Positions 1-64,000 of a stretch of DNA of 64,000 nt are shown one piece after another. Source of the stretch: Alviniconcha marisindica. Taxonomy: Eukaryota > Mollusca > Gastropoda > Provannidae. The position numbers and the translations under genes were made by a program. The DNA lies in the NCBI GenBank assembly GCA_018857735.1, contig JABMCL010003054.1, forward strand, positions 560,001-624,000, given 5' to 3'. Positions within the stretch are counted from its first letter, which is position 1, and each line of letters opens with the position of its first letter. The notes beneath the pieces were generated by a model. It worked only from the letters and a program-made list of their open reading frames with translations, made no database searches and was not told the DNA's origin.

Positions 1-634
1 ACAAGACACAGTCATAGATCTCTAGAGATCTAGCGTTTCCGAACTTTCTCAGGTTTTGCACTGGATATTCCAGTTCACACACACAAAGTGAATAATGCTC
101 AATGATATACACTCAAACTATCACACATAAGCCTTGCAAAGCCTTCTGCTTCACGAACATCATTAGCACGATTGATTAATCTTACATACCATCGTGAAAA
201 CTTGCTTTCAAATCAGCAAACTCTTTCCTGTTTCACAGTTGTGTACAAACTTGCGCTTGCATGCCAACCCAGGGGAACTCACTCTAAATTTTTGTTGGTT
301 TTGTTACTCTCCCTTTAACTGACATTTGCTCTTGGAGTAGGCCCAGTTTTCACTACACAAAATTATCGTCTGCCATCATTTTCTGGCCACGGGCAAAAAC
401 TGAATAACCAACGGAAAACTGACAGTTGGCTGAGAGTTTTCAGAGACCTGTCTACATCACGCAGAGCTTGTAAGAATAGGAATAATAACTTACCTAATCA
501 TTGTGCGTCAATTTATACTGCGCCTCGCAGTTTGAGCGGTATCACGCATAGCGCTTTATAATTATTCAGTAACAGCATAAATTTACAAATAATAAAAAAT
601 ACACAAGTGCCACAGACGCATTGAGTCATGCATT

Positions 635-636
<2 letters not shown>
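1..636. other. Non-coding stretch, no gene seen
   Basis: I see no convincing exon, RNA gene or recognisable repeat here. The open frames that reach into it run through the adjoining CT tract and have no family resemblance. Confidence 0.5.

Positions 637-708
<72 letters not shown>
637..708. repeat. (CT)n microsatellite
   Basis: About 36 uninterrupted TC dinucleotides. It generates spurious RE/ER open frames on the minus strand. Confidence 0.95.
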
Positions 709-712
<4 letters not shown>

Positions 713-1265
713 GGGGCCGATATGGGCGGGGACACGATGACAAAGCAGGGGGACTGACACGATGACAGAGCAGGGCCGGGACTGACATTTTTGACGATGA
801 CAGAACTGACAGGGTCCGGGCCTGGGCACACGATGACAAAGCACAGGGACACGATGCCAGATCGAGCAGGGGAGCACGATAACAGAGCAGGGGAACGATG
901 ACAGAAAAGGGACAGGGATGACAACAAACTCCAAGCATTGGTTTACGACATCCTTCTTTCAGGAAGGTGCCGGAAAGCGATGCTCGGAGTGAGGGATGAC
1001 AAAGCAGGGAGACACGATGACAGAGCAGAGGGACACGCTGATGTCAGACGGCAAGGACGACCGGGATGGGAACACGATGACAAAACAAGGGGACACGCCG
1101 ATGAACAGAGCAGAGGGGAGACGATGATAACAGTGCAGGGGGATGATGGCAGAGAAAAGGGACACGGATGACAATGCGGGGAGACACCGATGACAAAGCA
1201 GGGAGGCATGATGACAAAGCAGGGGGGACACGATGACAAAGCAGGGGGACACGATGCCTGAGTAA
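709..1265. repeat. 22-bp minisatellite upstream of DCPS
   Basis: Degenerate tandem copies of a unit like GACACGATGACAAAGCAGGG, about 20-24 bp long, fill 709-925 and about 990-1,265. The interruption at about 926-1,000 is a different dispersed sequence found inverted near 37,130-37,210. The array ends about 200 bp before the DCPS start codon, so it lies in or next to the promoter. Confidence 0.85.
926..1000 (+). repeat. Dispersed repeat fragment (partner at 37,130-37,210)
   Basis: The segment with TTTACGACATCCTTC followed by AGGTGCCGGAAAGCG and CTCGGAGTG recurs as its reverse complement at about 37,130-37,210. Its class is unknown. Confidence 0.7.
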
Positions 1266-1456
1266 GGGGACAGCAATTCATACAAAAAATCTTGTTTTCG
1301 ATGGAATAAGAAGAATACACGTTTTGGTCCTCTGAGAAGTTTCAAAAACGTTTCCTTATTTCTGCGTTTGTTTCGTATGTTGTGTTGTTTTTGTTCTCAA
1401 ATATCAACTGTGATTCTTCTATGAAAAGTCTAATAAAGGGACATCACTACAATTAA

Positions 1457-1468
1457 CAAGATGGCGGC
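1457..1468 (+). promoter_or_regulatory. TISU / YY1-type initiator at the DCPS start codon
   Basis: CAAGATGGCGGC matches the TISU consensus SAASATGGCGGC at all 12 positions and overlaps the ATG at 1,461. TISU is known both as a YY1-binding core promoter element and as a translation initiator for very short 5' UTRs. If it works that way here, transcription starts only about 5-30 nt upstream, which would also select the first ATG (1,461) over the in-frame ATG at 1,473. Confidence 0.7.
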
Positions 1469-2044
1469 TACCATGGCGGTAGAAAGCGCAGCAAAAAAGC
1501 GAATGTGTTCTGATGTGGAAACAGATCGTTCATGTTCACCATCAGCCAACATTTTTAAAGACTTCAAGCTTGACAGAATTTTGCGAGATGATCCCAGAAA
1601 TAAGATGATAACTTTGGTTGGAAAGTTTGAAAATGATGAGAAAGAAAGTGATGCTGTTGTTCTGATGGAAAGACTCCCTTTTGACAAGACTTTGATCGCC
1701 GAGACCTTGTCATCAGAGGAAGGAAGAACAAAGGAAACACTAAAGAATGACATCTACAGCACACACACTGTCTTTACGCCTCGTACGACTGCTGGTAATT
1801 AACCTCGTTCAAAAGACATACTTGACGTAACTCGAATTTGCACCTTTGAATCTTGATTAGTTTGACAGTAATGACACTTCAGTTTGACGTACTGGCTAGC
1901 TATCTACTACTACAGTACTACTAGTACTAGGGGCAGTCCAGAAATTCAGCAAGTGATGCTGTAAAATAAATCCAAAACAAAATAACTTGTTTTTCCCGTG
2001 AATGCCCCAACGTAAAATTTCCAGGCTGAAAATTGCGCGCGCAT

Positions 2045-2112
<68 letters not shown>

Positions 2113-5100
2113 GCAAACACACAGCATATTTTCCAGTCCTGTAACAATAACAAATCTAATTTGAATATTGTGTGTTTTGATGAAAATCATTTCATGCTAA
2201 TGCAAAAAAGAAAACATGTTGAAGGATTTCAAACTTTGCACTTCTGTTGGTTGTCTTCAAGTTCAGGTGACGTCATGGCAGTGAAATGGTTATATAACTA
2301 CATGTTATACTCTTCATTTTTTTATAGAACTTGTACATGAAGCATGATGTACATTTTTTTTTTTTAATTCTTGTGTGGGACTGGGAGACGGACCCATGTT
2401 TTCCTTGAAAATGAAATGGAATGAAGAACTGAAGAAGTACTTGGCTTTAGTAGAAATTATTAATATTTATTATTAGTAGTAATTACTGATGTTTTCAGAC
2501 TGTAAAGCCACCTTGATCTGCCCTGCCACCAGCAAACACATAGCCAAGTACAGTGAACATGCTGCATTCATCGTGCGAGAAACACCACACCTGTACAGAA
2601 CCGTCACCCAACCATGCACTGAGACCAGCAAGTTTAGTGTACAGGTATTTAAAAATTGTGAATTATTATTTGAGGGCACAGATTATTAAACATGTGTTAA
2701 TGTTGATTTTCTGTCAGAGTGGAACCAGACAGAGCTGTTACAGTGTTAGAGAACTGGAACTGGTAACACTAACAAAGATAGTAAAATATTTAAACTACAG
2801 ATATTAGTTAGGATGGAAATACTGTGAGAAGAGGAAGGTTTTCAGTTTGGCTTTAAAAGATGACAGGGTTGAGCAGTGTCTAAGGTCTTGTGGGAGTGAA
2901 TTCCAAATGTGGGGTCCAAAGCAAGAGAAGGTGCGAAAGCCATGAGTCTTGCATTTGTATTGTTGGATTTCCAGCATGCGGGTGTCAGAAGAAGAGCGTA
3001 GTGTACGAGACGGAGTGTAGACATGCAGCAGTTCAAAGAGATAAGCAGGACCAGAACCATTTATAGCACTGAAACACATACAAGCGACTTTATACTTAAT
3101 ACATTCTGAAATGGGAAGCCAGTGCAGTTTTTCCAGGAGAGGTGTTGAGTGGTGGTGACGGGGTGCCAAGAGAACAAGTCTTGCAGCAACGTTCTGAATT
3201 TTCTGGAGAGGTTGGATGACAAAATTAGGTGTACCCATGAGGAGACAGTTGCAGTAGTCAAGCCATGAAAGGATATAGGAAGTAACAAGAGTTGGTTGCG
3301 TCTTCAGTGAGAAACCTGCAGATTGAACTAATGCGTTTAAGCTTGAAATAAGCAGCTTGGCAGATTTTTATGACGTGCTTCTTCGTGGACAGTTTTGAGT
3401 CAAGAATGAATCCAAGCCAAGGTTCCTGGCAGAATCAGAGAAGGGGATGTTGTGAGAGCCAAGAGTAATCAAGTCTGGGAGGGGAATGGTAGAAGGTTTC
3501 AAGGAAGACGAAAAGGAAAAGAGAAGGGCTTCTGTTTTGTCGTCTTTCAGTTTGAGCTGATTTTCCATCATCCATGTTTTTATGTCGTCTGCATGCATTG
3601 AGTTCTTTGGTGAGGTTGGTCACTTCACTGAGAGGAGCAGATTTTTGGAGCTGTGTGTCATCTGCGAAAAGCTGATGGTTTACAGAGTGGTTAGCTATGA
3701 TAGCTGAGAGAGGCGTAGTGTACAGGACGAAGAGAATGGGCCCCAGTACTGAGCCCTGAGGCACACTGTACATGAGCTGTGATGGTGACAAAGACGAGTT
3801 ATTGACTGAATAAAAGAAGAAGAATGCAATCCTGTGCAATATGCTGATGTCATAATTATTATTATCATATATATGGAAGTTAGTTCCAGCTCACAGGACA
3901 GGCATATGAAAAGGATCTTTGACCAAACGTTTTTGTTTTGATTTTGATGGAGAGCACAGAAAGAATGTCTGGTGGTCATTGTAGATTTGGATTGTAATGG
4001 TTTACACTTACACTTACAGTAGGTAGGTATGTAACTTGTAAGTGTCTGGGGGTCATTGTAGATATCAGTTGTACTGGTTTACAGTAGGTAGGTATGTAAC
4101 TTGTAACTAGTGTAACTGTAAGTGAGGGCCATTGCAAATTTGGATTATACTGGTTTACAGCAGGTAGGTATGTAACTTGTAAGTGAGGGTCATTATAGAT
4201 TAGGATTATACTGGTTTACAGTAGCTAGGTACTAAGGTAGGTATGTAACTTGTCAGTGAGGGTCATTGTAGATATGGATTGTACTGGTTTACAGTAGGTA
4301 GGTATGTAACTTGTAAGTGAGGGTCATTATAGATTAGGATTATACTGGTTTACAGTAGGTAGTTATGTAACTTGTAAGTGTCTGAAGGTCATTGTAGATT
4401 TGAATTATGCTGGCTTACAGTTAACAGTAAGTATTGTGTGTCTATGGGTCATTGTAGATTTGGATTATGTGGTTTACAGTAGGTACTGAAAGTGTCTAGG
4501 GGTATGTTGCTGATTTGTGTTAGAAGCACAGGCTGAATATATATATATATATATACATGTGTGAACAGCTGTTTGTTTTTATTAGAAGCACATGCCGAAG
4601 CACAGCCTGAATATGTAAACAGCTTCTGTTTAATTCTGTTAGATGCTCAGCCTGAGTTATTATATATATATATATATATATATATGTATTACAGTAAACA
4701 GTTTCTGTTTAAACTCCTGTTAGAAGCACAGGGTGAATATATTTGAAAGCTTCAGACGCTCGAATGTTTCAGTGGGTGCACAACATTCTGGAGAAGAAGC
4801 AAGAGGCGGATCGCATCGTTTTTGAAGACCCAGACCAAGAGACAGGGTTCATCCTGCTGCCAGACATGAAGTGGAACTGCACAGACCTGGATTCCCTGTA
4901 TCTGGTGGCCATCATTCACAAACATGGCATCCAGTCCTTGCGCAGTCTGAGTTCTCACCATCTGCCTCTCCTGAGGAACATCTTGGGGAAGGGGAAGGTA
5001 TTGTCATTCATTGGTGATGTTTGTTGATCTGATATTGTGATAATAATAATAATAATACGAATGTACATTTATCATGCGCTCATCAACGCCCTGAGCGCTC

Positions 5101-6431
5101 AAAGGATATGATATGGTGATCAGATTTACTTAGGCTAAGTGAAAGCCTTTTTCTGGTCTTTGACTTTGCCAGAGTTGCCCTAAGCGTGGGTGTGCAAAAT
5201 TCATTGAAGAAATTTTCATGCCGTGCAAAATGGGGTCCAGCCTGCTCTTGTCCTTGCTTCAGTTGTTTGTTTGTTTGTTTTTGTTTTTTAACTGTTTCCA
5301 AGTGTAAAAATCTGAATCAAGAATGACTGCTAGCATTCCAAAATAAGGTCCAAACACATAAAATTGTTGTCAAAGTCATAATAAATAAGCATTCTTTTGA
5401 ATCTTTTATGTGTCTGGATCTTGTTTGCAATTGTTAGTTGTTACTGTAAAACTGCTGGGCTCTGCACCTTCTTATGGAAGATAGGGCACGATGCAAATCT
5501 TCTTAATGATTAATATTTGAAATGAGTGGCTGATTTTTCACAAGCTGACGATTTTTGGTAGGGTTCCAAATATTAAATCTGAACCCCCTTCCACCCCACC
5601 CCAAGAGTTGGGCAATGCATGTTGGCAGGATTAGGATGTGGGTAAGCGAAGATAGGCTTAGTGAAGGTGGTGTTTCTATGGTGTGGTTGTTTCCCATTTG
5701 TTATTTTGTTGGGCTGATGTGAATTTTGTGATTCAATTTTTTTTTTTTTTTTTTTAAATAAATATCTTTCAAAAGCAGACTTCAACAAGGAATATAATTA
5801 TGTACATGCATATAGAATAGTTGTTGTTTTTCTTCATTTTTTCCACTATCCCAATGCCAACAGACAATCCAAACAATATTACAGTAATAGTCTAATACTG
5901 GTGGATAAATTTCTCTGCAAAGGACATTCAGCGTTAAACCTTCCCATTGTTTTACCTTATAATATTAACTTATATTGGTCCATAGTGTCTTTGTAGGCTT
6001 TTCTCACTTCAGCAACAATTCAGCATCACATCTATAATAGCTTTTAATACTGAATTTCACACTTTCTGACTGTCACTGTCAGTTTGTGTCAACTGTGATT
6101 TTTGATCAGCTTCATTTTCTTTTCCCTTACCCTTTGTTTTTTTCTTCTCCAACTTCAGGCTGCCATACAGGAACGGTTCAGGGTTCCTTCATCAAAGCTT
6201 CGCATCTACCTCCATTACCAGCCGTCATACAGCCACCTGCATGTTCACTTCACACACATCAACTTTGATGCTCCAGGATCTGACTGTCTGCGGGCGCACA
6301 CCTTGGAGGACGTGATAGACAATCTGGAGCTGGATGGGGACTTCTACTCGAAGAAGACGTTGCTGTATGTTGTGAGAGAGAATGACGAATTGTACAAAGC
6401 TTACCGGGCTGCAGGGTGCTTTGATGAGTAA
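1461..6431 (+). CDS. DCPS: Scavenger mRNA-decapping enzyme DcpS (HIT family), 4 exons
   Basis: Exons 1461-1794, 2499-2644, 4773-4997 and 6159-6431 (stop included) join in phase (1, 0, 0) with GT-AG introns to give 325 aa; human DCPS has 337. DcpS hydrolyses the m7GpppN cap left after 3'-5' mRNA decay, releasing m7GMP, in cytosol and nucleus. The N-terminal swapped-dimer domain carries NDIYST. Residues 161-171 read [11 protein letters not shown], with Trp161 and Glu171 matching the human cap-stacking Trp175 and Glu185. PDMKW (Asp191, Lys193) matches human Asp205/Lys207. The HIT motif HLHVHF is at 261-266, with the middle His263 as the expected nucleophile. The Trp161 codon fixes the exon 3 acceptor at 4,772: an upstream AG would add unaligned residues. 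All key residues are present, so the gene should be functional. Intron 2 carries a dead LINE and two minisatellites. Confidence 0.95.
2047..2110. repeat. (CA)n microsatellite in DCPS intron 1
   Basis: About 32 CA dinucleotides. The long TH or CV open frames across it are artefacts. Confidence 0.95.
2804..3839 (-). mobile_element. Degraded CR1-like non-LTR retrotransposon (RT C-terminal part)
   Basis: Read on the minus strand, frame-shifted pieces give a reverse-transcriptase core: [16 protein letters not shown] then LFADDTQ (catalytic F-ADD box) at about 3,650-3,780, then [19 protein letters not shown] at about 3,520-3,590. The conserved C-terminal region with [18 protein letters not shown] and LKTFLFSQ is at 2,804-3,238. 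There are at least three frame breaks and no endonuclease domain, so this is a 5'-truncated dead copy. It sits antisense in DCPS intron 2. The same family occurs at 20,345-21,570, and a C-terminal scrap is at 43,030-43,380. Confidence 0.85.
3970..4510. repeat. Minisatellite, about 60-bp unit, in DCPS intron 2
   Basis: Roughly 8-9 degenerate copies of a unit containing GGTTTACAGTAGGTAGGTAT, AACTTGTAAGTG and GGTCATTGTAGATTTGGATT. Each unit includes a TTTACAG that resembles a 3' splice site. Confidence 0.85.
4510..4745. repeat. TTAGAAGCACAGSCTGAATAT repeats with TA tracts before DCPS exon 3
   Basis: Four copies of a GTTAGAAGCACAG-CTGAATA motif alternate with (TA)n runs (about 4,537-4,555 and 4,662-4,685). 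The array stops about 27 bp before DCPS exon 3. Confidence 0.75.
5037..5330. other. Intron 3 sequence with a dispersed GCGCT-type repeat scrap
   Basis: An (AAT)n run is followed by sequence resembling the tail of the SINE-A family (GCGCTCAAAGG). The rest of DCPS intron 3 (to 6,158) shows only homopolymer tracts and nothing gene-like. Confidence 0.4.
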
Positions 6432-6469
6432 TTCTGTTGCCGTATCTTGTTGAGCACGTGAGTTGGGGG

Positions 6470-6720
6470 GAGTGGGGGTAGCTCAGTGGTAAAGCAAGGG
6501 ACTAGTGATCAAAAAGTCTCGGGTTCGAGTCCTAGCAGCAGCAGCAGCAACAGGAGAATTATTTTCTCTGGGGTCAACTTTTTGTGTCGACTTATTTTGA
6601 TTTCCATTCCACCCCTGTTACTGCACTAGCATGTAAAAGACCCCGGTCATTCTGCCAAAAGTGCGGGTGGCAGGTTACAGCTAAACACACGTGCACACTA
6701 CAGATGTGGCTTTGAATGAA
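6470..6720 (+). mobile_element. tRNA-derived SINE (family A)
   Basis: The tRNA-like head has box A TAGCTCAGTGGTAAAGC and box B GGGTTCGAGTCC. The body then reads TGTAAAAGACCCCGGTCATT, CTGCCAAAAGTGCGGGTGGC and GGTTACAGCTAAACAC. The same head and body occur on the minus strand at 62,205-62,695 and 50,785-51,240. It begins about 40 bp after the DCPS stop codon, so it is probably inside the DCPS 3' UTR. Confidence 0.8.
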
Positions 6721-6784
6721 GTGACACTGTAAACTGGTGAACTCCCAGCTTCAGCAGACTACATATTCCATGTTTCTTAACCCT

Positions 6785-6965
6785 CACTGTCATAGTTCAG
6801 GAGCTGTGTGAGAGTCGAGGTGGCCGTCCTGGGCTGTCCGTCCTAACGAGCCTTCTGGTTTCCGTGGACGTAAAGAATTATTGCACCGTGCTTCGGCATT
6901 GGTCACAACTTGTCCCTAATATGTCACCTGACATCTGAGGACATTAAGCATCACTTCACCACCAC
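6785..6965 (+). repeat. Dispersed repeat family C
   Basis: A segment from CAGGAGCTGTGTGAGAGTCG to CTGAGGACATTAAGCA recurs nearly unchanged at 43,505-43,685 (+) and 35,615-35,795 (-), with decayed pieces at 33,725-33,815 and about 24,605-24,650. It has no coding potential; a SINE body or LINE 3' end is likely. Confidence 0.8.
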
Positions 6966-7555
6966 CCTCACTGTTGACTGATGACCCCTCGGCTAGATGC
7001 TGTGGGTGTGACGAGCATGCTGCTAACATAAAGTGTAAACAATGAAAATATATCAACATTCTTAGTGCAATGTGTGTGCCTATCCCTGCATTTGAATTAC
7101 TTCCCCTGGCCTGCTTGGTTGACTTTTTATGGTTGCATGTATCCATGTGTGTCTACTTGTTTGTGTCCGTCTTTCAGCATGCGTATGACTGTGTTTGTGT
7201 GTAGCTAGTATTATCATAAAGCGCTCTGCGTTTTTGCACTTGTGGAAGATGGGGTGTTGAATCTAATTCTGGGCAATCCACTGTTGCAGAGAATTTCATC
7301 CCGTTGGGGTATCTGGATAATCAAGTTACATACCAGTATGTCGTATGTCCAAATCATACATCATCTATGTCCCTGCAAGATCTTGTATCTGACAGGCTTA
7401 TACGGGTTATTTATGGTTCTGCTGTAACTTGTAAGCGATATGAGGCCTTGTATGGATTCAAAAGTGTGTCCAACTTGCACAGAATGAGGTTTCCCTGCTG
7501 GCATTCCAGCTGACTACTTCTTCGTCCATTAACTTCTGCATTTTGCATTTGCCTG

Positions 7556-7561
7556 AATAAA
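7556..7561 (+). terminator. Candidate DCPS poly(A) signal
   Basis: This is an AATAAA about 1.1 kb after the DCPS stop codon and before the TTAA element. It was chosen on position alone, so the evidence is weak. Confidence 0.3.
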
Positions 7562-7734
7562 TTTTGAGGACATAAGTGAGGGCGGGACTACCAGCCTTCT
7601 TCGTCCCATCTCTCGCGTGTGATGCTTGTTGATAATGTTGACAACATACATTGCTGTGCGTGCTCAGTGCAGTAGATTTGCCACAGGACAGTTCATTTAC
7701 ATTTCACATCTGCTGAGGCGAGGAGCAGGGTTAA

Positions 7735-8990
7735 CCTTCGCCGTACGCAATGGGTGAAAATTCACCCATGAATTCATTCAAAAATGTGTAACTCAGTAAA
7801 TATTTGAGTTAATGAAAAGGAAATTTCATGACTTTGTCAGCTACTTTTCCCCCCTTGTGCTTGCAAAAGATTATGTATGTTTGTGGGGGGGGAGAATAAT
7901 ACTTTTTTAAACTTACATATTTAATGCGCCATACGTCCTGGGTGAAAATTCACCCATGTTTTCAAAGAAGAACCCTGTAGGCCGTAAGTAGTGGCTGAAT
8001 TTTCACCCATACCAGTGGTAGCTGAACTTGAGAACCAACATGTTGGCAGATGGCAGCCAGGGCCATAAACAGTTGTGCGAAACCGGACCCAGAAAACTGC
8101 TAAATTTTGTCCAGAACCTCGGGCAGCCAGCAACTCTTTTCGACAGTTGATAATACACAGACATACAAACACACTCTCTCTTTCTTTGTGTGTATCTCTC
8201 TCTCTGTGTGCCATTCTCTCCTATTCTGTGGATGATCCATGATGATTTGTACACAGTGCAACACTAAACATCTGTACAACGTGCTGGTTGTCCTTTACAA
8301 ATTCAGAAGCGCAAAGTAATGTCTTTGCGTGGCATTATTGCAGAGCTGTTTGCTGATCTGGAACTAATGTGTTGTATGCAAACCCAGTTACCATTAAGCA
8401 ACTTAATTTTGAATAAGTGCTCTTTGTTGCCATTTTGTTCTTAAAAAATCTAGTAATTTTCATTTTTGCCAAGCAGATGCACAACATGTATTCTCTAGTC
8501 TCAGGTATTTTATAGTTATGCTACATTGTGGCTTGGTCAGCATAACAAATTGGCTCAGACGGAGAGAGAGGATGAGAACAAATCGACTTGCTGAATGATT
8601 TACATAACCCACCAACCAGTTGAAGGAAAGTTTATTCAGCCCAACAAACTGAGCGAGGTACTGCATTACACGGCTGTGTCACAACCTGGATGAAAGAGGA
8701 AACCCCTACCATGGGTGAATTTTCACCCACGACATATGCCAAAGAAGTCTGCTACATGAAACTCATGGGTGAATCTTCACCCACAATGTACACAGTGAAC
8801 TCTTACTATGATGAAGTCATGGGTGAATTTTCACCTACAATGTACACCATGAAAGTGTTACATTTAAGTCAAGTGTAATTTTTACCGACTGTGTACATGG
8901 TGCATGTGATCCTCTTATAAAGCAAGGGTGAATTTTCACCCACAATGTTCAGGAAGCTTTACATGTTTATAGTGACATATACGGCGAAGG
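7735..8990. mobile_element. piggyBac-like non-autonomous element with TTAA target site
   Basis: The element is flanked by TTAA on both sides (7,731-7,734 and 8,991-8,994). Its ends are inverted: CCTTCGCCGTA on the left and TACGGCGAAGG on the right, an 11-bp perfect TIR. TTAA duplication with CC-starting ends is the hallmark of the piggyBac superfamily. No transposase can be read, so it is non-autonomous or a decayed copy. The interior carries at least seven copies of a short hairpin (GGGTGAA-NN-TTCACCC), in a regular array on the right side. Confidence 0.8.
8710..8945. repeat. 54-bp subterminal array of GGGTGAATTTTCACCC hairpins
   Basis: Copies start at about 8,710, 8,764 and 8,818, with a decayed one near 8,872 and another near 8,926, so the spacing is 54 bp throughout. 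Each has 7-9-bp inverted arms around a 2-bp spacer. The 54-bp period also leaves an open frame (8,690-8,878) that I do not regard as a gene. Confidence 0.85.
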
Positions 8991-8994
8991 TTAA

Positions 8995-10105
8995 AAACCT
9001 TTTCTTCAGCCCCATTACCCTGACATACAACAATGCGTGTGAGTGCGTTGGATTTTTTAAATGCGTACATTTAAGAATGTGCAAGCCCTTTGGGCCTGTG
9101 CAGGTTAGGCACTCGTAAGTATCCATTATTGTCATTATCAGTGGTTTGAAATCCTTGTTTTGACTTTTGTTGTTACTTTTGCTTCATATTTTATGTAAAT
9201 TTGATTAGTCAGGCTCTGCAGTACCCGGTGTTTAATATGCATCACGTGAGTGATAGAGCGCAAAGGAGCAAGTTGGTGTTTTACGTCCAGTCAACCAGTA
9301 AGGAGCACATGAAAAATATAGTCTTTTTTTAATTATCCGTCCATCTTTTATCTTATTTGTAACTTTGCAGCAAACAAGTTGCACACAAAACTACAAAGGA
9401 AAGGCAAAAACTTGGAGTGTTTTCCAGTACACTTCCTCCAAATCTTGCTGCAGTTGGTTATGCCACTGAAGGGAAGCTTCTGATCTCCATGCATCAATCT
9501 ACTGAAATCAGCCTTGCAAGTCTCACACTGTCGGTGCCCACCATGACATTTTTGAACGGTTTCATCACTAAGACTGTGAAAGCAACAGTGTCAAATCATG
9601 GATGTAACCGTGGACAAATCATGGCATCAAAGCATGCACGTAAACATCGGGAGCATCTGCCCCTGGTAAAAGAAAAAATATCTGTTCAGTTTTGGTTTTA
9701 TTTGTGCTGGTGTAAGCAGTGAGTGGCTATGAGATAAACGTGGCCACATATTAGAGTTGTCTGTGGAGTTGCAAAACTTGCTGAATTTGAGCACCAATGA
9801 TAAACTGCCAATTAGCTGCCAGAAACCTATGGCATAATCAGTCATAAAGGGCAGTGGTTGGAAGAAGCATGTTGTACAACAGTGGTTGGAGTCTGGAGGA
9901 AGTTTGCATGCACACTTCCATCACAGATCATGTGCGAAAATCAAGACTGAAAAAGTAGTGGCACAGCACTACTCAAGATTGGTGGATTCTGGTTGTGAAT
10001 TTTTAATTATTATTTTTGGCATTTTCTACCTCCCCCCGGACAGCACAGCTGCATTCGTGCATATTTACATCCAACACAGTAACACACTGCTGCAGACATG
10101 CCAAA
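8995..10105. other. Non-coding, no gene seen
   Basis: A scrap of the dispersed GGTGTTTTACGTCCAGTCAACC motif is at about 9,270-9,300. The open frame at 9,417-9,722 has no family resemblance. Nothing else is recognisable. Confidence 0.4.
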
Positions 10106-12849
10106 TGGGTTTATTGAACTTGAAGCCTTTTTTCTTTTCTTTTTTTTATCTCTTATTCAATCAACAATACTTTCGAATTCAAGACTAAGTTTGTCTTCAT
10201 TTAACATCTAGTGATCCAATCAAACTATTCAAGAACATCACAACTTGAAAACTTTGAATTTTAATCAGCTTTGGCAATATCAAAGCATTTGGCCTAAAAC
10301 AAAGCATGTGGAATTGAAACACTGAGAATGCGTATTCCATTAAAGAAAACAACAAAACAATACCTAGACAGGAAAAGTCACTTTGGTCAGTTCAAAGTCA
10401 ATAATATAAAACCAGACAAGTTTCAGGTCTAAAGTGCTGTAAAACTGAAAAGCATAGCAAGAAGACATGTCAAATTTATCACTTGATAAAAAAAAATTCT
10501 AAACAACTGAAGAGTACATTGCGCATTTACCTTTTGAGTTCAAATTGATGAACAGACAGTCAAGTCTGTTCGTCAACTTTTATCTACTTTGACAACAGCC
10601 AACAGAAATGGCCAAAAGGCAGCTATTAAATAAATTGTAGTCATATGTTTAAATCACAAATGAAACTCCTGCTAAAAGACAAAGTTCAATACATAGTATA
10701 GTTTGAATGTGTGCACATACAGCCAACCAAGAGGAGACAATTCAATTACACCATCCTTTTTCAAAGTCCAGTGGCAAGTTAAAAACCTGTGCACTTCAGC
10801 TGTAGATAGGTTCACACATTAACTCCCCTCCCCCCCTTTTCCATACAGGCCAACTTCTTAGCCACGCTCACTATCCTATACAAGAACCAAAACATTGCCA
10901 CTTGATGATCCGCCGAGTCGTCTCCTCTCAGCGAGACACTCGCTATGCGGATACTGTTCGTACATACCACTGCTGCTCAACACAACTTTCACATAATGAA
11001 CCAGAGAACTACAACTAGTACAAAATACAGAACTGACAAATGCCACCAGTGGACTTGCTTTCTAACATCAATGTAACACAATCAAGACGCTCTTGGCACA
11101 TCGCTGCAAGATAGCACAACTGACCATTGCCAATTGTAAATAATAATGAAAAAGGTACTAGCAATCAGGTAATGCAATAACAGACCAAGAATGTTCTTTA
11201 ATAAGTATAATAATAGACCAAACATATTAACAGAGGAATTTCAGATGTTATAAATCACATGACATGTTATCGTGCGACTCCCCTCTCCCCAAGATTCCTT
11301 CAAACTTCACATTTGAATAAAAGATCCCCACCAGTTTCTGGATTTACTTTATATATAAACAATTTCTGATTTTGCATTGTCTCTCAAACTGCATTATGGC
11401 GACCTGGACTCTGAAAGTGCTGGACCTCACCTTTTTACCATATTACTACTACATTACTATTACTAATCAGCAAATGTAAAGCGTTTGCATCACAATTGTT
11501 ACTTGCACACACCCTTCAATAGCCACGTTTAAACACACAGCCTGGAGTTACTGAAGTTGTGATTTACCAAGATCACACAAACTAGCAGCGGCAGCTTAAA
11601 AACCCAAGTAAAAAAAAAATCTAATGAAGCCAGTTCAACCCGCAAAGACTGAAAGAGAACAGCAATTCAACTCAGTCACACATACACAAACGCATAATGC
11701 GACACACCAGTACCATGTGGAAATCTGTTCCATTTTATCTTCGACTTTGAGCTGGAAAGGTCAGGGGCACAGAGAAACTGGTACACAGGCTACCCCAAGC
11801 AAACTGTACCTTGACTTGCAAAACAGCAAATAAAGGAGTACACTGCAACATTATACCCAGTGCACATGAGCACCATCACACATTTCACAGTTTAGGCAAC
11901 TGCCCTTGGGTAATGCAACCAGAATCTCGAACTTATTACGCCACCCTTTCAATTGCTGCAACAATCATCCTGATCATGGTATACATGAAGATGTAAAAAT
12001 AACACAACCTTTTTTTGGTGGTTGCTTTGATACATTTCAATTTGATTTCCCTCATCCAACTCTAAACTGAAATGTTCTACCATCAGATTAGCTGCAAGCA
12101 CAACAGTGCTATGGCTTTGCCACAACCAATGCTGCATGGCACATGGGAAAATTCCACAAATTTTGGGGGCATTGCCATTATGTTGCATGGCCTGCAATGT
12201 GCAACAGCCTATCCTCCATAAAGTGAAGGATGCAAAGATACACCCATACTAGAATCGGATCTATCGTGCTATAATATCGGTGATGCCAACAGACATGTAA
12301 ATCCTACTGATCATGAACCAAGTTTTTTACATTTCACCTTAAAATCAGGTAACTGACAACACACTACTTTCAGTTTTAGAATATGCCCTTCTCAATCCAA
12401 TACCTCCACAAGTGCAACTACTTTCAAAATCAGCCCTTCTAGGCTATCATCGTATCAACATCTCACTTGAACAGTGCGTAGGGGGGGAAATGTACTGGGA
12501 ACATCTTCACAGGCAAACATGAAACTTGTATCCTCACATCTGAAGCAACAGGCAACATAAGCTACTAAAAAAAAAACTACTTCAAAAATCCAGTCTAAAT
12601 AATTACTTTAATAGTTCAAAATTCCAAAACTACCATGTCCTCACTGTGACTTCACACTCTCCATTTGTCCCAACAATATCAAAGTTGGCATACCAGTACA
12701 CTGCCAAGAAAACAAGAATGCAATAACAAAGCGAGGAAGCAAAATATTAACACACCACAAAGCTCAACCGGTCTTTTCATATTATGCCAAACATTTCAGC
12801 ACTATGAACATTTTTTGTCATTTCATTTGTTCCGGGAACCACGGTAACA

Positions 12850-13640
12850 CGTTTTTGTCTGCATTTTGTGTAGTTCTGAATGCCACATACATTTTACTGT
12901 GGTGTGTAATGCAGAGGAAGGACTACAGTCACAGCAGTACCTGTACCTTGCTCTGCTTGAACAGTCTTCCCTCCTTACCCTCGCCCTCATATAACTGTGC
13001 TGGTTGAATGGGCATAAAACACGCAGTTACCTACTTGCTCCCTCCTTACTCTACTCAATAGCTCGAAGGAGCAAACTATCATGACACACACCTACATTTG
13101 TAACGTTTTAACGATTTCACTAATCTGCACTTTCTTCTTCTTTTTTTCTTCTTCCAAAAATGGCAATATGAGGGGACAAAAAGTCCTGCTAAACTGTTAT
13201 GGCCACTAACAACTGATAGTACAAGAGTGGATTCTCTCTCGCACTTTTTGTGCATTTTTGAATGCCACATACATTTTTTAGATTGTGACTACAGTCACAA
13301 GCAGTACCTGCACCTTGCTATGCTTAAACCATCTTCCCTCACCCTCATACAACTGTACTGGTTGACTGGGCATAGAACACCCAAGTTACTTACTCCCTCC
13401 TTACCCCAATCTGCAATAGCTAAAAGTAGTGAATTACATGGCACATATGTAAAACGCTGTTACTATTTCACATTTACATGGTTTTATGGTTTCAGTTTTG
13501 TGGAATTTTCCCCCTAATCAGCATTCTTTTCTTCTTTCTTTCAAAAATGGCAACAAGAGGAGACAAAAAGTCCTGCTAAAGTGCTATGGCCACCAGCAAG
13601 TGGTAGTGCTGAGCTGATTCTCTCGTGCGTGCGTGCGCAC
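12850..13640. repeat. Two imperfect ~395-bp tandem copies
   Basis: Landmarks repeat in order: CTGAATGCCACATACATTTT / TTGAATGCCACATACATTTT, GACTACAGTCACA-GCAGTACC, ACTGG-TTGA-TGGGCATA and GACAAAAAGTCCTGCTAAA. Copy 1 runs about 12,850-13,240 and copy 2 about 13,245-13,640. The end of the unit (TTATGGCCACCAACAACTGA) appears a third time at about 13,850. Confidence 0.8.
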
Positions 13641-13669
13641 ACACACACACATATAATCAGCATGTACAA

Positions 13670-14105
13670 CTTTGCAGGCCTACCAGGCAACCAGCAATTT
13701 ATTTTTATTACCGCTGTTGCCACTTGCTTGAAGTTGAATTTCACCCGAAAGGGCTTTAGCTGACACTGACAGCATTCTGATTCAACCAAGACTGGGTCTA
13801 GATCTAGACTGAAAGGCCCAGGCAGCCACTGGAATTGAGAGACCAAGTGTTATGGCCACCAACAACTGATGGTGCTAAAGCCAATTATCATCCACACACA
13901 CACACAGAATCAGCATGTATGACTTTGCAGGCCTACTAGGCAACCAGCAGAAAAGTATATTTACTGCTGTTGCCATTTGCTTGAAGTTCCACCCAAAAGG
14001 ACTTCAGCTCACACTGATGACATTCCAATTCAACCAAGACTAGTTCACCTGTAAGATCTAGACTGAAGGACCTGGGCAATCATTGGAATGGAGAGACCTA
14101 GCGTG
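13670..14105. repeat. Two imperfect ~240-bp tandem copies
   Basis: The blocks CTTTGCAGGCCTAC-AGGCAACCAGCA, CTGTTGCCA-TTGCTTGAAGTT, ATTCAACCAAGACT and GAGAGACC recur at about 13,670-13,845 and 13,920-14,105. Confidence 0.8.
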
Positions 14106-15984
14106 TAGGACAGCAGCAGGGTCCTTCAGAGGGCGTGCTTTGCACCGCTAAAATGGACCTGAAAATGACCAACCCTTACACATTTGTGTATGAATGCATT
14201 TAAAACACCTAACACAGTGATATTCATAATAAAGGGGGTAGATTGCTATTCAACAAAATTAGATTCACCATTTTTCAGAAGGTAAAATTACTATCCATAA
14301 AAATGTCTTAGCAAAAGCAATATTCATCAGTTTCACATGCCCAAAGGATCATCATTTTTTTTAAAATACTTCTGAAAGCCAGTGCAAACGTGAACAAGTG
14401 AGCCACACAACAGGCATTATGACACTTGTTTCAGTTTGCCATGCCCAGTTTCACACACCCTAGCAACAGCCTTTCAGCGATGCAAATAATGAACTTTCAC
14501 CTGCACCAGCAACCCAACACTAATCATCAAACTCCAAGCCCTTTCTCACCACCACAGCAGTTGTACCAAACATGATCAAGTAGTACAATTCTGTATGCTT
14601 TCTCAGTTTTCAGACAAAACAGTTTGTCCTGCCATTACTGAACAAGAGAGCTCAGTGGCATCCACCATGAACTTTTGCAAATGATGACCATTGTCTGTGC
14701 TGCAGATGACTGCAATAGCACCACATGGCACATACACAACCAGTCCATTCCTTCCCCTGCAAATAGCACCATTATATACACCAGTCCTATCCTTCCCAGT
14801 CAGCATGCGCATTGCCTATGGCCACTGCACAGTCAATATGTAATGTGGCTGCAAGCTCTCACACAAGGTATTTTACAAAATCTCATGGCTGTGCTGTCAC
14901 AGCATGGTGTGTGAAACGTGTGCATTGCTCTGAGAAGTGCCCCTCAGCAACTAGCAAAGCAAAATGTAACTTTCATACACCAAGTTCACACTTTCCAGTT
15001 CCACATGCAGACATAGCAAGAAACAGTATTAACAAATTCCTGACAGGCAAATAACTCTGTGTGTACGCATGCATACACTGTCAGTGTCACCTTACTCTAA
15101 TGGCACCAACCCACCCTCACACCCTTTTCTTTTATTAACTGAAATTCGGCAACCATAAATTCCTTCACTGTTTCAGTTAAAATTAAGGATAAACATATAT
15201 CACAACTTACCAGTAAATAGCAGCAACACCTTACCATAGCATGCACCAAAAGCAAGGTATGTTTAGAATGGCACCATCATTTGACAACCTGCTACTGCTA
15301 GCAACATCTCATTTTGCAGTTTACTTAAAGTTAAACACATACCAGTTACCACAAGATATAAAACAACAACCAGACCATCCAAATAGTAAAGCAGATTAGT
15401 CAGCAGCAATCTGACAACCATTTGTTATAAAGCCAGAGCATTTTATAAACATTCACTTCACTGACAACAGCTAAAGATCAATAATTAAAGTAAATCACAT
15501 TTACAACTCTGTTTAAAGTGCACAAGTACAGATCCTGAAAATGTCTTGAAATGAGTCCCAGTCACATTTTTTTCATTTTGAAGCTGAAACAGAAGAGAAA
15601 AAGTTTCCAATTTCTTGGGTACCGGTCATCTCAGTCCTACCAGGTTATCTTCCAACTGTTCAAATGCAAAGATGGTGGCATAAGTGCAGCACAGAAAGGA
15701 TTTACACACATGAATGTCATCACACATCATGAGAAGTAGTCAAGCACAACACAGTCTTTCATCCTCCAACAGTGGGCATGCACACATTCATGGGCAGAAC
15801 TGTCTGAGAAGCAAATTAGGACAGTATGCAATGCAACCTTGGGAGAACTGCAGTTCATACAAAATGATGGTGCATTTTGTTTTCATTATGATATGATGCG
15901 TGAAGATTCATTTGTTCAGATGATTTCAGCAAATTTGCAAGTTTCAAACACATCTGTAATAAAGTTCTAATGTCTATGCCGTGT

Positions 15985-16752
15985 TCAGTCTTGCGCATCA
16001 CCACCATTCTCTGCAGATGTATCAGACGTCCAGAGGGTCAAGTTGTCACGAAGCAACTGCATGATAAGTGTACTGTCCTTGCACTCTTCCCCCTGCAGGC
16101 TATCAAGCTCATGAATTGCTTCATCAAATGCATCCTTGGCAAGTGTACACGCCTTGTCTGGTGAATTAAGAATCTCGTAGTAAAAAACAGAGTAATTGAG
16201 AGCAAGTCCAAGGCGATTGGGGTGGGTTGGTTGCATGTGCTCCTTGGCAACCTCCATCGCCTTTTCATAGGCCTGCTGAGCCATAGCAATAGCATTCTCA
16301 CGCTCCTTTCCCTCATCACCGTCTTTGTATTCTGCCATGTAGCGCCAATAGTCACCTTTCATCTTCAAGTAAAACACTGTTTCCTCGTGGTTTTCGGTGT
16401 TCTTCAGCAAGTACTTATCAAGAAGATTAAGCACTTCCTGGCATGTGCTATCCAGCTCCTTTTCGACGTCCCTTCGGAAATCTCTGGAGCTCTTCTTTCG
16501 GCTTTCGGTTTCGGCTTTCTGTTCGATCATGCAGATCACACGCCAAGACGACCGCCTAGCCCCAACAACATTCTTGTAGGCCACAGACAGTAGGTTACGG
16601 TACTCTTGTGTCAGCTTCTGTTCCTTCTCTGTCACTTTCTTCATCGCTTTCGCCATATCATCGTACCTTTCTGCTTGTTCCGCCGATCTGGCGAAATTAA
16701 TCAGGTCCTCTGTTGATTCCAGACTTTCAACAAGTTTGGCACTGCCAGCCAT
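15985..16752 (-). CDS. 14-3-3 protein, zeta/beta-like, single coding exon
   Basis: This is a 255-aa phosphoserine/phosphothreonine-binding dimeric adaptor that acts mainly in the cytosol. It covers the whole family length (usually 245-260). The signatures are [15 protein letters not shown] (24-38), [20 protein letters not shown] (52-71) and [20 protein letters not shown] (179-198), and the C-terminal [18 protein letters not shown] closes the fold. The phosphopeptide-binding residues Lys60, Arg67, Arg137, Tyr138 and Asn185 match zeta Lys49, Arg56, Arg127, Tyr128 and Asn173. The pocket reads DYWRY instead of the usual DYYRY/DYHRY/DYFRY. The N-terminus has about 10 extra residues before the first helix. 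The frame has no intron, whereas typical animal 14-3-3 genes have several coding introns, so this may be an expressed retrocopy or a lineage-specific intron loss. Isoform assignment is uncertain. Confidence 0.95.
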
Positions 16753-16880
16753 GATTCAGTGTCAACGCTCAACCGACCAAGCTTAAACCGTGACAGGTCG
16801 ACTTGTCTCCCAGTAAACCAAGTTTCGCACGTTCAGGAAGAAAATGGCGGCGAATACAAGATTGCTGTGTTGATGCAGGA
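16753..16880 (-). promoter_or_regulatory. Probable 14-3-3 5' UTR and core promoter with YY1-type motif
   Basis: AAAATGGCGGCG is on the plus strand at about 16,841-16,853, so minus-strand CGCCGCCATTTT lies about 90 bp upstream of the 14-3-3 start codon. This is a frequent core-promoter motif (YY1). No splice acceptor is evident between it and the ATG. Confidence 0.4.
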
Positions 16881-16899
16881 GCTAACGTTTCATTTCCAG

Positions 16900-18440
16900 G
16901 GTCACCGATAAGGGGGGTCAAACCAGCCGCCGCTGGAAATTAAAAAATAAGCAGAAAGTCTCTGTAAATGAAATTAAAAAAATCTACAATAAGTGAGCAG
17001 GCCAAAGAGCCTAGCAAGTGATCCAGATCTCAACTAAAGAATATGACATGAAATTTGGTTATATTCATTATAAAATTTTATGTGTTGGTCCAGGGCGCGG
17101 CGTCCCCAAGATGATCTCAGTGCAGCAGACGACGCTGGCCAGCCTCTCCAGACTGTCACTCAAACACATGCATGGCAATTTTCCATTAGACATTATGCTC
17201 AGTTATTCAAGTTGTGTGGGTGTGGGTGTGGGTGAGGACTGCGGGTGCAAATGAATACTGAATCATATCAGCAGTGACTAGAGCAGCATGACTCGATTTG
17301 TCTCAGTCATTTTTGAACATAACTGATATAATCATGTCCGGGTCAGTGGACTCAGTGATTCCCTCGAGATCACACTCAGACTCCAAACACTGGTTTTTAC
17401 ATAACAGTTTTTCGGCCTCCAGCCCGGGCCACTGCCATAGGTCTCAGCGGAAAACTGTCACTGCGGAGCTGACGAGCAGTTTTTAGTTATGGTGCTCTGA
17501 GTTAGTAATCACAGTAAGTTCAGTACATGATAAGTCTGCTGCTGATGGTAACTTTCCGGCAATGAGGGAGGGTGGGAAAGATTCTTCCAAGCCCAAATCA
17601 GACAAGTGGTTTAGCACTCCATCTCAGTCATTTTTCATCGTTTTCCACCTGTTTTAACTCCTGAGTGTCGTTTTGTAGCTTGATAAAGGGCATTACCCCG
17701 AAAATTCGCATGTTTTGTTTTGTCCTTATAAGATAGCTTTTTTTTTTTTTTTTTATCGTTTTATTTTTTATTTTTTTTATGTCAATGTGTCAAATAAAAC
17801 CTTCATGCATGATATCCAGCTAGCACTGGGGTGGAATCTGTGCACTCAGGAAAGCCCATAATCATTATGCTGGGGCTCGGTTCGGTCGCTGACTCTGTCA
17901 GGGGCCTGTCACGCTTGGCATTCTCCTCAGCAGCACACTGTCCAAGCAAAACTTCATTGGTCAAACCTCTAAAATCGTGTTGCTGCTGTCTTCACTGAGT
18001 CACTGAGCTGGCTCTGTCCCCGGGGGTGTCTTTCCGGCGGCACCGAAGCGGCAGTGGAGCTGCCTGGAGTCACGGCTCAGTCAACACCTCAACTGCTGCA
18101 AATCTCTCCGCGTTTCGGCTGGTCTGCCTGCTTCCGGCTTTTCAGTGCGGCTGTTGACTCTATGGTCCATGGCCTTCAGCACATTCAAAACTGTGCTCAG
18201 TGCTTGCCTCGTGTAGAAAGGATGTGCGTAGCGGGAGGGACCATGTCATCGCCCCTATTCATAAGTCTCAGTATCCACTGACTCCCAGACCCACAAGGCG
18301 GAATTGAGTACGACTGAGATAAGCACATAAATCACAGTGCGTAAACGTATGTTTACAATCAGTTAAACATGCATGTCATTCGTTCAGCCATGTCAGTAGC
18401 CTGCCGGTGTTCACCGGATTTATAACTGAGCTAATACTTC
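16900..18440. other. Intergenic, GC-richer, no gene seen
   Basis: Short GC-rich blocks (about 17,090-17,160, 17,400-17,480 and 18,000-18,240) have no exon-like frame. A T-rich tract lies at about 17,730-17,780. Confidence 0.4.
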
Positions 18441-18454
18441 CTATCCCGTAACAG

Positions 18455-18690
18455 GAAATTTGCTTTGGTGACATGCCATCAAGGTAACATGAAAAGTAAA
18501 GAGAAAAAAAAATCAAATTCACATTCTTAATAATTCAACGTAAGACAAAATGAGATTATACTTTATTTCCTTAAGGAAAATTTGCTTTGAAACCTACCAT
18601 CAATGTAACATGTAAATAAATCAAACTTGATTCAAATTGAACGTATGATAATTCAACGTAAGACAAACTGAAGAAGTGTCGTCCAAGCAA
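18455..18690. repeat. Imperfect ~117-bp tandem duplication
   Basis: Both halves contain GGAAA-TTTGCTTTG, CCATCAA-GTAACATG and ATAATTCAACGTAAGACAAA in the same order. Confidence 0.75.
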
Positions 18691-18744
18691 ATCATTTTTT
18701 TTTACAATTATACTTAAAAACAAGTTAATAACAACAGCGCGCGC

Positions 18745-18761
18745 TCACACACACACACACA

Positions 18762-18838
<77 letters not shown>
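18745..18838. repeat. (CA)n microsatellite
   Basis: A long CA run with one GA interruption near 18,771. Confidence 0.95.
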
Positions 18839-18840
<2 letters not shown>

Positions 18841-19085
18841 ACACACACACTAACTGACACACTGACTCGACTGACACAGTGACATTAACACTGACAATGA
18901 CAAGACTGAGTGGCGAGCACGGCGTGCCTATGGCGTACGGGTACATACACCTGCACATGTATAATTATGTCTGATGTGCCGTAAGTAACAGAAGAATACC
19001 GTTCCTGAAAATGAATTGACGTGTCAGTGAAGATTTGACGCCGCCAACATTCAGTTTCGGAGAATACTCAAGTTTCGCCGCGCGG

Positions 19086-19094
19086 TGTGTGTGC

Positions 19095-19163
<69 letters not shown>
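19086..19163. repeat. (GT)n(GA)n compound microsatellite
   Basis: A short GT run is followed by about 28 GA dinucleotides. Confidence 0.95.
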
Positions 19164-19169
<6 letters not shown>

Positions 19170-19499
19170 GAACAGTATTCTGTGGCCAAAGTGTGTGCGC
19201 GCGTAAGCGTGGTGTCAGAACCGAAAGTAGAAAGAGAGTAGCTTCCCCTACATTTAAGTTTTGTTCGTGCAGCACGACATGATTCTGCATGATTACACAC
19301 TTGTGACTCATCCTGCCGGTTGAACACACCGCAGACAAAACAACACAGAATCGTCACATGATATGAGCTGGCCAAATTTTTGCATTGTTGACAGTCGGTG
19401 TGTAAGCCAAAGACTCGACCTAACAAGACTGCACGAAAAGGTGCTTTTTTTGCTTTTTCTTCTGTATATTCCGTCGTATTCTAACGGATTTTAACCGAT

Positions 19500-19760
19500 T
19501 GTCTTGCATTTCGACCACGTGGTATTTTATTATTCTCGACCATCACGAGGAGAAGAAGTGGGCGGGGTGCGGATCTGGGATAGTTCGGATGCTGACAAGA
19601 CACGCCCATTGAAAGTGAAAGTCGACTGCAGTTGTGCGTTCAGTTTGTTTTGTTTTTCTTTTGCCCGCTTTCCCGCCACAAAATCAAAGACGGTGATTGA
19701 AATTACGATTAAATGTTGGCACACATCCACGACGCCGCATTTGTCACGGTTCGTTTTCCG
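19500..19760 (+). promoter_or_regulatory. Possible promoter (E-box and GC-box)
   Basis: CCACGTGG (about 19,516) and GGGCGGGG (about 19,560) lie in a locally GC-richer segment about 4 kb upstream of the SLC35C1-like coding start. No linked exon or donor could be assigned, so this is a guess from motif content. Confidence 0.2.
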
Positions 19761-20074
19761 CGATCTGAATTTTTTATTTAGATGTTTTCAGTTATTGTAT
19801 TTCTTTGTTCTTTTCTTTTCCTACGGTTTTTTGTTTTTTGTTTTATGCTTCTTCTTTTTTTTTTTTTTTACCCAGTCAGTTGTAAGACAGGTCATTTTTT
19901 GCTGAAAAAAAAAGGACCATAACCAATATGACTCTTCTGTTTATTTTGAACTTAAGGCTGAAATATGAATCCACTTCCGTTCGGTGGGACTACTGGTACA
20001 TTTTGTAAATTTGTCTCTTCTGGCTTACCCGAAGCAGCTCAAGCAGATTGTTGACTTTGTACGAAATATGTAAC

Positions 20075-20190
20075 ACAAGTACAACAACAAAGACCTGAGT
20101 CGCCTACGGTAATTTTCACCTGGCATGCGTGTAATTACAAGGTACATAAACTCCACCAGAGGTACATCCTATGGGACTCGTTCTGTTTAA
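20075..20190 (+). repeat. Dispersed repeat family D (partial)
   Basis: AACAACAAAGACCTGAGTCG, CACCTGGCATGC and CTCCACCAGAGGTACATCCT match copies at 41,688-41,885 and both arms of 53,036-53,335. Confidence 0.8.
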
Positions 20191-20344
20191 GATTTATTGA
20201 CTTCGTAACATGCGTCTTGTCTCTGTCATTGATATTGGGCATATAATCCATAAAGTGCATCTGATTGTTGACACGCGTCGTTCTGTGGTATATTCCTTTG
20301 CAAACGGGTCTCCACACTTAGTTACTGACCAAGGTAAATTGAAC

Positions 20345-21570
20345 AACAACAACATCAACAGTCTAAGAAGAGGTGCCCCACTCCCATAGGGCTCAGTTTT
20401 GTGTTCTGTCCTCTTCGTTCTTTGAACTGCACCTCTCTCCTCTTTGATTGAAACTCAGTCCTTCTGTCTCACACAGTCTTTTGCTGATGAGTGACACCCA
20501 GCTGCTACTTCAATCCTGTCCTCTTCAGTGATCAGAACTGATACAGAATCTTTATTGTCCATGAATAACATAGAAATTTGCCTTATGACTTCATAAAAGA
20601 GACCAGTCAGATGCACGCCGCTGTCTTGACCATGCAGACATGCATCTCTGACGTGAAGACTGGGGTGGCACAAAACAAACTGAAACTGAACAAGACAGAG
20701 GCTCTCCTTATGAAGTCAACGAGAAACATTTTTTCCTGATGCTCAGCCCACTTCTCTTCATGCTGGCACTGCCAACATTCCTTTCACGACATGTGCTCGC
20801 AACCTTGGTCCTGTGGTTTCTTTTAAATAGCATGACTCTTAACAACCACATTTCAGATGTCTGCCATTCTGCTTATAATATGGAAATCGGATGAATCAGC
20901 TCTATCTGCCAGTACCTGACTGTTAAAGCAACAAATACTCTTGTGTGCACCATGTTTCTCTCCAAGCTAGACTATTGAAATGTAACAGTGATATTTGCAA
21001 AGTTCCAGTTTGGTGTTGCTTTACGTCCACGGAGACTGTGTAGACTATCAGAGCCTGTACTTTGCTAGGTTATCATTATGTAGCTTATTTGGATCTAGGT
21101 CAAGAATTGAGTGGGGATAATTAATTGTATTTAATATGCTGTTTGGGGGAATTTCTTCATTAGAATTTAGATGTAGTCTTGGTTGTCAGTGTACTAGTTC
21201 GTGACAAATATTGTTGTGAGAGTAGGAGGATGGGGTCTACTAAGTTAATGAAATAATTGTGATGTTCGGTATTTTTCAGTATTAGGGTGACAGAGTTCTG
21301 TCCCCTGAGTTCCTAATAGAAATACTTATGATGTCATCATCGAAGTGATGTCATAACGTTATGCTTTTTTGTAATCCATTTCTATCTCAGTATCTGGCTG
21401 CCCACTTTACCTTCTCCAGAAAGTTCAGAACTCTGCCACAAAACTATTTTCAAAGCACACAAATGTGATCATGTGCAACCTCTTCTTCAACTTCAAGCTC
21501 TTCTTTGGTTACCAATCCGACCCAGAATAGACTTCAAACTGTCAACTGTCTGTCACAACTTCTTCTCTGA
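20345..21570 (+). mobile_element. Degraded CR1-like LINE, RT to C-terminus
   Basis: With frame breaks and stops, the plus strand gives a decayed GSVL-LFVL-TAPLS box near 20,385-20,440, FADE (from FADD) near 20,475, KLKLNKTEALL-like text near 20,680, and NNHISDVCHSA then TMFLSKLDYC near 20,840-20,980. The C-terminal piece (QKVQNSATKL, LLQLQALLWLPIRP) resumes at about 21,395. An insertion of about 390 bp (about 21,000-21,390) separates the halves. It belongs to the same family as 2,804-3,839 and is dead. Confidence 0.75.
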
Positions 21571-21810
21571 TGTGAGCCGGTTTGGCCTAGCGGTAAGGCG
21601 TTAGGCTGGTAAGCGGAAGCCTCATTTCAATACTGCTTCGGCTCGCCTTTCTCTTCAGAAAGGTTGTGGTTTGTGGACACTGTCCTGTGACTTTGTCCAT
21701 CACTTCCTACTGAAACATTAAAATGGCTCTCATCACTGCCCATCTTAATGCAGAAGTCATTCTGGTGGTGACAGCGTAGTGATAGGTATATAACCAGCTG
21801 TGGTGTGCAA
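21571..21810 (+). mobile_element. tRNA-derived SINE (family B)
   Basis: The head GTGAGCCGGTTTGGCCTAGC is followed by GGTAAGGCGTTAGGCTGGTAAGC, then a body ending in ATTAAAATGGCTCTCATC and ATAGGTATATAA. Copies lie at 24,340-24,555 and 57,262-57,365. Box B is damaged in this copy. Confidence 0.8.
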
Positions 21811-21829
21811 GGAATACAATATGAATTCT

Positions 21830-23540
21830 TTTTTTCTTTTCTTCTTTTTTTGAGGTTGTTACATATTATATATATATATAATTTTTGAGGATCATGTAAG
21901 GTATGATGTTCTTACCATTGTTGGAGAGATACCACCTAATAGAAATGACCACTATTAAAGTATTTTAATATTATTATAATGAAAGTCGTCCTCTGCTTGG
22001 AATGTGGATGCAAACGACAGATATTATGCTAAACAGACAATTGACAGCCTCAGAGTCGAACAAAAATGAACAGGAAGTACATTTGTCTTCCTCTGCTACA
22101 AAGATTGGACAATTCTTTTTTTTTCTTTTTTCTTTTTTTAGCAGTACAATACACATTACAATACAGTGCTAAACAATATGACTTGATTAAACTTGTTCAA
22201 GAAATGTCTAGCATTTTGTTGTTGTTGCTTTTTAAAAATAGACATGGGAAATTTTGAGCTGTAATGTTCATAGGTCTTAAAATTGATCATAAACTGACAT
22301 ATAATGTATGCATGTGTACATAGGCATGCCATGCACTCTGTGTGTGCGTGTGTGTGTTTGTGTGTGTGTGTGTGTGTGTGTATGATCCTGTGTTATTATT
22401 AACTTGATTTTAGCTATAAGTATAATTTGTTTAAACCCTTTTTTTATGTATTATATGTGTTGCATTGAATTATATGTTTAATTTGAAATTATGTATTTTA
22501 CATCTTACATTGATGGTTATGGTATGTTTTAAAGCAGATTTCCTTTCACAAGACAGTAGAGTATTATCTTATACCTTTCATGAATATTGTAAAGTTAGTT
22601 TCTTGATGATCAGGGTATCTGTTATCATCAACTGATGAAGATTTTTTTTTTAAATGCCCCATCCCCCCGTCCCCACATGTTGTGCTAAAAACAACAAAAA
22701 ACAACAACAGCAAACAACCCTACAAAAACTTGCTTCAGCTTTAAACAAACAAACAACGTTAAAAAAATAAAGGACTGATTTGCAATGAAAACTTTCTTGT
22801 TGTGGTTAATATTAATTGTTAGTATATTACTGCACCCACCCACTAATCCCTATGATTAACTGCATGGTTTCTCTGCACACGACACAAATTGTGATGACTT
22901 CCTGTCCTGGGATAGGTTTATTAAATTGTGATCCAGATTAACCTAGGTTTTGAACTGTTTATTATACATGATTAGGTAAGATTATCTCAGGTCTCACACA
23001 CATTACTTGATTTAAAAAATAAATACATTTTTAATGGGGGTGACAGGTGTTTTATGACGGTATGTGTAGTTGTATACATGTATCATATGCAGACAGAGTG
23101 TGTCTACTCAGTTCTCATTCTGTTTTAATAACAGCTGATTATCTTTTGACTACGTTAGTCATTATGCTTTATAGCTGCTGTTGTAGTTTTTTCTTTGATT
23201 ATCCAATTTATTGGGTTTGTCTTTAGTACAGGAGAAGGGAGGGGCAGTTTCCGATAAGAAGTGGCTGGTTTGGGTTTTTTTCACCATAGATGTGACACTT
23301 GATGTGACAACTGCATGTTTATGACCAGGGCTGATGGAATTTATGTTTGTAGATCTGCATCCTTTAGTTCATAAACTTTGTAGATCTGTATCCCTGAAGC
23401 ACATGTTTGCTTGCACATGTTGCTGTATTTTATAACTGATCAGTGCTGTGCTGTCATGTATAATTAATAGTTTCTGTGAACTCACTTTGCAGTTAATGAC
23501 AGAGGCAGCTGGTTGTAGTGTATAATATATATTTATATTT
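21830..23540. other. Non-coding, AT-rich, no gene seen
   Basis: It contains a (GT)n run at about 22,345-22,382 and A/T-rich tracts. A candidate acceptor CACCAACAG ends at about 23,560, just before the SLC35C1-like start exon, which suggests that an upstream 5' UTR exon exists somewhere in this direction. Confidence 0.35.
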
Positions 23541-23573
23541 ATGTGTTTAAACACCAACAGCTGCATCAGTGAA

Positions 23574-23753
23574 ATGAATGCAGTCCAAGAAAGGCAGCTG
23601 AGAAAGGACCCCAGCACGCCTCAGTCAAGATGGTCACCCGGTTTCTCAGTGAGGTGTTTCAGACCCAGGTGTTGTTTGTCATCGCCTGCCACTGGGCGAT
23701 GGCCATTTCTCTCGTCTTCGTCAACAAGCAGCTCGTGTCAGACGACCATGGGG
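23574..23753 (+). promoter_or_regulatory. Upstream ORF overlapping the SLC35C1-like start
   Basis: An ATG at 23,574 opens a frame offset from the main ATG at 23,630. It runs 60 codons to the exon end and would close 7 codons into exon 2 at TAG 25,501-25,503. If the 5' UTR includes it, this 67-codon uORF overlaps the main start and would lower translation unless it is bypassed by leaky scanning. The main ATG context (AAGATGG) is strong. Confidence 0.45.
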
Positions 23754-26408
23754 GTAAGAAAACTAAACTGTCTTGGACATTTAAAACAAACAAACAAAAA
23801 TCCCACATAGGTCAAAGTGTGTAATTTTGATATTATTGCTGCCCCGTCCCCTCCTACCCCACCCACTTTGTTCCCCCCTCCACTCCTCTCTATTCCCACC
23901 CCCCCACCCCCATCCCCACTCTCTCTTCCCACCCTACCCCAGCAGCCTAGAGGTTTTGTTATAGTGGATTTTGTTGTTGTTTTTGTGTGTGTGTCTGAGT
24001 GCGTGGTTTTTATTTGTTTGTTTATTTGTTTTTGTTACAAAAGACAACACATAGGAGCATAGAAGAGGGTGAAATGTCTGTGGGGATAAGTATCCATGGG
24101 AACAAGCATGCTACCCACAGGCAGAGAAGAGGGTGAAATGTCTGTGGGGATAAGTATCTATGGCAACAGGCAAGCTACCCACAGGCAGAAAATAGGGTGA
24201 AATGTCTGTGTGGATAAGTATCTGCCTATGGGAACAAGCAACCTAGCAAGCTACCATTAACGGGAAGTCTTCAGTGCCACACCTCTACGAATGAGACCTC
24301 GCTTTTTGCTGAAATACAGAGAGCCCACAAACAACAGCAAGTGAGCCAGTTTGGCCTAGCAGTAAGGCGTTGGGCTGGCAAGCAGAGGGACCTTTGTTCG
24401 AATCTGCTTTGGCTGTCCGTTCTCTGTAAAAGTTGTGGTCTGTGAACACTGTCTTGTGGCTTTGCCCCTCACAATTAATGAAACATTAAAATGGCTCATC
24501 ACAGCCCATCATTCTGGTGATGACAGTGTTGAGTGTAGCGATAGGTGGTATATAATCTCCCTCTTCCCCCATCCATACCCCCCCCCCCCCCCCCCCCCAC
24601 CCCCCCGCCTCCCCTAATAAGCCTTATGGTTTCTGTGAACGTTAAGCACCATGTTTACTTTAACAGAAGCAAAGTGTCGTGAAGAGGACATGCACCCGTG
24701 TTATCTTAAAGTGGTGTTGATGTGTTTTTTTCTGCTGTTTTGTCAGATCCTTGGAACTATGCCTGTATGATAATCTCCACTAATTGTTATGTATATATAT
24801 ATACATATACATATAGTCATAGAGATTTTGATTATCTTTATCCATTTTAAAATCACACTACTATGACTAGATTCATAGGAGAAATAGGATGAACATTATG
24901 ATTTATATTTTTTATAGACTGAAGAGACTAAGTGTCTGCATTTTTTTAATTAATCAACAAAGCTGGTTCCATAACTTTCAGTGTTCTTCTTAATCACCAA
25001 AACTAGTGCAGTGGTAAAAACATACATGTATACGCACATGCATGCACAGATGCACCTGTGCACATGCAAACACACACACACACACACACACATAATAGCA
25101 TAAAGAGAGGATGAATAATAATTATTTGATGATGAATTGTATCACAAATTTATTGTCTGACAGTGAATTGTTAGTGTTGCTGTCATCAATCAGCTATAAT
25201 TTTCAGCTGTAAGTATGAGGCACACATTCTTACAAGCTGCAGTTGTTTAGACTATAGCCATGTTTTCCGTTCCTTGCTGCTGTCCTCAACCTTCTCAAGT
25301 CTGCATTTGCTGCCTGTTTTAAGTTGTGTGTAAATTAAGCTTTGTGTAGTCAGTATACCCATGCGTGCAGGTGCCTGTGTGTGTTTATGTGCATGTGTGT
25401 GTGCTTAGAATAGTCTCTACGGACAAGACTTTGCGCTTTTTAAATACTTTTATTATTATTATTATTTTCTGGTTTTCAGGTCAAGATCTCACAGTGTTCA
25501 TAGCATGGGCACAGTGCCTGTTTTCCGTGGCTACTGTTCTTGTTGCGACTGCCGTCAAACGATTCCTCATACCCCACACTCCATGGCTTAGCATTCCTCT
25601 GATGACCTTTCTCCATCGGGACATCCTTGCGATGACCTTCACCTTCATCGGTGTCGTCATCTTGAACAACCTACTCCTGAAGCACATTGGCGTGGCCTTC
25701 TACCAAGTGGCGAGGTCCTCCACACTCATCTTTACTGTGATATTCAGCCGAGTCTTTCTGAGCGTTCAGGTCTCCCCTCAGGTGGTCGTCTCATGCGCTT
25801 TGATCGTTGTGGGGTTCGTGGTCAGCGTGGACCAGGAGATGCTGATCAGCAGCCTGTCGTGGCTGAGCATTTCCTACGGGGTGCTGGCCAGCGTGTCGGC
25901 AGCCCTCAGCGGGATTTTTACAAAGCGCGTGGACAGACTGGTGAAAGGAAATTCCCTCGAGATCTCCCTCACCAACAACATCAACAGCATAGTGCTCCTG
26001 TTCCCGCTGGTGGTCAGCACGGGGCAGCTTCAGTTCACAATGAGCTCCAGCTACTTCATCGACCAGGCCATGTGGCTGCGGCTGGCCGTGACAGGGGTGC
26101 TGAGCCTCTTGGTGGGGTGGGCCAGCATTAAGGTCATCAGTCTTACCTCCCCTGTCACGCATAATATGAGCATCAACGCCAAGTCCTTGCTGCAGACGTT
26201 CATCGCCGTGGTGGTCCAGGGGGAGTCCAAGACGATGGCGTGGTGGGTGGGGAACTTGCTGGTTGTTCTAGGGCTCATCAACTACAGCCTTTCCAGGTCA
26301 CAGCATTCCATTGTGCGGGAGATGGAGGTGGTCGTGGGAACGACCGCCATAGCCGGCGAGACCAGCGCCCAAAGAGCCTCCGGCAGGAAGGATATTTTCC
26401 CTGCGTAG
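23630..26408 (+). CDS. SLC35C1: GDP-fucose transporter-like nucleotide-sugar transporter (SLC35C family), 2 exons
   Basis: Exons 23630-23753 and 25480-26408 join in phase 1 through a GT-AG intron to give 350 aa (human SLC35C1 has 364). The expected role is exchange of GDP-fucose for GMP across the Golgi membrane, feeding fucosylation. About ten hydrophobic segments fit the DMT/TPT fold. Exon 1 carries TM1 with ISLVFVNKQLV. Residues 103-125 carry LNNLLLKHIGVAFYQVARSS, where Arg120 matches the residue mutated in human LAD II (Arg147). TSPVTHNMSINAKS and the Lys-rich TKRVDRLVK loop also fit the family. The C-terminal tail is short and hydrophilic. The open frame continues 5' of exon 2 into intron (25,365-25,479), but the TTTTCAG at 25,479 and the phase match exclude that stretch. 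A variant poly(A) signal ATTAAA is at 26,667. The alternative is another SLC35C/E subgroup member. Confidence 0.85.
24061..24250. repeat. Three ~64-bp tandem copies in the transporter intron
   Basis: The unit contains AGGGTGAAATGTCTGTGGGG, ATAAGTATC, GGAACAAGCA and GCTACCCACAGGCAGA. Copies start near 24,061, 24,125 and 24,188. Confidence 0.9.
24340..24570 (+). mobile_element. tRNA-derived SINE (family B)
   Basis: GTGAGCCAGTTTGGCCTAGC head, box B-like GTTCGAATC, then AAACATTAAAATGGCTCATC and GATAGGTGGTATATAA as in the copy at 21,571. Inserted in the sense orientation in the SLC35C1-like intron. Confidence 0.85.
24578..24605. repeat. Poly-C tract
   Basis: About 21 C, then AC and six more C. 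The length is likely uncertain in the assembly. Confidence 0.9.
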
Positions 26409-26854
26409 CCATAAGCTCCCTGCATGTGCGCAGGCTCTGATCTGAAGGCAGTCTCAGTGGCAAAATCAAATGAATGAGTTCCTAGATGTTTTCCGATAAG
26501 AGTGAAATTTGCTTGCGTCCATCTTTTTTTTATGTGTGGATGTGGTTATGCTGTTATTTCTCTGACAGATTCCATTTCTTTGACTTTTGCTTTTGCCCCA
26601 GTTGATAGTTGTTAATTTAACTGTTAGAGTGCTTTCCCAAGTTTTTGTGGAAAGCAGTCGGCTTTAATTAAAATCATGAGGAATGAAAAAAAGAAGAATA
26701 TTTTGATGCATAACAGATCCAAACACAAAAGATTCAAAAGAACGCTTATTTATTATGGCACAGACACACAGTCTGCTAATGTTGATGCATAATGGATTAG
26801 TTTTCACAGCTGAATAGAGCAAATCTCTTTCAGCCAGGGAACAGGATATAGAGT

Positions 26855-27130
26855 CAAGTGGTTTATTGATCTCTTTTATATAGTGCCATTCTCTGTATCC
26901 GAGCAAACTCATTGCATTCTAGTTGCATGCAGCTCTGAATGAGTGATGGCAGCTTTACAGCATGCTTTTCTGAATATCCACCAAAGCGGTGTACTTACAG
27001 CACTATTGGTCATTGGTTATGTTCCATGGCTGCATAATCCCATGCGGAACTGCTGCCATCTTGGCATGCGTTCTGTGTACACCACACAACCACACCGCAG
27101 TTAAGTGTTATCTGAAGCCACAGTGGTCTG
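26855..27130 (-). mobile_element. SINE family A fragment (headless)
   Basis: TTTTATATAGTGCCATTCTC, CACCAAAGCGGTGTACTTAC, ACTGCTGCCATCTTGGCATG and TTCTGTGTACACCACACAAC match the body of the SINEs at 50,785 and 62,205. The tRNA head is absent. Confidence 0.7.
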
Positions 27131-27199
27131 GTCTTTTAGTTCTTAATGCATGCTGGATTATTTTAGTGTTTCCAGAATCCATATAATATATATATATTG

Positions 27200-27603
27200 C
27201 AGTTATAATTATAGTTATACTGGTACTTTGGATTTGGAATGAAACTCCACTCTTTTAAGTTAAATCCAAATACTTCTCTCTTACCATAAAAGTTTCACTT
27301 TCCACATATATTTTATAATTTGCATTGTTTGAAGATAATATATTGGTTCTGTGCTGCCATTTCTGTGCACCGGAACTCATAACTCTTGTTGAATTTTATA
27401 ATGCAGTTATAATTATAGTTATACTGGTACTTTGGATTTGGAATGAAACTCCACTCTTTTAAGTTAAATCCAAATACTTCTCTCTTACCATAAAAGTTTC
27501 ACTTTCCACATATATTTTATAATTTGCATTGTTTGAAGATAATATATTGGTTCTGTGCTGCCATTTCTGTGCACCGGAACTCATAACTCTTGTTGAATTT
27601 TTG
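27200..27603. repeat. Nearly perfect 204-bp tandem duplication
   Basis: The unit beginning CAGTTATAATTATAGTTATA at 27,200 is repeated from 27,404 with essentially no differences, ending at AACTCTTGTTGAATTTT. It is a very recent duplication or an assembly artefact. Confidence 0.95.
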
Positions 27604-28002
27604 TCAGATTATGTTGAAACATATAATTTGTCACTGTTAAAATAACATGCTTTTACTGATGATATTTTTCACTGAACCCATTGTCTCAGGGGGTAACTAG
27701 CACATTTCCTGATTCAACAAATATAAGATTGGCTTTTTTTTTCTGTTTTGAGTTTTGTTTTGTTTTGTGTACATATAGTTTAGAAGGGTATTTTTGAGAA
27801 ATAGCTGTAATATAAAAAAAAGAAGATAGTTGATGGAGTTGAAATAATTTATGTTTTTATGCATGGATGTACCTAACGAATTTTGTTTTGTTTCGATAGT
27901 TGATGGAATTGAAATAATTTGTTTTTATGCATGAACAGAGTACTTCCCCCCCCCCCCCCTCTGTATTTTATCAAAGGGGCTTACTTTTTGTGCTTCAGTT
28001 CT

Positions 28003-28315
28003 GATGCCGCAGTTCTCCCCAAAACAAAGCCACTGTTTCTTCCATTCTTTAGTTTTGATGCCGCAGTTCTCCCCAAAACAAAGCCTCCGGTCCTTCAATT
28101 CTTCAGTGTTGATGCTGCAGTTCTCCCCAAAACAAAGCCACTGTTTCTTCCATTCTTCAGTTTTGATGCCGCAGTTCTCCCCAAAACAAAGCCTCCGGTC
28201 CTTCAATTCTTCAGTGTTGATGCTGCAGTTCTCCCCAAAACAAAGCCACTGTTTCTTCCATTCTTCAGTTTTGATGCTGCAGTTCTCCCCAAAACAAAAC
28301 CGCTGTTTCTTCCAT
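28003..28315. repeat. 54-bp minisatellite, two alternating subtypes
   Basis: Six copies of GATGCYGCAGTTCTCCCC-AAAACAAAGCC alternate between ACTGTTTCTTCCATTCTTC and TCCGGTCCTTCAATTCTTC subtypes, a 108-bp higher-order unit. 54 is divisible by 3, so long frames stay open on both strands. I do not count these as genes. Confidence 0.9.
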
Positions 28316-28319
28316 CTGT

Positions 28320-31300
28320 GTAAGCTAACTAGTAACTTCTATCAAAGTGTCTGGCTTGCTTTAGTTTATGTGGCTTGCTTTATGTTTTTTCACAAAACCA
28401 GTGAAATACTCTTGGGGTAAATTTATCATGTCATTGTGAATTCTTGCATTTGTATGGACTTTTTTTCTACTCCTGTTATTCAAAACATCCATGACACAAT
28501 GTTTTGGTGTTAGCTTTCTTTTTAGCTGTCTTTTTAATTGAAATGATTTTTTTCTTTTCTTTTCTTTACCGACAGCACTGGTGGTCTTACACTGGGGTGC
28601 TGGCGATGTAGAAATTGAAAGTCCCTTCTCTAACTAATCCAGAGCTATGGAGCTGTTTTTGTGAAGTTGTTGTTGTTGTTTAAAAAAGAAAGAAAAAAGA
28701 AACAGAAAAAAAGAATTAGCCTGCAATATGTCAGGATACAGATTTACATCTATATTCATGCTTTGATTTTGCCAAAAATTCTGCCCATTTTCCAGAGCCC
28801 CCATCACTCCATCCTGCCCCTCCCCCCCAGTTCTCTTCGAACATAGCGTAATATGTGTTGTTAAAGTGGCATGACTTAAAGGAGCTCTCCTTCGCAGGCT
28901 AAACTTCTTGTGTGCTTGGAGCCTGTTGAACAGACATGATCCACAGTAAACGTTCTGTGACTAAATGTGCTGCTGATTTTATATCAGTTTTATCAGGTGA
29001 CTTTTGGGGACATCGTAGCTAACTTTTAATTCACAAGCTGATTATTGCAGTATACACCCTTTTCCCCGCACTTCATTTTGACTTCACCAAAGTGTCTTTG
29101 GCATCAAGGACAGAACACCAGGAAGCTGTCAGTTTTGTGTACAGTTCACAGAAAAAGTACTTACAGCTTGCAATCATTTTTGTCACAGGTTCTTTTTACC
29201 TCTATGGAGTGAATATTTGCAGCGTAAGTCCATGAGAAAAGGTGTGGTCTGTTGAGTTTTACCCCAATCTATTTGTGACTTATAATGATTGGTATTTGGG
29301 GGGGGGGGGGGGGGGGGTAAAATTTGCAAATTAGCTGGCTGATTAAAAACTACGGACGAAAAAAAAGAAGAAGAAGGAAACAAAAAGCAACAAACAAATC
29401 ATGACTAAAAAAATTCGAAGATCAATACTTTTTTTTCTTTTCTTTTCAACAAACATGTGAAGGCTAGTTCCTTTAATTGTGACCAGTGTCTGATTCGTCC
29501 TGTTGCAGATGCTGGGCCAGGCTCACAAGGTGGAGCATTCTGGCCTACTTTGTTCTGTTGCTAGTGGGAAACAGCAGTAGTAGTAGTAGTAGTAGTGGTG
29601 GTCGCATTTCCAACAGGATGTCACAGTGTGCTGTTAAAGGAACATGTGTGGAGAGGCACTGGTCGCAATTAGGCCATGTTGCCCTCACACTGACTCAGGT
29701 ATGCTGCATGTTATGTATGATACGATGAAGTTTGTTTCATCCTGATTTGCTGCAGTTTGTCTTGCCCTGATACCTTTAGGTAATTCACAGTTGACCAGAC
29801 ATTGAATTGGATGAGGTACCTGCCTGGCAAATAATTACAAGAACAAGCTCCTTATTCCGGGGGAACACCTGCCGTTTAAAAAATAATAATCTGTTACTGC
29901 CCTTCGCGCGGAGGAAGATTTGTTAATTGATTAATATAATTTTAATTCCCAGTCAATTGTGTAGGTTCCATTACCCTGATTAGGGTAAAGGTATCGAACA
30001 CAGCTTCAGAAAACAGCAATCAAAGTTAAGAAGGTCTCGCAAATCCACAAGGTCTCAAGGAGATGCAGCTTCCTTTTAAAGGAAATTGATGACCGTTTCC
30101 CCCAAGGAGATTAGTCAAATCTCAAGTAAAACTGCTGACTCGCCATCCATGACACACCACACTGATCCCTGCTTCATTCTGATTTTCCTTTTGGTTTAAG
30201 CAAAGTTTATTTACATTCATGAAAATATGGATAATCAAAAACATTGTATGAGCATTAAACAAGCTAAGCTTACAGTGAATGCTCACAAGCATAATTTACT
30301 AAATTCATTTGGCAACAACGGGTATGTTTATGTTAAACAACATGAAAACAACAACAACAAAAATCGAGAGAGAGAGAGGGAGAGAGAGAGAATGCTCTTA
30401 TGCCAGTAACTGTTTAGTTGAGTTTGTCATTCCATGGCAAAACAACCGGACTGGGCGATGAAGTCTTGGACAGCTTTAAATATTAATGAGTTCATTCATG
30501 ATTTTCCTTTTCTTCCTCTTTGTGACAAAGCATCTGGGTCAAGTGATATACATCTGGGTGATGCAGAGGTGGGAGTGTAGCATGTATGATCCAGCTTGCA
30601 TGGGCATATATATATATATATACACACACACATGTTTACGCATAATGATTAGCATTTTACCTTTTCTGCTGTGCAATGTTGAAAGGTTGTCATCTGTGAA
30701 CAGAAGTGAGAGAATGTTGTTATGGTTTTGTTTAGTTTTCATTAAACTAGTTTGTGTAGTTCTAATTAAAGTTTTGCGTGTATAGTTCTTATTGAACTTT
30801 TTTTTCTTTTCCTTTTTTGGTGAGTCGTAGAAGTGTTCATTTTAACCTCGTGCATTAATGGTTTGATCAGTTGCTCATTCCACGAGTTGTTCACCACTGT
30901 TATTCCTGTAGTCATTCAATGTGTGTGCCTCTGTGAGAGCGAGAGAGAGAGAAAAAGTGTGGGTTTGGGTGGCTGGGTGTTAAGAGGCAGCTTTAGACAA
31001 GTCCTGACTCCTTGTCAGTCTGGTCTCAGAGTCATTTGTTTGACCCCAGTGCATTTTCAGGTTTACATCAAAAAATGATACTTCAGCTGTTTGATATGCA
31101 GTTTTGAATGACACACATGTATGTTTGCGTTGTTTAGTCACTTTACATTCAAACTGAGATGTGGTTAACATAAGAATGACTTTGATACCCACCAGAGTGT
31201 TGGAATGACTGTTAATATTGCTGCAATATTGTTCATGGATGTATGTGTAGGCATTCCGGAAGCTACACATCTGACAAACTGGGCTGGACTGATTGTTTTT

Positions 31301-31620
31301 TTCCACAAGATTAATTACGTTGAAGACCCAGAACCAGATCAGCAAGGTTGGAGTGTGTATACATGGCTTAGTGATCTAGTGTTAACCTAACCTTTTTCCT
31401 TGTGGTACTGCATTGTGCACATGATATTTGCCATGCTGATTTTCACCTGTTTTGAAAGCATGCATGTTTCAAGACAGACTTGTACATGGGGATGGGGGTG
31501 TTCATGAACAAGTCTTGCACCAGACATGTCCCCACCGTTATGACAGTGGATGTGTTGGTGTCAAAATTAAGTCAGGCATAGTTTAACCACAGTTTACCCT
31601 GCCCCCGCCCCCGTACCCTT
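28320..31620. other. Non-coding, no gene seen
   Basis: It contains a poly-G tract at about 29,297-29,317, short (AGT)n at 29,577-29,596, a GA run near 30,366-30,391 and a (TA)(CA) run at about 30,607-30,631. No exon-like frame stands out. Confidence 0.45.
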
Positions 31621-31624
31621 CTCC

Positions 31625-32015
31625 CCCACACTCTCATGTACACACACATAACCATCCCACTCTGTACACACACACACACACTCACACATCCATTCCCCTC
31701 ATATACACACATGCACACACACCCATCACCCTCATGCACTCGCACACACACACACACACACCCCATCACGTACACACACATTCATCCCCCTCATGTACAC
31801 ACACATGCACACACACACCACATCATGTACACATACACTCCTCCCCTTCATGTACACATACACGCGCGCACGCGCGTGCACACACACACACATCCATTCT
31901 CTTCATGTACACACACACATACCCACCACCCTCATGCACACACACATGCCCAAACACACACACACACACACATGCACTGCACACACACACACACACACAC
32001 TGTAAGCACACACTT
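31625..32015. repeat. CA-rich cryptic minisatellite
   Basis: Degenerate 40-55-bp units of CATGTACACACACA alternating with CCCATCMCCCTC. It gives His/Thr-rich frames on the plus strand and Cys/Val-rich frames on the minus strand that are not genes. Confidence 0.85.
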
Positions 32016-33000
32016 GCGGCATGGGGTACAATGGTACAGATCAGGTGGACTGCTGTAACACACTTCCCCATCACCTCGCCCATCTTCCAGCAACTACTTG
32101 TGAATTGCCACTGTAGAATACTGTTGGTTTTCTTTGTCTGATGTCATGGGCTTGAGCTGCGTAAACTGGATGAACAAAGGTAGCTGGCTTGGTGGATTTA
32201 TCTGTTGTTGTTTTGGCGGTGATGTTGTGTTGCTTTTTAAAAAACTTTTTGATCCTAACGTTGTTTTGCCTTCATTTTTGGGGCTTTTTGTGTTGTTATT
32301 TTTTTGTTTTTAAATTTACACATTGTTTTGCCCTGGTCGACCTGTACAGTTGATCATGAAGGTACTATGATCAATTTGACTGAACAACACAGTGTTTTTG
32401 CTGACGCCACCAAAAACAAGGGCACGTCTGGAAGCAGGCATAGTCATTCTCTAGAATAGCTTGTCTGTAACTCTTTGACATTCGGGATCTAGTTCATCAT
32501 TCAAATCTTCCCTGAAAATACACCTTTTGTCCATATAACAGATTGATTGGGTGTGAGAGAGATTAGCTTGCTTGGTTGTGTCTGAATAGATAGAGGGTAA
32601 GTGTCGTTTTGGGGATGTTTTTTGTTTATTTTGCTGCCTTGAAGTTGAATGCTTTTGTAGTGGGTGTTTTACGTTTATACAAATTTTGACGGTTATAATG
32701 CACATACCATGAAAAGCGATCAAGAGTTTTCATGAGACATCATGCTGTATAACGACAAGAACAATATACTTCATTCCAGCAGGAAATTAAAGTTGTTGTT
32801 TGACCCCGTACATTAAAGCACAATCAAAAATGTGATTTAAATAGAATCGTAATAATTCAAGGTCACACATTCTCATTATTGTTTTATTATTAATCGTGTT
32901 TGCAGACAGACGATTCATGCACTAATGTTTTTGCCATGATTCACCCTCGTATAACTGTACTAGCTGACTAAAAAACAGGCTACTAATCTTGCCATGATGG
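32016..33000. other. Non-coding, no gene seen
   Basis: Only T-rich tracts and a decayed CACCCTCGTATAACTGTACT motif (32,940-32,965) shared with other dispersed copies (13,345, 41,405). Confidence 0.4.
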
Positions 33001-33004
33001 CCCC

Positions 33005-33265
33005 ATCTCGCTCTTGTAACCCTTCCCCCTCCCCCCCTGCATTTCCCTCATGTACACTCACAGGTACACACATCCCCCCCCCCCCCCCCTTATCCTTTGT
33101 GTACACACGCCCATCCACTTTATGTACACATATATGTACACACACCCATCCCCCTCATGTATGCACACACACCCATTCCCCCTCATGTATGCACACATAC
33201 ACACATACACACATACACACCCCTCATGTACACACTCATACTCATCCCCCTCACACACAGTCCAA
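33005..33265. repeat. CA-rich cryptic minisatellite, related to 31,625-32,015
   Basis: Units such as CCCTCATGTA, CACACACCCATCC and a poly-C stretch at about 33,074-33,089. The composition and unit match the 31.6-kb array. Confidence 0.8.
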
Positions 33266-33724
33266 GGCACACTACTCCGTCATCAGGTACAGAATTCCTT
33301 CACGTCTCCGATCTTCGGATGTCACAAAAAGAGCCTGAACAATATTATTATTAAACACAAAAAATGCTAATGAGGGAGAGGATATCTAGAATCCTATTGG
33401 TACTTTTCAGCATAATTCACCTTCTTGTATTAAACATGTTCACGTCCATATATTTATATAATATGTGTGTGCCATGCCTCTGACATGCATTCATGTATTT
33501 TTAAGGGGAAAATATTATTTTTATCACAACTCCATTGTCTCCTAAATTTTGCATGTGTTATTTGCTACCGAGGCATTTAGAGCTTTACTAATTGTTGTTA
33601 CTATTGTTAATATTATGGTTCGCTGCATTGTTAAGCTTTTAACTAAAATAATGCTAACAAAAGCACCAGCAATTTATTGGTTGTCCAGTTTGGATTTCCA
33701 GATCCAGAATGCTTACCTTGCAAC

Positions 33725-33815
33725 AGAACTCAGGAGCTGTGTGAAAGTCAAGGTAGCTGTCCTAGGTTTCCCATCCCTGATAAGCCACATGGTTTCTGTG
33801 GATGTAAAACAACAT
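33725..33815 (+). repeat. Family C fragment (decayed)
   Basis: CAGGAGCTGTGTGAAAGTCA and TGGTTTCTGTGGATGTAAA match the better copies at 6,785 and 43,505. Confidence 0.6.
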
Positions 33816-34117
33816 TGAAGTTGACCTACCTTGCAGCCTTGTGATATCCTTGAGGCACAAGAAATGATTCGATTCTCATGATTTTCTACCACTGTTGGAT
33901 TCTCAATAGCTGCAGAAGTGTGTGTCAAGGCCCCTTGCCAGATCTTGACACCGTTTCATTTAAATTTCTAAAATGGCCATTAGATTTTACCAAAGACTGT
34001 CGTTTATTACAAATGTAAAATGTTTTTAGTGACCGTGACCATCAAAAATTTAGTATTGTCAACCTTGGGATTTTCATTTTACCAGGTGTGTGCATGGATG
34101 TAAAATAATGCAAGCTA

Positions 34118-34534
34118 GGGTAATATCCATGGAGACTGTCAGAAAATCCTGGGGCATTTTAGACACCATTTTGGGTCACAGGTATCATCTGAATCACTCA
34201 AACAGGGTCGTATCTAGCATAAGAAGCCAACATTTACAACAAAAGTGAATTTGATCATAGTCTGTGTAAAATAAGAGTACATGATCAGTGTTTTGCTGAC
34301 GTCAGCACTCAGGAAGCTCATGCACGGTTACTCAGAAACAAAATCTAGATCAAATGTCTGAAAGGAGCATACACGCAGGGAAAGACACAAACATGATAAA
34401 ACTCACTTTTTGTTTGCAAATTTTGGGTTTATTCAGTTGATATGACTCTGCTTGGATGATTCTGATGATATTTGCGACCTAAAATGGCATATAAATGTCC
34501 CAGGATTTTCCGACTGCCTCCTTGGATATTACCC
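34118..34534. mobile_element. MITE with ~80-bp inverted terminal repeats
   Basis: The left end GGGTAATATCC... and right end ...GGATATTACCC form inverted repeats over about 80 bp with scattered mismatches (shared blocks GAAAATCCTGGG, CCATTTT-GGTC and ATATCATC-GAATC). A perfect 6-bp direct repeat AAGCTA flanks it (34,112-34,117 and 34,535-34,540). It is 417 bp with no coding sequence. The superfamily cannot be assigned from the ends alone. Confidence 0.85.
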
Positions 34535-35006
34535 AAGCTAGATCATTGAACTTTCTTTCTTCTTCTTTTTTCAAAGAAACTTTCTCCATTAGTGATTATT
34601 GGACACAGTATGTGGACAGACATGGGCTGCATTTGCCGATCTAGATTTGTGTTGACTGATTTTGTTTAATATTGTATGATCCACAGATTGTATTTTGAAA
34701 GGTCAGATCTTCAGAATTGAAATCCAGTGTTCTATCATTCTATGTGTACGTAATGGTACTGGTGTGTATCTGGAAGTAGCAGCAGTTACACTAAAATAGG
34801 TGTGTAGACAGCTAGACCTGAGTGTGGTGGTATACATGTAAAATAATGGTGTACCAGGGGTTATGAACTACATTTGTGGATGCTGGTTTCCTGCTGGGGT
34901 TTACTGGTTGCTGATGCGGGGCCACTGCAAGTGCCAGTCTCTGTGGTTGTGAGCAGCCATGGCTGCACCACTTCATGCTGCACTGAACGCTTTGGACCTT
35001 CTTTGC

Positions 35007-35315
35007 TATCATTGGCGGGAGCTGCCACAAGTATCATTTTTGTCGTGACAAACGTTTTGTTGCAACAAACACGACTTTTGTCATGACAAACATAATTTTG
35101 TCGCATTAAAGTTTAGTCGCAACAAGCTTACTTTTGTCGCAACAAACATGTATGCTTGTGTTTGTCGTGACAAATACTTGTCACGACAAAACTTGACACG
35201 ACAAAAAATTTTTTTTGTGAAAAACGTTTTTTTGCGACGAGCCTACTTTTGTCGCAACAAAAGACGTGTTTTGTCACAACTAAAATGATACTTGTGGCAG
35301 CTCCAGCCAATGATA
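35007..35315. mobile_element. 309-bp MITE packed with TTGTCGYRACAA palindromes
   Basis: Ends TATCATTGGCGGGAGCTGCC and GGCAGCTCCAGCCAATGATA are inverted, and the TIR continues through CACAAGTATCATTTT for about 40 bp with few mismatches. A 6-bp direct repeat CTTTGC flanks it (35,001-35,006 and 35,316-35,321). The interior is almost entirely repeats of a 12-14-bp palindrome of the type TTTGTCGTGACAAA or TTTGTCGCAACAAA. Confidence 0.85.
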
Positions 35316-35614
35316 CTTTGCAACACTTGATGGAGATTTTTTACAATAAAAATGCAGGTGAAAGGTGCCCGAGTTGAAATTTGTTGTTGAAGTAGTTGCT
35401 CAAGCAAGCAGTCGTGATTGGTGCTTCTGTTTTGTTGTTTTTTGTGTGTGTGTTGCTGTTGCTGCTTTTTCTTGGTGGGTGGGGACGGGGAGGGGGGCAA
35501 AGAAGTGTAGAAAGTATCCATGTGTGTGTGTGTACATAGCTGTGTTATGCTGTTCTTTGGGTTGGTGTGTTTTCACTATTGGTATATATTTTTAGATAAG
35601 TACATAATGGTGGT

Positions 35615-35795
35615 GGTGAAGTGTTGCTTAATGTCCTCAGATGTCAGTTGACATATTAGGGACAAGTTGTGACCAATGCCGAAGCACGGTTCAATAATTC
35701 TTTACGTCCACAGAAACCAGGAGGCTCGTTAGGACGGACAGCTCAGGACGGCCACCTCGACTCTCACGCAGCTCCTGAACTATGAAGAGTACATA
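35615..35795 (-). repeat. Family C copy
   Basis: Reverse complement of the 6,785 copy from TGCTTAATGTCCTCAGATGT to CGCAGCTCCTGAACTATG, with few differences. Confidence 0.85.
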
Positions 35796-35890
35796 ATAAT
35801 AATAATAACTCTTATATAGCGCTATACCCCGTCAAAATTTACAAGCTCGAGCGCTGTACATTATCAACATCAAAATCCACTTGACAATCA
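35796..35890. repeat. (AAT)n plus GCGCT-type dispersed repeat scrap
   Basis: AATAATAATAATAACTCTTA then TATAGCGCTATACC resembles the left ends at 48,465, 56,555 and 58,625. These are probably tails of SINE family A. Confidence 0.5.
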
Positions 35891-36182
35891 AAAAAGCACC
35901 AGTACTATAAATACATACATCAATATCAAAATGACAACAACAACAAAAATTGTCATGACAAAACAAAACATTTTTATTTATTTCACGATATGGATGATAT
36001 GCTCTCTCTCTCCTTCTCACTCGCACACGCACACATGCACACATGTGAAACTGCCCTTCTCATAATCAAAAAAGACATATATATGCATGTAAAACATGCA
36101 GAGTAGGGAATGTATACTACCACTAGCATCAGAACTAGATACATCATGGGGGGGAGGTTGGGGGGCGGGGGGGTCAAATCAG

Positions 36183-36965
36183 TGCAAATTCCATGGGCCA
36201 TTATTATTAGTAAAATTACAGTATTAGGCGTACAATATTGGTGCAAAAATTAAAAGTGATTCAGGAGATATGGAATTTATTCTTGTTCCATAAATCTTGA
36301 ATCACTTTCAATCTTTTGTATTTGAATGTGGTACAGTGAACTGTCGTGCTGCACTCAGCATTGTGCAAAGTCTGGCAAACATTTTTTTTTTTAAATAACT
36401 AATTACAATTAAAGTATTTCTACAACACAAAATCTTGCATGCAAAGACTATTCTAAGCACATTACACATGTATGCCACACACAGGCACTCACACGTGCAC
36501 AAGTATACATCGCTGCACATAATTTACAGCCAATTAGTAATAAACAGGGACTTTTGGCAGAGGGAGTTTATCAGATCTGATAGCAGCACAGTGTGAAAAA
36601 CCTGGCAATTTAAAATAATAAAAACTTAATCGCTGAACACATATAGACATGTATTTACAATGAAGATTGGCAAAACGGGGGTACGGATAGGTCTCCAACT
36701 GACACTGAAACAATAACACACAAGCATACACACAGTAACATACCCAGAACTGATAGGAAAGAACTTGAGGGAAAAAGCAAAATAAACAAAAAACCCAGTG
36801 GTGTAAATATGTGCAAATTCCATGGGCTATTAGTATTACTATTAGTAGTATTACAGTACTAGGCCTACAATATCAGTGCAAACTCTATCGCCAATGGCTG
36901 TATTAGTATTACTATTAGTCAATGAAAACTCCACGGCCAATTACTATTTGGCCGACGATATAAGT
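36183..36965. repeat. Diverged ~65-90-bp repeats around GTGCAAATTCCATGGGCYAT
   Basis: Three copies, at about 36,183-36,245, 36,811-36,875 and 36,876-36,965, share GCAAATTCCATGGGC (or a variant), TTACAGTA-TAGGC and TACAATAT. The sequence between the first two is unique. Confidence 0.6.
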
Positions 36966-37129
36966 GCAACCTCTGTATCCTATATTATTAATAATAATAA
37001 TTTACTACGTCGCCCTGTCTCACAGGAGCCCGGAGTGCTTAGGCTTTCGGATACGCTCATTTCATCACACACACACACAGTATTTTATTATTCCATGGCC
37101 TATTAAAATGGCAATGGCCAGACTTCAGC

Positions 37130-37210
37130 ACCCACACTCCGAACACCGCTTTCCGGCACCTGCCTCCAGAAGGAAGGATGTCGTAAACCAGTGTTTGGAG
37201 TTTGTTCAGC
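37130..37210 (-). repeat. Dispersed repeat fragment, inverted copy of 926-1,000
   Basis: CACTCCGAACACCGCTTTCC, GGCACCTGCCTCCAG and AAGGATGTCGTAAACCA are the complement of the block at 926-1,000. Confidence 0.7.
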
Positions 37211-37739
37211 ACCTTCTTTGAAGTCACGCTTCAGTTCACACACAAACTGGGCCAACATCACTGGGTCGTCGCGCCCATGGCCACAGCATTTCGGTCCCGT
37301 GACCAAAAAATTACAATAAATAAAAAAAGAATACTGGGTACGGAAGATATAAAATAAAGAAACAACAAAACAAACAAACACTCAAAAGTAAACATCACTT
37401 GCGAAAGTGACACCGTGCGTGTACTGTCCGGGCCGGCTTTGTTTTCTTTAAAATATTTCTCGTTTCGGACTAAAATTCCGGCCGACTCCGCGCCTGATCT
37501 ACAGTATAATTAATCTGGGTTTTCTCTTCTGCATCTGGACTTCAAAATTTAAACGGAAGTGTTTAAGTTTAGCCAGGCGAAGGGCTTTGGGCCAAACAAT
37601 AAAGTTAGGTCACGTGCCTATGCTTGAAGCAACGATCTTTGCTGGAAGGCACAAGTTTGGACATGAAATTTCCTGCGGGGTCAAGTTGTTCTCTTCGTGC
37701 TTGTGACGTCACATCTCCGAAACGATAGCCTTTGTTAAG

Positions 37740-37921
37740 CAATAATAATCACAGCGAAATTAAAATGGCGTTGAAGTTACATGAGATAGTGTCCGAATAA
37801 AGTTATCATTATTCGCATACTATTCCGTCATTGTTTTATTTGACACATTTCTGCTGTTGCCGGAAGCGAAGATAACTCTTGCAAGCAAGAACGCGCCTGA
37901 AATTCAGCTGCGAAGGCAGAC
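37740..37921 (+). promoter_or_regulatory. Possible caspase promoter and 5' UTR exon
   Basis: CCGGAAGCG (ETS-type core motif) at about 37,860 is followed by a segment that could end at CAGACAG with a GTTTGT donor at about 37,922. It lies about 3.6 kb upstream of the CARD exon on the same strand. There is no direct evidence linking the two. Confidence 0.25.
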
Positions 37922-37924
37922 AGG

Positions 37925-39360
37925 TTTGTTGTTTGAAAGCTTGAAGTTCACTAAAACACCTAGATCTAATCATACTAAAGATGTAGTTTTAGATAGCAGC
38001 GTCCATTTTTGTTGCTGTTGTTGGTTTTTCCTCAGATTTTCATACTTTGATGAAAATTTGACTGGTACTTCAGTAGTCTCAGACCAGCGTCTCTGTTCAG
38101 ACTGAATCGCGGTGGTCGACCAGTTGTACAACTTACCACGCTTGGCCTCTGTTTGTGCTTGTTGAACTTGTAGAACTTGAAATTCATAAGGTCTGTAGAC
38201 CCTATGCTTTAGTGTGTGCGACGGCCTTCCTCTCTTTGCAATGCTTCTTGTAGCTGAACCAACTTTAAGTTCACTTGATCGAAACATCCTCGGTGTAGTA
38301 CTAGTAGACTAGTACAGTAGTAGTACTCATTGCCATTGCGGCATTGGTCAGAGTTACATTACTTAAACAGTCCGAAGTCATTTAGGTGTCGATACCACAA
38401 TCTCCAACCAGTCTGAACACTGGCCCTGAGCTCTCAAATCAAGACGAACAAAGGCAAGACCCCCCTTCTTCCCCTCACTTTTTACAAACTGTACCATAAT
38501 TATTATTGCTGTTACGCTTACACTTACAGTTACAGTGCTAGTTGTGGAATGTTGCCCAAACTACTTTGCTTTGTATAAATGCCTAATGGGCTATGGGCTC
38601 CAGTTTGGAGAAACAGCACATAAAAAGTACATTATTATAAAGGAGTATTATTTAAAATTCCAAACTGTGTGTAAAAACTGTAACTGTAAGATTCACTCCT
38701 TTAAATTTTGTAATCTTTATTTTAGGGTGTGAATACCATTTGAAAATGTGCCTAGTGCATGAGACCTTCAATGCTTCATAACTTTTTCACACTATTCACA
38801 GTGATGTAAATAAATAGCCTGGAAACTCAGCTAGGCTCCTCAGTCATCTGTGGAAACTTGATGCCAACAGGCCAGTTTCTGACAGTAGCCTAAGTGTGTT
38901 ATATCAGTCATAAGGCTATGTGTTCATTGGTTGCCATTTTCTCCAAATTCAGCCAGATTCTTCCACAATTAAACATGCTGCCAAGATGTGTTCTTTGCAG
39001 CAAATGGGGCTTAGAGTAAGACAGAGTGAGAGTGTGGTTACCGAGTGGTCAAAAGTGAAAACAGCATTGGCAGAAGTGAGGAGAATAAAGATGGACCGGC
39101 AGAAATTGATACTAGTGTTCCAAATTCTACCGACTGAAAACGAAAGAAAAATCTGTCAAGTGAACAAGATGTGAAAGTCAAGTCTTAACTTCACAGTGCA
39201 AAACTTCAGTCTCCTGTCAAAGTGCCTGGCTCAGTGAGTTTGACTGATTGTATTTCAGCAAAGAGACCAAGACATCAAAAATACGTGCTACAAAGTAACA
39301 AAAAGGATCCAGTCACTTATTCAGAATCACATGTGACATGAGTGTGCAGTAAATCCGCTT
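37925..39360. other. Non-coding, no gene seen
   Basis: Short open frames at 37,857-38,105 and 38,920-39,174 have no recognisable domain. The latter's Lys/Arg-rich end is not followed by a donor that I can support. Confidence 0.4.
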
Positions 39361-39745
39361 GAGAGCTGTAGACATAAGTAAGTAACTTGGTGTTTTACAC
39401 CCAGTCCGCCATTATGGTTAAACATCAGGGCAGTGAGAGCTGCAGACATAAGTAAGTAACTTGGTGTTTTACACCCAGTCCGCCATTATGGTTAAACATC
39501 AGGGCAGTGAGAGCTGCAGACATAAGTAAGTAACTTGGTGTTTTACACCCAGTCCGCCATTATGGTTAAACATCAGGGCAGTGAGAGCTGCAGACATAAG
39601 TAAGTAACTTGGTGTTTTACACCCAGTCCGCCATTATGGTTAAACATCAGGGCAGTGAGAGCTGCAGACATAAGTAAGTAACTTGGTGTTTTACACCCAG
39701 TCCGCCATTATGGTTAAACATCAGGGCAGTGAGAGCTGTAGACAC
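39361..39745. repeat. 74-bp tandem repeat, 5.2 near-identical copies
   Basis: The unit starts GAGAGCTGYAGACATAAGTA and includes GGTGTTTTACACCCAGTCCG. Copies start at 39,361, 39,435, 39,509, 39,583, 39,657 and a partial at 39,731. The GTTTTACACCCAGTC core is the dispersed GACTGGGCATAAAACAC motif seen at 13,365 and 41,435. Confidence 0.95.
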
Positions 39746-39759
39746 AGACTGAGACTAAA

Positions 39760-41400
39760 GAGGTCTTGTAATGAAAGAGTGTATCATGTAGGCTTCATAG
39801 CTTCATCTTCAACTATGAATATGATTTCAGCCCACTTCTTCTACAGGGAGGTCTTGTGGTGATGGAGTGTATCAAAAACTATCATGTGTGATTCTGTGAT
39901 TTCAGCCCATTTCTCCATTCTATGATTTTAGCCCATTTCTCCAACAGAAAGGTCTTGTAATAATGGAGTGTATCATGTAGGCTTCATAGCTTCACCTTCA
40001 ACTATGAATATGATTTCAGCCCACTTCTCCCACAGAGAGGTCTTGTACTAAGCTGTAGTGATGGAATGTATCATGTGTGATAACTATGATTTCAGCCCAT
40101 TTCTCCTACAGAAAAGTCTTGTACTTGTAGCACTTGATGGAATGTATCATGTGTGATAACTATGATTTCAGCCCATTTCTCCTACAGAAAAGTCTTGTAG
40201 CACTTGATGGAATGTATCATGTCTGATTCTATAGACTGTGATTTCAGCCCATTTCTCCAACAGCAAAGTCTTGTACTTGTAGCACTTGATGGAATGTATC
40301 ATGTGTGATAACTATGATTTCAGCCCATTTCTCCTACAGAAAAGTCTTGTAGCACTTGATGGAATGTATCATGTCTGATTCTATAGACTATGATTTCAGC
40401 CCATTTCTCCAACAGCAAAGTCTTGTACTTGTAGCACTTGATGGAATGTATCATGTCTGATTCTATAGACTATGATTTCAGCCCATTTCTCCTACAGAAA
40501 AGTCTTGTACTTGTAGCACTTGATGGAATGTATCATGTGTGATTCTATAGACTATGATTTCAGCCCACTTCTACAGACAGAGCTCTTGTAATGATGGAGT
40601 GTACTATCGTACATGTTTCTATGATTTTAGCCCACTTCGCCTGCAGAGGTCTTGTAATGATGGAGTGTACTGTCAAGTATCATACATGTTTCTGTGATTT
40701 CAGCCCACTTTTCCTACAGACAGAGGTCTTGTAATGATGGAGTGTACTATCATACATGTTTCTATGATTTTAGCCCACTTCTCCTGCAGAGGTCTCGTAA
40801 TGATGGAGTGTACTGTCAAGTATCATACATGTTTCTGTGATTTTAGCCCACTTCTCCTACAGACAGAGGTCTTGTAATGATGGAGTGTACTTTCATACAT
40901 GCATGTTTCTATGATCTCAGCCCACTTCTCCAACAGATAGAGGTCTTGTTGTAATGATGGAGTGTACTTTCATACATGTATGATGTATGATTCTGTCATA
41001 TCAGCCCACTTCTCCAACAGATAGAGGTCTTGTTGTAATGGTAGAGTGAACTTTCATGTATACATGTATGATTCTATGATTTCAGCCCACTTCTCCATCA
41101 GGGAGGTATTGTAATGATGGAGTGTACTTTCATACATGTATGATGTATGATTCTATGATATCAGCCCACTTCTCCAACAGATAGAGGTCTTGTTGTAATG
41201 ATGGAGTGTACTTTCATACATGTATGATTCTATGATATCAGCCCACTTCTCCAACAGATAGAGGTCTTGTTGTAATGGTGGAGTGTACTTTCATGTATAC
41301 ATGTATGATGTATGATTCTATGATTTCAGCCCACTTCTCTAAATAGAGAGAGGTCTTGTAATGATGGAGTGTACTATAAGTATCATACATGATTTCAGCC
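39760..41400. repeat. ~70-85-bp minisatellite upstream of caspase exon 1
   Basis: About 20 degenerate copies carry AGGTCTTGTAATGATGGAGT, GTAC-TTCATACATGTATGAT and GATTTCAGCCCACTTCTCC-ACAG. Each copy therefore has a pyrimidine stretch ending in CAG directly before GAGGTCTTGT. The first coding exon region (TTTTTGCAG at about 41,478, ACTGAAAGAGGTCTTGCAAA) shares this junction. Confidence 0.85.
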
Positions 41401-41546
41401 CAAAATCACCCTGATATAACCGCACTGGTTGACTGGGCATAAAACACTAATTTACGTACTTACTTACATTTTTGCAGACAGAGACTGAAAGAGGTCTTGC
41501 AAACAGCACGAGGGGTCTACAGGAGTACCCTACCATATCTCGCTGA

Positions 41547-44500
41547 ATGGATCCAGCGGACAAGGAGCTGTTGATTCTGCGGCGACCGGAACTGGTTGAG
41601 AACGTTGATGTCACCAATGGCCTCTTCACTCATCTCCTCTCACGCAAAGTGCTCAACAAGCGCATGGTGCAAACTATCACAGTGAGTAGAATCAACACAC
41701 GAGGGAGTTAACTGACTCTCAAAAGACGTCACACAAACACAACAACAAAGACCTGAGTCGCCTTCAGTAACTCTCACATGGCATGCAAGTAAATAATAAT
41801 AATAATATTAATAAAGGGGATTTCTCCACCAGAGGCACATCCGCTCTGGGCCTCATTCTGTTTTAGATTTCAGAATAGTCAAGACGTCTGCTGAGGATGA
41901 TAACTTTCTAAGGGAGGGTCAGGGATGCGTGAACCTAATGATTTTTATTTAATTTGAGAGTTTTTATGTTCTGGTTTGACAGAGAAAGCATTATTCCAGG
42001 TAATTTTGGGTTTGCTATTAGTGTATGCAGATTGAGAGAAAGGGGGTGTATGTCTGAGAATGTGTATGTGCATGTGGTTCATGACTTAGAATTATTGAGA
42101 TATGCTCTTCGTTGTGCGATCGAACGACAGCTTTAATTTCCCGCTGGTATATTGTTGGTATTGGTATTATCACCGTGAGTAGGCTTCAGTTTCTGACGGA
42201 ACTGTCCATTTGCTGTCATGAGTGTCAGTTTATTCTGCTGGTCACTCAGGTAGTGTCTTCCCGTTTTTCTGTCTTTAAATTTATTTTTTAATTAAAAAAT
42301 TCAAAATACTTTATATAATATCAGTGATTTAAAGGTGAAGTTTTTTGCTTAATAAGTTTTTCTTTCTTGCTTATGAATTATCTATAAATTAGTTATCCAG
42401 AAAACGTAGAGAATGTCCAAATATTTTCATTTGCAGACATCACTTATTTATTTTGTGAATATTAATTTATGCAGTAGGACTAGCAGTAGTTATTTTGCCT
42501 TGAATTTGAGCTCACTCTCTACTTGTGAGTAAAAAGCAGACAAATGTTGGCTCATGATGTACACTTCTCCTAGTCCTGTACATGCTGGTCTTCTTCTTTG
42601 TTTGTTTGGTGTTGTCTAATATGACTGTGATGTGAACTGCCATAAAATAAAACATTCGACATTGGATTGGTCTTGTTCATGTCAGAGATGCTGTCTGGCA
42701 AACTTAAAATGGCCACACCTGTGGCCATGTTTTTGTGACTCTCAAAAGAGTCGAAAGTCAGATGTTGATTTTCAACAAACTGGACCACAGACTGATTGAT
42801 TGTCTTTCCCAGAGGAGGGGGAAGGGGGGGGTGTCTTTTTATTTTTTTTAAATTTCAGTCCATTCCACATCTACCAACTGGGCTTATAATGCTTCTCATT
42901 TGGGGACCCCTTTGAAGTAACCTGATTTTCATATAAATTACAGTATCTCCCACTTGTACAGTACCTTGTTGTGTTGTATAATCTATAAGCTACATGCCTT
43001 TTGCGCAAGTATTTGTTATGTTCTGCTGTAAAGCGCCAAGAAAAGAATTTTGTCTGAAGGGGTTCCACAATGCTAAGGTAACTAACAGGTTTTTAAGACA
43101 GACGGTGACAGAATTTCGAAGATGTGTGACTTCACGTGCATGCACCTCCCAGTCTTCAGTGCATGCAGAGCATGCTGTGCATGACATCATCACGACCACG
43201 CCTACGGATTCCAGGTGCTGCTGAAAAACCCACCCAAAAAAAACCCAGTTTGGTTTCAGAGCTTTTTCCAGCTCTGCCTCCAAGCCCTGGAATGCTCTAC
43301 CACAAACAGTCGGGGAAGCACACTCCTTGGTGGCATTTCTCAAATGTCTGAAAACCCACCTGCTCTCTGAATGACTTTTGCACCATGTGTCTGGGGGGGG
43401 GGGGGGGTTCTATAGATTAATTATAAGTTTCTATTCTCCCCCCCCCAACTTTCATTGCATCAAGTTAATGAAATCATGTGCTATAAAAGTGGACGTCATC
43501 GTCATCATCAAGCATAGTTCAGGAGCTGTGTGAGAGTCGAGGTGGCCGTCCTGGGCTGTCCGTCCTAACGAGCCTTTTGGTTTCCGTGGACGTAAAGCTA
43601 TATTGAACCATGCTTCGGCATTGGTCTCAGCTTGTCCCTAATATGTCAACTGACATCTGAGGACATTAAGCAACACTACCTACCTCCCTACCATCATCAC
43701 GACATGGTTTTGGTTCCCTGTTTTTCAGTACAACAACCCTCCAGATAGACAGGTGGAGGAGCTGCTGGACCTGCTTCCGAAGCGAGGTCCAAACGCCTTC
43801 AAGCTTTTCTGTGACTCCCTCGTCGCCACTGACCAGCAAGATGTCGTGACGAACATTCTTCAGAAGAAGGACGGTGTGGAAACATCTTCGTCCTCTTCCT
43901 CACTGGCAGCCGCGTCAGTGCCAGCATCACCTCTGCCAGACGCTGTTGCAGAAACAGCGGATGTTTCTCTTCCTGGTGGCGTCCCGGTGGCATCTGCCTC
44001 ATCATCAGCACCTGTTTTAGGTTCATCACCATTGCCTGCATCAGTTCAGGCATCATTTTTGTCAGCCTCTGATCCATCATCCCTTGATCCGTTGCTAACC
44101 AGCTCTCCCACCACCCCTCACAAACGTAAGCCAGTGAAAAGTGCCAGAGAAGCTTCTGAGCACGACGACAAATCCCATTTAGCCAGCCCGTCAGAAACAG
44201 ACAGCTCATCAGTGAAACGTATTTGCACAGACTCTGGCTCAGTGATATGCATCCGCGGTGACAACGAACATGTGATCAAGATTTATAGCCCACAGCAGGC
44301 GGACAAGAAGGGGAATCACTCTCAAGACAAACATGTGTTCGAATCTAGTAATCCTCAGAGATCTTTTGCAATTCCAAAGCTCCTACCTGGCGGTGAAGCA
44401 ACAGCAAATCAAGGTGCATGCAGGACGGATGAAATTCGTTACGTCATGAAGCACTTCATTCAGAACGAGAGAGATGAGGATAGGCGGCAGGCCGAAAATG

Positions 44501-45607
44501 TTCGCCTTGCCACGTCCATGCTGTCAAATCTCCCACAAGAGTATCTGAAACTGCTGTCGACCAGTCAGCCCTCCCTGTCCAAGATGACAAGGGACGAGGA
44601 CTTTTCTCACGATCTGTTGAGCGAGAGGCTTTCTCGTTGTGACTCCGCAGGTAAGATATATGTGCAATATGTGTTTTGGTCTGCTGTGATGTGGGATATA
44701 TATATAATGTTCAGCCACATATTTAGTTTTTCTGATGAGGTAATAAAGTAATCTTGAACTTAGATATGTGTGTGTGTGCATGTATGAAGTAGTACAGTAC
44801 TCCTGTACATGTGAAACAATGGTTGACATTTTGGTATAAGCAGAAAAATAGTATGCCTGTGAAAAGATAAGTGACATCTAGTTGACAGCAATTAAAAAAG
44901 TCAGTTATTAAAGAAAAATTGAAACAGCTATGTTGCACTGAGTGAATTCTGTCAGTATGGTATCACTGTCAGTTTGTTTAGCGTAAGAAGTTAAGTGATT
45001 GTAACTCACCTCGAAAAGAGGTCTAGATTGTCTCAGATTTATTTCTCCCTAGGACTCTGTACAGAGGATTCACATTAAGGGTATTGAACTGGATAAAGGC
45101 AGACTATTGCTGTGTTTATACAGGAAATAAACGATATATTCATGATTATTCTGGAGAAGAGCAATCCGTAATTGATTGGACCTGCCTAGTGTTATTCCGT
45201 TTGGTCGTGTTTCATTTTGCTTCTTTGCCATGGGCTAATGGGAAAAGAATTGATATGGCATTTCTACAGTCACTTTTACCTTATCAGATAATGAAGTAAC
45301 TATGTGTTTTGCCTGTGGCAAAGTGGCCTGCATTTGCTTTTTCGCAAGGGAGGTAAGCGGCAAGGTCAGTGGGTGCACAGTGAAGATGGGTACAGTGAGT
45401 TATACTATAATAATAATTGTGGTAATTTCTATCGCACCATATCTCACCAGCAAGGGTGAGCTCACCACACTCTACAGGATCAACAATAACATATATATAT
45501 ATTAAAAACTCAAAAATAATCAATTATCGAGTCATAATATTTATATCATATTCCTCAAAAATAATTATGGAGTCATAATATTTATATTGTATTCCTCGCA
45601 TGCACAC

Positions 45608-45681
<74 letters not shown>

Positions 45682-46222
45682 GAAATGTAACAAGGGGTGA
45701 GAGAGGAAAGTAAGAAGACAGAATTTGAAATCACTTGTGGTATTGTTTGTAGAGGAGAGTTTTTAAAGCAGTTTTGAAGGTGTAGGAGGATTGAATGTGA
45801 ATATGTAGTAGACTGATAGCTATTGTTAGATGATTCTGGCATTTTGACTTTGTATTATTTATGTTTGTGATTTGGTCAAGCTGAGTGCTTGGAAAGTGCA
45901 TACAATTTGGGCAACTGATGTCATGAACACAGGTGATACACTTGCAGATACCATGGAAACAAGAAAGCCCAAAGACCTGAGACTTGATGCCAACAAAAAG
46001 CCTGGTATGGTTTTATTGGGTTTTTGTGTAGGATGCATATAATAGGACTTCTTACAAATAATATGAGGTTTTAATTTATTTTATTGGAAACGGAATCTCA
46101 CCTTGCTGTTAACAAAATCCTGTTTCTATCAAAATGCTTGATGCTCCCCCTCCCCCCTCCTCCCTCCCCCCCACTTTACAGATGTGCTGTGTGTGTGTGT
46201 GTCTGTGCATAATATATATATA

Positions 46223-46285
<63 letters not shown>

Positions 46286-49200
46286 CATTTAAAGTAGGTC
46301 TTGCCCTTTTAGCTTCTTTCATTGGAATTGCTCGTAGTCGTTGTTACTCAACTTCTTGTGGTTTTCCATTTGAGGGATCTTAAGAGTTAAGGTGTATGTG
46401 GTTTATATTCAAGTTTTGTCCAATGCACCCAGCTCTGCTTCTCTTAGTGGTAGCACTTTATAAATAGTTGTGTCATTGTTGCTATTTTTGGCCTGGGTTT
46501 CTCAGCGGAAGTGGACCAGCCAGACCAGTCGGTGGTGAGGGTTGGCAGCATGGTGACACCAGTGCCCCCTGGTGTTGCACTGGGGAAAGCCCTGGACTAC
46601 ACGGACGGACCGCTCTGTGTTCAGGTGGAGGAGTGCTCCCGCCAGTTCTACAACCTCAACAAGGACAAGGTCGGTCTGCTTCGTCTTGTCAGCATTGCTC
46701 TCATCTGTACTGTGAAAGTAGCTAATGATAATAATATTGGGGTCTTGGAGTACAGTCCCCTTTATGAGGTAAGTGGTAGGAGCAGCCAGTGACAGTAATA
46801 TTGCAGCCTTAGAGTGCCGTTTCTAAGGTAAGCTGTAGGAATGGCAAATGATAATAATGTTGGGGTTTTAGATGTTAGACTTAGAGCACCCTTTCTGAGG
46901 TATGCCGTAGGCATGGCAAATGATAATAATATTGGGGTCTTAGAGCACACTTTCTGAGGTAAGCCGTAGGCATGGCAAATGATAATAATACTGGGGTCTT
47001 AGAGCACCCTTTTTGAGGTAAGCCGTAGGCATGGCAAATGATAATAATATCAGATTTTAGAGCACCCTTTCTGAGGTATGCCCTCGTGCGTAGGAGGGCA
47101 AATGATGATAATATTGTGGTCTTAGAGCGCCCTTTCTGAGGTAGACCGTAGGTTTGGCAAATGATAACAATATTGTGGTCTTGGAGCACCCTTTCTGAGG
47201 TAAGCCAACGGAGTGGCAAATGATAATAATATTGAGGCCTTCGAGCCTCCTTTCTGAGGTAAGCTGTAGTATGGCAAATGATAACAACATTGGGTCTTAG
47301 AGCACCCTTTCTGAGGTAAGCTGTAGCATGGCAAATGATAACAATATTGGGTCTTACAGCACCCTTTCTGAGGTAAGCTGTAGCATGGCAAATGATAACA
47401 ATATTGGGTCTTACAGCCTCCTTTCTGAGGTAAGCTGTAGCATGGCAAATGATAACAATATTGGGTCTTACAGCCTCCTTTCTGAGGTAAGCTGTAGCAT
47501 GGCAAATGATAACAATATTGGGTCTTACAGCCTCCTTTCTGAGGTAAGCTGTAGCATGGCAAATGATAACAATATTGGGTCTTACAGCCTCCTTTCTGAG
47601 GTAAGCTGTAGCATGGCAAATGATAACAATATTGGGTCTTACAGCCTCCTTTCTGAGGTAAGCTGTAGCATGGCAAATGATAATAATATTGGGTCTTACA
47701 GCACCCTTTCTGAGATAAGCCCTCAGAGGGCAAATGATAATAATATTGGGGTCTTGGAGTGCCCTTTCTGAGGTAAGCTGTAGCATGGCAAATGATAATA
47801 ATATTGGGTCTTACAGCACCCTTTCTGAGGTAAGCTGTAGCATGGCAAATGATAATAATATTGGGTCTTACAGCACCCTTTCTGAGATAAGCCCTTAGAG
47901 GGCAAATGATAATAATATTGGGGTCTTGGAGTGCCCTTTCTGAGGTAAGCTGTAGCATGGCAAATGATAATAATATTAGGTCTTAGAGCACCCTTTTTAG
48001 GTAAGCCCTCACACGCAGGAGGGCAAATAATAATAATATTGGGGTCTTGGAGCCCCCTTTCTGAGGTAAGCCGTAGGCTTGGCAAATGATAATAATATTG
48101 GGGTCTTAGAGCGCCGTTTCTGAGGTAAACCGTAGGAGTGGCAAATGATAATAATATTAGATCTTAGAGCACCCTTTCTGAGGTAAGCCCTCATGCGTAG
48201 GAGGGCACATGATGATATTGTGGTCTTAGAGCGCCCTTTCTGAGGTAGACCGTAGGAGTGGCAAATGATAATAATTTTGGGGCCTTGGAACCTCCTTTCT
48301 GGAGTAAGCTGTAGGCCTGGGAAATGATAATGATATTGCTGTCTTAGAGCACCCTTTCTGAGGGTAAAGCCGTCACACGTACATTTCACTATCAAGCTTA
48401 AACAGTGGACATCAAAACACACAATATTAACGTACACAAATTTGTAATCAGTATTTAATAATAATAATAATAGATCATTTTTGTATAGCGCTATTCTCTG
48501 GTGTACCCAAACTCACTGCGCTTTACAACATTCTCCGACATTTTCTAAGTTTCACAAACATAATACATATAATTATGACAACTAACAATGTATAATATAC
48601 AAGTACATGTGCCATATGAGAAACAGCAATATATAAAGAAAATGAATCATTATATTACTACCTACCCATAATTCCATCTTGTAATGTATCATCGTATGCT
48701 ATCCTAAAAGGCAACCAAAATAAAAGACATAAAGTTTTAAATGCTTGATGATGATGCCAGAAACAAAATATGGATGATGTGTTTGTGCAATTGAACAGTA
48801 ACATCATTAAAAAACAACAACACAAAACTTGAAGAAATGTTTTTTTCTTTCCTTTTTTGTCAAAGGTAACTTGTGGGATTAAGAACTGTTGTGTTCTTTT
48901 CTGTTGTGAACAGTTTAATTACACTTTTTGGCCCCAGATTCATGTCATAGCCTTGAACACTGTCAGCCGGTAGACAGGTCTGAATTTTCAGTACTGAAGC
49001 GAAAGTTTAGAATTTGGTATTTGGATTACTTCAGTTAGTGAGTTTACCATGTTTTGTAAATTGGTGGATTGTCCTGTGCCATGTTTTGTGAATTGGTAGA
49101 TTGTTCTTTACCATGTTTTATAAATTGTTGCATTGTCCTTTACCAAGTATTTTTGAAATGGTAGAATGTCCTTTACCATGTTTTGAAAAGTGGTGGACTG

Positions 49201-52200
49201 TTCTTTACTATGATTTGTAAATTGATCAGGTTTTTGGGTTGTTGTTTTTACCATATTTTGTAAAGTGGTAGACTGTCCTTTGCCATGTTTTGGTAAAGTA
49301 GTGGACTGTTATTTACCACATTTGGTAAGTTATCAGTTTATTTTATTTTATATTTTATGCATGTGTGTTTGTTTTTACACTGTGTTTTGTAAATTGTTAC
49401 GTTGCTTTTTAACAATATTTTGTGAATTGTTTGTGTTCCAGTCGTACCGCATGATCGGGATACCACGAGGCCAAGCCCTCATCATCAACGTCAACGAAGT
49501 ATCAGAGAAGCCCCCTCGACGAGGCACGGACATCGATCGGGACAACCTCAACAACCTGCTGACCCAGCTACACTTCCAGGTCACCATCTATAATGATAAC
49601 GACGACCTCACCGCTCTGGTAAGTGTGTCAACATTATGCAGTTTTTTGGGGTGTTTTTTTGGTCAGTAGATGAAATTCCTCCAACGGAGTAGAAGGAGGG
49701 GTTATTGTGTGTGTGTGCATTATTAAATTAGGCTGTGTTTTATTGTTGTAATGTTTCACAGATAGCGCTTCTAGCCTCACGCATGCATTTGTTATTATTG
49801 TTAAGAACAGAGAAATGTACTAAACTGTGTTTGAGTAGTACTTTCTAGGGCAGTGTTTTGACAGCCAATTTTTGAATTTCCACTGAAACTAGTATCTCTT
49901 GTGGTTCGAATAGACCCCTTTCATTTATCTTGCTGTTGCACAGTGACAACCACTACAAAGTTCTGCGACTTGTCCAAAGCGGACATAGGGGGAATGTGCT
50001 GTCAGTGTCACTGACTTCATGCATACTGAGATCTGACCGGACTGAATCATTTTGGTTGCCCGCAGACTTAGTAAAATTTCACGTTCATTGACTTGGTTTA
50101 CTGAGAAAGAAGCTCCAGCACCAGGCTGGCCGTTGTCATCATTTTTTATATATATTTTTTTCTCTCCTCTCAGGTGAGCAAGGTGGGGATGGGGGCTATC
50201 TGCACTTGTGATCCAAGTGCTCGCGACCCGCCTGTGTGTGTGAAGGGGGGGTTCGTGCATGTGTGTGTGTGTGTGTGCATGCAGGTGACTGAGTGTAAGG
50301 GTGTTGTATTTCAGTGTGTGTCTGTGTAGTGCGTTTCACGGTTAACTGGGTATAAAAAAAAACGAACTGTTGGATTAGACAAATAAATCGCTCCTCATCC
50401 AAACAGGGAATGGTGGAAAAGCTGCGGGAGTTTGCCGCCCGGACGGAGCACGCAAGTTCCGACGCCTGCATCATCTGCCTCCTGAGTCATGGGGAGGAAG
50501 GGTTCATGTTCGGAACGGACGGCAAAAAAATCCCGCTGGAGGAGATTTTCCTGCTGTTTGACAACCGCCACTGCCCCACCCTCCTCAACAAACCCAAGAT
50601 CTTCTTCATCCAAGCGTGTCGCGGAGGTGAGTTTGGATGGAAGTGCTGTGTTGAAGAGGTTTAAGAGGTGCTCCCGTTTTTTGACGGTGACTGCTGTGTG
50701 AGTTTCCCCAACTAACCCAAGATCTACTCCAAGTGTGTCTTGGAGGTGAGTTTTAATGGAAGCACTGTCTTGATGTTGTTGTCGATGTTGATCGCTTTTA
50801 TATAGTGCTATTCTCAAACGGACTCACTGCACTCACATGTGATTCTTTGTGAGTGACTAGCTTTTTATAGCGCCTTTTTAAATATCCACTGAAGTGGTGG
50901 ACTTACAGCGCTGACATAGGTGGTGCCAGGTGAAACTGCTGCCATCTCAGCGCGTTCTGTGTACACTGTGCAACCATGCAACATTTCACTCCATGCAAAG
51001 CCACATGCATAAGGTGCATGTGTGTTTATCTGTAATCTGCCATCTGCACTCTTGGCAGAATGACTGGGATCTTTTGCGTGCTACTGCGGTAACACAGAGG
51101 TGGAACAGATGTTGAAATGAGAGTCAGCACAGAAAGTTGACCCTGGAGAAGAAAATTATCCTGCAGAGACTTGAACCTGTGACCTTTCATTAGTTTCAAT
51201 CACGAGTCTGGCACTCTAACCACTGAGCTGTCCCCACGGTTGAAGATGTTTAGGAGGGTTTTTGTTGTTTGAGTTGACTCATTAAGATTGAATCTTTTCA
51301 GCTTACCTCATCAGATAACACTTTGACCAGAAATAGCTTCTTTTCAGCATCCTCTGGTAGTAGTATTTGATGTCCCCCACCCCCCACTCCCCAAAGCACT
51401 TTGAGTTGAAAGTGCTCTGTAAAATCCTTGTTATGATTAGTGATAGTAGCTTTATGTGGGGCCCCCCACACCCCCCTTCCCCCCTCCTTAAATCACTTCG
51501 AACTGAAAGTGCTCAGTAAAGTCCTTGTTATCATTACTGGTAGTAGCATTACGTGGTGTTTCTTCCCCTCTTAAAGTGAACTGTTTGTGGTTGTGACGCT
51601 GTCAGGTCCCTGTCATTACTGGTAGCAGCATTACGTGGTGTTTTTCCCCCTCTTAAAATGAACTGTTTGTGGTTGTGATGCTGTCAGGTCCCTGTCATTA
51701 CTGGTAGCAGCATTACGTGGTGTTTTTCCCCCTCTTAAAATGAACTGTTTCTGGTTGTGATGCTGTCAAGTCCCTGTCATTACTGGTAGTAGCATTATGT
51801 GGTGTTTTTCCCCGTCTTAAAATGAACTGTTTGTGGTTGTGACGCTGTCAGGTCCCTGTCATTACTGGGAGTAGCATTAAGTGGTGTTTTTCCCCGTCTT
51901 AAAATGAACTGTTTGTGGTTGTGACGCTGTCAGGTCCCTGTCATTACTGGGAGTAGCATTAAGTGGTGTTTTTCCCCTCTAAATGTGAACTGTTTGTGGT
52001 TGTGACGCTGTCAGGCATGCTGGACCACGGAGTGAAGGTCCAGCACGACGAGCCGGACGGGGGAACGGCGCCGGTGCACAACAACAACATGGTGCAGCAC
52101 CCCTCCATGTCCGACATGCTCATCTGCTACCCCACGCTGCAAGGTGGGTGCTGCACACCTCCTGTGCTGGGACTGAGGGGTCGGGTTGTTCAAACAGTCG

Positions 52201-55200
52201 TCTGAAAGCTCACTAGCTGCAGAGTGTGAAGGGTCAGATTGTTCAAACAATCATCTGAAAGCTCACTAGCTGCAGAGTGTGAAGGGTCGGATTGTTCAAA
52301 CAATCATCTGAAAGCTCAATAGCTGTAGAGTGTGAAGGGTCGGATTGTTCAAACAATCATCTGAAAGCTCAATAGCTGTAGAGTGTGATGGGTCAGATTG
52401 TTCAAACAATCATCTGAAAGCACAATGGCTGTAGAGTGTGAAGGGTCAGATTGTTCAAACAGTTGTCTGAAAGCTCACTAGCTGCAGAGTGTGAAGTGTG
52501 AAGGGTCGGATTGTTCAAACAATCGTCTGAAAGCTCAATAGCTGCAGAGGGTGATAGGTTGGATTGTTCAACAGTCATCTGAAAGCTCGCTAGCTGTAGA
52601 GTATGAAGTGTGAAGAGCCAGATTGTTCAAACATCTGAAAGCTCAATAGCTGTAGAGTGTGAAGGGTCAGATTGTTCAAACAATCATCTGAAAGCTCAGT
52701 AGCTGTAGAGTATGAAGTGTGAACAGCCAGATTGTTCAGTCATCTGAACACTCGAGTACTAGCTGTAGAGTGTGAAGGGTCAGATTTTTCAAACAGTTGT
52801 CTGAAAGTTCAGTAGCTGTAGAGTGTGACAGGTCAGATTGTTTAAACAATCTGAAAGCTCACTGGCTTTAAGGCGTGAAATCTGTCAAAGCCTCCTGTTG
52901 CGGTTTGTTACAAAGGGGTTTGAGGCAATTTTGTGCTGTTGAGCATTAACCGCTGAAAGACGATGCAGTTGTGGGCTTTTATTGAGATGTTGAAATGTGT
53001 TTGTTTTTTGCTTTTTCGTTTTTCATTGCTTTGAAATCAACACACAAGGGCATTAATTAGCGCTCAAAAGACGTCACACACAAACACAACAACAAAGACC
53101 TGATTCGCCTAGAGTAACTGTCACCTGGCAAGCAAAAGTAAATATGCATGGTACATAAACTCCACCAGAGGTACATCCTCTGTTGGATATTTGAAGATGT
53201 ACCTCCGGTGGAGTTTATGTACACGCATGCCAGGTGAGAGTTACCGTGGGCAACTCAGGTCTTTGTTGCTGCGTTTGTGTGCGACAGCTTTTGAGCGCTA
53301 ACTAACTCCCTTGTGTGTTGATTCTGCATGAGTGGTCAGGGCCTTGTTCCATTTTAGATTGCGTTTTCATTGTTTTCTGTTGTTAAAAAAACAAGAAGAA
53401 AAAAAAGTAACGTTAAGTTGTTATTCAGACTGCAAATATACTACACTGATTTTGTATGGCCAGGCTTCTTCCAGTTTTCAGAATGCTGTGTTGATCATAC
53501 ACAACCATGCTATTCCCTGTTTTCACACTGCCATGCTGATTGTACACAGCCAGAATGTTCTGGGGTTTTTTTTTCCTTCAGATTAATATGTTGACCATAC
53601 ATAGGATGGTGTGTCGTCAGACGTCTATGGTGATCTTGTACAACCAGGCTGTTCCCTGTTTTCAGGCTACTATGTTAACCATACACAACCAGGCTGTTCC
53701 CTGTTTTAAGGCTACTGTGTTGATCATACACAACCAGGCTGTTCCCTGTTTTGAGGCTACTGTGTTGATCGTACACAACCAGGCTGTTCCCTGTTTTCAG
53801 GCTATTATGTTGATCATACACAGCCAGGCTGTTCCCTGTTTTAAGGCTACTGTGTTGATCATTCACAGCCAGGCTGTTCCCTGTTTTAAGGCTACTATGT
53901 TGATCATACACAACCAGGCTGTTCCCTGTTTTAAGGCTACTGTGTTAATCATATGCTACCAGGCTGTTCCCTGTTTTAAGGCTACTATGTTGATCATACA
54001 CAACCAGGCTGTTCCCTGTTTTAAGGCTACTATGTTGATCATACACAACCAGGCTGTTCCCTGTTTTCAGGCTACTATGTTGATCATACACAGCCAGGCT
54101 GTTCCCTGTTCTTCAGGCTACTATGTTGATCATACACAGCCAGGCGTTCCCTGTTTTCAGGCTACTATGTTGATCATACACAACCAGGCTGTTCCCTGTT
54201 TTAAAGGGTAATATGTTGATCATACACAGCCAGGCTGTTCCCTGTTTTCAGGCTACTATGTTTTGATCATCACACCAGGCTGTTCCCTGTTTTAAGGCTA
54301 ATGTGTTGATCATACACAGCCAGGCTGTTCGTTTCCTCTTTTTTTCAAGGTTCCCTGTTTAGGCTATATGTTGATCATACACAACCAGGCTGTTCCCTGT
54401 TTTAAGGCTACTATGTTGATCATACACAGCCAGGCTGTTCCTGTTTTAGGCTACTTGTTGATCATAACACCAGGCTGTTCCCTGTTTTAGGCTAATGTTG
54501 ATCATAACAGCCAGGCTGTTCCCTGTTTTAAGGCTACTATGTTGATCATACACACCAGGCTGTTCCCTGTTTTCAGGCTACTATCGTTGATCTACACAGC
54601 GGCTGTTCTTTAGCTCTGTGTCTTCATAACGCCAGTGTCTGTCTAAGCTACTCTGTGCTCATCTCAACCAGGCTGTTCCCTCTCTTCTACTCTCTTCTGT
54701 CTCTCTCCGCTTCTCTCCTGCTTCTTCAGCTCTTTCTACTACACACCCTGTTCCCGTTCTTCTACTTTGCATCTCACTGCCCCACCTTTCCCTCTTCTCC
54801 TCCCTCTTGTCTCTCCGCCGCTGACTACCCTGTCTTCACTGAACATTGTGTCTTAACTGAATGCTGTATTGTACTGTCTTGCTGAACGCTACTGTGTTGT
54901 ATTGTCGTGCTGTCTAACTGAACATTGTGTGTTGTATTGTCGTGCTGTTTTATTGAAAGCTGTATTGTACTGTCTTACAGAACACAATGTGTTGTATTCT
55001 CATACTGTCTTACTGAACACTGTGCGTTGTATTGTCATGCAGTCTTACTGAACGCTGTATTGTACTGTCTTACAGAACACAATGTGTTGTATTCTCGTAC
55101 TGTCTTACTGAACACTGTGTCTTGTATTGTCGTGCTGTCTTACTGAACACTGGGGCTTACCAAACACTGTACTGTACTGTCTTACTGAACATTGTGTCTT

Positions 55201-56084
55201 ACTTTACGCTGTCCTGTACTGTCTTACAGAACACTATGTGTTGTATTGTCATGCTTTCTTACTGAACAATGTGTCTTACTGAATGCTGTATTGCACTCTT
55301 ACAGAACACAGTGTGTTGTATTGTCGAGCTGTCTTAATGAACATTGTGTGTTGCATTGTCATACAGTCTTATTGAACATTGTGTCTTACTTAACGCTGTA
55401 TTGCACTGTCTTACAGAACACAGTGTGTTGTATTGTCATGCTGTCTTGTTAAGCACTGTATGTTTTGTTACTGAAGTTGAACTCTGCATCTCACACAGTT
55501 CACTGTGTGTGTGTTACAGAGCACTGTATCTTCGCACTGTTTGCGTTTGCCAGGTGAACAGTGATGTGTGTTACAGAGCACTGTATCTTTGCACTGTTTG
55601 CATTTGCTTTGCCAAGTGAACAGTGACGTGTGTTACAGAGCTCTGTATCTTTGCACTGTTTGCCAGGTGAACAGTAACATGTGTTACGGAGCTCCGTATC
55701 TTTGCCCTGTTTGCCAGGTGAACAGTGATGTGTGTTATGGAGCTCTGTATCTTTGCACTGTTTGCCAGGTGAACAGTGATGTGTGTTACAGAGCTCTCTG
55801 TCTTTGCACTGTTGGCGTTTGCCATGTGCCATGTGAATAGTGATGTGTGTTAAAGAGCTCTGTATCTTTGCACTGTTTGCCAAATGAACAGTGACATGTG
55901 TTACGAAGCACTGTATCTTTGCACTGTTTGCATTTGCCAGGTGAACAGTGACGTTTCACGCAAAGTGTCTCGAACGCCTCAGTTGGAGATGGACAGAATG
56001 TCGCAGATGTCCGAGTACAAGAGCTCTCTACGACAACCATATCTCTTCTTCTTCCCCGGCATTAGCACACCCTCCATGAAATGA
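41547..56084 (+). CDS. CARD-containing initiator caspase (caspase-2/9-like), one catalytic-domain exon not found
   Basis: Coding exons 41547-41681, 43729-44650, 45948-46004 (optional), 46506-46669, 49442-49618, 50407-50626, 52015-52143 and 55941-56084 have GT-AG borders and matching phases up to exon 7. The protease would initiate apoptosis in the cytosol after CARD-driven assembly. Residues 1-94 form a CARD; 95-350 are a Ser/Ala-rich linker. The large subunit follows: PRGQALIIN, PPRRGTD (S1 arginine), CLLSHGEEG with catalytic His513, and FFIQACRGG with catalytic Cys556. PSMSDMLICYPTLQG opens the small subunit, and the last exon gives MSEYKSSLRQPYLFFFPG to the stop. Between YPTLQG and VNSDV about 35-40 residues are missing, including the S1/S2-S4 pocket motifs (SWRN, GSWF). 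Exon 7 ends in phase 1 but the last exon begins in phase 0, so an exon is lost or unassembled. I am sure of the family; the subtype is uncertain. Confidence 0.9.
41688..41885 (+). repeat. Dispersed repeat family D
   Basis: AATCAACACACGAGGGAGTT, AAAAGACGTCACAC, ACAACAAAGACCTGAGTCGC and CCACCAGAGGCACATCC match the 53-kb and 20-kb copies. It begins 7 bp inside caspase intron 1. Confidence 0.85.
41890..43020. other. Caspase intron 1 body, nothing recognisable
   Basis: AT-rich sequence without exon-like frames, RNA genes or clear repeats. Confidence 0.4.
43030..43380 (+). mobile_element. LINE C-terminal scrap in caspase intron 1
   Basis: Plus-strand text near 43,255-43,375 reads FFPALPPSPWNALPQ-like then VREAHSLVAFLKCLKTHLLSE with one frame change. 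This is the usual C-terminal end of CR1/Jockey-type RT proteins (compare WNSLPQDLR...LKTFLF at 2,804). Catalytic RT motifs are absent. A poly-G tract follows at 43,387-43,408. Confidence 0.6.
43505..43685 (+). repeat. Family C copy just before caspase exon 2
   Basis: From ATAGTTCAGGAGCTGTGTGA to GAGGACATTAAGCAACACTA, nearly identical to 6,785-6,965. It ends about 45 bp before the exon 2 acceptor. Confidence 0.9.
45610..45680. repeat. (CA)n microsatellite in caspase intron 2
   Basis: About 35 CA dinucleotides. Confidence 0.95.
45948..46004 (+). other. Candidate 57-nt cassette exon of the caspase
   Basis: ACACTTGCAG precedes and GTATGG follows a 57-nt open segment encoding TMETRKPKDLRLDANKKP. 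Both borders are phase 1, so inclusion or skipping leaves the frame unchanged, as expected for an alternative exon in the linker between CARD and protease domain. Confidence 0.5.
46210..46282. repeat. (AT)n microsatellite
   Basis: About 36 AT dinucleotides with one phase slip near 46,229. Confidence 0.95.
46715..48370. repeat. 57-bp minisatellite downstream of caspase exon 4
   Basis: About 28 copies of a unit with GGCAAATGATAA-AATATTGGG, TCTTACAGC or TCTTAGAGC, and ACCCTTTCTGAGGTAAGC. The first copy starts only about 50 bp after the exon 4 donor. The 57-bp period keeps both strands open (minus-strand frames of 278-301 codons), which I do not regard as genes. Every unit carries CTGAGGTAAG, close to a consensus 5' splice site. 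Confidence 0.95.
48465..48560. repeat. (AAT)n plus GCGCT-type repeat scrap
   Basis: AATAATAATAATAGATCA, then GTATAGCGCTATTCTCTGG and CTCACTGCGCTTTACAAC, as at 56,555 and the left ends of the family A SINEs. Confidence 0.55.
49035..49440. repeat. ~40-bp minisatellite abutting caspase exon 5
   Basis: Eight or more decayed copies of TTTACCATGTTTTGTAAATTGGTGGATTGTCC. The last recognisable piece (TTTTGTGAATTGTTTGTG) merges into the exon 5 acceptor TTCCAG at 49,441. Confidence 0.75.
50650..50775 (+). pseudogene. Partial tandem copy of the 3' end of caspase exon 6
   Basis: At 50,711-50,775, AACCCAAGATCTACTCCAAG, TGTGTCTTGGAGGTGAGTTT and ATGGAAGCACTGTCTTGA repeat the exon 6 end and its donor (50,590-50,650: AACCCAAGATCTTCTTCATC, CGTGTCGCGGAGGTGAGTTT). 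The copy has lost the catalytic QACRG codons' frame, so it is a pseudo-exon. Confidence 0.75.
50785..51240 (-). mobile_element. tRNA-derived SINE (family A), full length
   Basis: Minus-strand tRNA head at about 51,165-51,237 (box B complement near GAGACTTGAACCTGTGACC, box A complement near CTCTAACCACTGAGCTGTCC). The body to the left has GGTGCATGTGTG, CTGCCATCTCAGCG and TTTTATATAGTGCTATTCTC. Confidence 0.85.
51522..52014. repeat. 82-bp minisatellite ending exactly at caspase exon 7
   Basis: Six copies of the unit GTCCCTGTCATTACTGG, GTAGCATTACGTGGTGTTTT, CCCCCTCTTAAAATGAACTG and TTTGTGGTTGTGACGCTGTCAG have starts at about 51,523, 51,605, 51,687, 51,769, 51,850 and 51,932. The sixth ends at 52,014, the AG acceptor of exon 7. 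More decayed copies may begin near 51,350. Confidence 0.9.
52165..52870. repeat. ~59-bp minisatellite just after caspase exon 7
   Basis: About 12 copies of GGGTCRGATTGTTCAAACAATCATCTGAAAGCTC and ACTAGCTGTAGAGTGTGA. The first begins about 30 bp after the exon 7 donor. Each unit contains an inverted pair GATTGTTC/GAACAATC-type core. Confidence 0.9.
53036..53335. repeat. Head-to-head pair of family D copies (foldback)
   Basis: The left arm (53,036-53,176) runs ATCAACACACAAGGGCATTA, GCGCTCAAAAGACGTCACAC, AAAGACCTGATTCGC, CTCCACCAGAGGTACATC. The right arm (53,190-53,327) runs the reverse complement back to TGTGTGTTGATTCTGC. The arms differ at several sites, so this is an old foldback or two insertions. 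Confidence 0.85.
53440..54640. repeat. 45-bp minisatellite in the caspase last intron
   Basis: About 25 copies of TTGATCATACACAACCAGGC, TGTTCCCTGTTTTMAGGCTA, CTATG. Copies at 53,640-54,200 are regular and keep a 223-codon frame open. From about 54,200 copies show many 1-4-base deletions and insertions, such as lost bases in CATCACACC and CATAACAGCC. Confidence 0.95.
54641..54850. other. CT-rich non-coding stretch
   Basis: Pyrimidine-rich sequence with no repeat unit. The expected missing caspase exon (SWRN...GSWF) is not here in any frame. Confidence 0.5.
54851..55485. repeat. ~33-36-bp minisatellite
   Basis: About 18 copies of CTGTCTTACTGAACACTGTG, TSTTGTATTGTCRTG. Some units read CTGTCTTACAGAACAC, a splice-acceptor-like string. 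Confidence 0.9.
55490..55940. repeat. ~53-60-bp minisatellite carrying the terminal exon acceptor
   Basis: Seven to eight copies of GTGTTACAGAGCTCTGTATC, TTTGCACTGTTTGCCAG, GTGAACAGTGAYGT. The last CCAG is the acceptor of the caspase terminal exon, whose first bases GTGAACAGTGACGT are the repeat sequence itself. Confidence 0.95.
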
Positions 56085-56142
56085 AGGCAAAGGTATACAT
56101 GTACTGGTGGTGTTGTTGATCGCAATTCTCGACTCTCTGATT

Positions 56143-56490
56143 TATATAACATTTTTTAATTTTATATTGTGTCTGTCCATTCCTTTTTCTTTTTTTTCTT
56201 TAACATGGTATCAGTAAATTAGATGGACTGGTCGACGATACCAGCATTTCCTAGCCTTATGTGCTCTTTTAACAGGGGTGATATTGAAGGGCCTAACTCT
56301 TCGAAAATTTGTGTATGTATGTTTTATGTTTGCGAACGGACTGGGTTTGTAGATTGATTTGACAGAGAGTTGATATATATATGTGAGAAGAGTTTAGAAA
56401 TGTGTATTTGCTTATGACCTGAGTTTGACTGTCCTGAGGTGTCCCTGTGTGGTTGACAGGACATTAAAATCTGATTACTACTACGACTCC
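56143..56490 (+). repeat. Dispersed repeat family E
   Basis: TATATAACATTTTTTAATTT, CTAGCCTTATGTGCTCTTTT, AACTCTTCGAAAATTTGTGT, GACCTGAGTTTGACTGTCCT and GACAGGACATTAAAATC, ending in a TAC run, are repeated at 63,310-63,665. The 3' ATTAAAAT-plus-microsatellite end is typical of a SINE or LINE tail. Confidence 0.85.
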
Positions 56491-57200
56491 ACTCACTGAG
56501 CAGACTCACTGCACTCTTGTCGCCATGAGTGCTTTTCATAGCGCATTTTTTAATATAATAATTATAATAATTCTTACAAAGCGCTGTTCTCTAACCAGAG
56601 TTAAACTCACTGTGCTGTACAAATGCCTTATGACAAAAACTACACTAACATACATTTCTAACAAACAGAATCTATCGCCTATCAAACAATAACCATGTTA
56701 CGCACACACACACACACACGCCAAGTGACATGCACACACCAATCTCCGCTCATCCACTCAGATACAAAAATTAGTAAATAATCAACACTCTTTCCTAGAT
56801 CTCTCATGCTCCTCCCCCCCCCTCCCCCCCCACCCCCATTCATGTGCATCCGTCTTCATTCAGCAGCCACACACAGACCCACCTTTTTTCAGACAAAGTA
56901 CTAGATTCTACCGGAAAGCCTGGGTACACAAGAAGGTTTTTAGATGAGATTTAAACTGGGATAATGTTGGTACATTTCTTGGACTGGCCGGCAAGTCGTG
57001 CACTTACAGAGCTGTTACATGGCTGGATGGTTGCGTGGTGTACCCAGAATGTGCGCCGAGAAAACAGCAGTTCTACATGACGCCAGCCAATAACGGCCGA
57101 ACAGCACTGTAAACACACCACTTTGGTGGATATTCAGAACAAACTATGACAGTCACTCATTTTAGAATCCCATGCAACAAGAGCGCAGTGAATCTGCTTG
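56491..57200 (-). mobile_element. SINE family A-related fragments
   Basis: Two GCGC-type left ends (about 56,490-56,550 and 56,555-56,630) and pieces such as CACCACTTTGGTGGATATTC near 57,115 share text with the 50,785 and 62,205 SINEs in broken order. Internal CA and poly-C tracts (56,701-56,720, 56,815-56,836) interrupt them. Confidence 0.5.
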
Positions 57201-57261
57201 AGAGCAAAGACTAGTGCTATATCAAAGCAATCAGTTAATTACTTATATATATATATATATA

Positions 57262-57365
57262 TGTGAGCCGGTTTGGCCTAGTGGTAAGGCGTTAGGCTGG
57301 TAAGCGGAAGGACCTCGGTTCGATGCTGCTTTGGCTCTCCTTTCTCTTCAAAAATGATCACACAT
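57262..57365 (+). mobile_element. tRNA-derived SINE (family B), truncated
   Basis: GTGAGCCGGTTTGGCCTAGT, GGTAAGGCGTTAGGCTGGTA, GGACCTCGGTTCGATGCTGC, then TTTGGCTCTCCTTTCTCTTC. The body is cut off. It is preceded by a TA run. Confidence 0.85.
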
Positions 57366-57599
57366 GCAGTTCGTTTCCTGAAAAATGGGTGTACCACCAC
57401 CATAAGCAGAGGAGCGCAGAAGAAGAAGGAGGAAGTTTATCCCATTGGTTGAGAGAGTGTCACAAAGTGTGGGAATTCCATTCATGGATTGATTGAAAAC
57501 AGATTTAGGGGTTAATAGCCCTTTGTTAAAATAAGAAGTTGAAGTTTTGTCTTACTGTTTATGTCCACCAGATAACGAAGCAGAAGAATTGAATGAGGA

Positions 57600-58340
57600 C
57601 TGTCCTGTGGTTTCAAGTGTTTGACGCTTGTCGGCCCAGTCTCTCCATGGTCTACAGCTCTGATGCCTGTCAACCCAATCTCTCCATGGTCTACAGAGTT
57701 CAATGCCTGTCAACCCAATCTCTCCATGGTCTACAACATTTGATGGTCGTTGACCCAATATCCCCATGGTCTACAGCATCTGATGCCTGTCGACCCAATC
57801 TCTCCATGGTCTACAGCTTTTGACACTTGTCAACCCAATCTCCCCATGGTCTACAGTGTTTGATGGTTGTTGATCCGATCTTTCCATGGTCTACGGTGTA
57901 TGATGGTTGTTGACCCAATATCTCCATGGTCTACAGCATCTGATGCCTGTCAACCCAATCTCTCCATGATCTACAGTGCTCAATGCCTGTCAACCCAATC
58001 TCTATGGTGTGCAGTGTTTGACACGCGTCAGCCCAGTCTCTCCATAGCCTACAGTGTCTGATGTCTTCTGTCAACTCGCTCTCTCCATGGTCTACAGTGA
58101 GGCCTGTCAACCCAATCTCTCCATGGTCTACAGTGTTTGATGGTTGTCGACCCAATCTTTCCAGTCTACTGTGTCCAGTGGTTGTCAGCTTTGATGTTTG
58201 TTGACCTAATCGCTTTGGACTACAGTGCTTGGTGCATATGGGCCCAATCTTTCGGTGGTCTACAGTGCTTGATGCGTGTAGACCCAATCTTTCCATGGTC
58301 TACATACAGTGCTTGATGGTTGTCGTCAACAGTGTTATCA
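57600..58340. repeat. ~40-bp minisatellite
   Basis: About 17 copies of TGTCAACCCAATCTCTCCAT, GGTCTACAGTGTTTGATGCC with variable length. It lies 1.5 kb after the caspase stop. Confidence 0.9.
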
Positions 58341-58811
58341 CCATAATCATGGTCATCGTCATCAGGGGTTCAGGCAGACAATGTCCCATTTACAAGCTGC
58401 ATCTGTACATCAGCAGCCAGTTAAATGTGACCCTACCTTCCAAAATGAGTCACACTGATACTGTTTGTGATTTTTCAGATATTTGTATCACAGTAGAGAG
58501 CACAGCATTCTCTTTAAAATGATCAAAATCGGTTCTCTGGTCTTGTTATTATAACAGTTTGAAGTCACAACCACCACAGCATCTCATTCTGAGAAATTGG
58601 CAAACAATGTTTTCAGCATAATTATAATTATAATAATAATGGAAATTTGTAAAGCGCCTACCCTGCGGCTCAAAGCGCTGAACAAGCATAGTATGACACA
58701 CATAATGTCCATCGAGATGGAAATGTTATCAGCAATAAAAATGTATATGAGAAAAAAAGAAAAAGCTAACACATGTAGGTAAGGGTTCAAATGTAACACA
58801 ATGCAAAAGAT

Positions 58812-58847
<36 letters not shown>

Positions 58848-59088
58848 TGTCCTTAGCAACAAACAGATGCTTGCTTCAAACAACCTTCGGTAATATTTCT
58901 AAACATGTTTTATGCATAAGCAGTACAATGTGTGATGCAAAAAAGACCAGGGAATCGGATTTTGCTGAAAACCCCAAATCTAAAAAAATAGAAGTTCCCT
59001 TTAAAAATAAACCACAGTGAGAAAGTGACCTAGTTTCCATCCAAATCATTTCAAAAGGCAGGGTCACAAATCTGAACAGACTTGGTGT
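58341..59088. other. Non-coding with (AAT)n/GCGC scrap and (CA)n
   Basis: A GCGCCTACCCTGCGGCTCAA scrap after (TAA)n at 58,618-58,690 and a CA run at about 58,812-58,842. No gene seen. Confidence 0.5.
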
Positions 59089-59092
59089 TTAA

Positions 59093-59318
59093 CCCTTTCA
59101 CTGCCATCGTCTCTTGAAAACAACCTGTAAAAGTGAGAAATTTGAAACCCTTAAGGCTTTTTGTTTTCTTTTTCGCACTTGCATGCGAAAGGATTTTCAC
59201 CACAACACATGACATAGCATTGAAAGTAGATGTTTTATAGGACCGAAAAATGTACTGTTTGCTGGCACGTCCTGCATCATTCAGCTCGGAAATTTTAAAT
59301 GCTGGGGCAGTGAAGGGG
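59093..59318. mobile_element. 226-bp piggyBac-like MITE with TTAA target site
   Basis: TTAA at 59,089-59,092 and 59,319-59,322 flank inverted ends CCCTTTCACTGCC and GGCAGTGAAGGGG (12 of 13 match). No coding sequence. Its ends differ from those of the 7,735 element, so it is another subfamily. Confidence 0.8.
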
Positions 59319-59322
59319 TTAA

Positions 59323-59984
59323 CACTTTGTCCAGATGATGTGATACTATTGAGAATGATGGGGTTTGTTTTTCTGTGATGTTTTCATAATACCATACTGA
59401 ACCAAACTGATGTTAAAAAAAAAATGAAGAAGAGAGAAATGTTTTGTGTGTGAACTGTTGTCAGCAAAGAACTGTACCTGGTGTTCACAGACCACTGTGC
59501 TATTGACAGTAACTTGATTTGATAAAAGTAGACTTGTTATGATTATTAACCAAAGAAAAAACTAAGACATGTTTGATGATTTTTTTGTTGTGTTCCTTTT
59601 CTGTTAGTTCTTTTATGAAGATTTTTTTATATTTTTTTTTTGCAAATGAGAAATTATTTTGAAATCCTTGGCTGATTTGTTCGAAGGGTGTACAGTGGAT
59701 GTATTTAATTTTTACAATTTGGCAACACTTTTTGTTGTTGACATTCCTGTTAAAAAATGATAATTTTTGTTTGTTTGTTTGTTTTTAACAATTTCTTGTG
59801 TGTAAGATTTTTGGTTTGATATCTGTATAATTACTTTGTACATTTTGTTGTTGTAATTTTATGTGTGCAAGAGTTTGTTTTACTTTCTGCGTGACTGGTT
59901 TGTGGAGTTAAATGGGAACCACATCCAACTCCAAGGCAGCAGGCTGGCCTGAAAATGTACAGAGTGGGCAGGTATTTTACCTGA
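59323..59984. other. Non-coding, no gene seen
   Basis: T-rich sequence with short homopolymers only. Confidence 0.45.
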
Positions 59985-60455
59985 TGCCAGCTTGGCATGA
60001 GTGAACTTTGGCTTTGGAAATTGCATGATGCAAGCTTGCATGAGTTAACTCGGGCATGGAAATATGCATGGTGCAAGCTTGCCTGAGTAAACTTTGGCAC
60101 GGGAAGGTGCATAGTGCAAGCTTGCCATGAGTAAACTTAGGTGTGGGAAGGTGCATGATGCAAGCTTGCCGTGAGTAAAGTTAGGCATGGGATGGTGCAA
60201 GCTTGCCATGAGTAAACTTAGGTGTGGAAAGGTGCATGATGCAAGCTTGCCATGAGTAAACTTTGGCAAGGGAAGGTGCGTGATGAAAGCTTGCTGTGAG
60301 TCATCTCAGGCATGGGAAGGTGCGTGGCGCAGGTTTGCCATGAGTAAACTTTGGCATGGGAAGCTGCATGGTTCAAGCTTGCCATGAGTAAACTTTTGGT
60401 AATGGAAGCTGCGTGATACCAGCTTGGCATGAGTAAACTTAGGTACTGAAAGCTG
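59985..60455. repeat. ~43-45-bp minisatellite
   Basis: About 10 copies of TGCAAGCTTGCCATGAGTAA, ACTTTGGCATGGGAAGGTGC. It reads as a repetitive His/Ser frame on the minus strand. Confidence 0.9.
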
Positions 60456-60539
60456 CATTGTACTCTTTATGCCATTGGCACCTCCAAGTTTTCGTCTGAG
60501 CCACTGAGCCTTAGCATTAATTGTACAATGAGGTAGCCC

Positions 60540-61905
60540 TGTGGGCTGTATTATCTGGTGTAACTCCGTAACTTGGACGCTAGGTCTGACCTTAGGAAAG
60601 TGCTTAAGGCTACAGCTGGTCTTGACTCTGGGTGTAACCATGTGGAAGTGCCTAAGGCTACAGCTGGTCTTGACTCTGGGTGTAACCATATGGAAGTGCC
60701 TAAGGCTACAGCTGGTCTTGACTCTGGGTGTAACCATATGGAAGTGCCTAAGGCTACAGCTGGTCTTGACTCTGGGTGTAACCATATGGAAGTGCCTAAG
60801 GCTACAGCTGGTCTTGACTCTGGGTGTAACCATATGGAAGTGCCTAAGGCTACAGCTGGTCTTGACTCTGGGTGTAACCATATGGAAGTGCCTAAGGCTA
60901 CAGCTGGTCTTGACTCTGGGCGTAACCATATGGAAGTGCCTAAGGCTACAGCTGGTCTTGACTCTGGGTGTAACCATATGGAAGTGCCTAAGGCTACAGC
61001 TGGTCTTGACTCTGGGTGTAACCATATGGAAGTGCCTAAGGCTACAGCTGGTCTTGACTTTGGGTCTAACCTCAGGGCAATGCTTTAGGATACAGTTCAT
61101 CTTGACACTGGGTCTAACCTTTGGCGAAGTGCTTGTGGCTACAGCTTGTCTTGACTCTGGGTCTAACCTTTGGGGAAGTGCTTGAGGCTGCAGCTTGTCT
61201 TGACTTTGGGTCTAACCTTTGGGGAAGTGCTTGTGGCTACAGCTTGTCTTGACTCTGGGTCTAACCTTGGGGAAGTGCTTGAGGCTACAGCTTGTCTTGA
61301 TTGGGCTTGACCTTGGGGAAGAACTTGAGGCTACAGCTTGTCTTGACTCCAGGTCTGACCTTGGAGAAGTGCTTAAGGCTACAGCTTGTCTTGGCTGTGG
61401 GTCTAACCTGGGGGAAGAACTTGAGGCTGCAGCTTGTCTCGACTCTGGGTCTAACCTTGGGGAAGTGCTTAAGGCTACAGCTCGTCTTGACTCTGGGCGT
61501 AACCTGGGGGAAGTGCTTGAGGTGACAGCTTGTCTGGACTTTGGGTCTAACCTTGGGGAAGTGCTTAAGGCTACAGCTTGTCTTGACTCTGGGCGTAACC
61601 ATGTGGCAGCGCTTAAGGCTACAGCTCGTCTTGGTTCTGGGTCTGATCTGGGGGAAGTGCGTAAGGCTACAGCTTGTCTTGACTCTGGGTCTAACCTCAG
61701 GGCAGTGCCTGAGGCAACAGCTTGTTTCGACTCTGGATCTAACCTTGGAGAAGTGCTTATGGCTACAGCTCATCTTGACTCTTGGTCTAACCTTGGGGAA
61801 GAACTTGAGGCTACAGCTCATCTCAGCTCTGGATCTAACCCTACAGCTTGTCTCAAATCTGGGTCTAACTTTGGGGAAGTGCTTGAGGCTACAGCTGGTC
61901 TATTT
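60540..61905. repeat. 48-bp minisatellite, homogeneous core and diverged flank
   Basis: The unit CTGGTCTTGACTCTGGGTGT, AACCATATGGAAGTGCCTAAGGCTACAG is nearly identical in about 9-10 copies from 60,610 to 61,065, then diverges (CTTGGGGAAGTGCTTGAGGC types) to 61,905. The 48-bp period keeps frames of up to 264 codons open on both strands. These are not credible genes. Confidence 0.95.
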
Positions 61906-62204
61906 GCCCTTTATGTTTCAGCTGTCATGGATTAATGTGCATCAGTCTGAATGTGTTACCGTGTGACTGCGAAGGAGAGGTAGGTGCTGCGTTGATGCCA
62001 TCTGATGTGTTCTGTCCTGCAGCGTGCAGTCGCAGTGCGGTGTTTCTGGAGGTGCAGGCAAACCTCATGATGATCACCCTTTGCGTTGATGAGATTTAAC
62101 GGTTTGACAGAGTGTTAAAAAAAAAACCCACCTCTCACTACTTACTCCTCATCATGATGCTGTGGACAGTGAAGATGCAAAATGCTGTGCTTGCTGCCCA
62201 TTGT

Positions 62205-62695
62205 TAATTGTTGTTGTTGATCACTTTTATATGGCGCTTTTCTCCACTCTTGATCAAGCGGACTCACTGCACTTGCAAGTGATTCGACATGCGTGAATAG
62301 CCTTTTTTATGGGTTTTTTTTTTTAAATATTCACCGAAGTGGTGTACATACAGCACTTGCATGGCTGGTGCCACATGAAACTGCTGCCATCTTGGTGTGT
62401 TCTGTGTACACCATACAACCATGCACCATGTCACTTCATGCAAAACCACATACGTAAAGTGCATGCATGTTTAGCTGTAACCTGCCACCTGCACTTTTGG
62501 CAGAATGACTGGGATCTTTTACGTGATACTGCGGTAACATGGGGGTGGAACGGATACCGAAATAAGAGTCAGCACAGAAAGTCAACCCTGGAGAAGAAAA
62601 TTATCCCACCGCTCCTGCAGGGATTCGAACCTGCGACCTTTTAATCACGAGTCCGGTGCTCTAACCACCGAGCTATCCCCGCTCCCCTAAATCAG
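62205..62695 (-). mobile_element. tRNA-derived SINE (family A), full length and well preserved
   Basis: On the minus strand the head reads GGGGATAGCTCGGTGGTTAG (box A) and GGTCGCAGGTTCGAATCCC (box B) at about 62,605-62,693. The body includes the complement of TGGCAGAATGACTGGGATCT and TTCTGTGTACACCATACAAC, and the left end TTTTATATGGCGCTTTTCTC. Both Pol III boxes are intact, which makes this the best candidate here for a recently active copy. Confidence 0.9.
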
Positions 62696-63309
62696 GTTAC
62701 CTTTGTTTGCTGTTTTAACCAGTGACACCTTTGTTTGCTTTTCTACTTTAATTTTAAAGGGGACCCGGAGCCAAGAAGCATCAGAGGCCCCATCAGTAGG
62801 AATGGAATACAGCTTCTATTCCCTTTTTTTTTTGCAGCATAACAAATTATTTGATTGAAATTTATATATATATATATATATACAAACGTAAAAAAACACA
62901 TTTTCAGGACGTTGGAAAAAGGTCAGAAAGAGTAGTTACTGCAGAAAGAAAAAATGAGATATGCAGAGAGAGAAAACTTTTTTTGTTTTGGGGTTGAGGA
63001 GGGGCAGTGGGTTCAGGTTTTTTTCTGCATGTATTTGGGGGGATGTCTGATGTCCCCCTCCGGATTGAAATGTCAGGGCTGTCATTTGATTCCCCTTTCC
63101 TATCTCCTCTCTTGTTTTTTTCTGCCTAGTCCTCTTGCTCTTTCTGTCTTGTCATTTTTCTGCTGATGGTCCATTCTCCTGACTTTTTTTCCAGAAAACT
63201 CTCAAATATTTTTCTTTAAAGGTTAGGCTTTTTGTGTGGCTCTTGTTAAGCAGCTAGGAGATGGTAGGTGGTAGGTGCAGCTTGCTGCCATATGGCACTG
63301 GTATTATGC
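62696..63309. other. Non-coding, no gene seen
   Basis: Contains a TA run at about 62,864-62,882 and T-rich tracts. Confidence 0.45.
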
Positions 63310-63665
63310 ATTTATGTAACATTTTTTAATTTAATGTTGTTTGTCCATCCCTTTTTTATATTTTTCTTAACCTGGTATCAATAAATTAGACGGAATGGTC
63401 AACGATACCAACATGTCCTAGCCTTATGTGCTCTTTTAACAGGGGTAATATTGAAGGGACTAACTCTTCGAAAATTTGTGTCTGATGTATGTATGTTTTA
63501 TGTTTGCGAAGTGGTTGGTTTTGTAGACTGACTTGAGAGAGGGTTGATATATATGTGAGAAGAGTTTAGAAATGTGTATTTGCTTATGACCTGAGTTTGA
63601 CTGTCCTGAGGTGACCCTGTGTGGTTGACAGGACATTAAAATCCAATTACTACTGCTACTACACC
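63310..63665 (+). repeat. Dispersed repeat family E
   Basis: Second copy of the 56,143-56,490 repeat in the same orientation, with the same ATTAAAATC and TACTAC end. A poly-C tract follows (63,667-63,690). Confidence 0.85.
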
Positions 63666-64000
63666 CTACCCCCCCTCCACCCCCCCCCCCTTTTGGAGGT
63701 TTGCCTGCGTCTGGAGATACATTGTTTTCTGCATAACCGTCCAGTAAAGTGAAGAGAGCAAAACAAACATTCACTGCCAGATTTTGCTACAAAATAATAT
63801 ATACAGATATAATAATTATAACATCACCATGTTTGTACTACAGCATTCTCGTTTTTACTGCTGTGTGTTTGTTCTTAATGCCGGATGGTTCTCCTTGCCG
63901 TCCAACTTCAGCCCTTGTGAACCATCTTTATGCTTCGAGGGAAATATGCTTTCACGTGCACTGGGCTGTCTAAAAATCAGTGTAGATTTAGATGAAGTTG
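63666..64000. other. Window end, no gene seen
   Basis: Poly-C, then unique-looking sequence. No exon signal that I can support. Confidence 0.4.

Follow-up and report, generated by a model that had tools for sequence, protein, structure and literature searches.

The caspase gene and its tandem arrays

The window analysed here, a 64,000-nt stretch of Alviniconcha marisindica contig JABMCL010003054.1, holds on its + strand a caspase-2-like gene whose closest protein, at 86% across the part used in the search, comes from Littorina saxatilis. Exon calls were compared with orthologues, the 5' end of exon 1 (UTR) lying outside that comparison, and are listed with the tandem arrays in Table 1. Extension of exon 4 by 99 nt to the strong in-frame donor at 46,768 was ruled out, since the orthologous proteins run across the exon 4 donor without an insert. 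Pfam searches with the three + strand frames of one stretch gave no match, and neither an Rfam nor a tRNA scan of the window returned a hit.

Table 1. Positions of caspase exons, arrays and related features in the window
Feature	Position	Strand	Basis and remarks
74-bp array upstream of array A	39360..39744	+	TRF; unit carries a dispersed-repeat piece
Array A, upstream of exon 1	39745..41396 (TRF 39,761-41,396)	+	Main TRF periods 76-88
Dispersed-repeat fragment between array A and exon 1	41409..41462	+	Inverted relative to the array at 39,360
Exon 1	41478..41681	+	ATG at 41547; covers orthologue residues 1-45; acceptor at 41478 from sequence alone
Exon 2	43729..44650	+	Orthologue match
Exon 3 (57 nt)	45948..46004	+	Matches orthologue DTMETRKP
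Exon 4	46506..46669	+	Weak donor AAG/GTCGGT (1.87 bits)
Array B, 57-bp unit	46721..48363	+	TRF; repeated donor-like GAG/GTAAGC sites
Array C, 32/65-bp unit	49043..49429	+	TRF; decayed toward exon 5 acceptor
Exon 5	49442..49618	+	Orthologue match
Exon 6	50407..50626	+	Orthologue match
Source of two-copy duplication, last 45 nt of exon 6 with donor	50582..50654	+	Border test; score 71
Second copy of exon 6 end and donor, inside intron 6	50705..50773	+	Same duplication; score 71
Array D, 82-bp unit including exon 7 acceptor	51516..52015	+	TRF
Exon 7	52015..52143	+	Orthologue match; end falls after one codon base
Array E, 53-bp unit	52174..52879	+	TRF
Array G, 45-bp unit CTGTTTTCAG/GCTACTATG...	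53460..54608	+	AAG for CAG in many units
Expected place of missing exon	54609..54848	+	Decayed units, C/T-rich sequence; no exon found
Array H, 35/95-bp unit	54850..55461	+	TRF; no exon assigned
Array F, 51-bp unit including last exon's acceptor	55521..55954	+	TRF
Last exon, with stop codon	55941..56084	+	Orthologue match

All six arrays that the initial annotation had described along this gene (A to F) were recovered by TRF, and arrays G and H, a duplication of the exon 6 donor and a missing exon were added to them. The six are unrelated, as had been proposed, two-unit probes matching their own array only (E 1e-4, sequence searched). Neither 32 nor 51 bp is among the unit sizes given earlier.

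The initial annotation had also placed each array directly against a coding exon, with the junction inside the unit in the clearest cases. Both statements hold for arrays D and F, which contain the true acceptor; the unit of D ends at the exon 7 acceptor and reaches only 1 exon nt, and F extends 14 nt into the last exon. Arrays B and E begin 52 nt past the exon 4 donor and 31 nt past the exon 7 donor, respectively, and leave these donors outside. Array A stops 81 nt short of the exon 1 acceptor, with a dispersed-repeat fragment in between. Its units include C/T-rich sequence, frequently a CAG, and a diverged copy of the exon 1 start; the alignment of the first unit (39745-39771) to 41475-41502 runs 25 nt into exon 1 and scores 39, with shuffles reaching no more than 23. 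The case of array C is weak: TRF (periods 32/33 and 65) ends it at 49,357, and a decayed unit extends to 49,429 but does not take in the acceptor AG (score 29, shuffles at most 22).

The duplication at the exon 6 donor has two copies and is possibly a first step toward an array. Six further loci match the unit of the array at 39,360. No exon was tied to array H or to the arrays at 57,616, 59,982 and 60,576. In a caspase-like paralogue on another contig, two acceptor arrays were seen by eye, with scores of 47 (passing the threshold) and 32 (below it).

Decoy splice sites expected around the true ones are present in the sequence at arrays B and F, as judged by bit scores. Between 46,670 and 48,370 there are 18 donor-like GT sites of at least 6 bits, whereas the true exon 4 donor scores 1.9 bits; in array F, the three best acceptor copies (4.8-6.0 bits) exceed the true acceptor (2.9 bits). 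Most of array F runs into stop codons when translated in the last exon's frame, and use of its decoys would therefore truncate the protein; array F was dropped as a source of in-frame repeats on account of these stops.

Array G and a missing p10 exon

A conserved caspase exon expected between 52,143 and 55,941 was not found in the assembly. The unit of array G corresponds to an acceptor followed by the predicted first nine bases of this p10 exon. The motif AG/GNTAYTAYG, derived from phase and protein but tested after the array G unit had already been seen, has 11 matches on the + strand of the window, every one of them (11/11) inside array G. Indels reported by TRF rise from 2% in 53625-54330 to 10% in 54350-54608. 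The exon has probably dropped out during assembly, and array G would be the array that belongs to it. Exons lying between such arrays may be lost from assemblies, and the first bases of the caspase p10 exon apparently survive only in the array.

Arrays at exon borders of CCT chaperonin genes

The comparison sample comprised six CCT chaperonin genes not chosen for arrays, with 50 introns, 100 borders and 29 arrays, all from one gene family. Of the other CCT loci, L031 has a single array, which lies 417 nt away from its nearest exon match, and L034 has none; neither these two nor C1227 entered the sample. Hand-entered protein probes underlie four of the six models (CCT2, CCT3, CCT4 and CCT5), and a single pair of borders in CCT1 was placed manually. 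Arrays recur in all six genes, so that what had been presented as a feature of one caspase gene is not confined to it. A border was counted as touched when an array edge overlapped it or lay at most 10 nt away; 12 were touched against 2.0 expected (0/5000 simulations, six genes), which bears out in these genes the expectation that array ends lie nearer to exon borders than chance would place them.

Border segments had a copy in the adjoining intron in 19 of 100 cases. Copies spanning the junction, with 4 nt or more on each side of it, were found at 14 of the 100 junctions and at least once in every gene, whereas exon-interior segments gave no copy in neighbouring introns (0/72 tests; 36 exons, both introns). 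Donors (5/50) and acceptors (9/50) were both affected (Fisher P 0.39). An earlier impression that donors are spared, taken from profile-match ends (acceptors 10/39, donors 3/40), was dropped in favour of these exact borders; a first strict border count was likewise superseded, having taken some decoy AGs as borders and used an interior control (3/46, 0/47) that overlapped copied exon starts. The extent of copying varies: some junction copies are merely two- or three-copy, the two acceptor matches in CCT1 share only 1 exon nt, one CCT3 exon has arrays on both sides with 26 and 35 exon nt copied, and at a CCT5 acceptor about 45 exon nt are copied.

Origin of the arrays

These arrays, their junction-spanning units and their recurrence in unselected genes are most readily read as splice-junction minisatellites of the 'mirage' kind (see below), a reading to which we assign a probability of roughly 0.8. 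A short local tandem duplication would by chance span an exon-intron border and carry along the splice site together with a few to about 45 exon bases. Of the resulting copies, the one closest to the exon body would remain the working border, and the others would multiply and drift in the intron like other minisatellites in the genome; the array would therefore end at the exon and its units would resemble the real site. Exon definition presumably directs splicing to the exon-proximal copy, and the remaining copies may be tolerated, near-neutral DNA. If 14 of 100 junctions is typical, the genome as a whole would serve as a natural experiment: it could show how the spliceosome finds the true site next to others of equal or greater strength, and whether copies turn into new exon ends or introns.

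That duplications span borders is observed directly; that they are seeded there by preference, as the initial annotation suggested, is moderately supported. Splice junctions might be hot spots, with tandem duplication starting there more often than in the rest of the intron; breaks linked to transcription or splicing, or the C/T-rich tract that precedes acceptors, could for instance be responsible. We hold this suggestion tentatively and with the odds somewhat against it. The excess of touched borders speaks for it and persists in the six genes, at the 10-nt limit and for both sides together, under nulls that let arrays run 15 nt (0/5000), 30 nt (P 0.003) or 45 nt (6.9 touched borders expected, P 0.021) into exons; for acceptors alone the 45-nt null gives P 0.040. 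The donor side alone is not significant at 30 nt (P 0.14) or 45 nt (P 0.25), the 45-nt null is not rejected with three genes only (P 0.13), and borders are repeated no more commonly than random intron points (19/100 against 79/312). It is doubtful that in this snail lineage duplication preferentially starts at splice junctions and leaves about one in seven of them with a live, changing row of decoys and copied exon edges, from which new exon ends, and perhaps introns, would keep arising.

Three other origins are much harder to reconcile with the data. Selection might keep the arrays as splicing regulators or stores of alternative splice sites, and the decoys in arrays B and F are indeed often as strong as the true site; five orthologous proteins nevertheless have no repeated insert at these joints, decoy use in most of array F would run into stops, and arrays are equally common at random intron points, which makes this explanation improbable. 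Creation or inflation of the arrays by long-read assembly is less probable still. One local failure does lie in the window, where the conserved p10 exon is missing at an indel-rich site, but the copies differ among themselves, the units are locus-specific in the sequence searched, arrays occur on many contigs with readable adjoining exons, and the copying of splice borders with exon interiors spared is not what an assembly error would produce. Least probable of all are copies of one mobile or introner-like element bringing splice sites with it. A dispersed repeat does occur inside the array at 39,360 and between array A and exon 1, but exon bases of the host gene itself are present in many CCT units, and each of the unit families A to H matches its own array only, with no dispersed related copies at other loci within the sequence searched. 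A one-element origin was rejected on this ground, for the sequence searched, in keeping with the earlier claim that one mobile family cannot explain the arrays.

Comparison with known systems

The closest counterparts are the 'mirages' of lancelet (amphioxus) Adh3, globin, TnC and PGBD5 genes, described in the cited parts of PMC3087553 and PMC3902484 as minisatellite-like tandem duplications of exon-intron borders. They occur at donors and acceptors, many but not all units carry AG/GT signals, and units measure 10-72 bp in Adh3 and about 150-160 bp in the globins. The snail arrays are likewise tandem and minisatellite-like (TRF), affect both border types, and have border-spanning units at 14 of 100 CCT borders, in caspase array F and at the exon 6 donor. 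Caspase arrays B, C and E, unlike mirages, do not span the border, and array D reaches 1 exon nt. The snail would place the phenomenon in another phylum, and its 14 of 100 junctions come from six unselected genes, whereas the lancelet reports, in the parts cited, concern single genes. Splicing and length instability have been examined in amphioxus according to the same parts; the snail arrays are known from the sequence of one assembly.

Human ABCA7 also has a tandem unit carrying a splice donor, in an intronic VNTR: the unit of this 25-bp array begins with the donor, and retention of single units occurs (PMC5954066). It differs from the snail arrays in being one locus in one gene in a human disease context, and duplicated exon bases are not described in the part of that account drawn on here. 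Tandem duplication has further been linked to intron gain, in the Rogers model as cited in PMC3087553 and for potato RdRp, where in the cited part of PMC4974935 a tandem genomic duplication is linked to splice signals. A new intron arises in those systems, as far as these accounts go, whereas in the snail existing introns are lengthened and the way in which the caspase exons are joined matches the orthologue protein.

Gene models and control sample

The gene in the window is caspase-2-like: among the matches listed by protein search, its nearest relatives carry CARD and caspase domains, and the best is from Littorina saxatilis, at 86% identity across the part searched. The named species ranking after it are taken to be other caenogastropods, so that the animal itself is probably a caenogastropod snail. 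Caspase exons were first read from the sequence and then confirmed by tblastn with the Littorina protein. An assembly-wide search (817.6 Mb, 2806 contigs) confirmed them too: all its matches with E < 1e-13 fell on C365, the contig that holds the window at 560,001-624,000, and the weaker ones were mostly paralogues. Exon 3, of 57 nt, is supported by homology, and exon 4 ends at 46,669 in a weak donor, AAG/GTCGGT.

Across 27 fetched loci (218 kb in all, with overlaps between some of them), minisatellites (period at least 20, total at least 100 bp) made up 16% of the sequence, with a range of 0-50% per stretch. Because these loci were chosen around caspase matches and the window, chaperonin (CCT) genes were taken as multi-exon controls unselected for arrays. 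Eight CCT loci were fetched, some with partial genes, and six genes were given models with exact borders. Those of CCT7 and CCT1 were built on Babylonia orthologues (the last CCT1 intron was set by hand), and those of CCT2, CCT3, CCT4 and CCT5 on manually entered protein probes. Loci L031 (one array) and L034 (none) and a CCT gene on contig C1227 lie outside the count.

Arrays at exon borders

Borders were scored as touched where an array edge lay within 10 nt or overlapped them, and expectations were taken from 5000 simulations placing arrays at random inside the same introns. The CCT genes hold 29 arrays in 50 introns and 12 touched borders (5 donors, 7 acceptors) against 2.0 expected (0/5000 random placements), bearing out the proposal of the initial annotation that array ends lie nearer to exon borders than expected. 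Borders within 25 nt of an array numbered 14 against 4.5 expected, and those within 40 nt 17 against 6.9 (0/5000 in both cases).

Arrays touching exon borders and copies spanning splice junctions in six CCT genes
Gene	Arrays touching within 10 nt	Junction-spanning copies
CCT7	4/7	4
CCT1	3/5	2
CCT2	1/8	2
CCT3	2/5	3
CCT5	1/2	2
CCT4	1/2	1

All six caspase arrays initially annotated (A-F) were recovered by TRF, with coordinates that had been nearly correct and unit sizes that had been partly wrong. These and two arrays added later (G and H) have locus-specific units, in line with what had been suggested for the six: two-unit BLAST probes matched only their own array within the sequence fetched. 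The further claim, made for the clearest cases, that the unit includes the junction holds for array D, which terminates at the exon 7 acceptor, and array F, which extends 14 nt into the last exon, but not for arrays B and E, which start 52 nt past the exon 4 donor and 31 nt past the exon 7 donor and do not contain them. In array A the exon 1 border is present in diverged form, the array itself ending 81 nt before the true border with a dispersed-repeat fragment between; array C is decayed towards the exon 5 acceptor. For this gene, which was picked for its pattern, the placement test counted 2 touched borders at the 10-nt limit where 0.14 were expected (P 0.007). Exon 6 has its final 45 nt, together with the donor, in two copies 123 nt apart, a duplication that may be a first step towards an array.

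Copies across splice junctions

At 19 of the 100 CCT borders the 75-nt border segment was copied in the adjoining intron, and at 14 the copy ran across the junction, taking in 4 nt or more of both exon and intron (donors 5/50, acceptors 9/50; no difference, Fisher P 0.39). Central exon segments gave 0 copies in 72 tests on 36 exons, with somewhat lower power (segments of 41-75 nt), and an earlier exon-interior control, on partly the same exons, gave 0/26. Among the cases clearest by eye, CCT5 carries about three acceptor copies with some 45 coding bases upstream of the true one, and one CCT3 exon is flanked by arrays on both sides, with 26 and 35 exon nt copied. In a caspase-like gene on contig C1471, two acceptor arrays were seen by eye, of which one passes the score threshold.

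Duplications across splice junctions are thus common and survive. Whether they are seeded at exon borders, as first proposed, receives a divided answer. Touched borders exceed the null expectation even in simulations that let an array extend into the exon by 15 nt (4.0 expected, 0/5000), 30 nt (5.6, P 0.003) or 45 nt (6.9, P 0.021), but because such overlap-tolerant nulls raise the expectation, the excess over tolerance is moderate. Moreover, 79 of 312 random intron points had a local copy, a number that did not change under the border criterion, so borders, at 19/100, show no higher rate of repetition than other parts of the intron. It is possible that junctions attract duplications.

Passages of two papers (PMC3087553, PMC3902484) describe the same anatomy in amphioxus mirages, minisatellite-like tandem duplications of exon-intron borders. 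A largely abstract-level literature search, with few mollusc-specific queries and most subscription journals outside it, found no mollusc report of such arrays among the papers listed. On this evidence the snail arrays add a case to the known mirage kind, with their frequency as the notable feature.

Decoy splice sites and proposed mechanism

The decoy splice sites initially predicted around the true ones are apparent, as strong candidates in sequence, in the array B region and in array F. With approximate bit-score weights, 46,670-48,370 holds 18 GT sites of at least 6 bits, whereas the true exon 4 donor scores 1.87 bits. In array F the three best acceptor copies score 4.8 to 6.0 bits against 2.9 for the true acceptor. 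Since the last-exon frame meets stop codons in most of array F, use of its decoys would be harmful, and the true site must presumably win as a rule.

Such arrays could arise where an intron end and exon start are duplicated, leaving the exon-proximal copy intact and the other in the intron; a donor-side duplication would be the mirror image. Were each exon recognised as a unit, the copy closest to its body would pair with the exon's other end and win, so that the array would be nearly neutral and free to grow.

An absent p10 exon

Exon 7 ends after one codon base and the last exon begins in phase 0; joined directly, they reach a stop within a few codons. Orthologues have extra residues between them (GYYAWRNRERGSWYIEAVVRVFMKHAKCEDICAMLNR in Littorina). 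These residues had no convincing match in the window (best E 0.51, at another place), nor, among the best-scoring candidates, did that part of the Littorina query in the assembly; a caspase profile placed p10 parts on other contigs and none on C365, again among the best-scoring candidates.

Phase and protein together predict that the exon begins G/GN TAY TAY G. AG followed by this string occurs 11 times on the plus strand of the 64-kb window, 11/11 inside array G, in a comparison made post hoc, after the array G unit had been noticed. Because the string is so confined, the best reading of array G, from its sequence, is an acceptor array belonging to the absent exon, whose expected place is near 54,609. 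There, indels between units rise to 10% from 2% (TRF), and units then become unrecognisable. Exact TTTTCAGGCTACTATG is present in four units only, AAG replacing CAG in many. Assembly drop-out of the exon is more likely than real loss, because the other caspase exons are readable and Littorina-like; exons of other genes in this assembly may have dropped out between arrays likewise.

Coordinates of features in the window and at locus L009
Stretch	Position	Strand	Feature
Window	12981, 13339		Related to the repeat flanking array A; also at several loci, e.g. L033, L035, L026
Window	15985-16755	minus	Long open frame, presumably resembling 14-3-3 protein
Window	25350-26408	plus	Long open frame, presumably resembling a sugar-nucleotide transporter
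Window	39360-39744, 41409-41462		Dispersed repeat flanking array A in opposite orientation
Window	52144-55940		Conserved p10 exon not found in assembly; predicted first nine bases repeated in array G
Window	55565-55840		Repeats of 17 residues in an open frame formed by array F units; frame not continuous with last exon
Window	57265-57335		Resembles head of tRNA-derived SINE, by eye; ARAGORN gave no tRNA anywhere in the window
Window	57616-61869		Three arrays (40, 44 and 48 bp) after last caspase exon, without exon link
L009	1-9901		Caspase-like gene on C1471; minisatellites 50% of this 9.9-kb stretch
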